This document shows positions 1 through 64,000 of a stretch of 64,000 bases of DNA, one piece after another. Each line of letters starts with the position of its first letter. Position 1 is the stretch's first letter. The notes beneath the pieces are model-generated. The model searched no databases and had not been told where the DNA came from. It saw only the letters and a list, made by a program, of their open reading frames with translations. The translations under genes were made by a program, and so were the position numbers. Source of the DNA: an uncultured Bacteroidia bacterium (lineage in GTDB: Bacteria > Bacteroidota > Bacteroidia > Bacteroidales > Prolixibacteraceae); the NCBI GenBank assembly GCA_903850335.1, contig CAINLJ010000135.1, positions 1 through 64,000 on the forward strand, given 5' to 3'.

Positions 1-326
1 AACATAGCATTGGGTATAGGTATTAGCCATATTTAAAGGTATTACGGTACGCTGTACCTAATTTGAATATTTTTTTAAAGCATTTTCTACAAATATAAAC
101 GGTGCTCTGCACCATTAAGCATTTATTAACAGGTTTTATCCAATAGAATAAGAAATTGTCATATAAATAGTACCTATCAAATCGTTTAAAGAAAATTAAT
201 GTCCACAACTTTTTTATCTGATCCGTTTGTTTGGTGAATAGCCTGGTTGTAAAACCTGATTCAAAGTAAATAAAAAATTATCTTACTTTTAAAGTAATTT
301 CTTCACTCATTCGTCTACCTGAATAT
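1..326. other. AT-rich intergenic region before the sigma factor gene
   Basis: No convincing gene is present. The only reading frame above 60 codons, on the minus strand at 23-208, has low-complexity composition and runs through both palindromes, so I do not call it. No TAnnTTTG element precedes the sigma factor gene. This would fit an ECF-type autoregulated promoter, but I cannot identify one with confidence. Confidence 0.5.
40..115. repeat. Two copies of a short hairpin-forming palindrome
   Basis: Two 13-base palindromes with 3-base loops lie at 46-58 (GGTAC gct GTACC) and 101-113 (GGTGC tct GCACC). Each is preceded by AC, so both fit ACGGTRCKCTGYACC. The copies differ by an A-T to G-C change on both arms, so the pairing is kept. 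The second copy follows TTTTCTACAAATATAA. They look like REP-type or protein-bound palindromes. No transposase lies in the window. Confidence 0.5.
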
Positions 327-890
327 ATGGACGAATTAATAGCAATACCGATGGTGCAACGACAGCAAAGTATTCAGAATGCTGTACAGGAATATGGAAA
401 GCGTTTGTTTAGTTTCATACGCAGCCGCGTTAAAAGTGACGAAGATGCCGAAGATATTCTGCAGGATGTCTGGTACCAGCTTATTTCAATCATCGATACA
501 CAACCGATCGAACTTTTGAGTTCCTGGCTTTTCAGGGTTAGCAAAAACCGTATTGTGGATAAAAAACGAAAGCAAAAGCCACAATCACTCGAAGATCTGT
601 CTTACACTGACAATGAGGGTGAGATGGTTTTCCCTGAAGCATTGCTGACGGATAGCAGTAATCCTGAGACAGAACTTGAAAGGATGTATTTCAGGGAACT
701 ATTTTATTTGGCTTTGAACGAATTACCCGAAAAACAAAGAGAAGTGTATGTCTGGAACGAGCTGGAAGATCTGACGCTTCAGCAGATCGCTGACAAAACC
801 GGTGAAAGCATTAAGACCATTACTTCACGAAAGCGTTACGCAGTTGCGCACCTGCGAAAACGACTTCAGGAGATGTACAACGATTATTAA
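327..890 (+). CDS. ECF-type RNA polymerase sigma factor
   Basis: This 187-residue protein has the size and two-domain layout of group 4 (ECF) sigma factors. Region 2 lies at about residues 20-90 and contains DEDAEDILQDVWYQL, the usual acidic core-binding segment. Region 4 lies at about 125-180 with LPEKQREVYVWNELEDLT followed by a helix-turn-helix (LQQIADKTGESIKTITSRK). A Q/P/D-rich linker separates them. It would direct RNA polymerase to a small regulon. The next gene starts 19 bases downstream and encodes a small His-rich membrane protein, so that protein is a candidate regulator or signal receiver. No zinc-binding anti-sigma protein of the usual HxxxCxxC type is adjacent. The family assignment is firm; the signal is unknown. 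Confidence 0.93.
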   Translation: MDELIAIPMVQRQQSIQNAVQEYGKRLFSFIRSRVKSDEDAEDILQDVWYQLISIIDTQPIELLSSWLFRVSKNRIVDKKRKQKPQSLEDLSYTDNEGEMVFPEALLTDSSNPETELERMYFRELFYLALNELPEKQREVYVWNELEDLTLQQIADKTGESIKTITSRKRYAVAHLRKRLQEMYNDY

Positions 891-909
891 CAATTAAAAA
901 ATTGAAATC

Positions 910-1263
910 ATGATGAATTATGGACGAGAAAGAGGAAGAAATTTCTGGATAAAGAGAATTATCTTCATGCCGATAGCTATTGCAGCAGGGGTATTTATTT
1001 TCGGAAGTGTAGTAATGCTACTTTGGAACAGCCTGTTACCGGCTGTGTTGGGAGTAAAAATGATTACCTTTTGGCAGGCAATCGGAATACTAGTGTTGTC
1101 GAAAATTCTGTTCGGAGGGTTCTGTGGCCATGGCCGGCACAGATGCCATCACCATGGGCACGACTGGCATGGCAGATGGGCTCATCTTACCCCGGAACAA
1201 AAGGAAAAGATGAAAGCCGAATGGAAAGGCAAATGTTGTGAGCCTGAAGTAAAAGAAGAGTAA
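910..1263 (+). CDS. Small membrane protein with a His-rich cytosolic tail, paired with the ECF sigma factor
   Basis: This 117-residue protein starts with a basic segment, then has two hydrophobic helices (about 17-40 and 50-70), then a soluble tail rich in His and Cys (HRCHHHGHDWHGRWAH near residues 75-90), then LTPEQKEKMK and a CC pair near the end. With the positive-inside rule both termini would be cytosolic. The tail is a plausible site for binding a transition metal. The gene follows the sigma gene by 19 bases and precedes a strong terminator, so the two form an operon. From memory, similar two-helix proteins next to ECF sigma genes recur in Bacteroidota, but I cannot confirm this here. 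A role as metal-responsive partner or anti-sigma factor is inference. Confidence 0.75.
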   Translation: MMNYGRERGRNFWIKRIIFMPIAIAAGVFIFGSVVMLLWNSLLPAVLGVKMITFWQAIGILVLSKILFGGFCGHGRHRCHHHGHDWHGRWAHLTPEQKEKMKAEWKGKCCEPEVKEE

Positions 1264-1279
1264 GATTTGGGCTGTCAAA

Positions 1280-1372
1280 GGTAAAAGTTTATTCTTTTAC
1301 CGATTAGAAAAACCAATAGAGTCAGGCTAAGTATTCCGGAATTATAATCCGGGTCTTAAGTCCTGACTCTTT
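1280..1372 (+). terminator. Structured terminator between the sigma operon and ahpF
   Basis: Two hairpins follow the His-rich gene. The first has an 8-base stem, GGTAAAAG (1280-1287) with CTTTTACC (1294-1301). The second is long: GAGTCAGG (1319-1326) pairs with CCTGACTC (1362-1369), with inner stems TAAG/CTTA and CCGGA (1336-1340)/TCCGG (1348-1352), and is followed by TTTT. It ends against the stop codon of the convergent ahpF, so it may act on both strands. Confidence 0.8.
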
Positions 1373-2929
1373 TCATGCTTTTAATTTGTCTTTTATCCTG
1401 TCTTCAAAGGCAGATAGAGCCGCCTTGGAACCCTCACCCATTGCTATGATTATTTGTTTGAATGGAACGACAGTTACATCGCCAGCAGCATAAACACCAG
1501 CAATATTTGTGCGGCAATATGGATCGGTAATAATCTCGCCAGCCTTGTTCACGGCAACAAGCTCATCGAAAATTGCACTATTGGCTGTTAATCCTATCTG
1601 AACAAAAATCCCATCCAAGTCCTGTTTATGAATCGTTCCTGATATGTGGTCGCGAAACTTAATAGCGGTTACCTTTGATCCGTCTCCCTCGATCGATTGG
1701 GTCTCAACACCAGTAATTACTTTCACATTGGGTAATGCCATAATCTTTTCCTGTAATATGTGATCACCCTTTAATTCAGACATGTACTCCAATATGGTGA
1801 CTTCTGATGCAATTCCCGAAAGGTCAATAGCTGCTTCCAAACCTGAATTTCCACCACCAACTACTGCTACACGTTTACCTTTGTAGAATGGCCCGTCACA
1901 ATGGGCACAAAAAGCCACCCCTGATCCGATATAATCACTTTCACCGGGAATGTTCAGCCGTCTCCAGCTTGCTCCTGTAGCAATGACCAGTGCAGGAGCT
2001 ACCAGGATCTCGCCCAGTGTCGTCCTAACTCGTTTTTGTCCATCCACAAGTTCAATATGTTCTACTTTCCGGTTTCCCAATAAATCGACAGGGTATTCTC
2101 CAAGGTGGTCCCTTAAGCTTCCGGAAAGCTCTAGTCCTGTTGTTTGGGGTACCGAAATCATGTTTTCTATCCCAACTGTCTCACTAACCTGACCGCCAAT
2201 ATTCTCTGCCACTATAGCAACCTTCAGGCCCTTGCGTGCTGAATAAATCGCTGCTGAGACTCCCGCCGGTCCTCCACCTGCAATAATTATGTCGTAATAT
2301 TTTGATTCATTGATTGACACATTGTTTCGCGTGCCGGCTTTCTCCTCAATTTTACTCAATAACTCACCAAGTCCTGAACGACCAATATGAAGCAACTCAC
2401 CATTTACGTAGACCGAAGGAACTGCCTGAATGTTCAGTCTTGCCACCTCTTCTTCGTTTATAGATCCATCTATAATTTCGTGTTGAATGGAGTTATTCAA
2501 AATTGACATAACATTTATTGCCTGTACCACATCCGGACAATTTGTGCAACTAAGTGAGATATAGGTCTTAATATGGATTTTACCTTTTAAGGCTTTAATT
2601 CGGTTGACAATTACTCCGTCAGGAATATTCCTTCCTATCCCATCCATATTCAAAATGGCTAACAGTAAAGAACTAAACTCGTGACCAGTAGGAATTGCGC
2701 GAAAGATGATCGAAGATTTTTTCCCTCCCTTCAAAATAGAAAATGCAAGACCTTCTCCATCTGCAATTTTACAATCAATTTTGGCAGAGCATGTTGCTAC
2801 ATCCTCAAGAAGTATTCTAAGTTCCTCTTTGTTTGGATGTGAGGGACTAATCTCAATGAAGAATGTATAATTCTCTTTTAATCCTGCCAAAAGTGACTTT
2901 ACCTGATTTTTTAATTCTTGTTCTAACAT
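1373..2929 (-). CDS. ahpF: Alkyl hydroperoxide reductase subunit F (NADH:peroxiredoxin reductase)
   Basis: AhpF passes electrons from NADH through FAD and two disulfides to AhpC, which reduces H2O2 and organic peroxides in the cytosol. The 518-residue length matches the family. The N-terminal tandem thioredoxin-fold region carries the redox pair in CTNC (Cys128/Cys131). The thioredoxin-reductase-like part has the FAD motif GGGPAG (218-223), the second redox pair in CAHC (Cys341/Cys344) and the pyridine nucleotide motif VVGGGNSG near 357. All catalytic residues are present. It lies 65 bases downstream of ahpC on the same strand with a hairpin between them, which could set a lower ahpF level. 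oxyR diverges upstream of ahpC, so peroxide induction is expected. Confidence 0.97.
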   Translation of the reverse strand: MLEQELKNQVKSLLAGLKENYTFFIEISPSHPNKEELRILLEDVATCSAKIDCKIADGEGLAFSILKGGKKSSIIFRAIPTGHEFSSLLLAILNMDGIGRNIPDGVIVNRIKALKGKIHIKTYISLSCTNCPDVVQAINVMSILNNSIQHEIIDGSINEEEVARLNIQAVPSVYVNGELLHIGRSGLGELLSKIEEKAGTRNNVSINESKYYDIIIAGGGPAGVSAAIYSARKGLKVAIVAENIGGQVSETVGIENMISVPQTTGLELSGSLRDHLGEYPVDLLGNRKVEHIELVDGQKRVRTTLGEILVAPALVIATGASWRRLNIPGESDYIGSGVAFCAHCDGPFYKGKRVAVVGGGNSGLEAAIDLSGIASEVTILEYMSELKGDHILQEKIMALPNVKVITGVETQSIEGDGSKVTAIKFRDHISGTIHKQDLDGIFVQIGLTANSAIFDELVAVNKAGEIITDPYCRTNIAGVYAAGDVTVVPFKQIIIAMGEGSKAALSAFEDRIKDKLKA

Positions 2930-2944
2930 AATTTTAAGATTAAA

Positions 2945-2976
2945 TACAGGGAGAGTTCCGCGGGATTCTCCCTGTA
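2945..2976 (-). promoter_or_regulatory. Intercistronic hairpin between ahpC and ahpF
   Basis: A perfect 10-base stem, TACAGGGAGA (2945-2954) with TCTCCCTGTA (2967-2976), closes a 12-base loop containing CCGCGG. In the minus-strand transcript it sits between the ahpC stop and the ahpF start and is followed by UUUAAUCUU rather than a strong U run. It may act as a partial terminator or an RNA-stabilising element that gives more AhpC than AhpF. Confidence 0.6.
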
Positions 2977-2994
2977 CTGATTAATTCTGATTAG

Positions 2995-3558
2995 TTAAAT
3001 TTTTCCAATAAGATCAATGCTGGGTTTCAAGGTTTGTGATCCCTCCTTCCATTTTGCTGGGCAGGCCTCGGATGGATGACTTGCAACAAACTGGAGGGCC
3101 TGAAGCCTTCTGTATAAATCGTCGGCATTACGTCCAATGTTGCCGGCTACTACTTCATAAGCAACAACCTTTCCCTCCGGATTGACGATAAACGTACCAC
3201 GTTCGGCAAGTCCGTCTTCCTCAATTAGTACATCAAAGCCCCTCGCTAACACAGCTGTCGGATCAGCTAGCATCGGGTAAGTAACCTTTTTGATTGCATC
3301 AGATGTGTCGTGCCATGCCTTATGAACGAAATGAGTGTCGCACGATACAGAGTAAATTTCGCAATTCGCTGCCTTAAATTCACCATATTTATTTGCCAGA
3401 TCCTCCAACTCAGTGGGACAAACAAATGTAAAATCGGCCGGATAAAAGAAGAATACTGACCATTTACCTAAAACATCATTTTTTGTAACAACTTTAAATT
3501 CATTGTTTGTAAAAGCCTGAACTTTAAAGTCTGCGATTTCTTTTCCAATTTGTGACAT
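2995..3558 (-). CDS. ahpC: Alkyl hydroperoxide reductase subunit C (2-Cys peroxiredoxin)
   Basis: This 187-residue typical 2-Cys peroxiredoxin reduces peroxides with its peroxidatic cysteine, Cys47 in FTFVCPTE, and forms an intersubunit disulfide with the resolving cysteine, Cys166 in EACPAKW. The disulfide is then reduced by AhpF, encoded next. The length and both motifs match the AhpC/Prx1 group. A strong Bacteroidota promoter lies 60-90 bases upstream, in the shared region with the divergent oxyR gene. The arrangement oxyR-ahpC-ahpF indicates a self-contained peroxide defence operon. Nothing is missing or unusual in the sequence. Confidence 0.98.
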   Translation of the reverse strand: MSQIGKEIADFKVQAFTNNEFKVVTKNDVLGKWSVFFFYPADFTFVCPTELEDLANKYGEFKAANCEIYSVSCDTHFVHKAWHDTSDAIKKVTYPMLADPTAVLARGFDVLIEEDGLAERGTFIVNPEGKVVAYEVVAGNIGRNADDLYRRLQALQFVASHPSEACPAKWKEGSQTLKPSIDLIGKI

Positions 3559-3615
3559 AATCTTTAATTTTTAAGTTACTAATAATTTGTTTTTGATAAT
3601 TAAATTTTGATGATG

Positions 3616-3647
3616 CAAACATAGATCACTCAATTTTATGAATCAAA
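3616..3647 (-). promoter_or_regulatory. ahpC promoter (TTTG-N20-TATGTTTG)
   Basis: On the minus strand, TTTG (3647-3644) is followed after 20 bases by TATGTTTG (3623-3616). Both boxes match the Bacteroidota -33/-7 consensus exactly. Initiation would fall near 3610, leaving a leader of about 50 bases. OxyR encoded by the divergent gene would be expected to bind just upstream, between 3650 and 3720, where the sequence is AT-rich; I cannot define the operator. Confidence 0.75.
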
Positions 3648-3774
3648 CAGATAATTTATATATGATTATTGATAAAAACGATTGAAATAATTGAAATCTT
3701 CCCTGGATATTCATTTATTTTTATCTTTACATCAGCCAATTGAGATATCAGAAAGAAATTGTAAAATTCAATAG

Positions 3775-4698
3775 ATGACCCTTCAACAGCTGGAATATGT
3801 CATAGCACTCGATACAACGCGTCATTTTGTACGTGCTGCTGAATTGTGCGGAGTTACTCAGTCTACATTGAGTACAATGATCCAGAAGCTTGAAGATGAG
3901 TTGGGTGCTCGCATCTTTGACCGTTCAGCCCACCCGATTGTTCCGACAGAAGTTGGTGCCCTTTTGATAAAACAGGCGCAGGTGATTCTTTTTAATGTCA
4001 GACAGCTGAATGAACAGATCATTGCTCAAAAAGGTTCTTTAAGCGGCTCCCTCCTGCTTGCTGTGATTCCCACTGTGGCTCCCTATCTTTTACCAGGATT
4101 TATTTCAACTTTTCGGAAGGATTTCCCTGACGTTTCTCTTAAAATAGTTGAGATGCATACAGAATCAATCGTAGAGAAATTGCACACTGCCGGAGTTGAC
4201 ATTGCAATTTTGTCTACGCCCCTTGATGATCCCAAGTTACTTGAGGTTCCTCTGTATTATGAAAAATTTGTTGCATACATTTCTCCCAATGAACCGATTT
4301 ATGCTCTTGAAGAGGTTTCAACGAATGAGATGCCTGCGGATCATCTCTGGGTTCTGGAAGAAGGACATTGCTTAAGAAATCAGGTACTTAATTTCTGCGA
4401 AAATAAAACCCACATATCCATGTACGAAGCAGGAAGTATTGAAACATTAGTGAAGATAGTGGATTTGAATGGTGGTTACACGGTTATTCCGGAGTTGCAT
4501 ACGGACTTATTAACAGAAATGCAGAGACTTAATCTCAGGAAGATAGTTCGACCGGAAGCCACACGGGAGATAGGTCTTGCTGTACGCCACGACTATGTCC
4601 GTGAGGGTTTAATGAATGCTGTTGCTGGTACAATAAGACAAATTATTCCTTCCCATATGCTGAATGCCCGTCTGAAAAAGTTTGCTATCCGTTTATAA
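3775..4698 (+). CDS. oxyR: Hydrogen peroxide-sensing LysR-family regulator OxyR
   Basis: This 307-residue LysR-type regulator has a winged helix-turn-helix at about 1-60 (QLEYVIALDTTRHFVRAAEL) and a periplasmic-binding-protein-like sensor domain at about 90-300. The sensor has GHCLRNQVLNFC, placing cysteines at 199 and 208, the same numbers and spacing as the redox-active pair of Escherichia coli OxyR. Peroxide should therefore form a disulfide that switches DNA binding. The gene diverges from ahpC with a 216-base intergenic region that holds the ahpC promoter. A TATCTTTA box at 3725-3732 is a weak candidate for its own -7 element. Recognition as OxyR rather than a generic LysR protein rests on the cysteine pair and the context. 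Confidence 0.95.
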   Translation: MTLQQLEYVIALDTTRHFVRAAELCGVTQSTLSTMIQKLEDELGARIFDRSAHPIVPTEVGALLIKQAQVILFNVRQLNEQIIAQKGSLSGSLLLAVIPTVAPYLLPGFISTFRKDFPDVSLKIVEMHTESIVEKLHTAGVDIAILSTPLDDPKLLEVPLYYEKFVAYISPNEPIYALEEVSTNEMPADHLWVLEEGHCLRNQVLNFCENKTHISMYEAGSIETLVKIVDLNGGYTVIPELHTDLLTEMQRLNLRKIVRPEATREIGLAVRHDYVREGLMNAVAGTIRQIIPSHMLNARLKKFAIRL

Positions 4699-4800
4699 TT
4701 CTTTAACTCTTGTCAATTACGTTAAGTCAGTCAACCCTTGCGTTAAACTTTCAGAGCAGAACGGTTATACATTGATCCGGATCTTGTCTGATTAATCTTT

Positions 4801-4830
4801 TAGATTTGATATTTATAAGTGATTATAAAT
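4801..4830 (+). promoter_or_regulatory. TAGATTTG element and inverted repeat upstream of the 90-residue gene
   Basis: TAGATTTG (4801-4808) matches the Bacteroidota -7 box. Directly after it lies a perfect inverted repeat, ATTTATAA (4811-4818), gtga, TTATAAAT (4823-4830), which extends outward to TTAGAT/ATCTAA if a 7-base bulge is allowed. The repeat covers the expected start of transcription, so it could be an operator or a 5' hairpin. A separate palindrome, GATCCGGATC, lies at 4774-4783. No good -33 box is seen. Confidence 0.45.
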
Positions 4831-4843
4831 CTAATTTATCAAG

Positions 4844-5116
4844 ATGAACAGCAAGGATTTGCAAATAAAAACTCTGGAGGAAATTTTCAGAACCCCGTCC
4901 TATGCACCAATCTTCAAACAAAATCCGCATTATTGCATCAATCGGTTTGCTGACCTAACACCCTATATCTCTTTTAAAGACCTCCTGAATAATAAGATAC
5001 TAATACGAGGTTGTCCGATTGGTCGAGGAAATTTCGTAGACTTGGGAAGCCGGGAGATAATTGTTGAATATGATACCATTGAAGAGCTTGTAAATGATGG
5101 GTGGATACTTGATTGA
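4844..5116 (+). CDS. Small protein of unknown function upstream of the LytTR regulator
   Basis: I do not recognise this 90-residue protein. It has no signal peptide or membrane helix. It has charged N- and C-terminal parts, two cysteines (in PHYCIN and RGCPIG), and an acidic end (EYDTIEELVNDGWILD). A possible -7 box and inverted repeat precede it, and it lies 51 bases upstream of the response regulator gene on the same strand, so co-transcription with the two-component pair is possible. The codon use looks like that of its neighbours. A minus-strand frame overlaps it but starts within the response regulator and is less plausible. It is probably a real gene of narrow distribution. Confidence 0.6.
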   Translation: MNSKDLQIKTLEEIFRTPSYAPIFKQNPHYCINRFADLTPYISFKDLLNNKILIRGCPIGRGNFVDLGSREIIVEYDTIEELVNDGWILD

Positions 5117-5167
5117 AGCTAGCCTAATTATTCCGATATTTGTAAAAATGCCATTAACCTCCGATAA

Positions 5168-5920
5168 ATGATAAGCTGCGTTATTATCGATGATGAAAAA
5201 CCTGCCAGGGATGCACTTGAGCTTATGCTTGCGCGATATTTCCCCGAAAAGATAAAAGTCGTTGGCAAGGCAGAATCGCTCAAGGAGGGAGTTTTCAGTA
5301 TTTACAAGCACAAGCCTGAACTCGTGTTCCTTGATATTGAGATGCCTGATGAGAAAGGGTTTGAGCTATTTAACTACTTTCAGCAAATTACATTTTCGGT
5401 TATATTCACCACCGCTTACAAAGAACATGCTATTAAAGCAATCAAACTGGCCGCACTGGATTATATCCTCAAGCCTGTTAGCGTCGAAAACCTAAGGGAG
5501 TCGATAGTGTTGTACGAAAAGCGTAAGATGTCCGGTATCTCTGCTGAAAATGTTGAGAAACTTATAAGTGTTATCAATCCTGTTTCAACGCCTGTTGCAA
5601 AGATTGCACTTCCTACCTTTCAGGGTTTTCAATTTGAGAAAGTGAACTCAATACTCTACTGTGAAGCAGACCAGAATTATACAAAGGTACACACCATAGA
5701 TGGAGGAGAACTGCTGATCTCCAAACCACTTAATGCCATCGAAAGCCTGCTTCCCGAAACTATCTTTTACAGGATTCATAAATCCCATCTGGTTAACCTG
5801 AATTATATAAAATCCTATAGCCGGACAGAGGGTATCCATGTAGTTCTTGAAGATGGGACCAAACTGGATGTAGCAACCCGTCGTAATGATGATTTTATTA
5901 AGGTATTAATACACAGATAA
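5168..5920 (+). CDS. LytTR-family response regulator
   Basis: This 250-residue protein has a receiver domain (about 1-120) with the acidic pair in IIDDE, the phospho-acceptor Asp56 in VFLDIEMPD, and TTAY and LKP for the switch Thr and Lys. A C-terminal LytTR DNA-binding domain (about 145-250) contains the usual FYRIHKSHLVNLNYI segment. It is the cytosolic output of the sensor kinase encoded 17 bases downstream, which is of the LytS-type His_kinase class that normally pairs with LytTR regulators. The target is probably a nearby transport or exopolymer operon, but no target site is visible. Confidence 0.93.
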   Translation: MISCVIIDDEKPARDALELMLARYFPEKIKVVGKAESLKEGVFSIYKHKPELVFLDIEMPDEKGFELFNYFQQITFSVIFTTAYKEHAIKAIKLAALDYILKPVSVENLRESIVLYEKRKMSGISAENVEKLISVINPVSTPVAKIALPTFQGFQFEKVNSILYCEADQNYTKVHTIDGGELLISKPLNAIESLLPETIFYRIHKSHLVNLNYIKSYSRTEGIHVVLEDGTKLDVATRRNDDFIKVLIHR

Positions 5921-5937
5921 GGGGCAGAGAACTATTC

Positions 5938-8900
5938 ATGATAAAAAAAAACTGCAAATCTGACAGGTTGAATGGCATATTTCTCATATTTGCCCGCCTG
6001 ATTCTGCTTTATGGTTGTCTTCATCCAAACTTTCTCAAGGCCCAATCCTATCCGACCCGTCATTTCACAATGAAGGATGGTCTGCCCAGCATGTCTATTC
6101 GGTCTGTTTATAAAGATACAAAAGGCTTACTCTGGTTAGGAACTGATGCTGGTCTTTGCTCGTTTGATGGCAAATCATTCCGGATTTTCAAATCTTCTGA
6201 AGGGATGACTGCCAGCCAGATTTGGGCAATAGCCGAAGACGAAGAGGGCAACATGTGGTTCGGTAGTCATGGCGAGGGTTTGTTCAGATTTGATGGCAGA
6301 CATTTTGTGCGGTTTACAAAAAAAAACGGACTGGCTGACAATCGTATCAGGGTTCTTTGCTATTCAAAAAACTTTCATAGTCTCATTGCAGGAGGTTATG
6401 ATGGAATTAGCACCATCAAGGGGGAGCGTATTACGTGTTCGCCGGGAACCTTATATCCTAAAAACATGATATTTAGCTGTGTGACTAGTCTGATGGATGC
6501 AGGGAAATTCATTTATATCACTACATATAGCCATTCCAGTCCCATTCGTTATTACCCTGATCAAAATAAGTACATTAGTGTTCACGATAGCGGAGTTTAT
6601 TATCCAAGCCATAGTTTCTCCGCGTGTATTACCTCGAAGGGGGATACTATTTTCTCCCTTACCAACAAAGGGGCATATATCTATAAAAAGGATTGTATTA
6701 TTAAAAATGACACACTCGGCCAGATATTTGGTATATCCGAAGACAGGAGGGGGGATCTCTGGATGGCCGGCTGGTCAGTTCCAGGCATGAATCTGAAGGG
6801 TGGTGTGTTCAGATACAATGGGAATACTTTTCGCAATTACAAAAATTCTTTTGGCATCACCGATGGGGAGGTTTGGACTGTCTATTGTGACCGCGAACAG
6901 GATATTCTTTGGGTCGGTACCCTCAATGAGGGGTTGTTCATGATTCCGTTCACAGGTATCTCTGCATATCCAGCCTCTTATTTTAACCTTCAGCACCAGA
7001 AAATCAATGACTTGTTCATAGATTCAAGGAATACACTATGGATTTCGGGAAACCATGAACTAATAAGAATGTCGTCCAATGGAAGATTTTCGTTTATGGA
7101 TAAACATCAGATGATTTTATCTTACAGACAGCAGTGGAAAACATTTAAACCCCGCCCTTACAATAAGCTATTATCGGATGAGAGGGAAGCCTTGAAACTG
7201 AGTATAAATTTACTTCCTGAATTTGAAAAACGGGAGGAGTTTGATTTTCATTCTGTTATTGAGGATCAGGATCATAATTATCTATTTTATACCCGATTGG
7301 GAAATTTTTATATTGATGAAGGGAATAATAAGACAGAATACCTTGGTGTGAATGATGCACTGGCTCAGCTTGCAATTACAGGAAGAGATACTCTGATTTT
7401 TGCCGGATGGGGTTGGACCTATCTTCTTCCAAAATATCGTGTTCCGCCTGATAAGAAATATAATTATATGGATTTCGGGTCACCTTTGTATGTTAACTTT
7501 TCCAAAGAAAGGAGTCCAAGGGATGTTAACCGGATTTTGGTTCACGGCAACAGGTGCTGGTATACCTCTTGGGTTAGTGGATTGTGGATGAGCCATGGGA
7601 TGCACCTTGTCAACTTCAACAAAGCAGATTCAACAATAAGCAATGACCTGAATGATGTCTGCTTTGACAAAAAGGAGCATGTCATCTTCGGCTCAAATAC
7701 CGGGGAGATTTGTATTGCTACCTACGAAGATAGCAAGTTGAAAATTAACTATCGTATAAATAGTGATAATGGATTACAAGGCAACTCTGTATCATGGCTT
7801 TTAGCTGATCAGAATGGAAAATTATGGGCTGGCACGAATAAGGGATTGAATTGTATCGACCTGGACCTGCTTTACCGTACGGGCAAATATGTCATCCGTT
7901 TTATGGATGAAGAAGATGGATATACAGGGCAATCCTCCAAAAAAGGAGTTATGGATCAGGAAGGCATTCTTTGGATAGCGGCTGACGACCAGCTTATACG
8001 GCTGGATACCAAAAGTTATCATTCTTCAGATTCCATCACAGGTAAAATTATTCTGAAGGCTTTGGAGATCAATGGAATTCCTGCTGATAGTACGCAGGAA
8101 ACGAGATTGATTCCCGGGACACCGCTTCAATCTGGTCAGCTTAGGCTGAAATACTCCGAAAACGATCTGTCCTTTTTCTACGATATTCTGAATTACAGCA
8201 ATCCCGGGAAGGAGAGGTTCCGCTACATGCTTAAGGGATATGACGAAACCTGGAATCGTTGGGGAACAGGCAGAAAAGCAGTTTACACAAACCTCCCATC
8301 AGGCGAATATACCTTTTGTGTTGAAGCTCTCAATTTACGTTCTCTTGCTTACATATTACCCCTTGAGTTAAAATTTACAATCCGTCATCCCTGGTGGGGG
8401 TTGTGGTATCTGCAGGTTCTTGTTTTGATACTTTCATTGGCATTATTTGTCCTTATTGTAAGGAAGTATATTGAAATTTTGAGGAAGAGGGAACGCAATA
8501 AATCAGAAATCGAAAAAAAATTGGTGCAATTGGAGATGCAGGCCTTACAAGCCCAGATGAATCCTCATTTTATTTTTAATTGTGTCAATGGTATTCAGTA
8601 TTATGTTCTTGCAAATAAAATGGATGAAGTATTATCCTACCTTTCTGATTTTTCAAAAGTTGTCAGGGAGTCCCTTGCAAATGCGACACTTCGCATGATC
8701 TCACTTGAGCAGGAAATAGATTTTTTGAACAGCTATCTAAAGCTTGAAAAAATGCGTTTCCCCGACAAATTTCAATATGATATTCAATGTATCAATTTAG
8801 ATCGGGATAGTTTGATACTTTTCCCTCCAATGCTTATTCAACCTTACGCCGAAAACTCCATACGGCATGGATTTGGACAACTTACGAGGAACGGATATCT

Positions 8901-9171
8901 CAAAATCGTCTTTGAGAGGACAGAGGTGGATGTATTAAAATGCACTGTTATGGATAATGGAATAGGAAGGGACAAGGCTAACCAGATTAGCGGACATCCC
9001 CGTTCCGGAGATCGTCCGCACAGTACAACGATTATGGAGAACCGGATACGCCTTTTTAATCCTTCAGGTTCACCAAATAAATATAAAATTGTGTATACAG
9101 ACTTAGTTGAAAATTCCATGCCAGCCGGATTAATGGTCGAACTGTACCTTCCTATGGAATCAGGAACTTAG
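5938..9171 (+). CDS. Periplasmic beta-propeller sensor histidine kinase, LytS-type
   Basis: This 1077-residue kinase starts with a hydrophobic export segment ending near residue 36. About 700 residues of two-component regulator propeller repeats follow; their signature recurs as LWLGTDAGLCSFDG, MWFGSHGEGLFRFDG and LWAGTNKGLNCID. A Y_Y_Y domain comes next (about 720-810, with YMLKGYDETWNRWG), then one membrane helix (about 822-845), a short coiled coil, and a His_kinase domain with the phospho-acceptor His877 in QMNPHFIFN. The ATPase part has PYAENSIRHGFG and DNGIGRD. Propellers of this type sense oligosaccharides or other ligands in the periplasm. It forms a pair with the LytTR regulator upstream. 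It lacks the AraC and receiver domains of the hybrid PUL sensors. Confidence 0.93.
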   Translation: MIKKNCKSDRLNGIFLIFARLILLYGCLHPNFLKAQSYPTRHFTMKDGLPSMSIRSVYKDTKGLLWLGTDAGLCSFDGKSFRIFKSSEGMTASQIWAIAEDEEGNMWFGSHGEGLFRFDGRHFVRFTKKNGLADNRIRVLCYSKNFHSLIAGGYDGISTIKGERITCSPGTLYPKNMIFSCVTSLMDAGKFIYITTYSHSSPIRYYPDQNKYISVHDSGVYYPSHSFSACITSKGDTIFSLTNKGAYIYKKDCIIKNDTLGQIFGISEDRRGDLWMAGWSVPGMNLKGGVFRYNGNTFRNYKNSFGITDGEVWTVYCDREQDILWVGTLNEGLFMIPFTGISAYPASYFNLQHQKINDLFIDSRNTLWISGNHELIRMSSNGRFSFMDKHQMILSYRQQWKTFKPRPYNKLLSDEREALKLSINLLPEFEKREEFDFHSVIEDQDHNYLFYTRLGNFYIDEGNNKTEYLGVNDALAQLAITGRDTLIFAGWGWTYLLPKYRVPPDKKYNYMDFGSPLYVNFSKERSPRDVNRILVHGNRCWYTSWVSGLWMSHGMHLVNFNKADSTISNDLNDVCFDKKEHVIFGSNTGEICIATYEDSKLKINYRINSDNGLQGNSVSWLLADQNGKLWAGTNKGLNCIDLDLLYRTGKYVIRFMDEEDGYTGQSSKKGVMDQEGILWIAADDQLIRLDTKSYHSSDSITGKIILKALEINGIPADSTQETRLIPGTPLQSGQLRLKYSENDLSFFYDILNYSNPGKERFRYMLKGYDETWNRWGTGRKAVYTNLPSGEYTFCVEALNLRSLAYILPLELKFTIRHPWWGLWYLQVLVLILSLALFVLIVRKYIEILRKRERNKSEIEKKLVQLEMQALQAQMNPHFIFNCVNGIQYYVLANKMDEVLSYLSDFSKVVRESLANATLRMISLEQEIDFLNSYLKLEKMRFPDKFQYDIQCINLDRDSLILFPPMLIQPYAENSIRHGFGQLTRNGYLKIVFERTEVDVLKCTVMDNGIGRDKANQISGHPRSGDRPHSTTIMENRIRLFNPSGSPNKYKIVYTDLVENSMPAGLMVELYLPMESGT

Positions 9172-9205
9172 TAAAAGGTGTCAGAGCTGAATAAATAGGT
9201 TTTAT

Positions 9206-10375
9206 TCAAATATTGTAGGAGAAGATCTCCTCATCAGAAACAATCATTCCTTCTCCTGCGATTTCCAATGTCTTTACGTCAATCAATTTCAAACTTCCTG
9301 TAATCCTGTTGTCGCCGTAATCATCATATTTCAATGGTTTCGATGTTTTTATCGTAATATGAGCAATATCATTCACGAGAATGTCCCTGGCGTTATAATC
9401 ACTTTCCAGATTATCGAAGTTTACCTTATACCTGATGTCTGTAATAGTTGCATCAGTTTCGTCAGTAGTATGTTGTATTTTAAATTTATCGCCAATCTCT
9501 AAGGGCTTTTCGTCCAGCCAATGTACATGCAAGGATATACTTGAACTATATTTTGGATAATTCTTATTGATCCTTACAAGCATATCTCCTTGTTTCAGGT
9601 CAGTGAATCCATCCAGTTGAAATGTGACTGTTTGTAAGGTTAAGGCAACAGCAATTGAAGATGGCCCGTTGAAAATAGCTTTTATTGTCGACAATTTGTT
9701 GGAAGGAAGTGCCAGAACAACATCGCCTGCCTTAAACTCTCCACCCGAAACCTGTCCGGAAATACCCTTGTATGCAGAGCCTCCCCCGTTGGTTTTTTCA
9801 TTGACATCCTTTACGGGGAACCGCGGAGCGATCAGGTAATTATCTTTGTTTACGGGAAGTTCCTTAATCAGATTTAAAAGAGTCTTATCCTTGTACCAGG
9901 AAATATTTAGTGAATTATTGATCAGATTTTCACTGTATTTGGCTGAAATTGGAATATATCTGAGATTTTTTATATTCAGTTTTATTGCGATCTCTTCAAA
10001 TTCAGATTGTATAGTATTAAAAACAGTCTCAGGGAAATCCACCAGGTCGATTTTGTTAATTGCAATCACTAAATTTTGGATTTTAACTAAGGATGCGAGA
10101 AAGGAATATTTTCTGGATTCTCTTGTAATTCCCTTTAAGGCATCTATTAACAGAATCGTAACCTCCTTGCCGGCAAATAGAGCTTCATCAAAATGAACCT
10201 TATAATCAAGAGACAAGCGCTGTCTAAGTGTTTCTTTTCCGGAACCATCGTTTCCCAGGATGTTGATAAAAGGGTGATCACAATCCTTGAAACTATTTTC
10301 CGATTGATTTGGATCTTCGGGTAATTCTGGTATGGACGGGATATTTAATCCCAATGTATTGTTTTGTAGTGACAT
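9206..10375 (-). CDS. CysN/EF-Tu-like protein lacking the switch regions of the GTPase domain
   Basis: From the ATG at 10375 the product has 389 residues (two upstream starts, TTG at 10405 and ATG at 10384, are less likely). The C-terminal two thirds match the beta-barrel domains of CysN, the GTPase subunit of ATP sulfurylase: YKGISGQVSGGEFKAGDVV, GDMLVRIN, DIRYKVNFDNLE and NRITGSLKLID. In the G domain the Walker A is altered (GNDGSGKE), the stretch that should hold switch I and DxPGH is absent, and the chain continues with VTILLIDALKGIT, INKIDLVDF (G4) and YIPISAK (G5). Roughly 80-90 residues are missing compared with CysN. No cysD lies nearby. GTP hydrolysis looks unlikely; it may be a repurposed scaffold or a decaying gene, though the frame is intact over its whole length. 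Confidence 0.8.
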   Translation of the reverse strand: MSLQNNTLGLNIPSIPELPEDPNQSENSFKDCDHPFINILGNDGSGKETLRQRLSLDYKVHFDEALFAGKEVTILLIDALKGITRESRKYSFLASLVKIQNLVIAINKIDLVDFPETVFNTIQSEFEEIAIKLNIKNLRYIPISAKYSENLINNSLNISWYKDKTLLNLIKELPVNKDNYLIAPRFPVKDVNEKTNGGGSAYKGISGQVSGGEFKAGDVVLALPSNKLSTIKAIFNGPSSIAVALTLQTVTFQLDGFTDLKQGDMLVRINKNYPKYSSSISLHVHWLDEKPLEIGDKFKIQHTTDETDATITDIRYKVNFDNLESDYNARDILVNDIAHITIKTSKPLKYDDYGDNRITGSLKLIDVKTLEIAGEGMIVSDEEIFSYNI

Positions 10376-10405
10376 AGCAAACATAGTTTTATATTTAATT
10401 GACAA

Positions 10406-10742
10406 TTTCAGCCCTTCTGCTCCCTAATTTCCAATTGAGAGTTTTTGCTCTTTTTATTTGGTTTAGTTTATTAGCTGACGTATGACAAAAAAAGTAGTTC
10501 TTAACCGGTTGTGAAATCCCTTATTAGAGGTAAATTGAATACCCTCTTTATGGTATGGATATTTAGATTTTAAAATATTATCCTCATTTTGTGGGATAAT
10601 TATGGGTTAAATAATTTGGCTGAAAGGAATTATTCCTAAATAAAGTGAATTTTTTGACTAGTTAGTTTTGATCTTGAAATGAGAGTATTACTTTTATACT
10701 TTGAGAGCAGAATCAAGCTAAAATAACAAACATTAGAAAGGT
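10406..10742. other. Intergenic region between divergent genes, with two palindromes
   Basis: No gene is seen. It holds a 7-base inverted repeat, ATTATCC (10577-10583) with GGATAAT (10594-10600), and an almost perfect palindrome, AGGAAT T ATTCCT (10625-10637). Both lie upstream of the plus-strand isomerase-fold lipoprotein gene and may be operators. A near-consensus box, TACTTTG, lies close to 10700, one base short of TAnnTTTG. Confidence 0.4.
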
Positions 10743-11648
10743 ATGCAAAACAGACGGGAGTTTTTAAAAATTTCAGCTGCAGGATCTGCAGGTATGATCT
10801 TATTCGGCGCTACAGGATGTAATTCGAATGTTGTTGACCGAAAAAGTTTTGGTGTAGGATTACAGCTTTATACTATTCGTGACGCTATGAGCGCAGATGT
10901 AAAGGGGACTTTAAAAAAGGTATCCGACATTGGTTATAAAAACCTTGAACTTGCCGGATATTCAGAAGGTAAGTTTTACGGTTTTAAACCCGCTGAATTC
11001 AGTAAAATTGTGAGTGATTTAGGTTTGGTTGCCTTAAGTAGTCATACCCAGGTGGAATCAGCATCCATTTCGCTGGATAAAGCTAAATTGATGGCTGACT
11101 CTCATGCTGAACTCGGTGTTAAATTTTGTATTAAGCCGTGGATTGAACCCGTTGACCGCAACATTGAGTCTTACAAAAAGATGATAGGAGATGTTAATGA
11201 AGTTGCCAGGATTACAAAAGGTGTTGGCATTCAGTTTGGATATCACAACCATAATTTTGAGTTTCACAATGTTGATGGAATTGTTCCTTACTTCGATTTG
11301 TTTTTACCCGGGATGGATGCCAGTCTGGTCACAATGGAATTGGATCTCTTTTGGGCATCAAAAGCCGGTCAGGATCCGGTGGCCATGTTTAAGAAATACC
11401 CGGGAAGGTTCCAGCTTCTTCACATGAAAGATATGCTTACCAAACAAGCACCTTTCTATGAAGTAATAAAAGATGACATTTGCAGCGTAGGTGCCGGAGT
11501 GATCGATTTTCAGGCTATCCTGGCAGCAAAAGAGACTGCAGGAACGAAATATATTTTCGTTGAGGATGACAATCAGGGTAATGGGAAACCGTTTGAAGGG
11601 ATTGAGACCAGCATTAAAAATCTTACTACAAAAATTCTGAAATCATAG
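10743..11648 (+). CDS. Tat-exported sugar phosphate isomerase/epimerase-fold lipoprotein
   Basis: The 301-residue product belongs to the xylose isomerase-like TIM-barrel family (AP endonuclease 2 fold). The N-terminus has a twin-arginine motif in NRREFLK and a lipobox ending in GATGC, so the protein is exported folded, then probably lipidated and anchored in the periplasm or outer membrane. Metal-binding segments typical of the fold are visible: FGYHNHNFEF, MELDLFW, LLHMKDM and IFVEDD. Export of such enzymes is common in Bacteroidota and Planctomycetes that attack polysaccharides. The gene stands alone, ending at a strong terminator. The substrate is unknown; an isomerase, epimerase or lyase acting on a sugar or 3-keto sugar is plausible. 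Confidence 0.88.
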   Translation: MQNRREFLKISAAGSAGMILFGATGCNSNVVDRKSFGVGLQLYTIRDAMSADVKGTLKKVSDIGYKNLELAGYSEGKFYGFKPAEFSKIVSDLGLVALSSHTQVESASISLDKAKLMADSHAELGVKFCIKPWIEPVDRNIESYKKMIGDVNEVARITKGVGIQFGYHNHNFEFHNVDGIVPYFDLFLPGMDASLVTMELDLFWASKAGQDPVAMFKKYPGRFQLLHMKDMLTKQAPFYEVIKDDICSVGAGVIDFQAILAAKETAGTKYIFVEDDNQGNGKPFEGIETSIKNLTTKILKS

Positions 11649-11686
11649 TTATATAAATTTCAAAATCCTGAGTAAAATAAGTTTTT

Positions 11687-11723
11687 AAAGGGGTTCAGAT
11701 CGAATGGTCTGAACCCCTTTTTT
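11687..11723 (+). terminator. Strong intrinsic terminator
   Basis: A perfect 13-base stem, AAAGGGGTTCAGA (11687-11699) with TCTGAACCCCTTT (11708-11720), has an 8-base loop and ends in a run of T to 11723. It lies about 40 bases after the isomerase-fold lipoprotein gene. Confidence 0.95.
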
Positions 11724-11776
11724 AGTCTTAATATCAGGTAGATTCATCTAAAGTTTAAATTTCTCTGATTTATTTT

Positions 11777-11822
11777 TTTGTAGTTTCAAATTTATTTTTA
11801 ACTTTGCAACTCAAAGTACTTT
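11777..11822 (+). promoter_or_regulatory. Promoter and candidate operator of the creD locus, copy 1
   Basis: TTTG (11777-11780), an 18-base spacer and TAACTTTG (11799-11806) form a Bacteroidota-type promoter. The -7 box overlaps a nested palindrome at 11801-11822: ACTTTG-N5-CAAAGT, whose right arm is also half of AAAGTACTTT. The start codon follows at 11826. The same arrangement recurs before creD at 12835-12856, which points to one shared regulator, most simply the winged-helix protein encoded between the two copies. Confidence 0.75.
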
Positions 11823-11825
11823 TAA

Positions 11826-12464
11826 ATGAAAGCAAACATTGTTAATCCAAAGGAAGATCTCCAGACCATTCGCGAAATCATGGAACGGTCTTCAAAATTT
11901 GTATCACTTAGTGGCTTATCTGGTATTTTTGCCGGAGTATGTGCCTTAATAGGGGCCGCCGTTGCCTGGTTCTTTATTTTTGGCGGAGACAATATTAGTA
12001 TTGACGATTTTCTGCAAAATCCGGCAGGCTTTCATAATATGCATATTGGATATAATCTTGCAATGGATGGCTTATTGGTTCTTGGATTTGCCATCCTGGG
12101 GACTGTATATTTTTCGTTCCGTAAGGCACGGGTAAGCGGCCGGAAGTTATGGACTAATTTAACCCTGAGGTTACTCATCCATGTTATGATTCCACTTATT
12201 TCGGGTGGAATTATTATTGTTGTTCTCTTGTTTCGGGGCATTTATGACCTGATTCCTTCTTTTATGCTGATATTTTACGGATTGTCACTCGTAAATGCCG
12301 GGAAATTTACTTTTGGTGAGATTCATCATCTTGGACTGACAGAAATAGTTCTAGGCCTGATCGCCTCAATCTTCACTGCTTATAGTTTACTGTTCTGGAC
12401 TATAGGTTTTGGTCTAGTGCACATTCTTTATGGAATGTTAGTATATTTTCGTCATGAAGGTTGA
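11826..12464 (+). CDS. Polytopic membrane protein of the creD locus
   Basis: This 212-residue protein has a soluble N-terminal helix followed by about five or six hydrophobic helices (near 35-55, 75-95, 115-140, 145-160, 170-190 and 190-208). I do not recognise a family beyond an unnamed inner-membrane protein. It is the first gene after a promoter whose -7 box overlaps the candidate operator, and it precedes the winged-helix regulator gene by 58 bases. Linkage of such a protein and a regulator to creD suggests a shared role in envelope stress or peptide response, but that is inference from position only. No catalytic motif is visible. Confidence 0.75.
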   Translation: MKANIVNPKEDLQTIREIMERSSKFVSLSGLSGIFAGVCALIGAAVAWFFIFGGDNISIDDFLQNPAGFHNMHIGYNLAMDGLLVLGFAILGTVYFSFRKARVSGRKLWTNLTLRLLIHVMIPLISGGIIIVVLLFRGIYDLIPSFMLIFYGLSLVNAGKFTFGEIHHLGLTEIVLGLIASIFTAYSLLFWTIGFGLVHILYGMLVYFRHEG

Positions 12465-12522
12465 TTGAGAAATATTTGTGGCAAGAGAAAAACTAAAATC
12501 GTTAAACAGCAATAAATAACCA

Positions 12523-12819
12523 GTGAAGAATCCAATCTTTGACCTTCAGAAAGTATTTGAAAGCCGCATCAGGCTTGGAATCATGTCTGCACTTAGTGTG
12601 AACGAAAGGCTAGATTTCAATGCGCTGAAGGAGCTGCTTGAATTGACTGACGGGAATCTGGCAAGCCATCTGAAGGCTTTGGAACAACAGGAAATCATTA
12701 TCGTTTCGAAGCAATTTATTGGCCGGAAACCAAGTACAACCTACATGGCAACTCTATATGGAAAAGACTTATTCCGGCAACATTTGGAAGCCCTTGAAAG
12801 ACTGATTAATAATCACTAA
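12523..12819 (+). CDS. Small winged-helix transcriptional regulator
   Basis: This 98-residue protein is a bare winged helix-turn-helix of the ArsR/MarR-like type (PF13601-like): RIRLGIMSALSVNERLDF, then NALKELLELTDGNLASHLKAL as the helix-turn-helix, then EQQEIIIVSKQFIGRKPSTTY as the wing, and a C-terminal dimerisation helix. It has no ligand-binding domain and no cysteine, so its signal is not obvious. The start codon is GTG at 12523. It lies between the two copies of the palindromic operator and is the best candidate to bind them as a dimer, repressing both its own operon and creD. Confidence 0.9.
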   Translation: MKNPIFDLQKVFESRIRLGIMSALSVNERLDFNALKELLELTDGNLASHLKALEQQEIIIVSKQFIGRKPSTTYMATLYGKDLFRQHLEALERLINNH

Positions 12820-12834
12820 TTTTTTTAATATTAA

Positions 12835-12856
12835 ACTTTGTATGTCAAAGTACTTT
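12835..12856 (+). promoter_or_regulatory. Candidate operator upstream of creD, copy 2
   Basis: This site repeats copy 1: ACTTTG (12835-12840), five bases, then CAAAGT (12846-12851), which forms the left part of AAAGTACTTT (12847-12856). It sits 13 bases before the creD start codon. The preceding AATATTAAACTTTG resembles a -7 box with one extra base, so creD may have its own regulated promoter. Confidence 0.7.
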
Positions 12857-12869
12857 TAAAACTAAAAAC

Positions 12870-14177
12870 ATGGAAACAAAAGGAATTCAGCAGTTTTTGA
12901 ACAGTTACAGTGTTAAGATGATCATTGTTTCGGGAATGGCAATTTTGCTGCTAATCCCATCATTATTGATTCAGGATATCATTCGGGAGCGAATTGCACT
13001 GAGCCAGAATGTTAAGAATGAACTTTACACTCAGTGGGGTGGTAAACAGGTCGTAGCGGGTCCGGTTTTGAATGTGCCGTTTACAGTATCAGATCCTGAT
13101 GAGAACAATAAGATAGTAAACGAAAGACATGGAGTTGCACATTTTCTGCCTGAGACGTTAAAGACAAATGGTGTCCTTATTCCGGAAATGAGAAGTCGTG
13201 GGATATATAATGTTGTGGTGTATCAGGGGAAACTCAAATTATCAGGATCGTTTATTCAGCCGGATATTTCACTTCCGGATATTCAAAATGCCCGTTACAA
13301 CTGGAGCTCGGCTTATTTTACAATTGGCATATCGGATATGAGAGGCATTAAAAATCTACCCGAGCTGGTTGTAAACGGCCTTAAATGTAAGGTGGAACCG
13401 GGTGTAGCCGATACCGATCTGTTCCAATCGGGAATAACGATAAATGCAGGCTCTGTTGACCTTAAACGTACTGTAAATTTTGAATTGGATTTGGTTTTAA
13501 ACGGATCGGAGGATCTCTCGGTTGAGGCATTGGGAAAAACATCGGAGGTTACTTTAAAATCGGAATGGGCACAACCCGCATTTTCAGGAAGATTTCTTCC
13601 TGAAAATCGTCAGGTAACTGCGAAAGGATTTACTGCTGACTGGGTAGTGACTCATCTGAACCGAAATTTTCCTCAACAATGGACGGACAAAAAATTTAAC
13701 ACACACGACGCTAAACTAGGTGTCGAACTGCTGATTCCGGTTGATCATTATCAAAAATCAATGCGCTCAGTAAAATATGCATTCTTATTTATTGCCCTGA
13801 ATTTCATCATCTTTATTTTCATCGAGATTAAAAGCAAAGTCAGGATTCATCCATTCCAGTATTCTCTTGTGGCTTTTGCTTTACTTATTTTTTATGCGTT
13901 GCTAACTTCGATTGGCGAGCACGTAGGTTTCAATCTGGCATACCTGATTTCTTCGCTGGCAGTCACTTCATTAATTTCCTGGTATACCTATTCATTATTG
14001 CGTGATACGCGCAGTGTGATCTGGATTACGCTGTTACAAACCGGATTATATTTATTTCTGTTTACTATTTTACAGCTTCAGGATTTTGCTTTGTTAGGTG
14101 GTACGATCGGCTTATTTATAATCCTTGCCATCATTATGAAAGCTTCTCAGAAAATAGAGTTGTACTCAGAGATATAA
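12870..14177 (+). CDS. creD: Inner membrane protein of the CreD family
   Basis: The 435-residue product matches CreD: one N-terminal membrane helix (about 17-37), a large periplasmic domain (about 40-300) with QVVAGPVLNVPF and YAFLFIALNFIIFIFIE, and a block of about five or six helices at the C-terminus. CreD is the membrane protein of the CreBC regulon in gamma-proteobacteria; in Bacteroidota it is usually found with a small regulator gene, as here. Its molecular activity is not known; it is linked to envelope stress and colicin tolerance in E. coli. No creBC two-component pair is nearby. The duplicated operator upstream suggests control by the neighbouring winged-helix protein. Confidence 0.93.
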   Translation: METKGIQQFLNSYSVKMIIVSGMAILLLIPSLLIQDIIRERIALSQNVKNELYTQWGGKQVVAGPVLNVPFTVSDPDENNKIVNERHGVAHFLPETLKTNGVLIPEMRSRGIYNVVVYQGKLKLSGSFIQPDISLPDIQNARYNWSSAYFTIGISDMRGIKNLPELVVNGLKCKVEPGVADTDLFQSGITINAGSVDLKRTVNFELDLVLNGSEDLSVEALGKTSEVTLKSEWAQPAFSGRFLPENRQVTAKGFTADWVVTHLNRNFPQQWTDKKFNTHDAKLGVELLIPVDHYQKSMRSVKYAFLFIALNFIIFIFIEIKSKVRIHPFQYSLVAFALLIFYALLTSIGEHVGFNLAYLISSLAVTSLISWYTYSLLRDTRSVIWITLLQTGLYLFLFTILQLQDFALLGGTIGLFIILAIIMKASQKIELYSEI

Positions 14178-14219
14178 AAACACTTGATTCAGAGGAGTAT
14201 CCGATAAATGGAGGAAAGA

Positions 14220-15299
14220 TCAATATATGCAGGGAATTATTCTGTATTTAACTTTAGTTGAATATTCCTTCCATAAATTGCCATATTTCAGGCTACACCG
14301 TTTATCATCGTCAATCTGCCTGGGTACAAGGAGTGCAATGTAATATATTGGGTATAACCATGCCCAATATATTACCGGGTACCCGGTACTTAGGGCAATT
14401 GCAACACCCATTAATATTTCACCCAAATAGTTTATGTGTCTGCTTACACCCCAAAATCCGTTAACCAATAAGGTCTTATTTCCTTCTGAGATGACTTGCG
14501 GCTTAATTCCAAGAAAAGGCTTCTCAGGTTGGGTCTTAAAATAATATTTCTGCATGTTTGCTCCCCTGGACAGCATCCATCCGGATAAAAATAGCAGTGC
14601 ATAACAAACAGACAGCCAAACCGGTATATCAGGTTTTTGGATATCCGCGATGGCCCATAGGGCAATTGAATAAAAGTAAGGATAGAATGTCAGGCACCCC
14701 CAGCCCAATTTTAAACCAACGCGTTCTGCAAAGAAATCATATGTAAACAGATGCACTTTTTCGAAAGACAAATAGTCACAGACAAAGTATGTAAGCAAAC
14801 TGCTGCAGAGAAATACAGCCGAAGATATCTTCCCGTATACAAGATAATTGTGTGCGGCAAAACTAAGGACATTGAGTTGCAGCATTACAGCTCCAATAAG
14901 ATACAACCATATTTTGGCATCGATTTTTTTGTTCCTTGTTTGGGGGTTTTCAACTCTTCCGAAAAATAGTTCGGCAATGAAGGTCCGGCCTGTTGACGGA
15001 TAGGGCAGGACAATAAGGAATGAAAATATTAATCCCAGCGTGAAAGCTCCGGCCAGACTATACCACCTGATTATGTAAAGCCAGTCATAAGCAACCCATC
15101 CAAGATACCCGGATATAAACCAAAGTAAAATTGAAACAAGTAAAACAAGAATCCCGTTTAGCCTGTATTTCAATACTTCTCCGGTTTGAGAGTGTCTCAC
15201 GTAACCTCGTATCCATCGTCCCGGCAGGAAGTAATATAAGGCAGTAATTACTGCATACAGAATCCACGGCGTAAAAAATCCGGTTAGTTTAATGATCAT
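14220..15299 (-). CDS. ERG4/ERG24-family (sterol C14/C24 reductase-like) membrane reductase
   Basis: This 359-residue polytopic protein has about eight to ten membrane helices. The C-terminal 90 residues carry the signature of the sterol reductase superfamily: GFWGVSRHINYLGEILM, then DDDKRCSLKYGNLWKEY and VKYRIIPCIY, which form the NADPH and substrate site in eukaryotic C14/C7 reductases. Bacterial relatives exist (for example in Coxiella, where one reduces a sterol side chain), but most Bacteroidota do not make sterols. It overlaps the upstream SDR gene by four bases (ATGA), so the two are translated together and probably act on the same lipid, such as an acquired sterol or bile acid, a polyprenoid or an unusual fatty acyl chain. 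The family call is firm; the substrate is not. Confidence 0.85.
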   Translation of the reverse strand: MIIKLTGFFTPWILYAVITALYYFLPGRWIRGYVRHSQTGEVLKYRLNGILVLLVSILLWFISGYLGWVAYDWLYIIRWYSLAGAFTLGLIFSFLIVLPYPSTGRTFIAELFFGRVENPQTRNKKIDAKIWLYLIGAVMLQLNVLSFAAHNYLVYGKISSAVFLCSSLLTYFVCDYLSFEKVHLFTYDFFAERVGLKLGWGCLTFYPYFYSIALWAIADIQKPDIPVWLSVCYALLFLSGWMLSRGANMQKYYFKTQPEKPFLGIKPQVISEGNKTLLVNGFWGVSRHINYLGEILMGVAIALSTGYPVIYWAWLYPIYYIALLVPRQIDDDKRCSLKYGNLWKEYSTKVKYRIIPCIY

Positions 15300-16078
15300 G
15301 TCAATTCTTTTGTGTTCTTATCCATTATTGAGATCGCCATTTTTCTTGGGAATAGACGCCCCATGAAAAAACGGGCCAGTTTGTTAATAAATCCGGGAAT
15401 TACCGTTGGTCCTTTGCCAAGTGCATTTAACGTCTTAATCACAACCTCGTGTGCATCCAGTGTCCCCGGTGCATCTTTCGAGTTTTGCGCCTTTTTATAT
15501 CCGGGAGTGGTTATTGCTCCGGCACATGAGGCGATTACGTCTATTCCATGCTTATTCAGTTCATTCCAGATACCTTCTGCTAAAATAATATTAAATGCCT
15601 TTGAAGCGGCGTAGGTTGCAATTTTTGGACTACCCTGGTTGCCTGCCAGTGAAGACATCAAAACTATGCCACCTCCCTTTTTTTGTATCATTTGCTGTGA
15701 AACCAGTTTTGTAAGCAGCAAGGGTGCTTTAATGTTAACGTCGACTATTTTTAGTAGATTTTCCTCAGAAACATTTTCGAAATATCCTATTGGGGCAAAA
15801 GCTGCGTTATAAACCAACAGGCCAATATTTGAGCCGATATGGGATTCAAAATTCTTGATTTGCTTGTAATCAGCCAGGTCTATTGAATAACACTTTATTT
15901 CAATTTGATATTTGAATTTTAAATTATCAGATAGTTCTTCAAGCTTCTCCAAACGCCGCGCAACTAGAATTAGATTTAGCCCTCGTTTTGCGAGCTCTTC
16001 GGCAAACGCAGCGCCAAGTCCCTCAGAGGCTCCGGCGACGATTGCCCAGGGTCCGTATTTTGATTTGAAATCCTGCAT
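15296..16078 (-). CDS. SDR oxidoreductase resembling 17beta-HSD/3-ketoacyl-CoA reductases
   Basis: This 260-residue short-chain dehydrogenase has a Rossmann motif GASEGLGA near residue 17, NAAFA, SSLAGNQG and the catalytic YAASK near 159. The opening YGPWAIVAGASEGLGAAFAEE is of the kind seen in the HSD17B3/HSD17B12 type, which reduces 3-ketoacyl-CoA or 17-ketosteroids, more than in FabG. It ends with a basic hydrophobic tail that may associate with membrane. The stop codon overlaps the start of the ERG4/ERG24-like reductase by four bases, so the pair is one operon. A two-step reduction of a lipid or steroid substrate is the simplest reading. A general carbonyl reductase cannot be excluded. 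Confidence 0.88.
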   Translation of the reverse strand: MQDFKSKYGPWAIVAGASEGLGAAFAEELAKRGLNLILVARRLEKLEELSDNLKFKYQIEIKCYSIDLADYKQIKNFESHIGSNIGLLVYNAAFAPIGYFENVSEENLLKIVDVNIKAPLLLTKLVSQQMIQKKGGGIVLMSSLAGNQGSPKIATYAASKAFNIILAEGIWNELNKHGIDVIASCAGAITTPGYKKAQNSKDAPGTLDAHEVVIKTLNALGKGPTVIPGFINKLARFFMGRLFPRKMAISIMDKNTKELT

Positions 16079-16477
16079 GGTTCATGGATAAGAGGAGTAA
16101 AAATAGATTATTCTTTGATGTTAATTGAAGGCAAATAATTTAACCCTGTGAATTTATTCATGATCCCAAAAACATCACAATTAATTGAATATTAAAAAAA
16201 TAGGTTAATACACATTAAAAAAATAATAAGGTTTCGAATCAGTGGGTTTGCCCTGGCTACAAAGGTTAAAAAGAAGAAGAATAAGGTTTAATTTCAGTAC
16301 AAGATATATTCGGTTTAGGTCATTGATATTCAAGGTTTATGTCTTTAAATCTTAGAGCTTTAAGGAAGGAAAATAATGCTTTTTTTAGTTAAGGCAAAAT
16401 TACCAGGATTCATTTTTGTTATTGAAGGGATTAAAGACATGCCCCACCTGCTTATAAACCTTATTTTTCTTCATCTT
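16079..16477. other. AT-rich gap between two SDR genes
   Basis: No gene or strong terminator is seen. A short direct repeat, ATTAAAAAAATA, begins near 16190 and again near 16215. The region separates two minus-strand SDR genes and must hold the promoter of the downstream SDR/ERG4-like pair; I find no TAnnTTTG match there. Confidence 0.4.
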
Positions 16478-17260
16478 TTATTTCGGTTTCGAGAGAATCA
16501 TACGTGCAGTTTTTAAAACAAGAGCTCTTGGCATAAACCCAATTGAACTTGCCATCAGGTAATTAAAAATCCCATGTATGGCAACTGTTTTTCCTTTCAT
16601 CATCGATCTGTAACCGTATTCTGCTACTACCTTGGACGTAGGTAAATTTTTATTGTCGAAAAGTTTACTTCCTTCCATTGCTGAGGCTGCCTGGAATCCG
16701 CTTATAGTTGCGCCGGGGCAGAGTGCGGTTACCGTGATTCCTTTATCATTCACCTCATTGCTTATCGCCTCGGAAAAACTCAACACATAGGCCTTTGTAG
16801 CACAGTAAACAGCCATTGTCGGGCCCGGCTGGAAAGCGGCAGTGGAGGCTACATTCATTATTTTCCCACTCTTTCGCTTCATCATTTCCTGAATATACAA
16901 TTTTGTAAATTGTGTTAAAGTTGTGATATTCAAATTAATCATTTGCAGCTCCTTGTTCGGGTCTGTTTCAGCAAACATACCGAAATCACCAAAGCCGGCA
17001 TTATTAATAAGGTAATCGACCTGAATTTTTTCTGCTGTGGTTTCATTGAACACCTCAGCTGCTGAGCCTATTACAGACAGATCCTTGCCAATTGTGTAAA
17101 CCTTTATTTTATAACGACCTTCCAATTCATTTTTAAGTTCTTCAAGTTTTGAAAGGCTTCTTGCCACCAGGATCAGGTCCCCTCCTTTTGAGGCATGAAT
17201 CCTGGCCAATTCCATCCCAATACCATTGGATGCTCCAGTTATTAATGCTGTGTTTTTCAT
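16478..17260 (-). CDS. SDR family oxidoreductase
   Basis: This 260-residue classical short-chain dehydrogenase has GASNGIGME for NAD(P) binding, NNAGFG, ASTAAFQPG and the catalytic YCATK near 153. An Arg-rich position after the second strand (ARSLSKLE) suggests NADP preference. It resembles the DltE/YqjQ-like reductases of uncertain substrate. It lies 399 bases upstream of the SDR/ERG4-like pair on the same strand, so it may belong to the same pathway but has its own transcript. A TATATTTG -7 box lies 78 bases upstream (17345-17338). The reaction is probably reduction of a ketone on a lipid or acyl chain. Confidence 0.9.
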   Translation of the reverse strand: MKNTALITGASNGIGMELARIHASKGGDLILVARSLSKLEELKNELEGRYKIKVYTIGKDLSVIGSAAEVFNETTAEKIQVDYLINNAGFGDFGMFAETDPNKELQMINLNITTLTQFTKLYIQEMMKRKSGKIMNVASTAAFQPGPTMAVYCATKAYVLSFSEAISNEVNDKGITVTALCPGATISGFQAASAMEGSKLFDNKNLPTSKVVAEYGYRSMMKGKTVAIHGIFNYLMASSIGFMPRALVLKTARMILSKPK

Positions 17261-17492
17261 GACTACTATTTTAAGTGTATATTGTTGGAATCACTATGAT
17301 AGATTTGTGGGTGAAGATGAGCATTTTTTTTAGAAATCAAATATACGGATAGTGGTGAATTTGAAAATATGTTATTAGATTTGGTAGCAGTTTTCTTCTC
17401 CCGGGTATCATTTGTCCCTTTTAAAAAAGGATTCGTTTCAAATCCGGGCACTATTTAATTAACGTTTTACTGAAATCTATTTAATAACAGCT

Positions 17493-19745
17493 ATGATAAA
17501 AATATTAATCCTATTCCTTCTCCTTTGGTTCCCCTATTTTGTTTTTGGGCAATCCAAAGAGGTAACTGGCCCTTCAGATTTAACCTGGTATGTTGATCCT
17601 ATGGTTGGAACGGCCCCGGCAACTATTGGTGCTTCGGTAAAAATTGGAGGAATTGAAGATAATGCAATGGTCCAGCCCTCAGTTAGCTTTCCTTTTGCGA
17701 TGACCAACTGGTCTCCACAAACGACCAATACCGAAAATAAGTGCATTGCATCCTACTTTTATCAGGATTCACTTATTACTGGCTTCAGGGGTTCACACTG
17801 GTTAAGTGGAGGTTGTGTACAAGAATATGGTTCAATGGCGATTATGCCGGAGTCTGGTCAACTGGTTTGCAACCCATCTAAAAGGGGATCCAGGTTTTTG
17901 CGTTCGTCTGAACAGGCAAAACCTCAATATTATAAAGTTGATCTCATCAGGTACCAAATCAAAGCAGAAATGACTGCAACTAGCCGATGCGGGATTTTTC
18001 GGTTCACTTTTAACAAGGCTGGAAACGCACATATCATAGTCAACCCAAATAGTGACAGAGGGGAAGGTTATGTGGAGATAATGCCGGGAGGCAACGAGAT
18101 TGTGGGGTATAATCCTGTTCACCGGATCTATCAGGGTAATGGGAAAAGTGCCGGTTTTTCAGGATACTTTGTCATGCAGATGCAAAATGTTCCTGATTCA
18201 ATTGGAGTTTATTATGGAGACAAAATATTAAGTGGGCAACTCCAACTCAAAAATGTCGCCGATTTAGGGGCATACTTTACTTTTAAGGTTAAAAAGGGGG
18301 AGCAGGTATATGCGAAAATAGGAACCTCTTTTGTAAGTATTGAGGAGGCACGGAAAAATCTGAAAGCCGAGATCCCGGATTTTAATTTCCTTAAGACGGA
18401 GCAGAGACTAAAAAACAGATGGAATGAAATCCTTTCCAGAATTGAGGTGGAAAGCCCAAGTCGTAATGAACTGGTAAAATTTTATAGTGCAATGTACCAT
18501 TCCTTTCAGCAACCACGCACTTTCAATGATGTTGACGGCCATTATCCTCAGTTCGATGGAAATGATCAGACTGATACAATCCGAAACGGAAACTATTACT
18601 CTGACTTTTCGGCATGGGATACTTACCGGGCTTTGCATCCTCTTTATAATCTTATTGCACCTGAAGTCAATGCCGACATGGTAAGATCGTTGCTTGCCAT
18701 GGGAAGGGTACGAGGTTGGATTCCAACTTTGCCGCTCTGGAATAGCTACACTTCTGCCATGATTGGGGACCATGTAGTTGCAATCATTTCAGAAGCCTTT
18801 GTAAAAGGTGTGATCGGCCTCAGTGAGGCCGATTATCAATTAATGAGACATAATGCCACCGTTTCTCCGGATACCTATGCAGAATATGCCGACGGAAAGG
18901 GGAGAAGGGCACTGAAATCCTATCTGAAATATGGCTACATCCCGCTTGAGGATTCAGTTAAAGAGGCTTATCACAGCCAGGAGCAGGTTTCACGAACCCT
19001 TGAATATGCATACGACGATTTTGCACTTGCACTGGTAGCCCAAAAGATGGGAAAGAACGAGGATTATATTTATTTCAATAACCGTGCTAAAAACTACCGT
19101 AATGTCTTCGATCCCAGTGTGAACAATATGAATGGCCGTTACGCAAATGGTGATTTTCTAAAGGACTTCGACAGAAACAAAAATTCACTGTTCGTTACAG
19201 AGGGGACCCCGTGGCAATACAACTGGTACGTTCCTCAGGATCCGGAAGGGCTGATTCAACTAATGGGTGGTAATGCTAAATTTAACGCTTCACTCGATAA
19301 GTTTTTCGAGGAGGGGCAGTATTGGCATGGCAATGAACCCGGACAACAAATACCGTTTTTGTTCAATTATTCGGGTCAGCCCTGGAAATCTGAAAGAGAG
19401 GTTCGCCATATTCTCAAAACCGAATACGATTCCGGTCCCGGGGGGCTGAGTGGCAACGACGATTCAGGACAGATTTCTGCCTGGTATATTTTTGGAGCAA
19501 TCGGATTTTACCCAATGTGCCCTGTGTTGCCCGAATATTCAGTGACCGGTCCAATCTTCAAAAAAATAACCATAAAACTTCAAGGTGGTAAAACCCTGGT
19601 CATTTCTGCTCCGGGCACATCAGAAAAAAACTGTTACATCAAGTCAATCAAGTTTAATGGAAAAAAAATCACGAATTATAAATTTTCTCATTCTGACCTT
19701 GTTCAGGGTGGCAGGATTGATTTTGAAATGACAGATCGCTATTAG
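17493..19745 (+). CDS. Exported GH92 alpha-mannosidase
   Basis: The 750-residue protein has a signal peptide ending near VFG (about residue 19) and the complete layout of GH92 exo-alpha-mannosidases: an N-terminal beta-sandwich (about 25-280, starting at WYVDPMVGTA) and an (alpha/alpha)6 barrel (about 300-730). Diagnostic segments are FSAWDTYRALHPL, GTPWQYNWYVPQD, HGNEPGQQ with the general acid Glu, and GNDDSGQISAWYIFG with the conserved Asp pair. GH92 enzymes are calcium-dependent and remove alpha-1,2/1,3/1,4/1,6-linked mannose, usually from N-glycans or yeast mannan, in the periplasm. It converges on the GH9 operon with 28 bases between stops. Linkage specificity cannot be read here. Confidence 0.95.
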   Translation: MIKILILFLLLWFPYFVFGQSKEVTGPSDLTWYVDPMVGTAPATIGASVKIGGIEDNAMVQPSVSFPFAMTNWSPQTTNTENKCIASYFYQDSLITGFRGSHWLSGGCVQEYGSMAIMPESGQLVCNPSKRGSRFLRSSEQAKPQYYKVDLIRYQIKAEMTATSRCGIFRFTFNKAGNAHIIVNPNSDRGEGYVEIMPGGNEIVGYNPVHRIYQGNGKSAGFSGYFVMQMQNVPDSIGVYYGDKILSGQLQLKNVADLGAYFTFKVKKGEQVYAKIGTSFVSIEEARKNLKAEIPDFNFLKTEQRLKNRWNEILSRIEVESPSRNELVKFYSAMYHSFQQPRTFNDVDGHYPQFDGNDQTDTIRNGNYYSDFSAWDTYRALHPLYNLIAPEVNADMVRSLLAMGRVRGWIPTLPLWNSYTSAMIGDHVVAIISEAFVKGVIGLSEADYQLMRHNATVSPDTYAEYADGKGRRALKSYLKYGYIPLEDSVKEAYHSQEQVSRTLEYAYDDFALALVAQKMGKNEDYIYFNNRAKNYRNVFDPSVNNMNGRYANGDFLKDFDRNKNSLFVTEGTPWQYNWYVPQDPEGLIQLMGGNAKFNASLDKFFEEGQYWHGNEPGQQIPFLFNYSGQPWKSEREVRHILKTEYDSGPGGLSGNDDSGQISAWYIFGAIGFYPMCPVLPEYSVTGPIFKKITIKLQGGKTLVISAPGTSEKNCYIKSIKFNGKKITNYKFSHSDLVQGGRIDFEMTDRY

Positions 19746-19773
19746 GAGATATCCTCGATATACATCGCATAAT

Positions 19774-22224
19774 TCAAAACTCTGAAATCAGAGAGAGCCA
19801 TTTCGAAGCCGAAGAAGTCCATACTTCCTTATAGGTAGCTGTGTTAAACTGGGGCCAGTAAGGTGTATCTTCATTAAACTTCGATTCCATACCAACAGGA
19901 ATAGCTCCAACAGTTTCTCCCGGCAAGGCGGTATAAAGCTGAGGATAGTTACTTCCTTCTCCCCAAATTAACGATTGACCGAACGGATTTTTACCTGCAA
20001 TCCAGAACAATTGTTGTTCAGCAATATTCAGCAACTCTTTGTCATGAAGAAATTTGCCGCAAAGAGCAGCTGCTTTCCCTGTGGCAAGGTGTACCGCAGC
20101 ATTTCCTTTAAACGAAAACCACACCGGGAACACACGTAAATAGTGCTCACTATCCAGACGCACACCGTTCTCTAGCTGCTCCTTAAAATCATTTGCACCT
20201 CCACCGGAAAGTCCTACCTGAATCTTATAAAAATTCACGGAATCCTTAATTTCATTGATGTTATAAACACCACTTGGAACCATTCCATAGGGTTGAACAT
20301 ATTGAATAATGGTTTTCAGGTATTCGCCATAATTACTAATAGCTTCTTTCCATCTTTTATAATACGGATTCTCAGGTTGTGTTTCGCAAAGAGCTGTTAA
20401 AGCCTGCATATAAACCTGGTCACGAGATTGGTGTGTAAAATGAACAATCGATTTTTTATTCAGATCGCGGTAAAAAAAGCCATGCAGCTTGTCCTTATCT
20501 TTGATTGGTTCGGTACGCTGACAATCGAGTGTATAACGAATGGCTTTGGCGGCCTCGTCGGCGTAATACGTATCGCCCGTTAAGCGATAAAGCAGACTGG
20601 CACTATACGAAATATTGGCCATAACCTGACTGTTGGAGGCCATTGCCGCATGATCGCCTCCACCCCCGCCAGTCAGCTCAGTAAATCCCAGCTTATCGAA
20701 ACGTTTACGGGCAAAGGAGTAGTCCTCTTTAGCTACCTTACATAAATGTTCTTTCAGCATGGCATCATCTTCAATCGTCATTGAAGCGTAAGCCTCCATA
20801 CCGGCAAATAGAAAATTTTCGAAGGCCCTGTCATGAATATGCACTCTTCGCCGTTTTGTAGAATCGTCCTTGGTGCCGATATAACCATCGGTCCATAAAT
20901 TGGTGCCCCAGGTTTGAGCGCGGTAACCATCGCCAAGTCTTGTTTTAAGTATAAAATCGATGCCCCATTCTGCCTCTTCCATTAATCGTTGATACAACAC
21001 TATATTGTTTTTTTCTTTGGCATTTCTTGCCATTTCCATTAACGAAACGGCCAGTTCGCCCGACTGCAATACCTGTTGAGACATATCGGCAGCGTCGTGC
21101 CAACCCCCGTTCAGGGCAAAAAGTTTTCCGTTATAAATTCCGTTCAGATCGGTGTGGCAAACACCATGTTTCCCCGGAACCGGGTAGCCGCAACGTTCGC
21201 AGAACACAAAGTTCAACACCCTCCAGGCAGAGTCGTCCCATATATTTGGATTGATGTAAAATGGTTTACTGACAATATTACCTACACGCAGGCAATATTG
21301 TCCCTCTTTTTTAAAATCGCTGAAATTGATTGTCTCAAAATTTCCGATATCGGCTTTCACTTTTTTGACATCTCCTTCATAAACTTTGCCGGATGTTACA
21401 TAATCAATAAGCTGGAAATGGCCATCATGATTTTTTACAGTTGTAATGGCCGATTTTTCACTATTTGTTCCATAACCCGTTGTGGAATAAATAATCCGGT
21501 CCGATGCCGGCATCCAGCCACTCACGACCTCTGGATTCTCTACCTTTTCGAGTGATAACTCATCAATATCAAATTTTAGTGAATCGCCCATGATGCGTTC
21601 CCTTCCGAAAACTTCAATTGCAAACGACAGTTTAGTAACTTTATCACGGCCGAGTTCCGGCATTTCCACAAAACATTCGTTCCATTGCCTGTTAATTAAA
21701 TTCATTTCATGATAGCCTTCCCGTCCATATTTATCCGGTACCTTGATTTTGCCATCGTTCTCAACATACAGATTGAGATAAATACTGCGGGCACCTTCGC
21801 AATCAGGGTAGATGTAAACTTTAATACGATTGTATTTTTCCCAGTTAGCACCACCTACATCTAAACTGGCCATCGATGTGCCAAAACCAAGACCCCAACC
21901 TAAAAATTGAGTAACTGTAGTAGGGGCGGCCAGGTGCAGGCTATGTTTTCCGGAAATTTTTCTTTCCGTTGTAACTGACATACTTCCGATACCTTTGTGC
22001 GACCACTCTTTAAGATTTTCCATATCACAAAGTAAATCAGACTGCAGCACTTTCTTTGTCAACCCAAAAGACTCGAAAGACTTGCTGTAGTCAAGCGGCA
22101 AAGGACGATGTACAAGACCTGTGTAGCGAATATCATCTTTTAACTTTTTATCGATTTGAGCTTGTAATTGAATCGCCAAACCTACTATCAAAAACAGTAC
22201 TACAGATAGAATAAATTTTTTCAT
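19774..22224 (-). CDS. Exported multi-domain GH9 glycoside hydrolase
   Basis: The 816-residue protein has a signal peptide (cleavage near LQAQ, residue 23), a carbohydrate-binding-like beta-sandwich (about 60-230), an Ig-like CelD_N domain (about 240-325) and a GH9 (alpha/alpha)6 catalytic domain (about 330-812). The catalytic base motif GGWHDAAD (373-380) and a C-terminal Glu in YKEVWTSSASKW are present. A Cys cluster, CERCGYP...GVCH (342-357), matches the structural zinc site of CelD-type enzymes. GH9 members are endo- or exo-acting beta-glucanases, and some are glucosaminidases. It is the last gene of the eight-gene minus-strand operon, after two transporter genes, so its product probably feeds them. 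Confidence 0.93.
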   Translation of the reverse strand: MKKFILSVVLFLIVGLAIQLQAQIDKKLKDDIRYTGLVHRPLPLDYSKSFESFGLTKKVLQSDLLCDMENLKEWSHKGIGSMSVTTERKISGKHSLHLAAPTTVTQFLGWGLGFGTSMASLDVGGANWEKYNRIKVYIYPDCEGARSIYLNLYVENDGKIKVPDKYGREGYHEMNLINRQWNECFVEMPELGRDKVTKLSFAIEVFGRERIMGDSLKFDIDELSLEKVENPEVVSGWMPASDRIIYSTTGYGTNSEKSAITTVKNHDGHFQLIDYVTSGKVYEGDVKKVKADIGNFETINFSDFKKEGQYCLRVGNIVSKPFYINPNIWDDSAWRVLNFVFCERCGYPVPGKHGVCHTDLNGIYNGKLFALNGGWHDAADMSQQVLQSGELAVSLMEMARNAKEKNNIVLYQRLMEEAEWGIDFILKTRLGDGYRAQTWGTNLWTDGYIGTKDDSTKRRRVHIHDRAFENFLFAGMEAYASMTIEDDAMLKEHLCKVAKEDYSFARKRFDKLGFTELTGGGGGDHAAMASNSQVMANISYSASLLYRLTGDTYYADEAAKAIRYTLDCQRTEPIKDKDKLHGFFYRDLNKKSIVHFTHQSRDQVYMQALTALCETQPENPYYKRWKEAISNYGEYLKTIIQYVQPYGMVPSGVYNINEIKDSVNFYKIQVGLSGGGANDFKEQLENGVRLDSEHYLRVFPVWFSFKGNAAVHLATGKAAALCGKFLHDKELLNIAEQQLFWIAGKNPFGQSLIWGEGSNYPQLYTALPGETVGAIPVGMESKFNEDTPYWPQFNTATYKEVWTSSASKWLSLISEF

Positions 22225-22268
22225 TTTACATCTATATTTGTCATGCTAAACATCTTAATGTCAGTTTT

Positions 22269-23174
22269 TTAAATTCTTCTCATTATTTTCCTGAAGGGTC
22301 CGGGCAAGGTGTTCCAGGGAAGTTCTGAAAGAATTGTAAATAATAGAATGGAAGGTTTAAAACAGGATGCTGCTAAAACTATAGCCATTCCATTATTCAT
22401 ATAAGTGAGCCCTGTTGAAATGGCTATTTTACCCTTTTTATCCTCCTTAAAGCCAACTAAAAACCCGATAACATGAAGCAGAATAAATATGAGGTATAGA
22501 AATACCGTTTGCCAAAGGATAGGAATAAAATCGTTGAGTATGACATTGCGCTGCGAGCCAATAACAGCAAACACCATCAGCGTTAGTAAAAAGATATTTA
22601 TGGAAGTAAATATATGGGTTGTTTTCGCAATAAATTCAGAAAAAAACCGTCTAACAATCAATGAAATCACCATAGGCAAGAAAATGATAAACGCGAGGCT
22701 TTTAAAAATCCACCATGGTGTAACAGCTAATCCATCAACGTGTAAAGCCCAGAATAACACCGGCACTGTAAATGGGGCAATGATCGAAGTAAGAATTAAA
22801 ATACTCGTCGAAAGTGCTATGTTGCCTTTGACTATATCTGTCAAGGCAGGTGAAGCTGCACCGGCAGGCATGGCAGTAAGTAATAAAATACCAACAGCAA
22901 GTTCAGGGCTAATTAAACTGGTAGCCTCAAAAAGCAGAACTGGTACTACTAGCATGAACATAAAAACAATGAATGCCATATACCGGTAATTTTTGATGTG
23001 CTTTAAGATTTGGGCTAAGTCTGTTTTCAAAAAAACAAGCAACAGCATTACAATTAAAAATGGCTGTAAAAGAGACATGAAAAAATCAATCAAAACCGGA
23101 TGTATCAGCCCCATCACCAGCCCTGCAATCATAAACACCCAAAAATATCTCTCTGTGAATTGATATCCCTTCAT
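22269..23174 (-). CDS. Bile acid:sodium symporter (BASS) family carrier
   Basis: This 301-residue inner-membrane protein has about nine hydrophobic helices and the BASS hallmarks: LLTAMPAGAASPALTDIVKGN, with the Pro/Gly/Ala-rich discontinuous helix, and GLTYMNNGMAIVLA near the end. Family members use sodium to bring in organic anions such as bile acids, pantoate or 2-keto acids. It lies between the MFS gene (12 bases) and the GH9 gene (44 bases) in the operon. With a LarA homologue in the same operon, uptake of a hydroxy- or keto-acid product is a reasonable guess. The C-terminus is shorter and more basic than in typical members. Confidence 0.88.
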   Translation of the reverse strand: MKGYQFTERYFWVFMIAGLVMGLIHPVLIDFFMSLLQPFLIVMLLLVFLKTDLAQILKHIKNYRYMAFIVFMFMLVVPVLLFEATSLISPELAVGILLLTAMPAGAASPALTDIVKGNIALSTSILILTSIIAPFTVPVLFWALHVDGLAVTPWWIFKSLAFIIFLPMVISLIVRRFFSEFIAKTTHIFTSINIFLLTLMVFAVIGSQRNVILNDFIPILWQTVFLYLIFILLHVIGFLVGFKEDKKGKIAISTGLTYMNNGMAIVLAASCFKPSILLFTILSELPWNTLPGPFRKIMRRI

Positions 23175-23186
23175 TCCAAATATGTT

Positions 23187-24485
23187 TTAGACACTTACGT
23201 TATCTATACTTTTAACACTTCGGATAAGTGTTAAAATCATAACCACGGCAACAACAGGAATCAGGCTTGCCACAATAAGGACAGGTGTAAACGAATAATG
23301 ATCAGATACATATCCTATCAAAAAAGTACATAATATGGTTCCAATCTGGGCTGCAGTTCCGGACATACCGCTGACTGTTGCGACCGATTTACTCTGAAAA
23401 AGGTCTGAAGGAAGAGTTAAAACCATCGTTGAAAACGAGGCATATGCAAACATTGAAAATCCGAAAATAGCTGCAAGTAAAAACGGGCTTGATGTAAATG
23501 CAGCACCAGCGAGAATAAACATCCCAAGTCCTCCGAAGACAACAACAACTTTACGTGCACTAATCACTGACCATCCGTGATTAATCAGCCAACTTGACAG
23601 ACCTCCACCGAAAAAATTGCCCAGATCGGCAGCTACAAATGGAATCCAGAAAACGAGCAGTCCTTGCTCAAGATTAATGTTCTTGCTTACCAAATAGATA
23701 ACGAACCAGTCTGCGACGAAGAACCAGACAGGATCAATAAGTGCCCGGCCAAAAATCACTCCCCAGGTTTGACGCAATTTTAGAAGTTGTAACCATCCCA
23801 CCGTAGAAGACCTTGATGAATCCTGATCGTTGTCCTTCCTGTCTTTTAAGATCATTTCACGTTCAGATTCACCGATGCGGGGATGATTTTCAGGACTATG
23901 ATAAAGTAATCGCCAAATAATCAGCCATATAAAACCCAGTGAGCCGGTGATCACAAAGGCATACCTCCATCCTCCAAAAGTATGATAGAGCCACACGACA
24001 AGAAATGGTGCTATTGCAGCACCTATGCAGCCACCGCTTTCAAAGAGAGCTACTGCCAAACCTCGTTCACGTTTGGGAAACCATTCAGAAACCGCCTTTG
24101 TTGCTCCGGGCCAATTGGCGGCTTCCCCTCCTCCCAGGAAAAAACGAAATGTGCAGAAACTTTTTAATCCGGTTGCAAAGGAGGTTGCAATGGCTGCAAT
24201 CGAATACCAGAGAACAGTAATTGACAATCCATTTCGGGTGCCAACCCGATCAATTAACCGGCCTCCTGCACTTTGGCCAATCGCGTTGGCTATTCGAAAA
24301 GAGATCACAATAAGTGCAAAATCAGCATTGCTCCAGTGATAATCATTTTTAAGAAAAGGGGCGAGTACGGAAAGCGTCTGCCGGTCGATATAATTCAAAA
24401 CAGTTGAAAGGAAAAGCAGACCTCCTATCCACCATCTTAATGAGGGAATAGATCTGTGTTTTTTCAGGCTAAGGTTATCTATCAT
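23187..24485 (-). CDS. MFS transporter of the anion:cation symporter (ACS) type
   Basis: The 432-residue protein has 12 predicted helices and the ACS-family features [15 protein letters not shown] in helix 1, [13 protein letters not shown] in loop 2-3 and [23 protein letters not shown] in helices 4-5. Relatives such as ExuT and DgoT carry hexuronates, aldonates and other sugar acids with protons. It sits 40 bases downstream of the larA homologue and 12 bases upstream of the BASS carrier. Two different organic-anion carriers in one operon suggest two related acidic substrates, or substrate and product exchange. Confidence 0.92.
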
Positions 24486-24525
24486 TTAGTTGTACCATTT
24501 TGAATTTGATATCGTCCTGATAGTT

Positions 24526-25788
24526 TTAGATTTCTGAAGCTTGTACAGGGAGTACTTCACTGCTATAATTCAAGACTCCGATCTTTACCTTTTTATCCAG
24601 ACTAATCCTTGTATCAAGGTATTTTTGAACATCGTTTATATGCAGATGATGAAACCCCATGATGTTGGTCAGCACGCTATCCATGGTTAGAGAGGCCTTG
24701 AAATTGCGTTTAATGTGGTTAAGGTACATACATTCGGAGGCTCCAAACCGGTCTTTGATAACATTATCTTCCAGCATTTTCCAAAGGGTCTTGTCATCAT
24801 AACCTGCAAGACGGGCAATTTCCTCTCCATGAGTAGGAGCAATACCTTCGTTACAAGGTGAAAGCAGGATAATGTCGCCTCCACTTTTTGTGGCCAGTTC
24901 AGCAGAGAAAAGTCCTTTGTCGGCCTGAGTAAAATCGTGATCGGAAGGGTATGAGCTGCTGATTGTAATGTCTGCCTTTTCTGAAAATTTTGCACCAAAG
25001 ATTTGCATTCCCCATTTTACGGCCTCACGGTGGGCATCGATAAAATGTCCGGCAACCGCTTTGAGTAATTCACCACTGTCGGTTTGAATAACATTTACTA
25101 TGAAATGGAGCCCAACTTCAGTCGCAAAATCTTCCATTTCCTCGCGGCAAGGTGTGAGTATTTTTCCAAGCTGCTGTTCTGTGGCGCCTAAAAGATGCAT
25201 AGCATTGACAGTTTCAGTCCCTGCTACACCGGGTAGAAAAATCTTGGCTCCTCCACTCCAGCCAACAGGATGGTGCGGTAAGACTCCGCCAACACCAATC
25301 CGGAAATCAGCCTCCATGACCTCTTTGTTCACAACAATCCGGGTTCCTCTGCGGGTCACACCATGGACAACAAGGTTAGTATGGCAGTCGTGGTGACAGA
25401 TCGCTACCTGGTTCATCAGATCACGACCGAACCGTTCTTCGATTTCCTCTTCGGTCATCGGGCGATGGGTGCCGTAAGCGATGATGAGTTTGATCTGTTC
25501 ATTCTTTACTCCTGCCTTGTGAAGTTCCTCCAGAATCACCGGGATAATCAGTTTTTGAGGGGTAACCCTTGTACGGTCGTCGACAAGGATGACAACAGAA
25601 GCATCTTTCGACACAATTTCACCTAACTGTTTTGTGCCGATGGGATGTTGAATTGCCTTTCGTATCTCCTCAGCATCGCTTTCAGGAGAGGGAAATTCAT
25701 TGCGGTGCAAGTTAAAACAAAGGTTCTCCTGAGGTATATTCAGATCAATGATTCTTTCGCCATAATGAACAGGTATTTTCATTTCCAT
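24526..25788 (-). CDS. larA: LarA-family nickel-pincer-dependent racemase/epimerase
   Basis: This 420-residue protein is a homologue of lactate racemase LarA (DUF2088). All key positions have the same spacing as in Lactiplantibacillus LarA: DDRTR with Arg74, GTHR with His108, HHPVGWSGGAK with His172 and Lys182 (the lysine that carries the nickel-pincer cofactor), and His198. LarA relatives racemise or epimerise 2-hydroxy acids, including sugar acids. The cofactor needs LarB, LarC and LarE, and none is in this window. The gene lies 2 bases after the ceramidase-like gene and before two anion carriers, so a hydroxy acid released by the operon's hydrolases is a plausible substrate rather than lactate. 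Confidence 0.9.
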   Translation of the reverse strand: MEMKIPVHYGERIIDLNIPQENLCFNLHRNEFPSPESDAEEIRKAIQHPIGTKQLGEIVSKDASVVILVDDRTRVTPQKLIIPVILEELHKAGVKNEQIKLIIAYGTHRPMTEEEIEERFGRDLMNQVAICHHDCHTNLVVHGVTRRGTRIVVNKEVMEADFRIGVGGVLPHHPVGWSGGAKIFLPGVAGTETVNAMHLLGATEQQLGKILTPCREEMEDFATEVGLHFIVNVIQTDSGELLKAVAGHFIDAHREAVKWGMQIFGAKFSEKADITISSSYPSDHDFTQADKGLFSAELATKSGGDIILLSPCNEGIAPTHGEEIARLAGYDDKTLWKMLEDNVIKDRFGASECMYLNHIKRNFKASLTMDSVLTNIMGFHHLHINDVQKYLDTRISLDKKVKIGVLNYSSEVLPVQASEI

Positions 25789-25790
25789 AT

Positions 25791-27350
25791 TTATTTTTCC
25801 GATATTTTCAACTTGGTTAATAGCTCTGAGATCTTATCCTGATAAATTTTTTGCCACTCCGGAGCCAGAATACAATTCATAACCTCATAACCTCCCTGTT
25901 TGTAACTTTCAGCAGTTGGGGCATAGTGCAGATAGCCATTTGAATAACCGGAGATAAAAGTATTGGGATAGGGTGAGCTTGCTTTTATTTTCAAGCCTGC
26001 TTCTGCAAATGGTTCTCCGGGAAAAGAAACGAGGATAAAATCTCCGATACGAAATGCCATTATCTCAGCTGAAACATGATCTCCACCAAGACGTTTAATA
26101 TCTGCCTGCCGGAGCATAAGCTGATGGTTGTCTTCCTGTATTTGAGAAAGCTTCTCCATAGCAAGAACGTTACGGAGATACTTGGCAATATCTTTCTTAT
26201 TTTCTTCATCCATTATATCCAGTCCTGATAATCCGGATTTTTTTTCATGCAGATATTGTTCGGCATCGTACGATGGAAAGTCAGGCGAAAGGCTGTATTT
26301 GATAAAGAGTGGGATAAATGTTTTTAAATTCAGACTTGTTGAACGGAGTGAGGCAAGTACTCTTCTTTCTTCCTGAGACAAGGTATCCAGCAGGAGGGGT
26401 ATGTCTGTCCGAAGGGGCAGTCTGATATTTTCACTTACAACTGACAATTGATTGCCATGGCCTGTCTTAATTTCTTTTAGGGCTTTCAGGACACTTATCC
26501 CGAGCATCTGTCCAAATGGTTCACAATCTCTTGGATGATTGGTGTCCTTATATAAAATTTCTGTGATATCTCCAGCAGCACCCTGAATAAAGAAAGCCAT
26601 GGACTGATGCCCAAGCTGATCTTCGATCATGCGGGAAGCAAAACCGGGATACTCAGCAGTAACGCCTTTATCCGGGACGCCAGTATAGGGATGGCAGGCA
26701 TAATTATAAACAACAGCCTTAATGGTTCCATCGGTGCGGATCAATTTCAGGATACCGATTTCAGGATCAATTTCTCCAAGCCCGGCAATCTGATCGTCAG
26801 GCAGATTGGGGTTGGCATGACGAATTGTAAACACCTTTCCATCTTTTAACCTGATTCGGCGGTTCATCGCAAAACGGTTTTCAAAACCTTTTCCGGCTCC
26901 TGCTTTTACAGGTTCAAGGTTTGAAATTGCCTTCTTAACTGCCATTATGGTTTTGGTTGCCACATCTGCAGTAATTTTTTTCCCTCCGTTTAGGAAGCCG
27001 TCAAGGTGATTGTGCGAAGCGCTGATAAGCACATGATTAATTTTGAATTCATTTTTAAGCTGTTTCGTAACATCAGGCAAAAACGTCTCAGGGATGTCGC
27101 CGATACCTCCAATCGCAATCACATCCATCGTGATAATGGCTACACGCGAAGATGCATTTTCGAAAACCAGTGCCTTTACAAATAAGGAATCATGCACGTT
27201 TCCACAATTATCTGCAGTGATATTGCTTTTACCTGTTCCTGCTTTAAGCTGGGCCACCACATCCTGACTAATCAAAATAGCAATGACAAACAGCACAAGG
27301 ACTAAATAGGTCCGTGAACCCGATTTTGCTATTTTTCTCCCTGTCATCAT
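25791..27350 (-). CDS. Exported neutral ceramidase-like protein
   Basis: The 519-residue product matches the N-terminal catalytic domain of neutral/alkaline ceramidases (PF04734) and has a signal peptide or anchor near residues 15-34. Zinc-binding segments SASHNHLDG and YACHPYTG are present. The nucleophile region, GDxSPN in true ceramidases, reads GDITEI, so the catalytic serine position is threonine and the flanking Pro-Asn is lost; ceramide hydrolysis is therefore doubtful. The usual C-terminal domain of ceramidases is also short. Proteins of this type are common beside glycan and sugar-acid genes in Bacteroidota and Planctomycetes, where their substrate is unknown. It overlaps the upstream isomerase gene by four bases. 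Confidence 0.85.
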   Translation of the reverse strand: MMTGRKIAKSGSRTYLVLVLFVIAILISQDVVAQLKAGTGKSNITADNCGNVHDSLFVKALVFENASSRVAIITMDVIAIGGIGDIPETFLPDVTKQLKNEFKINHVLISASHNHLDGFLNGGKKITADVATKTIMAVKKAISNLEPVKAGAGKGFENRFAMNRRIRLKDGKVFTIRHANPNLPDDQIAGLGEIDPEIGILKLIRTDGTIKAVVYNYACHPYTGVPDKGVTAEYPGFASRMIEDQLGHQSMAFFIQGAAGDITEILYKDTNHPRDCEPFGQMLGISVLKALKEIKTGHGNQLSVVSENIRLPLRTDIPLLLDTLSQEERRVLASLRSTSLNLKTFIPLFIKYSLSPDFPSYDAEQYLHEKKSGLSGLDIMDEENKKDIAKYLRNVLAMEKLSQIQEDNHQLMLRQADIKRLGGDHVSAEIMAFRIGDFILVSFPGEPFAEAGLKIKASSPYPNTFISGYSNGYLHYAPTAESYKQGGYEVMNCILAPEWQKIYQDKISELLTKLKISEK

Positions 27351-28207
27351 GATAGGATAGGCCCTGAAAAGGTTTCTTTTGCTTCCTTAAGTAACATCAA
27401 AACATTTTGCCGGCTTTGGTAAGCCGCAGTATCCGGACTGGATGTATAATCAAAACCAAGTTCGACTGTCAGGAATCCGTCATACCCGGTTTCGTCGAGG
27501 GCTTTCAAAAAAGGGATAAAATTGATTGTGCCTTCACCCGGAATTCTGTGCTGGTCTGAAAGTGTGTTGTTATCGTCCAGATGGATATGCAGAGGTATCT
27601 TTTTTTGAATAAGGATGTAAAGGCTGTCAACGAGCGATTCTTTGTTGACATGGCAATGCCCCGTATCGAGTGCAATACCCATATTGGGATAGTTCTGTTT
27701 TTCAATGAACCGCGCCCCTTCTTCAACAGTCAGAATCAGATCACTTTCGAGCATGTGTGCAGGTTCGAGTAACAGGAGTACATCCCTTTCCAGGGCATAT
27801 TCAACAAGCTCATCCAAACTGGCAGTAAGTTGCTGCATTCCTTTGTCATAGCCCTGTCCATAAAGTGTACGCCCGGGGCATAGGCTCACCTTTTTGCACC
27901 CAAGGGCAAGAGAAGTATCAATAGAATGTTTGATGTATTCAACACTGTCTTTCCGAATATTCGCAATCGGGCTGCAAAGGTTGGTTGGATAACCGAACTG
28001 GGCAGGGATAAATCCTGAAATCTGAATGCCTGTTTTATCGATGGTTTCTTTAACCGAAGTGATACTCTGCTGATCCATATCACGATAGTAGGCATGGGGT
28101 CTGCCTCCCCAAATTTCAATACCCGGATAACCGAGGCCTGCAACCCTTTTGATTGTTTCTTCCAGGGTGTAGTTGCAATATAATTTTGTGGAAATGCTCA
28201 GTTTCAT
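27347..28207 (-). CDS. Cytosolic sugar phosphate isomerase/epimerase-fold enzyme
   Basis: This 286-residue TIM-barrel protein of the AP endonuclease 2/xylose isomerase-like family has no signal peptide. Metal and substrate segments are LLLEPAH, DTGHCHVNKES, HIHLDDNN and LTVELGFDY, giving the usual Glu/Asp/His/Glu set. It would isomerise or epimerise a sugar or keto-sugar derivative imported by the operon's carriers. The stop overlaps the ceramidase-like start (ATGA) and the start lies 14 bases after the paralogous gene upstream. The substrate cannot be read from the sequence. Confidence 0.9.
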   Translation of the reverse strand: MKLSISTKLYCNYTLEETIKRVAGLGYPGIEIWGGRPHAYYRDMDQQSITSVKETIDKTGIQISGFIPAQFGYPTNLCSPIANIRKDSVEYIKHSIDTSLALGCKKVSLCPGRTLYGQGYDKGMQQLTASLDELVEYALERDVLLLLEPAHMLESDLILTVEEGARFIEKQNYPNMGIALDTGHCHVNKESLVDSLYILIQKKIPLHIHLDDNNTLSDQHRIPGEGTINFIPFLKALDETGYDGFLTVELGFDYTSSPDTAAYQSRQNVLMLLKEAKETFSGPILS

Positions 28208-28221
28208 TTTGAGATTATTTA

Positions 28222-29100
28222 TTACTCTGCAATTAACTCTTCCAGCATCGCCTTCATTTTCACGGCTTCTTCCATTATATTCGGTATGCCACTGATATCG
28301 ATCACTACATAACCTTCGTAGCCTGTGTTCCTGAGGGTATCGATAATGTTTTTAAAATCGATATCCCCTTTGCCGGGCTGGTAATGGTAGGGTCTTGTAC
28401 CGTCGTTATCTGAAAGATGTACAAGTTTGAGGTATTTACCAAGCTTGTAAATACCCAGATCGAGGTATTCATTGATGGCATGTGCATGGGCAACATCATA
28501 GACCATTCCGATGTTTTCCACATTGCATTCGTTGAAAATGCTGATGATACCGTCGACTGAAGAGATAAAATCACCAGCTCTCATTTCCATAGCAAACTGC
28601 AATCCGTTACTACCGGCAATTTCGGATGCTTTCCGCAGCTGATCGATGACAATCTGCCTGAGCTCTGACCATTTAAAGCCTTCGGGCACATCAACAGCTA
28701 CTGAAGGTCCTCCGTGGTAGATAGAAGTTCGTTCTTTAGGTACCATTTCAGGAGGGAGATAAAAACAGTTTGTGCTCATTTTGGCTCCTATCTCCGCAGT
28801 CATTTTACAGATCTTTGTCAAATCAGCAAGTGTCTTTTCCCGTTTCGTTTTATCCAGTGAAAACAGGTCATAGGTAACAGCCATGATGCTGACAACTTCC
28901 AAATTGAGTTCTTTCGAAAGGTCTATTACCTGTTGCCAGTTCTCTTCATAATCCTGGCATTCTCCAGCAACAATTTCCATTTCCATGGTTGAAAAGCCTG
29001 CTTCCGAGATCTCTTTCATCACTTTAATGAGACTTTCAAGTCTGGGCGGAAGTCCGTAAAGGGTTATGGGTATTGTAAACCCGCATGTTACTTTCATCAT
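28222..29100 (-). CDS. Second cytosolic isomerase/epimerase-fold enzyme
   Basis: This 292-residue protein has the same fold as its neighbour but is not a close copy. Conserved segments are FAMEMRAGDFIS, VYDVAHAHAINE, LVHLSDNDGTRPYHY with GKGDIDF, and VVIDIS, in which the last metal-ligand position is Asp rather than Glu. That change may mean a different substrate or altered metal binding. Two such enzymes in tandem usually catalyse successive steps, for example on a keto-sugar acid. It follows the exported nitrilase-type gene after 77 bases and starts the tight part of the operon. Confidence 0.88.
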   Translation of the reverse strand: MMKVTCGFTIPITLYGLPPRLESLIKVMKEISEAGFSTMEMEIVAGECQDYEENWQQVIDLSKELNLEVVSIMAVTYDLFSLDKTKREKTLADLTKICKMTAEIGAKMSTNCFYLPPEMVPKERTSIYHGGPSVAVDVPEGFKWSELRQIVIDQLRKASEIAGSNGLQFAMEMRAGDFISSVDGIISIFNECNVENIGMVYDVAHAHAINEYLDLGIYKLGKYLKLVHLSDNDGTRPYHYQPGKGDIDFKNIIDTLRNTGYEGYVVIDISGIPNIMEEAVKMKAMLEELIAE

Positions 29101-29177
29101 TTTTTTGTTTTTAAATATGATCCATTTAATTTATTCAATCTTATATTTTAATAGCGAATCGCCTGTAATTAAGGGGT

Positions 29178-30230
29178 TTAATTTTGAATATGTTTGTTGC
29201 GAATTTGTCGTGCACGGTTTAAATAGTCGTCCAGAAGTTCGATCCCGAATTCTTTTGCCATAGCTAAAGCACTTATATTTGGGTGGTCGCTTGTAATCAA
29301 AACAGACCCCATTTTACCCGGGTCGGTTATTGTTACCTCCTTCCCGTATTTTTCTTTGAGTTTACGAAGACGCTCCCAATTGTAATCCAGGTGTGCCAGG
29401 CAGTAATCCAGATTTATCGTCGCAACTGTAAAATCAAAATAATTTGTGGTTGATGCGATTACTTCACCCTGAGGGTTACGGATTTCTGATGGTGCCTCCC
29501 TGGACTCAAGGGCTCCCAGGAGAAAGGACCTGCAATGACAGGCCCAATAACCTTGCATCAGTCCTCCATGAAAATTTGATGAAAACAGGATGATCTCAGG
29601 TCGTTGAGATGCGAGTTTTTCGCAAAGTTCAGTGAAGTTTAAATCAAAGCAAATCACTGACGCAACCCTCCCAAAATCACATGTAAAAACTGATACCTTG
29701 TTACCGGGTATGATACCACTCTCAATTTCATCAATTGTCGGGTAATTTTTATCATATATACCAACCAATCTTCCTCCCCGGTCAAGCAGGAAGCTAGAAT
29801 TTCTCCAACCCTTACTTTCATCCATGTGTATGGCTCCGAAAGCAATGTAGCATTGGTGTTCTCTGGCAACCGATGCAAAGAAATCCAATAGCTGGTTTTT
29901 CAATATCCTGATATACGCAAATTGTTCCTCAGTAGTAAATCCGGATGGACTCTCGCAGGACTCAGGTAAAACAATTAAATCCGGTTTATCCGGTAGAACC
30001 TGATTCAGTTCATTGCGCCAGAATTCGATTACTTGTTTTGCAACATCCTGCATCCCAAGTGTCTTTTCAATGCCATGTGGATGGTTTCCTATTGTAGCCA
30101 CCCTGATATATTTAGATGCACTCACCGGCATGGCTAATCCTGCGATTAGCAGGTACACTAACATGACATGATACAAAACCTTCCTCAAATCTATTTCTGC
30201 TTTCATCACAATTTTCGTCTTTATTTTCAA
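29178..30230 (-). CDS. Exported carbon-nitrogen hydrolase (nitrilase superfamily amidase)
   Basis: The 350-residue protein has a long N-terminus with a signal peptide ending near PVSAS (residue 39; an inner start at Met9 would shorten it). The nitrilase catalytic triad is complete: Glu90 in VLPESCE, Lys161 in IYDKNYP and Cys194 in VICFDLNF. Most nitrilase-family amidases are cytosolic, so an exported one is notable; it would cut an amide or carbamoyl bond in the periplasm. It is the first gene of the eight-gene operon, directly after a good promoter. Together with the ceramidase-like protein it suggests that N-acyl or amide groups are removed from the substrate before isomerisation. Confidence 0.9.
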   Translation of the reverse strand: MKIKTKIVMKAEIDLRKVLYHVMLVYLLIAGLAMPVSASKYIRVATIGNHPHGIEKTLGMQDVAKQVIEFWRNELNQVLPDKPDLIVLPESCESPSGFTTEEQFAYIRILKNQLLDFFASVAREHQCYIAFGAIHMDESKGWRNSSFLLDRGGRLVGIYDKNYPTIDEIESGIIPGNKVSVFTCDFGRVASVICFDLNFTELCEKLASQRPEIILFSSNFHGGLMQGYWACHCRSFLLGALESREAPSEIRNPQGEVIASTTNYFDFTVATINLDYCLAHLDYNWERLRKLKEKYGKEVTITDPGKMGSVLITSDHPNISALAMAKEFGIELLDDYLNRARQIRNKHIQN

Positions 30231-30255
30231 AGTGAAATCTGTTTAGGATACTTAC

Positions 30256-30286
30256 CAAAAATAGGACAAAATCTTTATATTTTAAA
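30256..30286 (-). promoter_or_regulatory. Promoter of the eight-gene amidase/LarA/GH9 operon
   Basis: On the minus strand TTTA (30286-30283), one mismatch from TTTG, is followed after 19 bases by TATTTTTG (30263-30256), an exact TAnnTTTG match. Initiation would fall near 30250, about 20 bases before the nitrilase start codon. It is back to back with the promoter of the hybrid kinase, so the kinase and the operon may be co-regulated. Confidence 0.65.
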
Positions 30287-30301
30287 GGTTATTAATTTCA
30301 G

Positions 30302-30309
30302 TATATTTG
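30302..30309 (+). promoter_or_regulatory. -7 element of the hybrid kinase promoter
   Basis: TATATTTG (30302-30309) matches TAnnTTTG and lies 61 bases before the start codon of the hybrid kinase. The best -33 candidate is TTTA at 30281-30284 with a short 17-base spacer. Confidence 0.5.
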
Positions 30310-30370
30310 CTGATACTGGATTATTCCATGGCACATAATCTGACCGGATTTTCAATTATCATATCGTTTA

Positions 30371-33300
30371 ATGAAAAGGATGGATTCAAAATATTTACTA
30401 TTTGCTCTTTATTGTTTGATTGTATCGTGCATTCAACAAAAAAGAGACAATCCGGAAACCAGGAATCCATTTTTTCCGTCGAATATCAGTAATCCTTCAA
30501 CAGTAGGACCAACTTTGGTCCCGCTAACCTCAAATCCTGTATTAATTTCAGATTCCTCGAAGGTTTATCCTGAGACGGTTCAAATTGAATTACATTATAA
30601 AACCAAAGATATTGCCCTGAAGAAAATCAGGGAATTAAAATGGCCAGGAAAACATTACCTATCAGACGTTAAGACGCATGTAAAACCGAAGATTGCTGGA
30701 AGGAAATTACCAAAAATCGCGGAGCCTGATTTTACAATTGCTAAACCAGTAATAAAGAAGGCTGGATACCCGACACTAAAGAAGATTAGCCCTTTACGTC
30801 ATTCTGAAAATGCAATGTACGACATTCAGCACACAGAATTGCGGGCACTAGACATTTGCTGGGATAAAGACGGATCTGCCTGGGTCGCTACAGGCCTTGA
30901 GATAGCACATTTGCTTGGTGATCATATAGCATCCTATGGGGCATCGCAGGGTGGATTGTCTGCTGTAAGCAACATTAAAACAGATGATTCTGGAAATGTG
31001 TGGTCTGCATTTAAGGGTGCCGGTTACTTTAATGGAAAATATTTCTACTCATTTGGCAAAGAGGAAGGATTTACCGACAGTGATGTCTATACGATGTTCA
31101 AAGATTCCAGGGGTAGGATGTGGTTTGGGACCCGTGGTGCAGGAGCTATTTGCTATAACGGGAAAGGTTTTTTTCATTACGGTAAAAAACAGGGATTAAG
31201 GTCTGCAAGGGTTAGTGCTATTGGTGAAGACAAAAAAGGAAATATGTGGTTTGGTACTGAGGGCGGTGGAGTTTTTAAGTTCGACGGACAAAGTTTTATA
31301 GAATTTTCATTTAAGGAGGGCTTGCCAACAACTTATGTCTATTCAATTTTTTGCGCCCGTAATGGTGAATTATGGTTTGGACATTACCCGGGAGCCCTGA
31401 CTAGGTTAAGAAATGATACATTAACTGTGTACGATTTTGGACCGGAAATGAATTCAACAGTTTTTGGTTTGAATGAAACAGAGAAGGGTAACATACTGGT
31501 GGGAACCGTTGGGTCAGGATTATTAAGGTATGATGGAGACAAATTTGAAAAGATTGATAAAGAAGCAGGTCTCAAAGAAATAACAATCATGAAGATAGCT
31601 GCAGATCCTCAGCAAAACATCTGGGCCTTGGGAAATCAGATAAACAGGTTGAGGATTTCAGATTTCAGCTACATTCCAATTCCGGGAACTCAGGGTGTTT
31701 ACACTATTGACAAGAACAAAAGGGTAATCCTGGATCTCGATAAATATACCTTCCTGGATAACAAAAAGGCCGTTACCTATTCGGCAATAGGATTTAAAAC
31801 CACAGGAATTGCAAGGGATGAAGAAGGAAGATTATGGTTTACAAATTGGTGCGAGGGGATTGGCATTTTGGATGGAGACAGAATCAAATCGGCGATAATC
31901 AACGGCAAAACAAACTGGGGTTGTTATTCAAGCATTGGAAATGGTTTAAATGGAGAGATCTGGTTTCAATCATGGACATATGGGTTAGTTCATCTTAAGA
32001 AAGGAAAATTAATATCTTATATGAACAACCCGGCATTTGCTGACCTTGGTGGAATAAATGCTTCATACTGTCAACCGGATGGTACAATGTGGTTTGGGGC
32101 CAATAACAGTGAACTCATTAAATATGATGGTAATAATTTTTACAGATTTCCTGACTTGGATAAGTCTCTTAAAAAACATGGATCTACTGGCATCAATGAA
32201 ATTTCAGCTGACGAACAGGGCAATTTATTAATTTCATCGCTGGGTGCCGGTATGATTTCTTATGACGGAAAATCATTCAGGCTTCACAGTGACGGAGACT
32301 TCAAAATTGGAACAGGAGCCGGTGCAGATCCTACAGAAACCGGAACCCAGACTTTCCTTAAAACGGATAAGGAGGGGAGGATCTGGGCCATTCTAAACGG
32401 GAAATTAACCTGCATAACAAAAGGCAAACGATTACAATTTGGCTCTTCTGACGGATTTCTTTTTGTTCCGGTCTCTTTTTCGTTTGAAAAGGATGGGAAA
32501 ATGTGGTTTAGTAATGAAGAAATGACAGGATCTGTAAATGTTGAACATCTGCTTGAAGTAAAAAAGTCGCCTGTTGTTACAATCACAAACCTAAACATAT
32601 TTCAGCAGGAGATTGACTTTCGAAGCTTACAGGATTCAATTGCCAAAGGGAAAAGCTGGCTACTCCAGGATGTGAATGTGAATCTTGGAAAACTTAAGTT
32701 TGATTCGGTTCAAAATTTCAGGCTGCTGCCTTCGAATATTATATTTCCCTATAAAGCAAACCAGCTTTCCTTTATTTATGGTACGACAGACTTGAATATT
32801 CAAAGTAACGTCAAGTTTAGTTATTTTCTCGAAGGATATGACAAAGCCTGGTCAGTTCCCTCGGAAGACAGAATAGCAAACTATAAAAACCTTGACCAGG
32901 GAGATTACATTTTCAAAGTTAAGGCAAAATTAGTTAATGGAGAATTCGGTGAAATTTGTTCGTACAATTTTAAAATTACACCCCCTTGGTGGCACACCTG
33001 GTGGGCACGTTTGGGTTATGTAATTATGACTATACTACTCATTATTTTGTATAACAGGTGGCGCATTGCAAGTTTCAGACAACGTCAAGAAGAATTGGAA
33101 ATGGAGGTAGAGGTTGCTACTGCCGAAATCCGGAAACAAAAAGATGAAGCTGAAATCCAAAGAGAAAAGGCTGAAAGATCAGAACAATTTAAACAACAAT
33201 TTCTTGCCAATATGAGTCACGAGATTCGTACCCCAATGAATGCTGTTATGGGCATGACGAATCTTGTATTAAACACACCACTTAAAGAAAAGCAAAAGTT

Positions 33301-34681
33301 TTACCTGGAGAGGATCAAAAAATCGGGTGATAACCTGTTGCATATAATCAACGATATTCTGGACCTGTCGAAGATCGAGGCGGGCAAAATGGAACTTGAA
33401 CAGATTGACTTTTCATTATTGGATATGCTGGATCAGGTTAAACAAACCCTTAACCACCGGGCTGAGGAGAAAGGATTATCACTTCTTGCCAATATTGGGC
33501 AAAACGTTCCTGATATTGTCCTTGGTGATCCTTCAAGACTAAATCAGATTCTGATTAATATTGCTGGTAATGCGATTAAATTTACGGAAACAGGTAGCGT
33601 TTCGATTGATGTTACCCGTGAACCCGAGGGAATCAGGTTCTCGGTGACAGATACGGGGATTGGCATACCACAGGATAAACTGGAGACTGTTTTTGAAAAT
33701 TTTTCACAGGCTAATGCTTCTGACACACGTAAATACGGAGGTACTGGATTAGGTCTTAGTATCTCGCGGCAGCTCGTTGAAATGATGGGAGGAGCTATAT
33801 CCATAGAGAGCAAGGTGGGATATGGGACAACCTTTTCTTTCGTACTCCAATTAGAAGAAGGTTCAGCCGAACGGCTTCAGCAAAGAGCAACACTTGAAAA
33901 TAGTGTAGATGGGAGTATTCTTGACGGACTAAAAATACTGCTTACAGACGATAACGAATATAACAGGATCGTAGCAAAAGACACACTGATTTCGAATTGC
34001 GATGTTGAAATTCAGGAGGCAACTAATGGACAGGAGGCTATCGAGTGGGTTAAGCAAATGCAGTTTGATGTGATCCTCATGGATGTTCAAATGCCTGGTA
34101 TGAACGGATTTGAGGCCACACGGTTTATAAGGGCAAATCTTGGAAGTCCGGCGAACCAGACGCCTGTCATAGCCTTGACTGCAAGTGTGCTTCGAACTGA
34201 CCTTGACAAATGTAAACAGGCAGGAATGAATTCCTATATTCCAAAACCCTTTAGTTCACAACAACTGATTACCGGTATCGCACAGGTTTTAAATATCGGT
34301 ATAAGGGTAAAAAATGAAAATAAAGGGTCTTCCCATTCTGAACATTCTATGAAAGTCACAGACCTGACTTACCTCGAAAAATTTTGTGAAGGAGATTTAA
34401 CCCGGATGAAAAAATATATATTGATGTTTACCTCATCGGTGCCTGCTTTTATTGAGAAATTAAACCTTGCATTGTCAGCCGGGGACTTTATCGAAATTGC
34501 CAGTCAGGTCCATGGTTTCAAGACAAGGTGGATCATGATGGGCATGACTGATACAAAGGATCTTGCACAATATCTGGAGCAATTATGCCGCGAAGGATCT
34601 GATGAAGGATTAATCCGGTCAAACCTTGATCTTCTAATAAAGGAGGTTGGGATTGCCTTGATTGAGCTCGAAAATCAATAG
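30371..34681 (+). CDS. Hybrid sensor kinase: propeller, Y_Y_Y, HisKA, HATPase, receiver and HPt
   Basis: The 1436-residue protein begins with an export segment that ends in the lipobox-like LIVSC. Two-component regulator propeller repeats fill about 160-740 (MWFGTRGAGAICYNG, MWFGTEGGGVFKFDG), followed by a Y_Y_Y domain (about 780-870), one membrane helix (877-897), a coiled coil, HisKA with His950 in SHEIRTP, an HATPase domain (about 1057-1160, with DTGIGIP and GGTGLGLSI), a receiver with Asp1238 in VILMDVQMPG, and an HPt domain with His1381 in QVHGFKTRW. Unlike PUL hybrid sensors it has no AraC output, so the phosphate must leave through the HPt. The receiver-only protein encoded next is the obvious acceptor. 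The ligand is likely a glycan fragment. Confidence 0.93.
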   Translation: MKRMDSKYLLFALYCLIVSCIQQKRDNPETRNPFFPSNISNPSTVGPTLVPLTSNPVLISDSSKVYPETVQIELHYKTKDIALKKIRELKWPGKHYLSDVKTHVKPKIAGRKLPKIAEPDFTIAKPVIKKAGYPTLKKISPLRHSENAMYDIQHTELRALDICWDKDGSAWVATGLEIAHLLGDHIASYGASQGGLSAVSNIKTDDSGNVWSAFKGAGYFNGKYFYSFGKEEGFTDSDVYTMFKDSRGRMWFGTRGAGAICYNGKGFFHYGKKQGLRSARVSAIGEDKKGNMWFGTEGGGVFKFDGQSFIEFSFKEGLPTTYVYSIFCARNGELWFGHYPGALTRLRNDTLTVYDFGPEMNSTVFGLNETEKGNILVGTVGSGLLRYDGDKFEKIDKEAGLKEITIMKIAADPQQNIWALGNQINRLRISDFSYIPIPGTQGVYTIDKNKRVILDLDKYTFLDNKKAVTYSAIGFKTTGIARDEEGRLWFTNWCEGIGILDGDRIKSAIINGKTNWGCYSSIGNGLNGEIWFQSWTYGLVHLKKGKLISYMNNPAFADLGGINASYCQPDGTMWFGANNSELIKYDGNNFYRFPDLDKSLKKHGSTGINEISADEQGNLLISSLGAGMISYDGKSFRLHSDGDFKIGTGAGADPTETGTQTFLKTDKEGRIWAILNGKLTCITKGKRLQFGSSDGFLFVPVSFSFEKDGKMWFSNEEMTGSVNVEHLLEVKKSPVVTITNLNIFQQEIDFRSLQDSIAKGKSWLLQDVNVNLGKLKFDSVQNFRLLPSNIIFPYKANQLSFIYGTTDLNIQSNVKFSYFLEGYDKAWSVPSEDRIANYKNLDQGDYIFKVKAKLVNGEFGEICSYNFKITPPWWHTWWARLGYVIMTILLIILYNRWRIASFRQRQEELEMEVEVATAEIRKQKDEAEIQREKAERSEQFKQQFLANMSHEIRTPMNAVMGMTNLVLNTPLKEKQKFYLERIKKSGDNLLHIINDILDLSKIEAGKMELEQIDFSLLDMLDQVKQTLNHRAEEKGLSLLANIGQNVPDIVLGDPSRLNQILINIAGNAIKFTETGSVSIDVTREPEGIRFSVTDTGIGIPQDKLETVFENFSQANASDTRKYGGTGLGLSISRQLVEMMGGAISIESKVGYGTTFSFVLQLEEGSAERLQQRATLENSVDGSILDGLKILLTDDNEYNRIVAKDTLISNCDVEIQEATNGQEAIEWVKQMQFDVILMDVQMPGMNGFEATRFIRANLGSPANQTPVIALTASVLRTDLDKCKQAGMNSYIPKPFSSQQLITGIAQVLNIGIRVKNENKGSSHSEHSMKVTDLTYLEKFCEGDLTRMKKYILMFTSSVPAFIEKLNLALSAGDFIEIASQVHGFKTRWIMMGMTDTKDLAQYLEQLCREGSDEGLIRSNLDLLIKEVGIALIELENQ

Positions 34682-34711
34682 TTTCAGAAACCATTAGATT
34701 CCAAAAAAAAG

Positions 34712-34719
34712 TATATTTG
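34712..34719 (+). promoter_or_regulatory. -7-like element before the receiver-only gene
   Basis: TATATTTG (34712-34719) matches TAnnTTTG and lies 19 bases before the ATG at 34738. No TTTG is found at the right distance upstream, so it may only supplement read-through from the kinase gene. Confidence 0.35.
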
Positions 34720-34737
34720 TGTAAACTAAAAAAGGTC

Positions 34738-35112
34738 ATGGAAATTACTAAACCGAAAAAAATATTCATTGTCGATGATGATGATATGCTCACTGAGGCG
34801 TTGTCAGATTATTTGACACGGAAAGCAAATCATAAGATAAGTATATTCTCTACCGGAGAGGATTGTATGAAGCATCTTTCGGAGAACCCGGATGTTATAA
34901 TTCTTGATTTTTACCTGAATACTGTAAAAAAAGATGCAGCCAACGGCCTCGAAGTCCTGGAAGCTTTTCGTAAACACTTGCCTGACACACGGTTTATCAT
35001 GCTGTCCAGTCAGGAAAGCTACGCCACGGCGGCACGAACAATCCAGAAAGGTGCAGAACAATATGTCATAAAGGATGATGATGCTTTTCAGAAAATTGCA
35101 GATTTAATTTAG
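34738..35112 (+). CDS. Receiver-only (CheY-like) response regulator
   Basis: This 124-residue protein is a single receiver domain: VDDDD for magnesium binding, phospho-acceptor Asp57 in VIILDFYLN, the switch Ser in IMLSSQE and Lys in YVIKDDD. The ATG at 34738 is preferred over a TTG at 34717 because it follows AAAAAAGG and starts the domain. It lacks any DNA-binding output. It is encoded 56 bases after a hybrid kinase that ends with an HPt domain, so it is most likely the last receiver of that phosphorelay. It would act through protein contacts, for example on another kinase, or serve as a phosphate sink. Confidence 0.9.
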   Translation: MEITKPKKIFIVDDDDMLTEALSDYLTRKANHKISIFSTGEDCMKHLSENPDVIILDFYLNTVKKDAANGLEVLEAFRKHLPDTRFIMLSSQESYATAARTIQKGAEQYVIKDDDAFQKIADLI

Positions 35113-35152
35113 AATTACATTGCTATCTTTCTGATAATTAAAAGTATGACCT

Positions 35153-37549
35153 ATGAAAAAGCTTTTTAAATTTATCGGGATTTTTATCGGGATAGTAATC
35201 ATTTGCGGATTAATTTTTATTCGCGATTTAAAAACCAAGGCCTTACCGGATTACAATAAAAACATAAAACTGTCCGGATTAATTGCTGATGTAACTGTCC
35301 TGCGGGATTCATTTGCAATTCCCCATATTTATGCAGAAAACGAACATGATCTTTACCTCGCCGTTGGTTATGCTATGGCTCAGGACAGACTCTGGCAGAT
35401 GGATCTGCTTCGCCGCGTTACTCAGGGCCGTTTGTCGGAGATTCTGGGAAAGGAACTGATTGATGCGGATATGCTTTTCCGTTCATTACGTTTTACCGAA
35501 AAATCACGAAAAGTTTTGGGTGCTGCAGATTCAAACATGCGGTCATGCGTTGAATCCTTTGCTGAAGGAGTGAACCAATTTATCAGTCAGGCGGGAAACA
35601 ATCTTCCTCCGGAATTTGGCATTCTCGGTTATAAACCAGAACAATGGCTTCCGGAACATTCCTTAAATCTGATAGGGTATATGGCCTGGGATCTTTCAAC
35701 AGGCTGGACAACTGAAGTCCTACTCGATCAGATGAGACGGAAAATTGGTTCTGATCTTTCCAAATATATGCTTCCGGATATGGATTCAGTGCACAAAACT
35801 GTCATTTATCCGGATTTTAAATTGGATAAAAGTACCGCTGAAGTTCTTACCAAACTTTCGAACACAACTTCGGTTGTGGAAGAGCTCGGATTGGACGTTT
35901 TTCAAGGCAGTAACAATTGGGCAGTTTCCGGCAAGAAAAGCACAACCGGCAAACCCTTGCTTGCCAATGATATGCACCTGGGTTTGAATATTCCTGGGAT
36001 CTGGTACCAAATGCACCAGGTAATTCCCGGAAAACTTAACGTAACAGGTGTTGTTTTACCCGGGCAGCCCATGGTCATTGCCGGCCACAACGATTCAATT
36101 GCATGGGGATTTACAAATGTAATGACTGATGATGCCGATTTCTATCAGGAAACCATCAACCCGCAAAATTCGGATCAGTACAAATTGAACGGAGCCTGGA
36201 AAGATCTAACTAAGGTGGAGGAAAAAATTAGGATCAAGGGTGGCGATTCCATACTTCGTGTTATCCGGTTTACTCACCGGGGACCTATTGTTTCAGAACT
36301 GAAAAGCTTGAAAGATAAGGTCATATCGATGAAATGGCTTGGTAATGAAACCAGTAATGAGATAAAATCTGTTTATTTGCTGAACCGTGCTTCAAACTGG
36401 ACTGATTTCAGGAATGCACTACGAACCTTCGTATCAGTTAATCAAAATGCAGTTTACGCCGATGTACGTGGAAATATTGGACTTCAGTCAACAATCGGGA
36501 TTCCGATCCGTGAGGGCAACCGCACCCTGGTAAATCCCGGTGATACTACTTGCTATGACTGGAAAGGCCTCGTACCCTTCGAGGAATTGCCTTACACGTA
36601 CAACCCCGAATGCGGATATGTTGCCTCAGCGAACTGCAAAACTGCACCTGCTGATTATCCTTATTACATCAGCGATTGGTACATTTTGCCTTATCGCATG
36701 GACCGAATTGTTGAGTTACTAAAGGAGAAGGAGAAATTATCTCCGGAAGATTTTAAAAGAATGCAAGGTGATCAGAAATCTAAATTGGCAGAAAAATTCA
36801 CTCGCTACTTCCTGTCACACCTTACCACCAAAAGCGGATTGTCAGAGCCGGAAAAGAAGGTTTATGAACTTATGAAAAACTGGGATTTCACGATGCTCAA
36901 AGAACGTGCTGAGCCCCTTATCTTCGAAAAATGGTATTACCTCACCGGTGTTAATCTGGTTAAGGATCAAATGGATTCATTACTGTTTTCGCAATTTGTG
37001 GGTCAGAAAATATTTTTCGAAAACTTTATGGAGAACATGCGGATTACACCCAGTAACGCCTGGTCCGATGACATAAAAACCAAAGAGTTGACTGAGACAT
37101 TCAGCGATATCATCGGACTCTCATTTCAGGAAACTGTCAGGGAACTCGGTTCAGAGTTTGGCGCCGAACCAGCAGGCTGGAAATGGGGAAATCCGCATAC
37201 CATCACGCTGGCTCATCCTTTGTCGAGAGTCAGGATTCTGGATCGGGTATTCAACCTCAACCGGGGTCCTTATTCTGTAGGAGGGAGTTTCCATACAGTC
37301 AGTCCTTACGAAAATCCGCTGAATAAGTACTCCGAAGTCAATCATGGCGCCTCGGAGCGGCATATTTTTGATGCTGGCAACTGGGATCGTTCGCTCACAA
37401 TAATCCCAACCGGAATTTCTGGTATTCCGGCCAGTAAACATTATTGCGATCAAACGGAATCGTATGTGACAAACAAATATCATTCTGATTTTGTCACCCC
37501 GGCCAAGGTGGAAGCAGCAATGCAATACAAGATGAAGTTTACCCGATAA
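35153..37549 (+). CDS. Penicillin acylase family amidase (S45, Ntn hydrolase)
   Basis: This 798-residue precursor has an N-terminal membrane anchor or signal (about 4-24) and the full penicillin acylase layout: an alpha chain to about 251, then the autoprocessing site GSNNWAVS, where Ser253 becomes the N-terminal nucleophile of the beta chain. Other conserved segments are GKPLLANDMHLG, GVVLPGQPMVIAGHN and NHGASERHIFD near the end. The enzyme acts in the periplasm on N-acyl bonds. Natural roles of this family include cleavage of acyl-homoserine lactones, N-acyl amino acids and phenylacetyl amides. It follows the receiver gene by 40 bases and may be in the same transcript. It is the third amidase-type protein within 8 kb. 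Confidence 0.93.
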   Translation: MKKLFKFIGIFIGIVIICGLIFIRDLKTKALPDYNKNIKLSGLIADVTVLRDSFAIPHIYAENEHDLYLAVGYAMAQDRLWQMDLLRRVTQGRLSEILGKELIDADMLFRSLRFTEKSRKVLGAADSNMRSCVESFAEGVNQFISQAGNNLPPEFGILGYKPEQWLPEHSLNLIGYMAWDLSTGWTTEVLLDQMRRKIGSDLSKYMLPDMDSVHKTVIYPDFKLDKSTAEVLTKLSNTTSVVEELGLDVFQGSNNWAVSGKKSTTGKPLLANDMHLGLNIPGIWYQMHQVIPGKLNVTGVVLPGQPMVIAGHNDSIAWGFTNVMTDDADFYQETINPQNSDQYKLNGAWKDLTKVEEKIRIKGGDSILRVIRFTHRGPIVSELKSLKDKVISMKWLGNETSNEIKSVYLLNRASNWTDFRNALRTFVSVNQNAVYADVRGNIGLQSTIGIPIREGNRTLVNPGDTTCYDWKGLVPFEELPYTYNPECGYVASANCKTAPADYPYYISDWYILPYRMDRIVELLKEKEKLSPEDFKRMQGDQKSKLAEKFTRYFLSHLTTKSGLSEPEKKVYELMKNWDFTMLKERAEPLIFEKWYYLTGVNLVKDQMDSLLFSQFVGQKIFFENFMENMRITPSNAWSDDIKTKELTETFSDIIGLSFQETVRELGSEFGAEPAGWKWGNPHTITLAHPLSRVRILDRVFNLNRGPYSVGGSFHTVSPYENPLNKYSEVNHGASERHIFDAGNWDRSLTIIPTGISGIPASKHYCDQTESYVTNKYHSDFVTPAKVEAAMQYKMKFTR

Positions 37550-37581
37550 TAACTTAAAGTGTTTTTCAGAAAATGGCCGGT

Positions 37582-38631
37582 CTAATTTAATTTAACAAAT
37601 TCCACCCTTCTGTTATTTGCCTTCCCTTCAGGTGTATCGTTGTCACTTATTGGTTTAGTGTCACCATAACCTTTGGTGGTGAGCCTTTCGGAACTGACGC
37701 CAAGTTTCACAAGTTCTGCTTTAACCGCCTCTGCCCTTTGTTGGGATAAGGCGGCATTATGTTGTGATGTACCTGTTTTATCGGTATGGCCTCCTACTTC
37801 AAACTTTAAATCAGCATTATCCTTCATTACCTGCACGATCATGTTCAGCGTTCCCATGCTCTCAGGTTTAATCGTAGCCTTATCGATATAAAAATTTATT
37901 CCATGTGTAATAATCCTGGATTCCGTAAATTTCTTGCCAATAACATTCATTCCTCCTCCTGAGGCAATTTTTACATTCGAAAAAATAACCGGAGCTTCTG
38001 CCGAGGCGATCCCTCCAAATTTCACAGATCTTGGTTCAAAGGATATGTCAGGCATTACTAAAACACGGTACTGGTCCAGATAACATTTGATCTGTTTATT
38101 CTTGTAAATGATCGCAATATGATGCCATGTATTCAAATAACCTGACTCACTAAGACTCTTATCGGGATACTCTGCACGGAAATCATTCGAAAAATAGGAT
38201 GTGCTTACACTCCCGGAACCACTAAATGTTATTATTCCTTCAATGTCATTCGCGGGATCCTCTGATTCAAAAAAGACATTTATCCCGTATTGATTCCCAT
38301 CCGTTATAATATAATCACACTCTACTGTAAATGGGTCCGTTAGATAAGCAGTTGTCTTCATACGTGGTGAAACCTTTCCAAAATTTCCGTCAGTAATCAC
38401 CAATGAGCTGGTTTCCTTGATTTTATTGATTACTGCCTGACCATTTTCAAGTTTCCAGTGCGAAGGGAATTCGCCATCCTGATCGGTTAGGAACTGATCT
38501 TCAAATAATATCTTATCACCTGGGACGAAGTCATAATTCTGATAACTTTTAAAAGGTTGACTTTCCTGTGAAGAGGCAGACAATAAAGAGAAGCAAAAAA
38601 ATATGGTTCCAATAGAGAGTAGTTTTTTCAT
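37582..38631 (-). CDS. OmpA-family outer membrane/peptidoglycan-binding protein
   Basis: The 349-residue protein has a signal peptide (cleavage near SASS, residue 21). The middle (about 35-235) is a beta-sandwich resembling a LamG/DUF1080-type fold, without an OmpA barrel. A C-terminal OmpA domain (about 240-349) contains VGGHTDKTGTSQHNAALS, QRAEAVKAEL, TTKGYGDTKPISDN and NNRRVEF, which bind diaminopimelate in peptidoglycan. It probably tethers the outer membrane or a surface domain to the cell wall. It has an excellent promoter 30-60 bases upstream and converges on the penicillin acylase gene. Confidence 0.92.
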   Translation of the reverse strand: MKKLLSIGTIFFCFSLLSASSQESQPFKSYQNYDFVPGDKILFEDQFLTDQDGEFPSHWKLENGQAVINKIKETSSLVITDGNFGKVSPRMKTTAYLTDPFTVECDYIITDGNQYGINVFFESEDPANDIEGIITFSGSGSVSTSYFSNDFRAEYPDKSLSESGYLNTWHHIAIIYKNKQIKCYLDQYRVLVMPDISFEPRSVKFGGIASAEAPVIFSNVKIASGGGMNVIGKKFTESRIITHGINFYIDKATIKPESMGTLNMIVQVMKDNADLKFEVGGHTDKTGTSQHNAALSQQRAEAVKAELVKLGVSSERLTTKGYGDTKPISDNDTPEGKANNRRVEFVKLN

Positions 38632-38660
38632 GACAACATTTATTTAGCCAGTTATTGTTC

Positions 38661-38691
38661 CAAATATAATATGATTTTATAATTCTTCAAA
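38661..38691 (-). promoter_or_regulatory. Promoter of the OmpA-family gene (TTTG-N19-TATATTTG)
   Basis: On the minus strand TTTG (38691-38688) and TATATTTG (38668-38661) are separated by exactly 19 bases, an ideal Bacteroidota promoter. Initiation near 38655 gives a leader of about 25 bases. Confidence 0.85.
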
Positions 38692-38758
38692 CCTGGTAAA
38701 AAGAATCGCAAGTATGCTGATTTGAAATTCAAGTCATATCGGATTATGCCTGATTTAA

Positions 38759-38899
38759 TTATTTCAAGGCATTGTAAATTTTATCAACATCCTCATTGTT
38801 GGTTATAAATGAAGTACTTGCAAAATCAAATACCCAGGTATTACCTTCCTTAATCAAATGAACCACATGTCTGACAGGAATCTTTTTATTCCACTGTAA
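38759..38899 (-). pseudogene. C-terminal fragment of an unrecognised protein
   Basis: Reading the minus strand from 38899 to the stop at 38759-38761 gives 46 codons with protein-like content: KKIPVRHVVHLIKEGNTW, then VFDFASTSFITNNEDVDKI and YNALK. It begins directly after an in-frame stop, has no start codon or promoter, and overlaps the end of the panE remnant in another frame. It looks like the tail of a gene whose front was lost. The family is not recognised. Confidence 0.45.
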
Positions 38900-39372
38900 T
38901 TATTTTTATGGAAAATGCAAGTGCTAACTCATACACTTCTGTTAGCAAAGCTATCATCATATTTCTGGTTTCACTCAATTCCCTTAGTTCTCCACAGGTT
39001 GATCGCGTAATGGCAAATAACCCGCTAACACAAATGGAGATAAATTTCTTCCATAACTCTGCTTCAATATCATCTGATAATACCGAAGTAATGCCAGACG
39101 AATCAAACAGATCCTTAAGAATTTTTACCCTCTCACTCTCCGAATGATTAATTTCGCCAATTATTATTGTTGGAGTTACTCCAAAATGTCTGATTACGCC
39201 TGGTGATTTTAATGCGCTGATTGTCAGGCACAATCTTCCAACGATGTTCGCCTCGTTTAATTTTTCTTTCTATTCTTCAACAGCTGAAACTCCATTTTGC
39301 AGTGGCAGTACTATTGTATTCTCATTAACAGTAGACTTTAAATCTGTCAGATTATACTACTGTGTTTCCACT
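38886..39372 (-). pseudogene. panE: Broken 2-dehydropantoate 2-reductase (panE/apbA) remnant
   Basis: The minus strand encodes the middle of a ketopantoate reductase: VLPLQNGVSAVEE, a TAG stop, then KEKLNEANIVGRLCLTISA, KSPGVIRHFG, IIIGEINHSESERVKILKDL and DDIEAELWKKFI, the hinge and start of the C-terminal helical domain. A second in-frame TAG lies just before YNLTDLKS, near 39362. The N-terminal Rossmann domain (about 90 residues) and the last 70 or so residues are absent. The family makes pantoate for coenzyme A. The GH35 gene begins 60 bases beyond the remnant on the other strand, so the locus was truncated by a rearrangement. An active panE must lie elsewhere. Confidence 0.85.
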
Positions 39373-39432
39373 ATGTTTACCCAACACTTTTGCCTAACTT
39401 TACACCAAAATCAGGTTATTAAATCTTTTACA

Positions 39433-41241
39433 ATGCGAAAAATATTTACTCTTATTTTCCTTGTTGGAGTGTTAAGCGCTTTTGGTCAGGCTGACAGCCA
39501 CTCATTTGCTTTATCCAAACACGAATTTTTGCTTGACGGCAAGTCTTTTCAGATCATTTCCGGCGAGATGCATCCGGCACGTATACCGGTTCAATATTGG
39601 CGTCATCGCATCCGGATGGCAAAAGCAATGGGATGTAATACAATTGCCGCATATATATTCTGGAATTATCATGAATCATCGCATGGGATATTTGATTTTA
39701 AATCTGAGAATCACGATATAGCGCAGTTTATCCGTATAGTTAAGGAAGAAGGGCTCTGGCTGATACTTCGGCCGGGTCCGTACGTATGTGCAGAATGGGA
39801 ATTTGGCGGGCTTCCTTCCTATCTCCTAAAGATTCCTGATATTAAAGTTCGGTGCATGGATCCGCGTTATATTAAGGCTGTGGACCGGTATATCAAGGCA
39901 CTTGCCCTGCAGGTAAAAGATCTTCAGGTTAATAAAGGAGGTCCAATCCTTATGGTACAGGTCGAAAACGAATACGGAAGTTATGGTAATGATCGTCAAT
40001 ATTTGAAATGGATCCGTGACAGATGGAAAGAATATGGCATTCAGGTACCTTTTTACACGGCTGACGGGGCAACTCCTTTTATGCTGGAAGCGGGCTCATT
40101 GCCTGAGGCAGCCATTGGTCTTGATCCTGCTGCGAGTAGTTCGGAATTTGATGAGGCGACAAAGGCAAATCCCAATGTGCCCTCTTTTTGCAGTGAACTT
40201 TATCCCGGTTGGCTTACACATTGGGGAGAGAAATGGCAAAGGCCGGATACTGCAGCACTTTATAAAGATGTTAGATGGCTCATGGATCATAAAAAGTCGT
40301 TTAATTTTTATGTGATTCATGGAGGAACAAATTTTGGTTACTGGGCTGGGGCGAACGCATTTTCCCCTGTTCAATACCAACCCGATGTGACAAGTTATGA
40401 TTATGATGCTCCAATTAATGAGCAGGGTCAGGCTACTCCCAAGTATTATGCCTTGCGTAACCTATTGGCAAAATATCAACCGGATACAAAGAAAATTATC
40501 CCTGTTCCGGCTCAGCTTCCGGTTATAGAAATACCTGAGATCAGGTTTACCTCCTCGGCCTCAGTCTGGGATAATCTTCCTGCTCCAGCGATATCACCGC
40601 AGCCTAAACCCATGGAAATGTTCGATCAAAAAAATGGGTTTATACTTTATCGTACAACACTCACCGGGCACAAAAAAGGTAAACTGCGCATAACTGAACT
40701 TCACGATTACGCCACAATTTTTATTGATGGGAAATATGTTGGTAAACTCGACCGGGCGAAAGGCGAAAATAGTATAGAACTGCCAGAATCAACGAATGCT
40801 TTTCCTCAGCTTGACATCCTCGTTGAAGGAATGGGGCGGATTAATTTTGCGGAGTATATGATTGACCGTAAAGGGATCACGGAACGTGTATCGTTAAATG
40901 GCATGACTCTTATGAACTGGCAGGTTTATAATCTTCCTTTCACTGAAAAAGATTTGAAAAATCTCAAATATTCGTCGGTTGAGACAAATAAACCAGGAAT
41001 TTTCTACAAGGGCGAATTTGAATTGTCAGAAACGGGTGATACCTACCTGGATGTAAGTCTTTGGGAAAAAGGTTTAGTATGGATCAACGGTCATAACCTT
41101 GGAAGATACTGGAATATCGGACCGCAAAGGCAACTTTTTTGTCCGGCTCCCTGGCTTAAAAAGGGCAAGAATGAACTTGTGGTTCTCGATCTCCATCTTC
41201 TGAAGGCACAACCTTTGAAAGGTGTTAAACAGATGGAATAA
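39433..41241 (+). CDS. Exported GH35 beta-galactosidase
   Basis: I start this gene at the ATG at 39433; the open frame reaches back to 39244, but that part is antisense to the panE remnant. The 602-residue product begins with a signal peptide (MRKIFTLIFLVGVLSAFG). The GH35 TIM barrel spans about 25-350, with acid/base Glu180 in VQVENEYG and nucleophile Glu255 in CSELYPGW. Two beta-sandwich domains follow, with the typical WINGHNLGRYWNIGPQ near the end. GH35 enzymes release terminal beta-galactose, from side chains of pectin or xyloglucan or from host glycans. It is 87 bases upstream of the class V PLP enzyme gene. Confidence 0.95.
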   Translation: MRKIFTLIFLVGVLSAFGQADSHSFALSKHEFLLDGKSFQIISGEMHPARIPVQYWRHRIRMAKAMGCNTIAAYIFWNYHESSHGIFDFKSENHDIAQFIRIVKEEGLWLILRPGPYVCAEWEFGGLPSYLLKIPDIKVRCMDPRYIKAVDRYIKALALQVKDLQVNKGGPILMVQVENEYGSYGNDRQYLKWIRDRWKEYGIQVPFYTADGATPFMLEAGSLPEAAIGLDPAASSSEFDEATKANPNVPSFCSELYPGWLTHWGEKWQRPDTAALYKDVRWLMDHKKSFNFYVIHGGTNFGYWAGANAFSPVQYQPDVTSYDYDAPINEQGQATPKYYALRNLLAKYQPDTKKIIPVPAQLPVIEIPEIRFTSSASVWDNLPAPAISPQPKPMEMFDQKNGFILYRTTLTGHKKGKLRITELHDYATIFIDGKYVGKLDRAKGENSIELPESTNAFPQLDILVEGMGRINFAEYMIDRKGITERVSLNGMTLMNWQVYNLPFTEKDLKNLKYSSVETNKPGIFYKGEFELSETGDTYLDVSLWEKGLVWINGHNLGRYWNIGPQRQLFCPAPWLKKGKNELVVLDLHLLKAQPLKGVKQME

Positions 41242-41328
41242 AAATCATAGTTTTTCATAATTAATCCAGCTATAATTGCCGGCAGGATAATATTACAGAA
41301 TCAGAAAGCACTTTAGTCCTTACTTTCC

Positions 41329-42792
41329 ATGGAAGCTTATTTCGAAAAATACAGAAAAGGAATAGTTGGTATAGACCAGACATTTAATTCACCCTACGGT
41401 GAGAAGAAGATAGTCTATGCAGATTGGATTGCCAGCGGAAGGCTTTATTATCCAATCGAGGAGAGGATAACGAATCAATTTGGACCTTTTGTGGGGAACA
41501 CTCACACGGAAACAAGCGAGACAGGCACCTTAATGACAAAGGCTTACCATCTCGCACAAAAAAAAATTAAAGAGCATGTAAACGCGGGTCCAAATGATGT
41601 GATTATAAATGCCGGATCAGGCATGACGACTGTAATTAATAAATTTCAACGGATTCTGGGATTCAGGGCAATGCACAAAATAGACAAGCTGGACCGTTTG
41701 TCGGCGGAAGATCGTCCGGTTGTATTTATTACCCACATGGAGCATCATTCCAATCACACGTCATGGCTTGAGACTATCGCGGATGTTGTTCAACTTACGC
41801 CTGACAGTGAATTGCTTGTTGATCCTGGTCAACTTAAGTTTGAGCTTAAAAAATACCGCGACCGGAAGATGAAGATTGGTTCATTCACGGCATGCTCAAA
41901 CGTTACGGGTATATCAACTCCTTATCATAAAATGGCACGGATCATGCATGAAAACGGTGGTTTATGCTTTATTGATTTTGCTGCGTCTGCTCCTTATGTT
42001 AAGATTAATATGCATCCGGAGGATCCCCTTGAGGCTCTTGATGCGATCTTCTTTTCTCCCCATAAATTTCTTGGCGGACCAGGGAGTTCAGGAGTTTTGG
42101 TCTTTAACTCGGCCATATACAACAGTTCAGTTCCTGATAATCCGGGTGGAGGAACTGTCGACTGGACGAATCCATGGGGTGAATTTAAATATGTGGACGA
42201 TATTGAAACCCGGGAGGACGGTGGAACACCGCCATTTTTACAAACCATTCGAACAGCTCTCTGTATCGAACTGAAAAATCAGATGGGGGTTGAGAATATC
42301 GAAAACCGCGAGGTTGAACTGGTAAAGATCGCCTTCGCAGAGTTGGAAAAAATGGAAGAAATTCATGTTCTGGCAAACAACATCCCCGTGCGGTTGGGCA
42401 TCATATCTTTTTATATGGATCAACTTCATTTCAACCTCGCGGTTAAATTACTCAATGACAAATTTGGTATCCAGGTCCGGGGTGGATGTGCATGTGCCGG
42501 AACCTATGGACATTTCCTGCTTGATGTTAGTCATGACCAGTCTCACAGAATCACCGAAAGGATCAACTTTGGCGACCTGTCTCAGAAACCTGGCTGGATC
42601 AGGCTCTCTCTGCATCCGACAATGACCAACAATGAACTTTATTTTATACTCGATGGGATCAGACAAGTGCAGAAAAATCACCTGATCTGGGGGAAAGATT
42701 ATATTTACAACCGTAAAACGAATGAATTCAGACACTTCATGGAACCTGAAGACAAGACAGAACTAGTAAATGATTGGTTTATTCTGGATTAG
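41329..42792 (+). CDS. Class V aminotransferase-fold PLP enzyme (cysteine desulfurase-like)
   Basis: The 487-residue protein has the fold-type I PLP architecture of the NifS/isopenicillin N epimerase group. The PLP lysine is in FFSPHKFLGGPG. Other sites are THMEHHSNHTSW, TACSNVTGIST and CFIDFAASAPY with the Asp that contacts the pyridine nitrogen. A Cys-containing loop, RGGCACAGTYGH, sits where SufS-type desulfurases have their catalytic cysteine. It is longer than SufS (about 410), with an extra C-terminal tail. It could release sulfur from cysteine or a selenium/sulfinate analogue, but no suf or isc genes are nearby. The gene stands alone after GH35. Confidence 0.88.
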   Translation: MEAYFEKYRKGIVGIDQTFNSPYGEKKIVYADWIASGRLYYPIEERITNQFGPFVGNTHTETSETGTLMTKAYHLAQKKIKEHVNAGPNDVIINAGSGMTTVINKFQRILGFRAMHKIDKLDRLSAEDRPVVFITHMEHHSNHTSWLETIADVVQLTPDSELLVDPGQLKFELKKYRDRKMKIGSFTACSNVTGISTPYHKMARIMHENGGLCFIDFAASAPYVKINMHPEDPLEALDAIFFSPHKFLGGPGSSGVLVFNSAIYNSSVPDNPGGGTVDWTNPWGEFKYVDDIETREDGGTPPFLQTIRTALCIELKNQMGVENIENREVELVKIAFAELEKMEEIHVLANNIPVRLGIISFYMDQLHFNLAVKLLNDKFGIQVRGGCACAGTYGHFLLDVSHDQSHRITERINFGDLSQKPGWIRLSLHPTMTNNELYFILDGIRQVQKNHLIWGKDYIYNRKTNEFRHFMEPEDKTELVNDWFILD

Positions 42793-43039
42793 GCGACAAT
42801 TTTTGGTTTATTTCGTTTAGAAATTGTTTAAATTTTGTTTTTAGGTTCCGTTAGGAACTATCGGTCAGTAGAAAAATTCAATATAAATAGGCCTTTTTCC
42901 CCGTTCAGGACAAAACAAAGATCGTAAATTTGTATTTCTCCCGACAGATTGAGGCAGTGTTCCTTGTTACTGGCAATTGGTATCTTACAGCAATGAAATC
43001 TTCTACACAAATGGATCGTTCTAAAACCGATTTTAAGAT
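42793..43039. other. Intergenic region between convergent genes
   Basis: No gene is seen. A small hairpin, GTTCC gtta GGAAC (42845-42858), lies about 50 bases after the PLP enzyme gene but has no T run after it. The remainder is unstructured by eye. Confidence 0.35.
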
Positions 43040-43945
43040 CTAAATCTTTTTGTTTTCTCTTTTCAGAAAATAGTCAAGTGCCTTTTTAAAGTCTTTGGAT
43101 GACGATATTTGAAAAAAGTTTTTTGGAAGATGAGGTTGTTCCTGTTTGATCTGCCATCCGCTGACTAAAAATATTTTATTTGGAAAGGCCTTACGCTTTC
43201 TTTCGATTCTTTTGGCCAACGATCCAACTCCCTGCGAGACAACAAATGAAGTGAAAATGATCTGAAAAGGGAGGATCTCGTCAATCCTTAAAATGTCGCG
43301 GAAAGGAACTGAAGTTCCCAGATAAATTACTTCAAAATTGGCTTTCCGTGCCAGATAGTTATAAAATAACATTCCTATTTCATGAAATTCACCCTCAGGA
43401 AGATAGAATAAAATCCGGGGCAATAATTCGTCTGTCTTCTTCCGTTCACTATTTATTTCTACAATTAACTTTTGGCGAATGAGATTAGTAATAAAATGTT
43501 CCTGGGCAGGAATAATCGTACCTGAAAGCCAAAGGTTGCCAATAATCTCAAAAAATGGAAATATTAATTGCTCGATAGTAGCTTCAAATCCCAGATTTTT
43601 AACTGATGTTTCAAATATATGATTAAACCCGATCTCATCCACCTCAATCAGGACCTTTACCAGATTACTTGTTTGTGTAGCCAGTGAAGGGACTTGCTCA
43701 TTTAATTGAAGAATCAGTTCATTAATCTGATCTGGCTCCAGTTCAGCAATTTTTGAAATTTTATATCCGTTTTGATTCAACAGCGAAGTATTCATCAGCT
43801 TTACAAGATCCTCATCTGAATAATACCGGATATTGGTACTTGTGCGCTGAGGTTCAATTAAATGATATCGTTGTTCCCAAATCCTGATTGTGTGGGCTTT
43901 AATCCCCGATAATTTTTCCAGGTCCTTTATTGAATATGTTGACAT
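43040..43945 (-). CDS. MerR-family regulator with a B12-binding domain (CarH-like)
   Basis: This 301-residue protein has a MerR winged helix at 1-70 (YSIKDLEKLSGIKAHTIRIW), a four-helix bundle (about 90-165) and a Rossmann-like B12-binding domain (about 175-298). The bundle has Trp139 and Glu149-His150, the Wx9EH pattern that contacts the adenosyl group in Thermus CarH. The cobalamin domain has ExHxxG in EFHEIG, with His188 as lower ligand. All residues needed for an adenosyl-B12 photoreceptor are present. CarH tetramers repress carotenoid genes in the dark and fall apart in light. No carotenoid genes are in the window, so its targets are elsewhere or it has another regulon. Confidence 0.92.
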   Translation of the reverse strand: MSTYSIKDLEKLSGIKAHTIRIWEQRYHLIEPQRTSTNIRYYSDEDLVKLMNTSLLNQNGYKISKIAELEPDQINELILQLNEQVPSLATQTSNLVKVLIEVDEIGFNHIFETSVKNLGFEATIEQLIFPFFEIIGNLWLSGTIIPAQEHFITNLIRQKLIVEINSERKKTDELLPRILFYLPEGEFHEIGMLFYNYLARKANFEVIYLGTSVPFRDILRIDEILPFQIIFTSFVVSQGVGSLAKRIERKRKAFPNKIFLVSGWQIKQEQPHLPKNFFQISSSKDFKKALDYFLKRENKKI

Positions 43946-44108
43946 AGAAATAAAATAGTAACTGAATAATAATTAAAAATGATGGTTAAAGGTTCAATCA
44001 CAAGGGTCAGATTAATTCAGGCCAAAATAGTGAAATAAGCAATATTGATTGAGATTTTCCAAAGAAAATAAATAACTTATTTTGAAGCTTAACATAAGGT
44101 AAAATACA

Positions 44109-44189
44109 AAATTCCCCGGAAAAGAATTAAATCAACTTACTGAGTGGTCTGTAACTCTAAAGTAATGACTAATACTATCCGGGGAATTT
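44109..44189 (-). ncRNA. Candidate structured RNA or long terminator after the fasciclin gene
   Basis: A perfect 12-base inverted repeat, AAATTCCCCGGA (44109-44120) with TCCGGGGAATTT (44178-44189), encloses 57 bases. Inside, TTAC.GAGT (44137-44145) pairs with ACTC...GTAA (44154-44165). On the minus strand the outer stem is followed by UUUUGUAUUUU. It lies 30 bases after the fasciclin stop codon. It could be a terminator with a large structured loop, a regulatory 3' RNA, or a small mobile hairpin element. Confidence 0.6.
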
Positions 44190-44218
44190 ACCTGCAAAGA
44201 GTAGTACCTAACCCTTAA

Positions 44219-45562
44219 TTATGGAATTATTACTTTGTCAATTACGTGTACAACACCATTTGATCCTTGAACATCTGCCTTTACGACATGGATATCACTT
44301 CCAATAGTTACAGCACTCCCATTAATCATAATATTGAGTGATTTGTTTGAATTCAATGTAGACACTGATCCGGAGGATAAGCTACCTGATTGAATATTTC
44401 CACTAACAACGTGAGCCAAAAGGATTGGAGTAAGCTGCTCCTTTGTAAGTGCATCAACTCCACTAACTTTTAATGCTGAAAACAGTGCGGCAAATGCATC
44501 GTTTGTCGGTGCAAATACAGTGAAGGGACCGGTGCCTGATAAGGTTGTAGCCAGATCAGCTTTAACAACTGCCATCACAAGTGTACTAAAGATGCTGTTT
44601 TGAAGAGCAAGATCAACTACGGTTGGTGGAAGAAGTACCTGATCAATAACATGGATAATCCCATTCGTTGCAACAACATCCGTGGCAATTACCTTGGAAT
44701 TATTATTTAGCAGTACTCCATTAGCTGTAGATATTTGGAGAACCATGTTTTTACCAAAAGCGGTACTTAAAGTCGGGAAATATCCGGCTGTCACCTGGGC
44801 GGCAGGAATGTAACCATTTAGAACATGATAAAGCAGTATCGGTGATAAAGTTCCAGCAGACAAATCACCTAATGTTACTCCCAGTTTAGACAATAATGCG
44901 GAGAAAGCAGCATTAGTCGGAGCGAATACCGTATAATTTTTTGTATTGTCAGCCAAAGCAGTTGCAAGGTTTGCTTTTGATACCGCAGCTACAAGTGAAG
45001 AAAACATTGGATTTGCCAAGGCATGATCAACAAGACTCATTGGTAAAAGTACCTTATCAATAACGTGGATAACCCCATTGTCAGCCATAATATCTGTTTT
45101 GGTTATTTTCGAACGTCCATTAATTGTAGTGCTCGACATATCAACGTACATTGACAGATTGGAATTAGCTACCGGTCCAGCTGAAAGGGTTGAATAATAA
45201 CCTGTAGTAATTTGAGAAGCACTTGCTTTACCAGACTTAACATGATAAAGCAAAACGTTTGTCAGCGTTGCTGTTGGAATGTCATTCAGTGAGGCTACTT
45301 TAAGTTCAGCCAAAAGTGAAGTGAAAGCTGCATTTGTAGGTGCAAAGACTGTAAAACTTGAAGCATTATTTGCAAGAGCAACATCCAGACCTGTCTTTTT
45401 TAATGCGCTTACCAAAATCGAAAAATCTGAATTTGATGCGGCTACATCTGTAATCGTATGGGTTTTTATGCCGCTGGAAGTTGAATCATTTTTGCAACTG
45501 ACGAAAAATAAGGTTGCACTTAAAAGGGATACTAACGTAAAAAGTTTGAAATAATTTTTCAT
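44219..45562 (-). CDS. Lipoprotein with three fasciclin (FAS1) domains
   Basis: From the ATG at 45562 the product has 447 residues. A lipoprotein signal ends in FFVSCKN. Three FAS1 domains of about 135 residues follow; each has FTVFAPTNAAF or FTVFAPTNDAF near its start and NGVIHVIDKVLLP, NGIIHVIDQVLLP or NGVVHVIDKVIIP at its end. FAS1 domains mediate adhesion or bind polymers in the envelope. The protein is probably held on the outer membrane or cell surface. The even similarity between domains suggests internal duplication. It ends just before the structured inverted repeat, and the region upstream (45563-45768) is very AT-rich with no clear promoter box. Confidence 0.94.
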   Translation of the reverse strand: MKNYFKLFTLVSLLSATLFFVSCKNDSTSSGIKTHTITDVAASNSDFSILVSALKKTGLDVALANNASSFTVFAPTNAAFTSLLAELKVASLNDIPTATLTNVLLYHVKSGKASASQITTGYYSTLSAGPVANSNLSMYVDMSSTTINGRSKITKTDIMADNGVIHVIDKVLLPMSLVDHALANPMFSSLVAAVSKANLATALADNTKNYTVFAPTNAAFSALLSKLGVTLGDLSAGTLSPILLYHVLNGYIPAAQVTAGYFPTLSTAFGKNMVLQISTANGVLLNNNSKVIATDVVATNGIIHVIDQVLLPPTVVDLALQNSIFSTLVMAVVKADLATTLSGTGPFTVFAPTNDAFAALFSALKVSGVDALTKEQLTPILLAHVVSGNIQSGSLSSGSVSTLNSNKSLNIMINGSAVTIGSDIHVVKADVQGSNGVVHVIDKVIIP

Positions 45563-45768
45563 GATATGAATTTTAAATTGTTTATTACTGTTTAAATCTT
45601 TGCAAATAAACATCAAAAATTCATAAGATGTTTAACTAATAATAGAATTAATTAAACAAAAATCTATTAAAACAATTTATATATCTATAAATCAGATATT
45701 TAATATATTCATAATTAACATTAATTAACATTTGGACTTAATATTTATTCCAAAAACACCAAATAGAG

Positions 45769-46548
45769 TTATCTGAGTTCGCCATTCATCCATGCCTTAA
45801 AATCCGCTGTTTTTGAGCGGCTCACAACAATTTCAAGCCTGGGGTCAGGATTAATCTCAACCTTTAGCTTAAAGTTGAAATAATTATGTACCTTCCGGAT
45901 AGCTTCAGCGGAGAGTATAAACTGACGGTTAACCCTAAAAAACTGTCCCGGATCAAGTTTCAGAGAGAGATCCTCAATTGAATTAGGAATTATGTGCCTT
46001 TTATTCTCCTTTGTAAGGATAAAAACCTCCTTGTCTTCGGCATAAAAACATGCAATCTCCGAAACAGTAACCGGCACCATTGAATCTCCCTTACTGATCA
46101 GAAAACGGGTTTTATATACTCCCGGTTTGGGGACTTTCAGGTCCCTGATCATCTCGTAGAGTTGAATGTTTGGATTATCGTCATTGAAATGCACCTTTAA
46201 CCTTCTGAATTTTTCAATTGAGGATTTGAGTTTATCGCGGTTCACAGGTTTTAATAAGTAATCGATACTATTTACCTCGAAAGCCTGCAACGCATATTCG
46301 TCATAGGCAGTGGTAAAAATAACGGGGGTACTTACGTTACAATGGTCAAATATTGAGAAGCTTTTGCCGTCTGCCAATTGTATATCCAGAAATATCAGGT
46401 CATAATCACGATTTGAATCAAGGTGCGATACTGTAGCCGAGACAGTATCCAGCGGTCCGAATATTTTTGCCAGGGGTTCAATCTCTTGTATTAGCTGAAT
46501 CAGGCGATTAGCTGCAAGTTCTTCATCTTCAACTATCAATATCTTCAT
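45769..46548 (-). CDS. LytTR-family response regulator
   Basis: This 259-residue protein has a receiver (about 1-120) with EDEE, phospho-acceptor Asp55 in LIFLDIQLAD, TTAY and LKPV, and a C-terminal LytTR domain (about 155-255) with FFRVNRQFILSAEAI. It is the last gene of a four-gene minus-strand operon with its kinase (5 bases upstream), a flavodoxin-fold oxidoreductase and a TonB-dependent receptor. It probably controls that operon. A 9-base inverted repeat directly upstream of the receptor gene is a candidate target. Confidence 0.93.
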   Translation of the reverse strand: MKILIVEDEELAANRLIQLIQEIEPLAKIFGPLDTVSATVSHLDSNRDYDLIFLDIQLADGKSFSIFDHCNVSTPVIFTTAYDEYALQAFEVNSIDYLLKPVNRDKLKSSIEKFRRLKVHFNDDNPNIQLYEMIRDLKVPKPGVYKTRFLISKGDSMVPVTVSEIACFYAEDKEVFILTKENKRHIIPNSIEDLSLKLDPGQFFRVNRQFILSAEAIRKVHNYFNFKLKVEINPDPRLEIVVSRSKTADFKAWMNGELR

Positions 46549-46553
46549 AGCAT

Positions 46554-47621
46554 TCAGAGTGAGTTTTCAAAAAGTGGAAGCATTACAATAAATTTCCCAT
46601 TGTCACGACTGATTAAAATATCCTTGCCGGTGAGGTGCAGATACCTGTTTTTAATATTCTCGAGACCAACTCCAGTTGAAGGTTCCAGGTCGATTTTTGT
46701 TTTTATCGTATTCTCAACAACAATATATTTGTTGTCTGAAATGGATACATTGACATAGAGAGGATCTTCCTTTGAAACGACATTATGTTTGAGGGCATTC
46801 TCGAGTAACATCTGTATTGCCAATGGTGGAATTAAATAATTATAATATTTTTCGTCGACATCAAAATCAACTTTCAGTTTCTCCCCAAAACGGCTTTTTT
46901 GAATAAAAACATAGTCGTGGGCAATCTTAAGTTCGTCGCCCAACCGAACGGCTTCCTTATCGCGCGACTGCAGCATATACCTCATAATCTCAGAAATACT
47001 TTCAACATAGCGGGATGCTACAGGATTGTCATTAACAAGCATCAGTAAAGTATTCAAGCTGTTAAAGAGGAAATGGGGATTTACCTGGTTCCTCAGTGTG
47101 TCGTATCGGGCTTCGAGGTTCGCCTGCTCGAGGGCTTGCGTTCTTAGCAGATTTTCTTTCCACTCAATGAAAAAGGAAGCGGATGCATAGAGAGAGCTGA
47201 TCATAAAAGTGATGATCAGTGATCCGATAAATAATGCCATCTTCGACGAATAATCAAGAGGTACACCCAGATAATTCTCCACGGCGTAGATTTCGCCTGT
47301 TTCAACAATTACAACAAGAACAGAAAGGGAACAGACCTGAAAAACAACAAGTTTAAGAGTCTCTTTGAACATAGAGAACCGGTCGATCGCGTATTGTATG
47401 ATCACCATACTACCATTCCATATCAGGGCGGTTCGAATAACAGAAACCAATAAACATAACCAAAAACCGGCCTCTGAATGTTTGTATCCATAATCTACAA
47501 AGACGGAAATAACCGATATTCCAACAATACCTATAGTTCTGACAACATACTCACGCATTCTGTTTCGTGGAGATACAGCACCCGGGATGCAATTTATCTT
47601 TTCGGAATCTACAACTTTCAT
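46554..47621 (-). CDS. LytS-like sensor histidine kinase
   Basis: This 355-residue kinase has four hydrophobic helices in the first 150 residues (near 28-45, 53-72, 90-108 and 128-150), a short coiled coil (155-175) and a His_kinase domain with phospho-acceptor His183 in QVNPHFLFNSLN. The ATPase domain has LLENALKHNVV and TGVGLENIKNR. It has no large periplasmic domain, so it likely senses a membrane signal or a partner protein such as the receptor encoded upstream. It pairs with the LytTR regulator five bases downstream. Confidence 0.93.
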   Translation of the reverse strand: MKVVDSEKINCIPGAVSPRNRMREYVVRTIGIVGISVISVFVDYGYKHSEAGFWLCLLVSVIRTALIWNGSMVIIQYAIDRFSMFKETLKLVVFQVCSLSVLVVIVETGEIYAVENYLGVPLDYSSKMALFIGSLIITFMISSLYASASFFIEWKENLLRTQALEQANLEARYDTLRNQVNPHFLFNSLNTLLMLVNDNPVASRYVESISEIMRYMLQSRDKEAVRLGDELKIAHDYVFIQKSRFGEKLKVDFDVDEKYYNYLIPPLAIQMLLENALKHNVVSKEDPLYVNVSISDNKYIVVENTIKTKIDLEPSTGVGLENIKNRYLHLTGKDILISRDNGKFIVMLPLFENSL

Positions 47622-47653
47622 GCTTATTGAATTGAAATTAAATAATTTAGGAC

Positions 47654-48232
47654 TTATTTTAACTTTTGTCCTAATTTTTCAGCAACATCAAGCCATTTCT
47701 TTCTATCCTTTTCAACTGAGGATCTTAAGGGCGCGAAGGAAGTAATTTTAACAGGGCCTATACCGCAAAAACCAAGTATGCCTATTTTCATCGAATTATG
47801 TCCCGGCATTTTGTTTATCAGGTAGTAATACCAACCCGGGGTATCCATTGTTACAATAATCCGTGCAGACCGTCCTTTGAGCAATTTATCCCAGAAGACA
47901 GAGTTTTCGCGATAACGGAATGCAAAGCCCGGCAAAAACACCCGGTCGATAAAACCTTTTAACAACGCGGGGTAGGTTGACCACCAGTTTGGATATACAA
48001 AAACAAGGTGATCGGCATCCAAAATCATCTGCTGGACATTTACCAAATCAGGTTCCAGTTCCGTTCGTTTCCTGTAACCTGAATTTAGAATCGGATTAAA
48101 TTTCAGATCCGCAAGATTAACTAATTTGCATTCGGCCCCAACTGAATCGGCTCCTGACTTATAACGTTTCGCGAGTTCGAAACACAAACTCTCACGATCT
48201 GGATGGCCATTGATTACTAATACTTTTTTCAT
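47654..48232 (-). CDS. Flavodoxin-fold NAD(P)H-dependent oxidoreductase
   Basis: This 192-residue protein belongs to the Flavodoxin_2 (NQO1/KefF/MdaB) family. It has INGHPDRESL at the FMN/FAD phosphate site, VFVYPNWWSTYPALLKGFID and DRVFLPGFAFRY, and TMDTPGWYY. Enzymes of this family reduce quinones or other electrophiles with two electrons, avoiding radical formation. It lies 20 bases after the TonB-dependent receptor gene and 32 bases before the kinase gene. Its presence in that operon suggests that the imported compound is a quinone, an aromatic or a redox-active metal chelate that needs reduction in the cytosol. Confidence 0.92.
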   Translation of the reverse strand: MKKVLVINGHPDRESLCFELAKRYKSGADSVGAECKLVNLADLKFNPILNSGYRKRTELEPDLVNVQQMILDADHLVFVYPNWWSTYPALLKGFIDRVFLPGFAFRYRENSVFWDKLLKGRSARIIVTMDTPGWYYYLINKMPGHNSMKIGILGFCGIGPVKITSFAPLRSSVEKDRKKWLDVAEKLGQKLK

Positions 48233-48252
48233 TTTTAATTAAGTTTAATTTT

Positions 48253-50613
48253 TTAGAAATGTATACGGTATTGCATCATAGGGAAGAAACCCAGCTGATT
48301 TACATTTTGTACAATGTTCTTAGAAGGACTGTAGGTTTGCATCAGGATATTGTTATGATCGGTGAAATTTTCGATATAAAACACCCACTCCTGAGAGATT
48401 TTACGCCAGTTAAGCCTATATCCGAATTTAATATCAGCTTTTAAGAACGGGTCAAATTGTAGGCTGAATGCTTTAGAATTATCATATTTCGTTTGTCCGG
48501 CTTCGCGTGATGCATTAAAATCCACAGGAGTATAACGCTTTCCACCGGCATACGACAACTTAAAATCTATATTCAGCGCAGATTTGTCATTTAACCTGAA
48601 TTCCTTGCCAATAAGAATGTTAGCTACATAGTTGCCATTAAAGGCTGTATTTCTCTCAATTCCATCACTCCCTTTATATTTTGATTCAAAGAGCGAAAGT
48701 GTAGCAAGATAATAAATGTTTTTGCTAAAAAAACGTTCGAGAGTAAATTCGAGTCCATAGTTCCTGCCAAGGCCCTTGTTAACCAGACTGTCTTCGGCAC
48801 TAACTCCCCATCCGGCACCAGTGTTTAACATACTGAATGAGGAACTCTGCTGCTCTACCGGAACGTTGAAAATCGCCTGATAATATCCCTCAGCCTTAAA
48901 ACGTGTATTTTCTGTGATGGATTTATCATAGCCAATGACAAACTGGTTTGATTTGCTAAAGCCGAGCTTCTTGTTCGTTTGGACCAGGGAACCATCGGGC
49001 ATCTGCGTTCCGAGAAAATAGGAGGAAAGGTTCTGAGTTCGCGAATGCAGTCCATAGCCAAGACTAAGCTTTTGTCCGGCAGCGAATTGCCAGTTGACAC
49101 CCATACGCGGTTCAATACTCATACTACCGTTTAAGTCAAAGTAACTTACATGAAGACCAGGGACGAAACTCAAGGCATTGTTTAACCGGTAGGTTGCCTG
49201 TGCATAGGGCTGAAATAGTGTTACTCCATTCGCCAGTCCTCTGCCATAATCAATTACAGGTCGTAATGCGAGGTAACTTCTGCTATATGTTTTGGAAAGT
49301 AAATCGAAGCCCATACGGTCTGTGGAAAACCCAATGCGCCCGGACCATTGACTATTGTATTTTTTATGGATAAAGCCACTAACTGAAGTCCGGAATTCCG
49401 CATAATTGTGATCCAGGTTTGGGGTAAAAAGACCTCTTGGATTCAATGAATCGATTACGGTTCCACCGTCCTGCCAAACTCCCGAAACAGTAAGTTTATA
49501 CCAGGTATGTTCATTTAGAAAATGGGTATATGAAATGCCTGCAGCACCCATCCGCGATCGGTTTGCCAGATTTTGCCCTTCACTTGAATACAGGTCCTGT
49601 TTATTCCCATTTTTGCTGGCCAGAATCGAGATCTCGCTGTTACCCATTAGCCCAAAAACAGTCAGTCTCCCTTTCTTAAGCGGAAAATTTAATTTGAAAG
49701 AGAGGTCCTGATATTTCGGAATTCCTGTTGTACCTGTCTTGACAAAACCATCCATAAGCTGTAAAGTCGAATACCGGAAATTAGCGAGGTATGAAGCCTT
49801 CGAATTTTTACTGAACGGACCTTCCGCACCTGCCTCAAGTCCATTAAAACCTATCTGTAATAAGTTTTCATGTTTATTGTTATTCCCGTTTCGCAAATTC
49901 AGGTCGAAAACTCCACTCATTGCATTTCCATATTCAGCAGGGAAAGCTCCGGTAAAAAAATCGCTGTTCTTTAGCACGTTATTATTCAACATTCCAACCG
50001 GACCACCTGTAGTTCCTGATTCGGCATAGTGGTTTGGGTTAGGAATATCCACATCTTCCAGCCTCCACAATAGTCCGCTCGGTGAATTTCCCCTGATAAT
50101 TATGTCATTACGCTGATCATTTGCAGCAGAAACACCGGCAAAATTCATTGCCATTCTTGCAACATCCCCGCGACTGCCAGCATATTTTTCAGTCTCTTCA
50201 ACTGTGAAGGTTCGCGCACTTACCGATGCCATCTGATTTATTGTGTGCTCCTTTTCAGGAGATCCTTTTATAATAACTTCAGAACCAACTATCACATTTT
50301 CCTCCATCTCAAGATCAAGGACTACCTCCTTCACTGAATTTACAAGTATTGACTCAATTGATAACGGTTTATAGCCCAGTAGACTGACACGGAAAGACTG
50401 TCTTCCAACCGCAACCTTGTCAATTGTAAAATTACCATCTGTATCTGATACAGTTCCCTTCAAAGGTTCTGAGTTCATCAAAACAATATTAACACCGGGT
50501 AATGGAGTCTTGGATTCCTTGTCTGTTATCCTTCCGCGTACTGTCTGTACATGCTGAGCCCAGCTATTAGCCGTCGCAAGAAAAAGAATTAAAATAGTTA
50601 CTATTTGTCTCAT
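48253..50613 (-). CDS. TonB-dependent outer membrane receptor with carboxypeptidase-like N-terminal domain
   Basis: The start is the ATG at 50613, which gives a signal peptide ending at NSWAQ; the longer frame to 50667 adds an unlikely extension. The 786-residue protein has a CarboxypepD_reg-like domain (about 25-105), a plug (about 115-235, with IIIRGNSPSGLLWRLEDVD) and a beta-barrel ending in an aromatic residue (YRIHF). There is no SusD partner, so it probably imports a siderophore, cobalamin-like compound or other small ligand rather than a glycan. It heads the operon with a flavodoxin-fold oxidoreductase and a LytS/LytTR pair. A 9-base inverted repeat lies directly upstream. Confidence 0.93.
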   Translation of the reverse strand: MRQIVTILILFLATANSWAQHVQTVRGRITDKESKTPLPGVNIVLMNSEPLKGTVSDTDGNFTIDKVAVGRQSFRVSLLGYKPLSIESILVNSVKEVVLDLEMEENVIVGSEVIIKGSPEKEHTINQMASVSARTFTVEETEKYAGSRGDVARMAMNFAGVSAANDQRNDIIIRGNSPSGLLWRLEDVDIPNPNHYAESGTTGGPVGMLNNNVLKNSDFFTGAFPAEYGNAMSGVFDLNLRNGNNNKHENLLQIGFNGLEAGAEGPFSKNSKASYLANFRYSTLQLMDGFVKTGTTGIPKYQDLSFKLNFPLKKGRLTVFGLMGNSEISILASKNGNKQDLYSSEGQNLANRSRMGAAGISYTHFLNEHTWYKLTVSGVWQDGGTVIDSLNPRGLFTPNLDHNYAEFRTSVSGFIHKKYNSQWSGRIGFSTDRMGFDLLSKTYSRSYLALRPVIDYGRGLANGVTLFQPYAQATYRLNNALSFVPGLHVSYFDLNGSMSIEPRMGVNWQFAAGQKLSLGYGLHSRTQNLSSYFLGTQMPDGSLVQTNKKLGFSKSNQFVIGYDKSITENTRFKAEGYYQAIFNVPVEQQSSSFSMLNTGAGWGVSAEDSLVNKGLGRNYGLEFTLERFFSKNIYYLATLSLFESKYKGSDGIERNTAFNGNYVANILIGKEFRLNDKSALNIDFKLSYAGGKRYTPVDFNASREAGQTKYDNSKAFSLQFDPFLKADIKFGYRLNWRKISQEWVFYIENFTDHNNILMQTYSPSKNIVQNVNQLGFFPMMQYRIHF

Positions 50614-50614
50614 A

Positions 50615-50646
50615 CAATTTTGCTTTAAGTTTATAGTGCAAAATTG
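50615..50646 (-). promoter_or_regulatory. Inverted repeat upstream of the TonB-dependent receptor operon
   Basis: CAATTTTGC (50615-50623) and GCAAAATTG (50638-50646) form a perfect 9-base inverted repeat with a 14-base spacer, ending two bases before the receptor start codon. It may be an operator, for instance for the LytTR regulator of the operon, or a 5' hairpin that covers the start site. Confidence 0.5.
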
Positions 50647-50734
50647 TTTGAATACAGCGCTATTCAATTAGAAATTCCGATGAAGTGAATAAAATCGGGA
50701 ATAAAATGAAAATATGTTGTCCCGAACTGTAATC

Positions 50735-52141
50735 TTAATTAACCTTTTTGGCGATTCGCAGAGCCTCAGTAGTTGTAAAATATTTTGTAATCATATTTGG
50801 AATTTCCCAATCAGGCAGCTTTCCAGCCTTAAGATACTCAAGGTATTTTGCTGTTACCTGGGCAAAATGCGCCTCATGACCAACTTTCAGTTGTTGAGGA
50901 ATAACTAACTTCCACGTGTTTTTATTTACGCTCTCAATTGTAAGCCCGGCCTGAGGAAGGTTTTTTATCTTCGTTTCGAGAATCGAAGCAAAATTATTCA
51001 GATCGGCATCGGTAGCAGCGGTTATGTACAAGGTCGGATCATTCTTCTCTTCGGTCCCCTGACGAATTTCCAGGTTGGCCAATGAACCTCTCATAATCGA
51101 ATAATGAGTGTCGCCTGCACCCTCAGGAGCCTTGTAATTCCAAATCGCTGTAACCTTTGCAACCGTACCTCTTAACTTGTAAATGATTTCACCATTAGCA
51201 TAAACATTCAAATTCTCATCTTTGATTGCGTCAGATAAACAGGAAGGATATTGATCAAGCAAGGTGACCTCTTTAAACTCATCTTTTGAAAATGTCGTTG
51301 GCCACCGTCGGGCACTGATAATCTGGATATCGCTTTTTTGCAAAATTTGTTCCGGATAACATTCCCATTGGACAAGGTCAACAAGATGAGTAGTCACATC
51401 GACAATACCTTCTCCCTGCTGATTAACATCAAAAAACCATCCCGGACGGACAAGAACATTACCCGAAACATTCTTATAAAAATAATGTACACTTATCATC
51501 TCTATCCCCGGTTTTTCAGCTGATCCCGGCTTAAGTGTTCCAAAGATCTCAGGTATCATGGATAATTCACGTTGTAGCATTGTCGTCACAGAGAAACGCT
51601 CTGTCATTATATCATAAAGCAGCACACCTTTTTCCTTTGCCTTTTTGAATGCCTCTTCGAGGATTGGGAATTGCTCATTTGTAATGACCATTGGTTTATC
51701 GGCCAGTACATTCAAACCTGCATTCACAGATTTCAAAATATAATCGCTTTTTATCCGGTTATTCCCTGACAGGACGACTACGTTACCCCGCTTTTCTGAA
51801 ATCATTTTTTCAAGATAATCGGCACCACGATAGACCTTTTCGAACCATTTTGTAGGATTTTCGGCTCTTGCATTATAACCTAAAATCCTTTTAACATGTT
51901 CATTAACATCATTCCCTTCCGGAGCATAAACAAACACCTCGGAATTAATCTGATCATACATATTCTTTTGAACAAGTGCAGCATGAAAATGCCCCGGATC
52001 AAGTGTTAAGAGTCTAATCTCCCCTTTAGCTCCGGTAAACAGATTAATTCTTCCTTTTTTCCCTGAGTCATCGCCAGGACCACAGGAAATTAAATTGACT
52101 ATAAAAAAAAATGCCATAAACAGAAACGTTAATTTTCTCAT
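50735..52141 (-). CDS. Gfo/Idh/MocA-type lipoprotein with an Oxidoreduct_C domain
   Basis: From the ATG at 52141 the product has 468 residues. It starts with a lipoprotein signal, LIVNLISCG being replaced here by FFIVNLISCGPG. An NAD-binding fold (about 35-170) contains LTLDPGHFHAALV and VLADKPMVI, the latter matching the xKP motif of Gfo/Idh/MocA dehydrogenases. The C-terminal half resembles the putative oxidoreductase C-terminal domain (PF16490). The protein would sit in the periplasm or on the outer membrane, where NAD must be tightly bound for redox work. It ends the PmoA/Gfo/URO-D operon, after the toxin-antitoxin pair. Confidence 0.85.
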   Translation of the reverse strand: MRKLTFLFMAFFFIVNLISCGPGDDSGKKGRINLFTGAKGEIRLLTLDPGHFHAALVQKNMYDQINSEVFVYAPEGNDVNEHVKRILGYNARAENPTKWFEKVYRGADYLEKMISEKRGNVVVLSGNNRIKSDYILKSVNAGLNVLADKPMVITNEQFPILEEAFKKAKEKGVLLYDIMTERFSVTTMLQRELSMIPEIFGTLKPGSAEKPGIEMISVHYFYKNVSGNVLVRPGWFFDVNQQGEGIVDVTTHLVDLVQWECYPEQILQKSDIQIISARRWPTTFSKDEFKEVTLLDQYPSCLSDAIKDENLNVYANGEIIYKLRGTVAKVTAIWNYKAPEGAGDTHYSIMRGSLANLEIRQGTEEKNDPTLYITAATDADLNNFASILETKIKNLPQAGLTIESVNKNTWKLVIPQQLKVGHEAHFAQVTAKYLEYLKAGKLPDWEIPNMITKYFTTTEALRIAKKVN

Positions 52142-52184
52142 TGCAGATCTAAATTTAAAGAATACGGGAGTAAGCATCTTTTCA

Positions 52185-52517
52185 CTATTCAGAAAGTATG
52201 GCTAATATATTTTGAACTACTCTACTAACTGTCACATTATTAAGTAATGCAACCCTTTTAATAATGATATTTTTGTCTGCTGTGAATATGCGATTGGGTC
52301 TTATATTACTTTTTACAGCCAATTTCCCGGAACCGTAATCTGAGTCATTAATGGGGAAAGTGTATTCATCCTTAGTCATTTGGCTTGTTATCTGGCAAAG
52401 AATAATATCGTCTCCGTTTAGGTCTGCAAGAACAAGTGCGGGCCTTTTCTTTGAACCTGATAAATCGGAGAAAGGGAATGGAATAACTACAATTTCACCT
52501 TTTATAAATCTTTCCAT
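52185..52517 (-). CDS. MazF/PemK-family toxin (mRNA interferase)
   Basis: This 110-residue protein has the PemK/MazF fold: GEIVVIPFPFSD near the start, KRPALVLADLNGDDIILCQIT, with the conserved Arg-Pro-Ala, and the basic segment KSNIRPNRIFTADK. MazF toxins cut RNA at short motifs when free of their antitoxin. The start overlaps the upstream antitoxin gene by 16 bases, as is usual for type II pairs. The pair sits between two genes of a catabolic operon, with its own promoter, so it was probably inserted there. Confidence 0.92.
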   Translation of the reverse strand: MERFIKGEIVVIPFPFSDLSGSKKRPALVLADLNGDDIILCQITSQMTKDEYTFPINDSDYGSGKLAVKSNIRPNRIFTADKNIIIKRVALLNNVTVSRVVQNILAILSE

Positions 52518-52729
52518 GCTTCATCCTCTTCCTTGGAAAGCCAATCTTTTGCTAAAGATTTTTCGCTGGCAATATAGGTAAAATTCTTATCAGTCCGAGG
52601 TATATGCTTAGTTTCCTTAGTGATAACCTCCATCAGGGTTATCTTTTGCTTAACAGGCAATTGTCTTACAAGTTTTACAACCTGACTGAACTTAATTGGA
52701 AGACTTATATTGTTTGATGTTTCTTTCAT
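52502..52729 (-). CDS. Probable antitoxin of the MazF-type pair
   Basis: From the ATG at 52729 this is a 75-residue acidic protein without a clear AbrB or ribbon-helix-helix domain. The front has NISLPIKFSQVVKLVRQLPV and helical content; the end (KSLAKDWLSKEEDEAWKDL) is acidic and aromatic, like segments that wrap around MazF. It overlaps the toxin gene by 16 bases. The role is inferred from position, size and composition. The N-terminal part resembles short Bacteroidota proteins found next to PemK toxins, but I cannot name the family. Confidence 0.75.
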   Translation of the reverse strand: MKETSNNISLPIKFSQVVKLVRQLPVKQKITLMEVITKETKHIPRTDKNFTYIASEKSLAKDWLSKEEDEAWKDL

Positions 52730-52785
52730 AACAGCAGATTTAATTTGCAAATTAACTTTATTGAATTAAGTTGATACACTTTGCC

Positions 52786-52818
52786 CAAATCTATTGGAGA
52801 ATCTTTTTAATTATTAAA
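52786..52818 (-). promoter_or_regulatory. Promoter of the toxin-antitoxin pair
   Basis: On the minus strand TTTA (52818-52815) is followed after 21 bases by TAGATTTG (52793-52786), an exact -7 match. Initiation near 52780 gives a leader of about 50 bases before the antitoxin ATG at 52729. It lies in the 110-base gap after the PmoA-like gene. Confidence 0.65.
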
Positions 52819-52839
52819 CTGTAATTGCAAAATTACTAA

Positions 52840-53742
52840 TTACTTTTGACTTTTATACATTTCAAATACATGTGCAATCCCAGCTTCTGAGGCATTACCT
52901 CCATGTACAATAACCCTGTAACAAAGCTTTAACTTCTCGCCTTGTTTAAATATCATCTCTACACCATTTTCGGGCCAGAACATGGGCGTCGGAGAAATGA
53001 ATCCATAATCACGTGTAAACCAGGGAGAAGGATACCAGGGATTCGAAGGATGCTGTATGATTGCCAACCCTTCAATAGATGTTCCCCTCTTGCCACTGTA
53101 ATCAATCCATGCTGAGGCTTTGCCAAAAGTCTCTTTTTCGCCGGATGCTCCTTCGGCATTGATCATGGTTCCACCATTTTTCACCGACAGGTCGGAAGCG
53201 ATCCTGGCACTAAATAGTGAATGATTTGTTTTTAAAATATGAACCTCCATAAGCATCACCATTGTGATTTCTACATCAATTTGATATACAGATGCTGAGG
53301 GTGATGTGATTGTTATTTTACGATGATCTTTCAGGGGTGAGAGAGCTCCGGGCCGGCTCCATATACATTCATCCGAAATCAGTACTGAATCACTGCCCTG
53401 TTGTAATATTTCCGCATTCACCGAAATGATACGACCACGTTCAAGACCCTCCTGCCAGTAATTTCCGCCATTTACAAGGTCGCACCCGAAGAATAATGAA
53501 CTGTGATGGGGGTATTCGCCATTTCGCATCGACGTAACTGAACCGCCGGAAAGTGGACCGTTCACCGGATAGAAAAAAGGATATTTTTCATCTGATGCGA
53601 AAATATAAGAGGTGAAGAATTTATCATTGATTGTGACATTAATTTTAGATCCAACCTTCACAGCACAAATCTTATTTGCCATGACAATAGTAACGCCATT
53701 TACAAGGGACAATAAGACAAGAATGAATTTTAACTTCTTCAT
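52840..53742 (-). CDS. Exported PmoA/DUF6807-family protein, short form
   Basis: This 300-residue protein has a signal peptide (cleavage near VMANK, residue 22) and the all-beta fold of the family annotated as 'methane oxygenase PmoA' (PF14100, DUF6807). The name is misleading: no link to methane oxidation is implied. The histidine motif GEYPHHSSLFFG and the segments NYWQEGLERGRI and NPWYPSPWFTRDYG are visible. Family members cluster with Gfo/Idh/MocA dehydrogenases and glycosidases in Bacteroidota. It lies 22 bases after the Tat-exported Gfo/Idh/MocA gene. Its biochemical activity is unknown. Confidence 0.82.
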   Translation of the reverse strand: MKKLKFILVLLSLVNGVTIVMANKICAVKVGSKINVTINDKFFTSYIFASDEKYPFFYPVNGPLSGGSVTSMRNGEYPHHSSLFFGCDLVNGGNYWQEGLERGRIISVNAEILQQGSDSVLISDECIWSRPGALSPLKDHRKITITSPSASVYQIDVEITMVMLMEVHILKTNHSLFSARIASDLSVKNGGTMINAEGASGEKETFGKASAWIDYSGKRGTSIEGLAIIQHPSNPWYPSPWFTRDYGFISPTPMFWPENGVEMIFKQGEKLKLCYRVIVHGGNASEAGIAHVFEMYKSQK

Positions 53743-53764
53743 TTATCTAAATTTTACAGCGTCA

Positions 53765-55144
53765 TTAAACCTTAATATTATTTGTTCCATAGGGGAATCG
53801 CTGAGAACGTGAAAGCATTTTGTTCGCTTGTTCATCATTTAAGAACATTTCAGTTTCAGGATTCCATTGTAATTTCCGTCCAAGTTTCATCGAGATATGC
53901 GTGATCAGACAGATCGAACATGCCCGGTGACCAATCTCAACCGGGGAAATAGGGGCTTTACGCGTTTTAATACATTCCAGCCAATTACCATGCTGATTAT
54001 TTGTTTGATATAAATGCACTTCATTATCCTGAATAACCGAATTAAGAATTTTGGGATCACTTGCATCAAGAGCCTTACTATTCCTGTTTTTTGAAACAGG
54101 ATCACTGGCTGTAGCCGAATAATCTCCGCGTGAAACGAAGATCCAGCCTTCACTTCCTTCATATCTTATGCCATTAGGAAAACCTCCACTTGTAATCATT
54201 GTTATTCCATTGACATATTCAGCAACTGCAATAAAATCGCCATGTACATTCCAGAGACCCGATTTTGGGAATTGGGCTATTGCATTTATGGATGTAGGGC
54301 CTGTATATTCAGTATCCATTCCCCATGCTACGGAATCGAAATGGTGCTGACCCCAGCCGGTGATCATCCCTGCGCCAAACTGTTCACATCGCAACCAACC
54401 CGGTCTGTCTGTAAGACTATTTTGAGGATGGACCCGCATCTCTGTATAATATACTTCGGGTGTTGAACCCAGCCACATATCGTAATTAAGGTTTTTTGGT
54501 ACAGGCATCTCCGGAGCCTCAGGTCCCGAAGGATCTCCAGGCAGACCAATCTTGACAGTATGTAACTTTCCGATTCGCCCGTTTCGCACTAATTCTGCAG
54601 CAATACGAAATTGTTGCATTGCTCTTTGTTGTGTTCCCATCTGGAGGATGGTCCCTTTTCGCCTTACAATATCGGCTAGAAACCTGCCTTCAGTAATTGT
54701 TAATGACGTAGGTTTTTGGAGATAGACATCTTTGCCAGCCAGTGCAGCCTCTGCAGCTGGTTGGGCGTGCCAGTGATCAGGTGTGGAAATAATCACTGCG
54801 TCAATATCTTTTCGGAGAAGCATCTCCCTGTAATCAACATATGATTTTACCTCAACTGCACTTGTTCGTCCTGTCTGCCTTGAATAAAAATCTTCAATAA
54901 ACTGCTTCCCGGATGTGGCACGATTCGAATCCAGGTCTGCAACAGCAATGACCCGGGCATTATCAAAAGGCAGAGTCTCTGCCAAATCATGTGTCATGGC
55001 TATCCTTCCAAAACCGATCTGTCCAATATTTATTTTATTACTTGGTGCATTTTTCCCAAAAACAGAAGAAGGCACAATTGATGGGAAAATTATTGATCCG
55101 GTTACACAGGCAGAGCTGCTCTTAAGAAATTCCCGTCGTTCCAT
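53765..55144 (-). CDS. Tat-exported Gfo/Idh/MocA-family oxidoreductase
   Basis: The start is the ATG at 55144, which opens directly with the twin-arginine motif MERREFLKSS; the frame back to 55279 runs into the neighbouring gene. The 459-residue protein has an NAD-binding domain (IGQIGFGRIAMTHDLA, VIAVADLDSNR) and the family motif as LQKPTSLT, with Gln where most members have Glu in EKP. The C-terminal domain has GWGQHHFDSVAWGMD. It is exported folded with its cofactor and would oxidise, reduce or, as in GH109-like members, cleave glycosides with NAD as catalyst. It is flanked by two PmoA-type genes, which suggests a three-protein periplasmic unit. Confidence 0.92.
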   Translation of the reverse strand: MERREFLKSSSACVTGSIIFPSIVPSSVFGKNAPSNKINIGQIGFGRIAMTHDLAETLPFDNARVIAVADLDSNRATSGKQFIEDFYSRQTGRTSAVEVKSYVDYREMLLRKDIDAVIISTPDHWHAQPAAEAALAGKDVYLQKPTSLTITEGRFLADIVRRKGTILQMGTQQRAMQQFRIAAELVRNGRIGKLHTVKIGLPGDPSGPEAPEMPVPKNLNYDMWLGSTPEVYYTEMRVHPQNSLTDRPGWLRCEQFGAGMITGWGQHHFDSVAWGMDTEYTGPTSINAIAQFPKSGLWNVHGDFIAVAEYVNGITMITSGGFPNGIRYEGSEGWIFVSRGDYSATASDPVSKNRNSKALDASDPKILNSVIQDNEVHLYQTNNQHGNWLECIKTRKAPISPVEIGHRACSICLITHISMKLGRKLQWNPETEMFLNDEQANKMLSRSQRFPYGTNNIKV

Positions 55145-55220
55145 TTTTATTAACTTTAAAATTTTGTTGGTAAGTTGATGGTTAATTAAATTGTCAAATT
55201 CAAACGATTCTTCAATTGGT

Positions 55221-56486
55221 TTATTTTTCGATGTGTACTTCGGGAGGATGGGCAAAATCGTTCCAAAGTTGTTCAGCAAGCTGATTTTCTATTTTGCCAT
55301 CATAAATTAACATTCTGTATCTCAAAACGTATTCATTTCCTGGCTTCAACTCCCAGCTTTTATACCGGATTGGGCAAAATTCGAAGAAGAGATCGCCTCT
55401 GCCATTATTTGCATTTTCCGGCCAAACCCTCATAGGTTCCGGATGTTCCCTATTCGAGGGATTCGACATAAAAAGTATTCCTGAACTCCCATTCCCTGAG
55501 AATTCACCATTTACAAGGCACCATCGAGCACGTGAACCATCTGCTTCAGGTCGCATTTTACCCTGTGAAGTTTGCACATGGCTGTTTTTGCTTGTCCATT
55601 CCTCCGTGGCCCGAAATCCCAGGCCTCCACCATACCTGTAAGCCTCAAGAGTTATGGGCGAAGAAGTGGCACAAGCTAAAGTCGAAGTCAGATCCCACAA
55701 CCATACTTTCACACCATCAATAATTCCAACATTCCAGACTCTTATATTCCAGACCTCATTGATCGCCACCTTATCTCCTCCTTTGCATTGAAAATCAATA
55801 TGCTCCTGACGAACCTTAAATCCACCGAAAACAGGCCCGCTGATTAATGCATCAAAACCACCAAACCTTACTGTACCTTGTCCTTCAGCAAGATTCCAGA
55901 AATCTGTACTATGACCTTCGAAACGTGTTTTCGTCCATGGATTCCATATCCCAACATGATGCCAATGATCAGGCGGATTGACTCGGGTCAGGATGTTTCC
56001 TGAGGGAGACCATAATGGATGGATGAATGCGCTGCGTCTGTAAACCGGATTCACTGTATCCGGAGGCAACACTTCTGAACTATTATACTGAAGTATATTT
56101 TGATGATTCTGACTAATGATCAATGACTTCGCATTCAGTTCAGCAAGAATCTCATTTTTAGCGATAAAGGTTGAATCTTTAACCAGAATGAACTTTCTAT
56201 TTCCTTTGGACTGCATTTTTCCATCAGGAATCCACCATAACCTCGGCGAATTTCCCGGTTCCAGCTGACATGGAACCCCAATCCGTATTTTGCCATTAAG
56301 TTCAAATAATCGCAACGCTCCATTATCTGTATTAAAATCAATCCCTTCCAGGGATACACTTACGGGCATTCCACCATGATTCAGCCGGGTTGCCTCAATA
56401 TTAAAGGAAGCGACAATTTTTTCCTGGCCTGATACCGCTAGTCCGATGAGTGAAAAATATAATCCAGCTAATTTGTAAATATTCAT
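55221..56486 (-). CDS. Exported PmoA/DUF6807-family protein, long form
   Basis: This 421-residue protein has a signal peptide (cleavage near VSGQ, residue 20). An N-terminal beta-domain (about 22-130) precedes the PmoA-type domain, which carries PPDHWHHVGIWNPWTKT with three histidines, GFRATEEWTSKNSHV and MSNPSNREHPEPMRVWP. The histidine cluster could bind metal or a sugar. It shares the fold with the shorter protein two genes downstream, so the operon has two diverged copies. It follows the URO-D-like gene by 44 bases. The function is unknown; a carbohydrate-binding or mutarotase-like role is an inference from the fold and company. Confidence 0.85.
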   Translation of the reverse strand: MNIYKLAGLYFSLIGLAVSGQEKIVASFNIEATRLNHGGMPVSVSLEGIDFNTDNGALRLFELNGKIRIGVPCQLEPGNSPRLWWIPDGKMQSKGNRKFILVKDSTFIAKNEILAELNAKSLIISQNHQNILQYNSSEVLPPDTVNPVYRRSAFIHPLWSPSGNILTRVNPPDHWHHVGIWNPWTKTRFEGHSTDFWNLAEGQGTVRFGGFDALISGPVFGGFKVRQEHIDFQCKGGDKVAINEVWNIRVWNVGIIDGVKVWLWDLTSTLACATSSPITLEAYRYGGGLGFRATEEWTSKNSHVQTSQGKMRPEADGSRARWCLVNGEFSGNGSSGILFMSNPSNREHPEPMRVWPENANNGRGDLFFEFCPIRYKSWELKPGNEYVLRYRMLIYDGKIENQLAEQLWNDFAHPPEVHIEK

Positions 56487-56530
56487 AAGGCTCTTATAAT
56501 GTTTGATGTATGTTGTAAAACTGCAGAGAT

Positions 56531-57568
56531 TTAAAGCTGTACAGCCTTTACTGCCGATATAAAAGCCTTCAGATTGGTCGTTGGCACATTCTGGGGAATA
56601 CCTCCTCCGCAGGACCAGATTACAGCTCTTTTATCTGTTACTTCATGAATCATCTTTATGGTTGCGTCATAAACTTCTTGTGGAGTACCGGCCGCAAGAA
56701 TATCCCGCGGGGGAAGATTGCCAATTAAAGCAACATCCGGACCGGCCAATTCACGGATTCGATTGATTGGGTGATCAAAGGAAAAATTGAAGAGGTTAAC
56801 GCCCATCTCTTTCAGAAAAGGGGCACATACCAACCCAAAGGCGTCGTTGTGAAAAAATCTCACCTTGGTTGGAATTGATTCAAAAGCCCTTTTCAAATAT
56901 GGGACTACAAATTCACGACATTCGTCTTCACCAACAAATCCGACAATATCATCCAGTAAAAGAATCCCCTCAATGGTTGGAAAGCTGACTTTTTGGTAGT
57001 AAATCCATTCGCAAATAAATCGGGTAATCTTTTCAAGCAATAGATGCGCCTTATCGGGTTCCAGAGTGAGCAACATCATAAATTCACTGGTTCCCATGAG
57101 GAATGTGGCAATATTTAGCGGACCCCGGGTTACAGCAAATTTTATCGAGTGACCCGACTCAACAATCCGTTTTTCCAGATTTTTTAATCTGTTAATCATA
57201 AACGGTAGTAGTCCGTCAAGTTCAACATTCGGCTGTGGCAGCTTCATGATGTCATCCGAAATATGGATAACCTTTTCTGCATGGGGAAGATTCTCACGAT
57301 ACCAAACTGATCTGGCACCAAAAGCCGATGGTTCGGTACACATCCCATATTCAGACCAAAAGCCCGGAAGAAAAATAATTTCGGGAAATGTGCTGATTGC
57401 AAGATTATTAGAGCTTAACCAATATTCGTCTGAAGTGTAATAATTTAGTGTTGAAATGCCCGACCATCCTGGTAACCAGGGACTGTCAATGATAAATCCA
57501 ATTGTTTTAGATGATAGATTTTCACCGTTAATAACAGATAAAATTTCCTCCCACTGGTGATTTGTCAT
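56531..57568 (-). CDS. Uroporphyrinogen decarboxylase-family protein
   Basis: The 345-residue cytosolic protein has the URO-D TIM-barrel fold, with TRGPLNIATFLMGTSEFM, LLLDDIVGFVGEDECREFV, VRFFHNDAFGLV and NLFNFSFDHP as recognisable strands. It is not HemE: the Arg and Asp residues that bind the tetrapyrrole near the start are not evident. Relatives include methyltransferases that act with corrinoid proteins (MtaA, MtbA) and many uncharacterised members beside glycosidase genes in Bacteroidota and Lentisphaerae. It heads the operon and has a TAATTTTG -7 box upstream. The substrate is unknown; demethylation of a methylated sugar would fit. Confidence 0.85.
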   Translation of the reverse strand: MTNHQWEEILSVINGENLSSKTIGFIIDSPWLPGWSGISTLNYYTSDEYWLSSNNLAISTFPEIIFLPGFWSEYGMCTEPSAFGARSVWYRENLPHAEKVIHISDDIMKLPQPNVELDGLLPFMINRLKNLEKRIVESGHSIKFAVTRGPLNIATFLMGTSEFMMLLTLEPDKAHLLLEKITRFICEWIYYQKVSFPTIEGILLLDDIVGFVGEDECREFVVPYLKRAFESIPTKVRFFHNDAFGLVCAPFLKEMGVNLFNFSFDHPINRIRELAGPDVALIGNLPPRDILAAGTPQEVYDATIKMIHEVTDKRAVIWSCGGGIPQNVPTTNLKAFISAVKAVQL

Positions 57569-57588
57569 AAACTTGAGTAAAGGTTATC

Positions 57589-57596
57589 CAAAATTA
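57589..57596 (-). promoter_or_regulatory. -7 element of the URO-D/PmoA operon
   Basis: On the minus strand TAATTTTG (57596-57589) matches TAnnTTTG and lies 20 bases before the URO-D start codon. A TTTA at 57617-57614 could be the -33 box, with a short 17-base spacer. Confidence 0.5.
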
Positions 57597-57621
57597 AGAC
57601 TTTAATTTTAAAATAAAGATT

Positions 57622-57647
57622 TACATTTGCTTGAAATGGCCATTCAA
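57622..57647 (+). promoter_or_regulatory. -7 element and palindrome before the GH106-like gene
   Basis: TACATTTG (57622-57629) matches TAnnTTTG. It is followed by TTGAA A TGGCCA TTCAA (57631-57647), a palindrome broken only by one extra A, which would cover the start of transcription. It is a candidate operator shared with the divergent operon. Confidence 0.5.
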
Positions 57648-57664
57648 TACACTTAAGACACATC

Positions 57665-60600
57665 ATGAGTACTAAATTTATCTTGTTCCCGGCACTGGTG
57701 ATCCTTTTTTCACTACAATTAACCGCTCAAACAGGTTTACCTCCTGGCTATCCAAACCGTAATCCTTCCTTCGATGTTTTGCCCGGGTTCATAAATCCGC
57801 CTAAAGGGTATGGTGAAGTTCCTTTTTTTTGGTGGCAGGGTGACACAATTACCCGTGAAAGGTTGTTATGGCAATTGGATCAATTGAAGGGCAAGGGTAT
57901 TTCAAGCCTTCAAATTAATTACAGTCATCAGGATGCCGGAGGTCTCATCTACGGTTTGTCAAATCCAAGTAAACCAGCACTATTTACTGATGAATGGTGG
58001 AAACTTTTCAAATGGTTCGCGGCTGAGGCTCAGAAACAAGGAATGTCAGTAAGTTTAAGCGACTATACTCTAGGAATTGGCCAGGGTTTCGCTATTGATG
58101 AGGCAATCCGCAGTAATCCTGAATTGAATGGTTCAGAGCTAAGATGCACCACAAAGGTGTTAGGGGGTTCGGGTACAATTGAAATGCCTGATAACCTTCT
58201 TACTCTAACTGCCTATAAAATTAAAAATGACAGCATTCTAATCCCTGAAACCAGAAAAGATTTGCTTCATAATATCTCGGCAAACCGTCTTAAGTACGAA
58301 TTTGGAAATGAGAAGTGGAAAATAATCTGTGTCTTTTCTCAACGTCTTGTCCCTTCGTATGACCCAATGCACCCTCAAAGCGGTAAAGCTTATAATCAAT
58401 TCTTTTTTGATAAATTCGAAAAAGCACTAAAAGAAAGTGGTGCAGGAGCCTTAAACTTCTTCTTTTCAGATGAATTGAATTTCAGGGTTGGCGGAAATCT
58501 CTGGGATAGTTTTTTTGCCGGGGAGTTCCAAAAGCGCAAGGGTTATGATGTTGTCCCATACCTCGATGCCATTTTTGAAAACACAGGAGCCATGACGCCG
58601 AAAATAAGGCTTGATTATAATGATGTTATGGTGAGTCTGAGTGAGGAGAATTTTTTTAAACCGGTATATCAATGGCATCAGGACAGAGGCTTGATCTTTG
58701 GCTGTGATCATGGGGGCCGTGGCAGGGATGTGACTGAGTTTGGCGATTATTTCCGCACCCAGAGATGGAATCAGGGACCAGGTTCTGATCAGCCAAGGGT
58801 GTCAAAAGATATTATAAAGGCAAAAGTTGCCTCATCGATAGCTCACTTGTACAATCGTCCGCGTGTATGGCTCGAAGGTTTTCACAGCAGTGGATGGAGT
58901 ACTTCATCGTCTGATGTTACAGATGCCATTTTCGGCAATTTTGTTGCAGGTTATAACCTTCTTTCATTTCATGGTTTGTATTATTCGACTATGGGTGGAT
59001 GGTGGGAGTGGGCCCCGCCATGTAACCATTTCAGAATGCCTTACTGGAAGCAAATTGATCCACTGATGAATTGTGTTCAGAGGTTGTCATTCCTTCTCTC
59101 ACAAGGTGTTCATAACTGTGATGTAGCTATTCTCTATCCCACAGAACCTGTAATTGCGGGAATGGATGGACAAAAATCTGTGAATTTTGCCTTTGAGGCC
59201 GGAGAACAACTCTACAACAAGGGAATCGATTTTGATTTTATCGATTATGAATCTTTGGCTCGCGGAGAGGTTAAAAATTCTGAATTGAATGTTTCAGGTG
59301 AGAAATATAAGGTTCTTGTCATTCCGTCGATGAAAGCCATTCGGCTTGCCTCATTAAAAAAACTCGATGAGTTTAAGAAAGGTGGGGGGCTCCTGATAAA
59401 TATTGGAGACATCCCTGAAGCGACAGAGGAAATTGGCGCATTAGATTCAAAATCTACTGGTATTGTTAGTGACCTGTTTTCAAATAATCAAAATGTCATT
59501 CAATGTGAAAATCCTGTTGCTATTGCCAGTCTCCTGGAAGCGAAATATGCTCCAAATTTTAAAATTCTTTCCGAAGTAAAAGAACGCCCATATGTCATGC
59601 ACCGGATTATTGGGAAACGTGATATTTATGCAGTTTACAAGGTGCCCCAGGGGACAAAGTGTTTTTTCAGGGCAAAGGGGGCTGTCCAGCTTTGGAATCC
59701 CTGGAATGGTGAGACTACATCTATCTCAAAATTCTCCGTTCAAAATAGTCAGGGTACCGAGGTAACGATGCCAATTTCGGGGAATGATCTGCAAATAATA
59801 GTTTTTGATCCTGATAATACTGTCTGCAATAAAGTGTTGGCTCCAGAGAAAATTCTAAGCGTGACAGACTTGGGAAATACCTGGAATTTCTCTTTAAAGC
59901 CTTCGTTGGATAATCAATGGGGTGATTTTCAGCTTCCTGCAAAACCTGAATTGTTGGGAGCACAGGTTCGTCAACTTCATTTTACCGAAAATCTAAATTA
60001 CTCAGGAGGAATGGTTAAGACTGATAACAAATGGAGTAATGTAACATGTGCTTTTGGAAAACAATTCTTAAAAGCGGGAGTCTTGGAAAATGTTCCTGCC
60101 GAAGAGGATTTACTAAAGCTGAACCCCGGAGATGAAAACGACGAGTTGATAATAGAGGGTAAAAAATACAAGTGGGAATCCTATGGGTTTTCTTGGAAAC
60201 AAGGGGTGGAAGGAGATCCAGGACATCAGGGTTATCATGGACTAAAAGGGAAAATGTACGACAATTTTATTCGGCTTGGGGCATTCCAGGAGGAAAGGAT
60301 GTCTAAAAAAAGAGTGCCTGAGTCAGCTGGAAATAACTATATTCTTTGCACAAAGGTATTCGCTCCTTCAAATGGCACTTATGATTTGTTATCAGGTCCA
60401 GTTAAACCTGATATGATTCTGGTTAACAAATCAAAGGTTGATGTTAATAGTACAACTGTCACCTTAAAAAAAGGAGCAAATCCCATCGTTTTATTATATG
60501 GCAAAGCCTGTGAGACCTATCTTGTATTTCGCAAACAAGGAATTCCGCGTCCCCCTAAAAAAGATGTATCGATGTGCTGGTATGAAGACGAAGGCGTCTT

Positions 60601-61252
60601 ACCCTTCGACTATTCAAATGATGGAAATCATCAGGGTCTTTTTGAATTTGAGTCGGCTCCCGGATTACAATGCCTTACATTTTCTGCTTATGGTAAGATA
60701 TCTGTTTGGGTTAATGGTGTAAATGAAGACCTTGTTCCGGAAACGAAACAACCAGGAGGATTGAGTAATTATTCCGTGAAGATTACGAATCCAGTTTTAA
60801 CCTCTTCTCAAATTGTGATTAAGGTTGATTATGAACCAGGTTACAGAGGCGCAGCATCGATTCCAAACTTTATAGAACAAAAGTGCGGTTCAGGAACTTT
60901 TAATCTGGGAGACTGGTCTGAAATTGATGGATTAAGGGCATACTCAGGCGGTGCAGCGTACCGGAAATTTGTGAAAATTACCCAGGCAGATTTAAAACAC
61001 AAGCTTGTGATCGATTTGGGTGATCTAGTATCCTCAGCCGAAGTGTTAATTAATGGCAAGAGTGCCGGTATACGAGTTTCACCTCCATGGATATACGATA
61101 TTACTTCGTTGGCAAAATCAGGGGATAATGATGTGGAAATTCTTGTCTACAATACGATTGCAAACAATTATACCTCAATTCCTACAATGTATCTCGGGAG
61201 TATTAAGTCCGGGTTGGTCGGTCCTGTTAAACTAAAAGTGATAGGTGAATAA
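57665..61252 (+). CDS. Exported GH106-like glycoside hydrolase
   Basis: The 1195-residue protein has a signal peptide (cleavage near LTAQ, residue 22). The first 600 residues form a TIM barrel of the GH106/alpha-L-rhamnosidase-like type (PF17132): VPFFWWQGDTITRERLLWQL, DEWWKLFKWFAAEAQKQGM and FFFSDELNF, followed by a Rossmann-like domain (about 480-660) and several beta-sandwiches. A galactose-binding-like domain ends the protein (AAYRKFVKITQADL, INGKSAGIRVSPPWIYDI). GH106 enzymes remove alpha-L-rhamnose from pectin RG-I/RG-II or other polymers using calcium. It diverges from the URO-D/PmoA/Gfo operon, which probably handles the released sugar. Confidence 0.88.
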   Translation: MSTKFILFPALVILFSLQLTAQTGLPPGYPNRNPSFDVLPGFINPPKGYGEVPFFWWQGDTITRERLLWQLDQLKGKGISSLQINYSHQDAGGLIYGLSNPSKPALFTDEWWKLFKWFAAEAQKQGMSVSLSDYTLGIGQGFAIDEAIRSNPELNGSELRCTTKVLGGSGTIEMPDNLLTLTAYKIKNDSILIPETRKDLLHNISANRLKYEFGNEKWKIICVFSQRLVPSYDPMHPQSGKAYNQFFFDKFEKALKESGAGALNFFFSDELNFRVGGNLWDSFFAGEFQKRKGYDVVPYLDAIFENTGAMTPKIRLDYNDVMVSLSEENFFKPVYQWHQDRGLIFGCDHGGRGRDVTEFGDYFRTQRWNQGPGSDQPRVSKDIIKAKVASSIAHLYNRPRVWLEGFHSSGWSTSSSDVTDAIFGNFVAGYNLLSFHGLYYSTMGGWWEWAPPCNHFRMPYWKQIDPLMNCVQRLSFLLSQGVHNCDVAILYPTEPVIAGMDGQKSVNFAFEAGEQLYNKGIDFDFIDYESLARGEVKNSELNVSGEKYKVLVIPSMKAIRLASLKKLDEFKKGGGLLINIGDIPEATEEIGALDSKSTGIVSDLFSNNQNVIQCENPVAIASLLEAKYAPNFKILSEVKERPYVMHRIIGKRDIYAVYKVPQGTKCFFRAKGAVQLWNPWNGETTSISKFSVQNSQGTEVTMPISGNDLQIIVFDPDNTVCNKVLAPEKILSVTDLGNTWNFSLKPSLDNQWGDFQLPAKPELLGAQVRQLHFTENLNYSGGMVKTDNKWSNVTCAFGKQFLKAGVLENVPAEEDLLKLNPGDENDELIIEGKKYKWESYGFSWKQGVEGDPGHQGYHGLKGKMYDNFIRLGAFQEERMSKKRVPESAGNNYILCTKVFAPSNGTYDLLSGPVKPDMILVNKSKVDVNSTTVTLKKGANPIVLLYGKACETYLVFRKQGIPRPPKKDVSMCWYEDEGVLPFDYSNDGNHQGLFEFESAPGLQCLTFSAYGKISVWVNGVNEDLVPETKQPGGLSNYSVKITNPVLTSSQIVIKVDYEPGYRGAASIPNFIEQKCGSGTFNLGDWSEIDGLRAYSGGAAYRKFVKITQADLKHKLVIDLGDLVSSAEVLINGKSAGIRVSPPWIYDITSLAKSGDNDVEILVYNTIANNYTSIPTMYLGSIKSGLVGPVKLKVIGE

Positions 61253-61302
61253 GTGCTGTTTGTAGACTTCAAAAAAGAATCTAAAATAATCTAACCGGAT
61301 AA

Positions 61303-62505
61303 CTACCAAAGATTGAACTTATCTAAAAAAGTATCACGTTTCAATAGTTCATTTTGCTTTTTTCGTTTTCTTCGGTTTATCCTTCCGTTTTTAAAAATTT
61401 CGTCCGTTGATCCGGGAATAAACAATTGTTGTACAGGATCATTTTTTTTTAAAAGTTTTCTTTTTCTGATATAAAAAGCCGGGATGACAAACAGTATACC
61501 TGCAGATAGCAATATATACACTAACAAGCCAAGAACACCAAGATGGTGAAGCGCAAAAACAACCAAGATGAATGATATATTCATTCCTATAATTGTAAAA
61601 GTAGCATTCTTATGGGAGAATCCCAGGGTAAGCAACCTGTGATGAAGATGATTCTTGTCTGCAACAAATGGCGATTTCGCTTGTAAGATGCGTATGGCCA
61701 TAACCCTGACAAGGTCAATTAACGGGTAGGCCAAAATTCCAAATGAAATTGCTGGGGATGACGGGACTGCAAATGGTTGAGTCTGGTTAATATTAAATTC
61801 ATTAAACTGGATTAAGAGAACTGAAATAATTGTGCCTAAAAACAATGAGCCAGTATCTCCCATGAATATCTTATTCTCTTTACCGTATACATTGTAATAA
61901 AAAAAACCACCAAGTGCACCCAGAAGGGATGAACAAAGTATCGCGTATCCATAATGACCGCTAAGGTAAAACCATGAGCCAAAAATCAGGACTACCATCA
62001 TGCTTAAGCCGGAAGCGAGTCCGTCGATACCATCCATCAGATTAAATGCATTAATCAGCGTAAGTATCCCTATCCCAGTTAGAATAGATCCGGGAATTAT
62101 TCCAATCTCAGTAAATCCTAAAAATCCATGGAGATTTGTAAAGCGTATTTTTGCAAGAAAAATGATAATACCTGCCGCAATAAATTGACCAATAATCTTC
62201 TTCATAGGTGGCAGAGTCACCAGATCATCCTTTAAACCAAGAAAAAGCATCAGTATTGTGGCAGTGAAAATGTAAACCATCTCGGGCAGTTCATAATTAA
62301 AGGAGCCAATTGAAGAGGCAAATAAAAACCCAAAGAAGATTGCAATTCCTCCGAGTGAAGGAACAGGGACAACCGCAGCTGACCTGCTGTTAGGCTGATC
62401 CAGAAGTTTAAGCCTTTTAACAGTTCGCACGACAATTCTAACTGCAAAAAGCGAAATGGTTATCGACAGAATAAGACTTACCAGGATATGTGAAGCAACC
62501 TGCAT
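61303..62505 (-). CDS. MraY/WecA-family undecaprenyl-phosphate sugar-1-phosphate transferase
   Basis: This 400-residue inner-membrane protein has about eleven helices and the WecA-type motifs: LKDDLVTLPP (Mg-binding DD), NAFNLMDGIDGLASG, FMGDTGSLFLG and the cytosolic HIHH-type motif KNHLHHRLL. It transfers a HexNAc-1-phosphate from a UDP-sugar to undecaprenyl phosphate, the first step of O-antigen, capsule or exopolysaccharide synthesis. The HLHHRLL motif fits WecA/TagO rather than MraY, which uses UDP-MurNAc-pentapeptide. A basic C-terminal tail (RRKRKK) lies in the cytosol. It stands alone here, without other polysaccharide synthesis genes. Confidence 0.93.
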   Translation of the reverse strand: MQVASHILVSLILSITISLFAVRIVVRTVKRLKLLDQPNSRSAAVVPVPSLGGIAIFFGFLFASSIGSFNYELPEMVYIFTATILMLFLGLKDDLVTLPPMKKIIGQFIAAGIIIFLAKIRFTNLHGFLGFTEIGIIPGSILTGIGILTLINAFNLMDGIDGLASGLSMMVVLIFGSWFYLSGHYGYAILCSSLLGALGGFFYYNVYGKENKIFMGDTGSLFLGTIISVLLIQFNEFNINQTQPFAVPSSPAISFGILAYPLIDLVRVMAIRILQAKSPFVADKNHLHHRLLTLGFSHKNATFTIIGMNISFILVVFALHHLGVLGLLVYILLSAGILFVIPAFYIRKRKLLKKNDPVQQLFIPGSTDEIFKNGRINRRKRKKQNELLKRDTFLDKFNLW

Positions 62506-62732
62506 GTTGATTTAAATTTAGGTTCTGCGAAAGTAGCAATAAAAGATTGATTTATTCAATATATGAATCATAGAACATGATGGTCATTATAAAGCCCGTA
62601 AACATAAAATGATGTTATATTGTTTTTAAATTTTAAAGAAATCATTATTTTCAAATTCCCTCGAGGACCTTCCTGCTTATTTTGTGTTACTATATCCTTT
62701 TTAGTATTTTTATCAAATTAAGTTATGGTGAG

Positions 62733-63551
62733 ATGTGTGGAAGATATATTTTGGTTCAAAAGGCTGAGGTTCTTGAAAAAAGGTTCGGAGTACTGGTTCC
62801 GGATACTATTCATCTGATCCCTTCCTATAACATTGGTCCCGGTAAATACGCACCTGTAATCACAAATGATCAGCCCCACCAAATTCAGATGTTTCGATTT
62901 GGGATGACTCCGTCCTGGATGGCAAAACCGACTCTGTTTATAAATGCACGTTCGGAAGGTGACCACAATTCGGACAATAATCCTGCGTATACAGGAGCAA
63001 AGGGGATCATCACAAAACCGGTTTTTCGGAAGCCCATCAGAAGTCAGCGGTGCCTGATTCCTGCAGATGCCTTTATTGAAGGTCCCGAAAAAGAAAAATT
63101 AAACAGACCTTATGTCGTTTATTTAAGGGATAAAATTCGGCCATTTGCTTTTGCAGGTATCTGGGATTGCTGGAAAAATCCACTTACTGATGAGCTTATT
63201 TATTCATTCGCGATTATTACAACTGTGGCCAATGAGGTAATGCAAAAAATTCAGCACCACCGGTCTCCTGTAATTCTCCATCGCTCGGATGAAAAAAAAT
63301 GGTTGTCAGACTCACTTCCTTTGTCAGAAGTCACCCGGCTACTCAATCCTTACCCGGGGGAATTGATGAATGCATATCCTATTGCACCTACAATTAAAAA
63401 TCCCAGGGCCGATGACCCAGGTCTTATTCATCCTGCTGGTGAAAGAATTATGATTGAGACACTTATCCGTAGTTCAAAGGAAGTAAGAATTACGGGGATG
63501 GGCAGCAATAAAAATTATGGTTATGATGACAATCAGCCTCTTGGAAATTAG
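62733..63551 (+). CDS. SRAP (YedK/HMCES-type) abasic site-binding protein
   Basis: The start is set by function: ATG at 62733 gives MCGRYIL, where Cys2 becomes N-terminal after Met removal and forms a thiazolidine crosslink with abasic sites in single-stranded DNA. A longer frame reaches back to 62682 but would bury this cysteine. The 272-residue product has the family's conserved ARSE (FINARSEGD), RCLIPADAFIEG and HHRSPVIL, whose His assists crosslink chemistry. SRAP proteins shield abasic sites during replication stress. The convergent gene encodes an alkylguanine repair protein. Confidence 0.95.
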   Translation: MCGRYILVQKAEVLEKRFGVLVPDTIHLIPSYNIGPGKYAPVITNDQPHQIQMFRFGMTPSWMAKPTLFINARSEGDHNSDNNPAYTGAKGIITKPVFRKPIRSQRCLIPADAFIEGPEKEKLNRPYVVYLRDKIRPFAFAGIWDCWKNPLTDELIYSFAIITTVANEVMQKIQHHRSPVILHRSDEKKWLSDSLPLSEVTRLLNPYPGELMNAYPIAPTIKNPRADDPGLIHPAGERIMIETLIRSSKEVRITGMGSNKNYGYDDNQPLGN

Positions 63552-63584
63552 GTGCAGAAGCCAACGCACTAAGGAGAATCAATT

Positions 63585-64000
63585 TTAAAACAACTCTTCC
63601 TTACGAGAGAATTTCCGCTCATGTAACAATAGCCACTTTTTTCGTTCCAGTCCCCCTGAATAACCAGTTAGTTTTCCGTTATTACCGATAACACGGTGAC
63701 ATGGAATAATAATTGGAACAGGATTCCTTCCATTTGCCATACCTACTGCCCGACTGGCAGCCGGTTCTCCCAATTCCCTGGCAATTTCACTATAGCTTAT
63801 TGTTGAACCATAGGAAAGCTCCTTAAGCAAATTCCATACTGAAATCTGAAATACTGTCCCTTCAGGGTCAAGGGGAATATCGAACTGATTTCTCTCACCT
63901 GAAAAGTATTCATTTAATTGTTTTTTAGTCTCTGAAAGAACATCAGGTATCCATTGTTGATTAGCTGTCTCCTCTTCATCAAAGGTTATAGATTTAAGAC
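63585..64000 (-). CDS. ogt: Methylated-DNA-[protein]-cysteine S-methyltransferase (partial, runs off the window)
   Basis: The minus strand encodes the C-terminal 138 or so residues of an O6-alkylguanine-DNA alkyltransferase; the gene continues beyond base 64000. It has FQISVWNLLKELSYGST, the helix-turn-helix with RAVGMANGRNPV and the active-site motif IPCHRVIG, whose Cys accepts the alkyl group, then LTGYSGGLERKKWLL. The order and spacing match Ogt/Ada-C proteins. A TTG at 63828-63830 is not a start: the frame stays open and family-like upstream. The N-terminal part, including any Ada-type regulatory domain, is outside the window. Confidence 0.93.
   Translation of the reverse strand, partial: LKSITFDEEETANQQWIPDVLSETKKQLNEYFSGERNQFDIPLDPEGTVFQISVWNLLKELSYGSTISYSEIARELGEPAASRAVGMANGRNPVPIIIPCHRVIGNNGKLTGYSGGLERKKWLLLHERKFSRKEELF

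Follow-up and report, generated by a model that had tools for sequence, protein, structure and literature searches.

The closest described relatives of the locus presented here come from five systems: the LarA superfamily of nickel-pincer enzymes, with the LarAH6 malate racemase Mar2 (PMC7583248, PMC11770544), neutral ceramidases, the D-galactonate transporter DgoT, the TIM barrel TM_0416 and the polysaccharide utilisation loci of Bacteroidota. In the superfamily study, gene context did not reliably indicate activity in all cases (PMC7583248). The LarA homologue of our locus matches this family over its full length, with Mar2 as the best NCBIfam and PDB match, and it shares the cofactor-binding Arg, Lys and His and the two catalytic His. 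Unlike Mar2, it apparently has no Lys at the dicarboxylate position, which lies in a weakly aligned stretch.

We analyzed 64,000 nucleotides (the window) from a bacterium for which only a draft genome is available. A preliminary description of this DNA had claimed a run of eight genes at 19774-30230, and we confirmed eight minus-strand open reading frames there (Table 1). The family calls made earlier were also upheld, as all eight proteins scored above the Pfam gathering score (CN_hydrolase, AP_endonuc_2 twice, Ceramidase_alk, Lar_N with LarA_C, MFS_1, SBF, and GH9 with CelD_N). On balance, we lean towards reading the operon as a module for the use of a sugar acid, with LarA inverting C2 of this 2-hydroxy acid.

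Table 1. Genes of the operon in order of transcription, and the divergent neighbour
Feature	Product	Position	Strand	Remarks
Nit	carbon-nitrogen hydrolase	29178..30230	-	edge gene; PF00795 61.7 bits; signal-like N terminus
TIM1	xylose-isomerase-like TIM barrel	28222..29100	-	core gene; PF01261 115 bits
TIM2	xylose-isomerase-like TIM barrel, ketose 3-epimerase-like	27347..28207	-	core gene; PF01261 149 bits
Cer	hydrolase with neutral-ceramidase catalytic fold	25791..27350	-	core gene; PF04734 44.8 bits; signal-like N terminus
LarA	LarA homologue, predicted nickel-pincer-nucleotide 2-hydroxy-acid racemase/epimerase	24526..25788	-	core gene; PF09861 201 bits
MFS	DgoT-like MFS carrier	23187..24485	-	6e9n match 166 bits
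SBF	carrier of the sodium/bile-acid symporter family	22269..23174	-	PF01758 74.9 bits
GH9	GH9 glycoside hydrolase with CelD_N	19774..22224	-	edge gene; PF00759 71.1 bits; signal-like N terminus
Hybrid kinase	hybrid sensor kinase (propeller, Y_Y_Y, HisKA, receiver, Hpt)	30371..34681	+	divergent; Pfam domains

Layout of the operon and its edges

The genes are separated, in transcription order, by 77, 14, -4, 2, 40, 12 and 44 bases. The close spacing described before was therefore right, while of the two ATGA overlaps we found a single one, between TIM2 and Cer. The TTG start of Nit at 30230 is doubtful because there is an in-frame ATG at 30206. We were not able to recover the good promoter that had been placed at the front, as sigma-70 and Bacteroidota-type scans gave nothing above chance ahead of the first gene. 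In 18500-31500 there were 25 sigma-70 sites (30.4 expected), with no minus-strand site ahead of Nit and the best minus-strand site inside the operon (28301-28274). The motif TAnnTTTG, the consensus of the Bacteroidota-type promoter box, occurs ahead of Nit on the minus strand at 30263-30256, and no TTTG partner box was found at the proper distance from it. Across the window both the single box (71, 69.5 expected) and the two-box pattern of TTTG and TAnnTTTG (6, 3.8 expected) stayed at the chance level. Base composition was considered as a sign of recent acquisition and turned out to be uninformative (G+C 42.1% in the operon, 40.1% in the window).

The edge genes were presented earlier as members of the unit, and this was not supported as stated: both lie outside the recurring core. 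Nit was present at the core flank in none of the six relatives with a visible upstream flank, and a GH9 homologue adjoined the core in one relative of eight (G086/L033, 88% identical). In Nit, Glu90, Lys161 and Cys194, presumably the catalytic triad of carbon-nitrogen hydrolases, were invariant in seven aligned homologues. Its absence from the flanks of relatives, together with the Nit-TIM1 gap being the largest in the operon, would suit two adjoining transcription units, Nit by itself and TIM1 to GH9 separately. We regard this arrangement as unlikely; the gap in question contains no minus-strand TAnnTTTG box.

It is possible that the divergent hybrid sensor kinase regulates the operon. No DNA-binding domain was detected in it (Pfam, E 0.001), and relatives have no close homologue of it next to the core. 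A different kinase/regulator pair is located behind SBF in G072, and a 29% identical hybrid kinase lies about 12 kb from the core in G108. For another neighbouring protein, u747 (747 aa), the structure model (pLDDT 39.7) was too poor to indicate a glycan class.

Recurrence of the core in relatives

We compared the composition of the operon across relatives and found a recurring core of TIM1, TIM2, Cer and LarA. Scattered gene sets with no recurring core can be rejected, because these four genes remain together, in rearranged order, in eight genomes from Bacteroidota and Kiritimatiellae (this number includes G537 and G979, which are identical in both proteins compared). The carriers around the core are exchangeable between relatives. 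The combination is rare, as the same five of 140 family genomes contain both the LarA clade and the Cer homologue, and four of these five also encode a close TIM1 (the family search gave seven TIM1 matches, and the three weak ones, with 27-28% identity, were excluded from the module). Chance figures for the co-occurrence were set aside, because adjacent genes are inherited jointly and the genomes are related to each other. Between seven genomes, the pairwise identities of LarA, TIM1, TIM2 and Cer co-vary (Spearman 0.50-0.90, with one of three Cer copies of G108 used). These comparisons support the view that the core is a co-inherited metabolic unit rather than a chance run of genes.

Predicted activities of the enzymes and carriers

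Both domains of LarA scored above the gathering score (Lar_N 201.2 bits, LarA_C 26.2 bits). Equivalents of all eight residues checked (D72, R75, H108, H174, K184, H200, Q295, K298) were present, and the same residues were kept in eight of eight orthologues of at least 64% identity. UBA12447 encodes a LarA that is 91% identical to the window protein. The cofactor genes larE, larC and larB are adjacent to each other elsewhere in the host genome (G000:C223), all above NCBIfam cut-offs. The organic-acid uptake and racemisation proposed before fit the DgoT-like carrier and the intact LarA site. The side-chain pocket consists of His173, Pro174, Asp290, Ser351 and Glu352 in the window protein, with the same five residues in its eight orthologues, the last two positions being mapped through a low-confidence alignment stretch, and fits none of the five published specificity groups (PMC11770544). 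Its acidic residues could equally signal an amine-bearing substrate. The closest solved structure is Mar2 (209.9 bits), and we considered and rejected a malate racemase function: the score against the LarAH6 malate racemase equivalog NF052593 (322.3 bits) was below the cut-off of 500, and the pocket residues seem to misfit too, with Ser and Glu at positions 358/359 (His/Gln and Lys in malate racemase) by an alignment that is weak in this stretch.

None of the NCBIfam matches of TIM1, TIM2 and MFS reached the curated cut-offs. For TIM1, the best model was IolO and the closest solved relative was TM_0416 (2zvr), which is IolO, a 5-keto-L-gluconate epimerase, by the NCBIfam name. The likeness to TM_0416 spans the C-terminal half, and the two proteins differ in the last metal-site residue. 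TIM1 keeps the expected ligands Glu, Asp and His, while the last Glu is replaced by Asp in nine of nine aligned sequences; the first ligand Glu is present in seven module members and missing in two distant sequences. TIM2 has all four expected metal ligands (intact in 7/7), and its best equivalog was the fructoselysine 3-epimerase model (146.3 bits, below 305).

The model of Cer (pLDDT 71.3), obtained from an alignment of 10 of 11 Cer sequences (L033 was dropped for its doubtful start), superposed on neutral ceramidase 2zws with Z 29.2 and rmsd 3.9 over 357 aligned residues (model residues 34-519). All chains at Z of at least 8 were neutral ceramidases, a result which excludes no other activity. 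Cer shares the catalytic-domain fold with the enzymes of P. aeruginosa (2zws) and human (4wgk). It differs from them in its low identity (13-22%), in its carbohydrate-gene neighbourhood and in the missing C-terminal domain, as its last residue aligns at 491 of the 646-residue chain. The score against the neutral ceramidase equivalog NF041649 was 25.4 bits, below 1200. The Zn-ligand positions of neutral ceramidase appear to be kept, the first half on a weak alignment (8 bits). The active-site Ser of ceramidases aligns, also weakly, with Thr, Ser or Ile across homologues and apparently with Thr in the window protein. The modelled fold suggests that Cer may act on an amide, and the amide removal proposed before is putative for both Cer and Nit; alternatively, Cer could be an ester or lactone hydrolase.

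The solved structure nearest to the MFS carrier is DgoT (6e9n), which the carrier matches along almost its complete length (residues 22-428 of 432). Its score against the D-galactonate transporter subfamily TIGR00893 (245.8 bits) was below the cut-off of 395, and its sugar-acid cargo is putative. SBF also adjoins LarA genes of the same group in L032, L033, L036 and L040. In relatives an Nramp-like carrier takes the place of MFS. NCBIfam scored it as an Nramp metal transporter (80 bits, cut-off 50), and in six of six such carriers GTGS stands at the DPGN position, while the MPH position is TAP in four and GAI in two. Metal supply was rejected as its role, since both motifs are replaced, and organic cargo is therefore preferred, as a putative and unproven function.

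Possible functions and comparison with described loci

In the sugar-acid reading, exported hydrolases would act in the periplasm, where they would trim a glycan or glycoside that carries decorations. Export of Cer, GH9 and Nit is suggested by their signal-like N termini. Cer would be used by every member of the module, with GH9 and Nit added here, whereas relatives would add enzymes that are esterase-like, GH27 or GH42-like. The DgoT-like carrier, helped by SBF and substituted in relatives by the Nramp-like carrier, would import the released polar 2-hydroxy acid into the cytoplasm, most likely an aldonate or uronate and possibly an amino-sugar acid. LarA, loaded with the nickel-pincer cofactor from larE-larC-larB, would then invert C2, and TIM1 and TIM2 would isomerise or epimerise the keto or aldehydo form towards the general uronate route. 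Genes for a kinase, a dehydratase or a dehydrogenase are missing from the operon (Pfam), which leaves the pathway incomplete by itself; uronate-type genes are present elsewhere in the host genome. The substrate, the direction of flow, the amide action of Cer and the cargo of the carriers are what we infer for this scheme.

Other functions were weighed against this one. Cer, or NagA elsewhere, might deacylate an N-acylated amino sugar and LarA might take the amino-hydroxy acid or the freed hydroxy acid, as is allowed by the ceramidase (amidase) fold of Cer and by the Asp and Glu of the LarA pocket, where an ammonium group would be well placed. In L041 a second LarA group occurs with a NagA homologue (313.9 bits, cut-off 225.65), GH27 and a Nit homologue. 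However, this second LarA (LarA2) is about 36% identical and has a different pocket, no NagA was found beside the core (searched in G086, G108, G536, G539, G979 and the G072 upstream side) and neither a kinase nor a deaminase is encoded in the operon (Pfam), so that we consider such a route rather doubtful. We find it improbable that the TIM barrels together with Gfo/Idh proteins oxidise and eliminate in 3-keto-glycoside cleavage, with LarA clearing a by-product. Gfo/Idh genes do flank the core on both sides in G108, one such gene follows LarA, the Nramp-like carrier and SBF in G095, and a 3-keto-glucoside 4-epimerase is one of the weak relatives of TIM1 and TIM2. Nevertheless, both barrels score higher against IolO and ketose epimerases, and the core runs of the window, G072, G086, G536 and G539 contain no Gfo/Idh gene; the match in G086 is weak (25% identity) and about 4 kb past GH9, and those of the window are more than 20 kb from the operon. 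Finally, given its fold and apparent Zn ligands, Cer might free a 2-hydroxy fatty acid from glycosylceramide for racemisation by LarA, as LarA enzymes accept 2-hydroxy acids. This is highly improbable: sphingolipid use leaves the DgoT-like carrier and two sugar-isomerase barrels without a role, the LarA pocket is polar rather than hydrophobic, and Cer has neither the C-terminal domain of solved ceramidases nor, by the weak alignment, a constant active-site Ser.

More tentatively, the sugar-acid module may have spread horizontally among Bacteroidota and Kiritimatiellae, with LarA as a new specificity group for a polar sugar acid that possibly bears an amine, and with an uptake slot filled by unrelated carriers, including an Nramp-family protein without metal-binding motifs that is maybe an organic-acid carrier. 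If so, a nickel-pincer epimerase has been drawn into glycan breakdown, which would tie nickel-pincer chemistry to carbohydrate loci and imply a natural sugar acid whose C2 needs inversion prior to use. A LarA group outside the published specificities would gain a genetic setting and a short substrate list, and an Nramp-family group that probably does not move metals would be flagged.

The combination had been called undescribed, and indeed neither it nor a polysaccharide utilisation locus with a LarA-containing acid-handling core was found among the open-licence literature matches listed. The operon and its immediate neighbours differ from Bacteroidota polysaccharide utilisation loci in having no SusC or SusD: there was no SusC-SusD pair among the operon genes or scanned neighbours, in agreement with the preliminary description. 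This does not extend to the core loci of G108 and G536, in which the core lies in same-strand runs including SusD and TonB-plug proteins; the absence of SusCD is therefore local. In these two genomes the core resembles polysaccharide utilisation loci, as it is accompanied by SusC/SusD-type and esterase-like proteins, and in G536 additionally by glycoside hydrolases.

Organization of the operon in the window

We analyzed the operon in the genome of the window (G000, contig C135), which is a draft of 5.5 Mb in 284 contigs. Eight minus-strand open reading frames run from 30230 to 19774, separated by gaps of 77, 14, -4, 2, 40, 12 and 44 bases. The ATG at 30206 may be the start of the first gene in place of the TTG at 30230. 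A hybrid sensor kinase gene lies divergently 140 bases upstream, and a convergent GH92 gene is located downstream. The preliminary description had claimed two ATGA overlaps and a good promoter at the front. We found just one such overlap, and the promoter site did not stand out in promoter scans.

Coordinates of the operon genes and of further features (Pfam domains all above the gathering score; G, genome; L, locus; C, contig)
Feature	Location	Strand	Pfam domains
Nit, carbon-nitrogen hydrolase	29178..30230	-	CN_hydrolase
TIM1, xylose-isomerase-like TIM barrel	28222..29100	-	AP_endonuc_2
TIM2, xylose-isomerase-like TIM barrel	27347..28207	-	AP_endonuc_2
Cer, ceramidase-fold hydrolase	25791..27350	-	Ceramidase_alk
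LarA, nickel-pincer racemase homologue	24526..25788	-	Lar_N, LarA_C
MFS carrier	23187..24485	-	MFS_1
SBF carrier	22269..23174	-	SBF
GH9	19774..22224	-	Glyco_hydro_9, CelD_N
Member of the penicillin amidase family (708 bits), encoded just after the divergent sensor kinase gene	window 35153-37549
Genes for two DUF6807 proteins, two oxidoreductases of the Gfo/Idh type and a member of the URO-D family; a GH106 rhamnosidase gene comes next, on the opposite strand	window 50735-57568
Second LarA homologue of G000 (LarAH18-type)	L049:6950-8239 (G000:C254)
Nramp-family proteins without DPGN/MPH, adjoining LarA or a TIM1-like barrel	L034:11303-12571; L035, L036, L040, L095, L096
Three tandem diverged Cer-like copies, G108	L040:12083-16791
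Several Cer-like copies, G095	L093; L094
LarA2 (second LarA group) with NagA and MFS genes; GH27, Nit and u747 (a 747-aa protein) also in L041	L041:9178-11634; L042/L097

Recurrence of the four-gene core

Genome contigs were scanned by a pattern-based search with LarA, which yielded eight loci; their neighbour genes were assigned by BLAST against the proteins of the window and of the neighbours. We observed TIM1, TIM2, Cer and LarA together in eight genomes, while their order, the carrier and the hydrolases varied. Seven of these genomes are distinct, since LarA and TIM1 do not differ between G537 and G979, which are best counted as one.

Gene orders at the LarA loci
Genome (locus)	Genes
Window	Nit, TIM1, TIM2, Cer, LarA, MFS, SBF, GH9
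G072 (L032), same family, Prolixibacteraceae UBA12447	TIM1, TIM2, Cer, LarA, MFS, SBF
G086 (L033), contig begins within TIM1	TIM1, TIM2, Cer, LarA, MFS, SBF, GH9
G536, G537, G979 (L034, L035, L112-L113)	GH27, 776-aa esterase-like protein, u747, TIM1, TIM2, Cer, LarA, Nramp-like
G108 (L118, L040)	SusC, SusD, Gfo/Idh, esterase-like, Cer x3, TIM1, TIM2, LarA, Nramp-like, SBF, Gfo/Idh x2
G539 (L037), Kiritimatiellae	second LarA, TIM1, TIM2, diverged MFS, Cer, LarA
G095, split across contigs	L036: LarA, Nramp-like, SBF, Gfo/Idh; L093: esterase-like and Cer copies

In the 3.3-kb Kiritimatiellae contig L038 the esterase-like protein was the sole neighbour seen at LarA, and near the Verrucomicrobia LarA (L039, 50% identical) no other core gene was seen. 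In G108, Pfam confirmed both SusD and a TonB plug protein. In G536 it confirmed a plug protein and two SusD proteins, which lie on the strand of the core and upstream of it by about 15 kb or more.

Nit and GH9, the edge genes of the window operon, are not part of the recurring core. Nit adjoined it in none of the six relatives with a visible upstream flank (G072, G536, G537, G979, G108, G539); homologues of 51-60% identity were located away from the core in G072 and G108, one of them in L041 between u747 and GH27, followed by LarA of the other group, NagA and MFS. A GH9 homologue adjoined the core in one of eight relatives (G086) and was not at the core in G072, G095, G536, G537, G979, G108 or G539, the flanks of G095 and G537 being short. 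The esterase-like protein is present in 4/7 genomes searched; G000, G072 and G086 gave no hit to it at E 1e-30.

The LarA clade, bounded at E 5e-195 or better (next match 2.6e-66), was found in five of the 140 genomes of Prolixibacteraceae, a family of Bacteroidota (G000, G072, G086, G095, G108). The same five carry a Cer homologue and four of them a close TIM1, which was not found in G095. At E 1e-60 the window genome was alone in an even phylum sample (1/395) and in an order sample (1/393), and the Kiritimatiellae genome was alone in the sample around it (1/387); in the family of G537 (Proteiniphilum, Dysgonomonadaceae) there were 3 of 101 genomes. As these sets are samples, further carriers of the genes exist beyond those found. 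Pairwise identities of the four core proteins covaried across seven genomes (Spearman 0.50 to 0.90, lowest for Cer versus TIM1), as is expected if the block is inherited or transferred as one. The scattered distribution suggests transfer of the core between phyla.

Predicted properties of the core proteins and carriers

Among models, LarA scored best against LarAH6, a group of malate racemases (322 bits vs a cut-off of 500), and the best structure match was Mar2. All eight cofactor and catalytic residues checked are kept in the window LarA and its eight orthologues, and adjacent larE, larC and larB genes, all above cut-off, are present in G000. PMC11770544 distinguishes five LarA groups by their residues at positions 175, 176, 358 and 359, and PMC7583248 adds the residue before Lys298. 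We observed His, Pro, Ser and Glu (the latter two assigned from a weakly aligned stretch) and Asp before Lys298, in the window LarA and in 8/8 orthologues. This set was in none of five other LarA sequences aligned and matches none of the five groups of PMC11770544. A substrate-side reading of the four positions is supported by PMC11851776, where the alpha-carbon substituent is directed at the four equivalent residues. The pocket, which is polar and acidic, has no Lys to bind a second carboxylate, so that malate and hydrophobic acids are less likely substrates than a polyhydroxy or amine-bearing acid.

The second LarA homologue of G000 fits the model of a putative nickel-dependent hexonate epimerase (648 bits vs a cut-off of 500), and its separate cluster contains UxaC, a PfkB-family kinase and a short-chain dehydrogenase. 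Many of the 140 genomes in the family contain weak LarA matches, at about 24-34% identity, that may be this same gene.

The Cer model has the neutral ceramidase catalytic fold (Z 29.2 over 357 residues, pLDDT 71.3). Four residues, which we take to be the zinc ligands, appear kept in an alignment that is weak over its first half (8 bits); one extra G108 copy is without the first of them and has lost the HxH motif. The residue aligned with the ceramidase active-site Ser is Thr in the window protein and Ser, Thr or Ile among the copies. TIM1 is closest to TM_0416, its best NCBIfam model is IolO, far below cut-off, and Asp replaces the last Glu of its metal site in 9/9 sequences. In TIM2 all four expected ligands are kept (7/7).

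MFS matches DgoT nearly over its full length. In relatives an Nramp-like gene takes the slot after LarA, as MFS does in the window. The NCBIfam Nramp model accepts this protein; it has GTGS where DPGN is expected (6/6) and TAP or GAI where MPH is expected. Since both motifs are replaced, the protein probably does not carry metals.

Proposed pathway and comparison with known systems

In the scheme that we consider most likely, exported hydrolases would trim a decorated carbohydrate and a sugar acid would then be imported. LarA would invert its C2, TIM1 and TIM2 would shift the carbonyl or invert C3, and the product would enter the general uronate route. G000 has the separate LarAH18-type/UxaC cluster. 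Judging from its predicted fold, Cer may cleave an amide, and NagA next to LarA2 is at most a hint in the same direction.

No description of the combination was present among the literature matches listed from an open-licence library. Compared with neutral ceramidase, Cer has the same predicted catalytic fold but differs in the missing C-terminal domain and apparently in Thr at the position of the active-site Ser. In summary, these are known families in a recurrent arrangement that we found nowhere described in those listings, with a LarA group of unassigned specificity.
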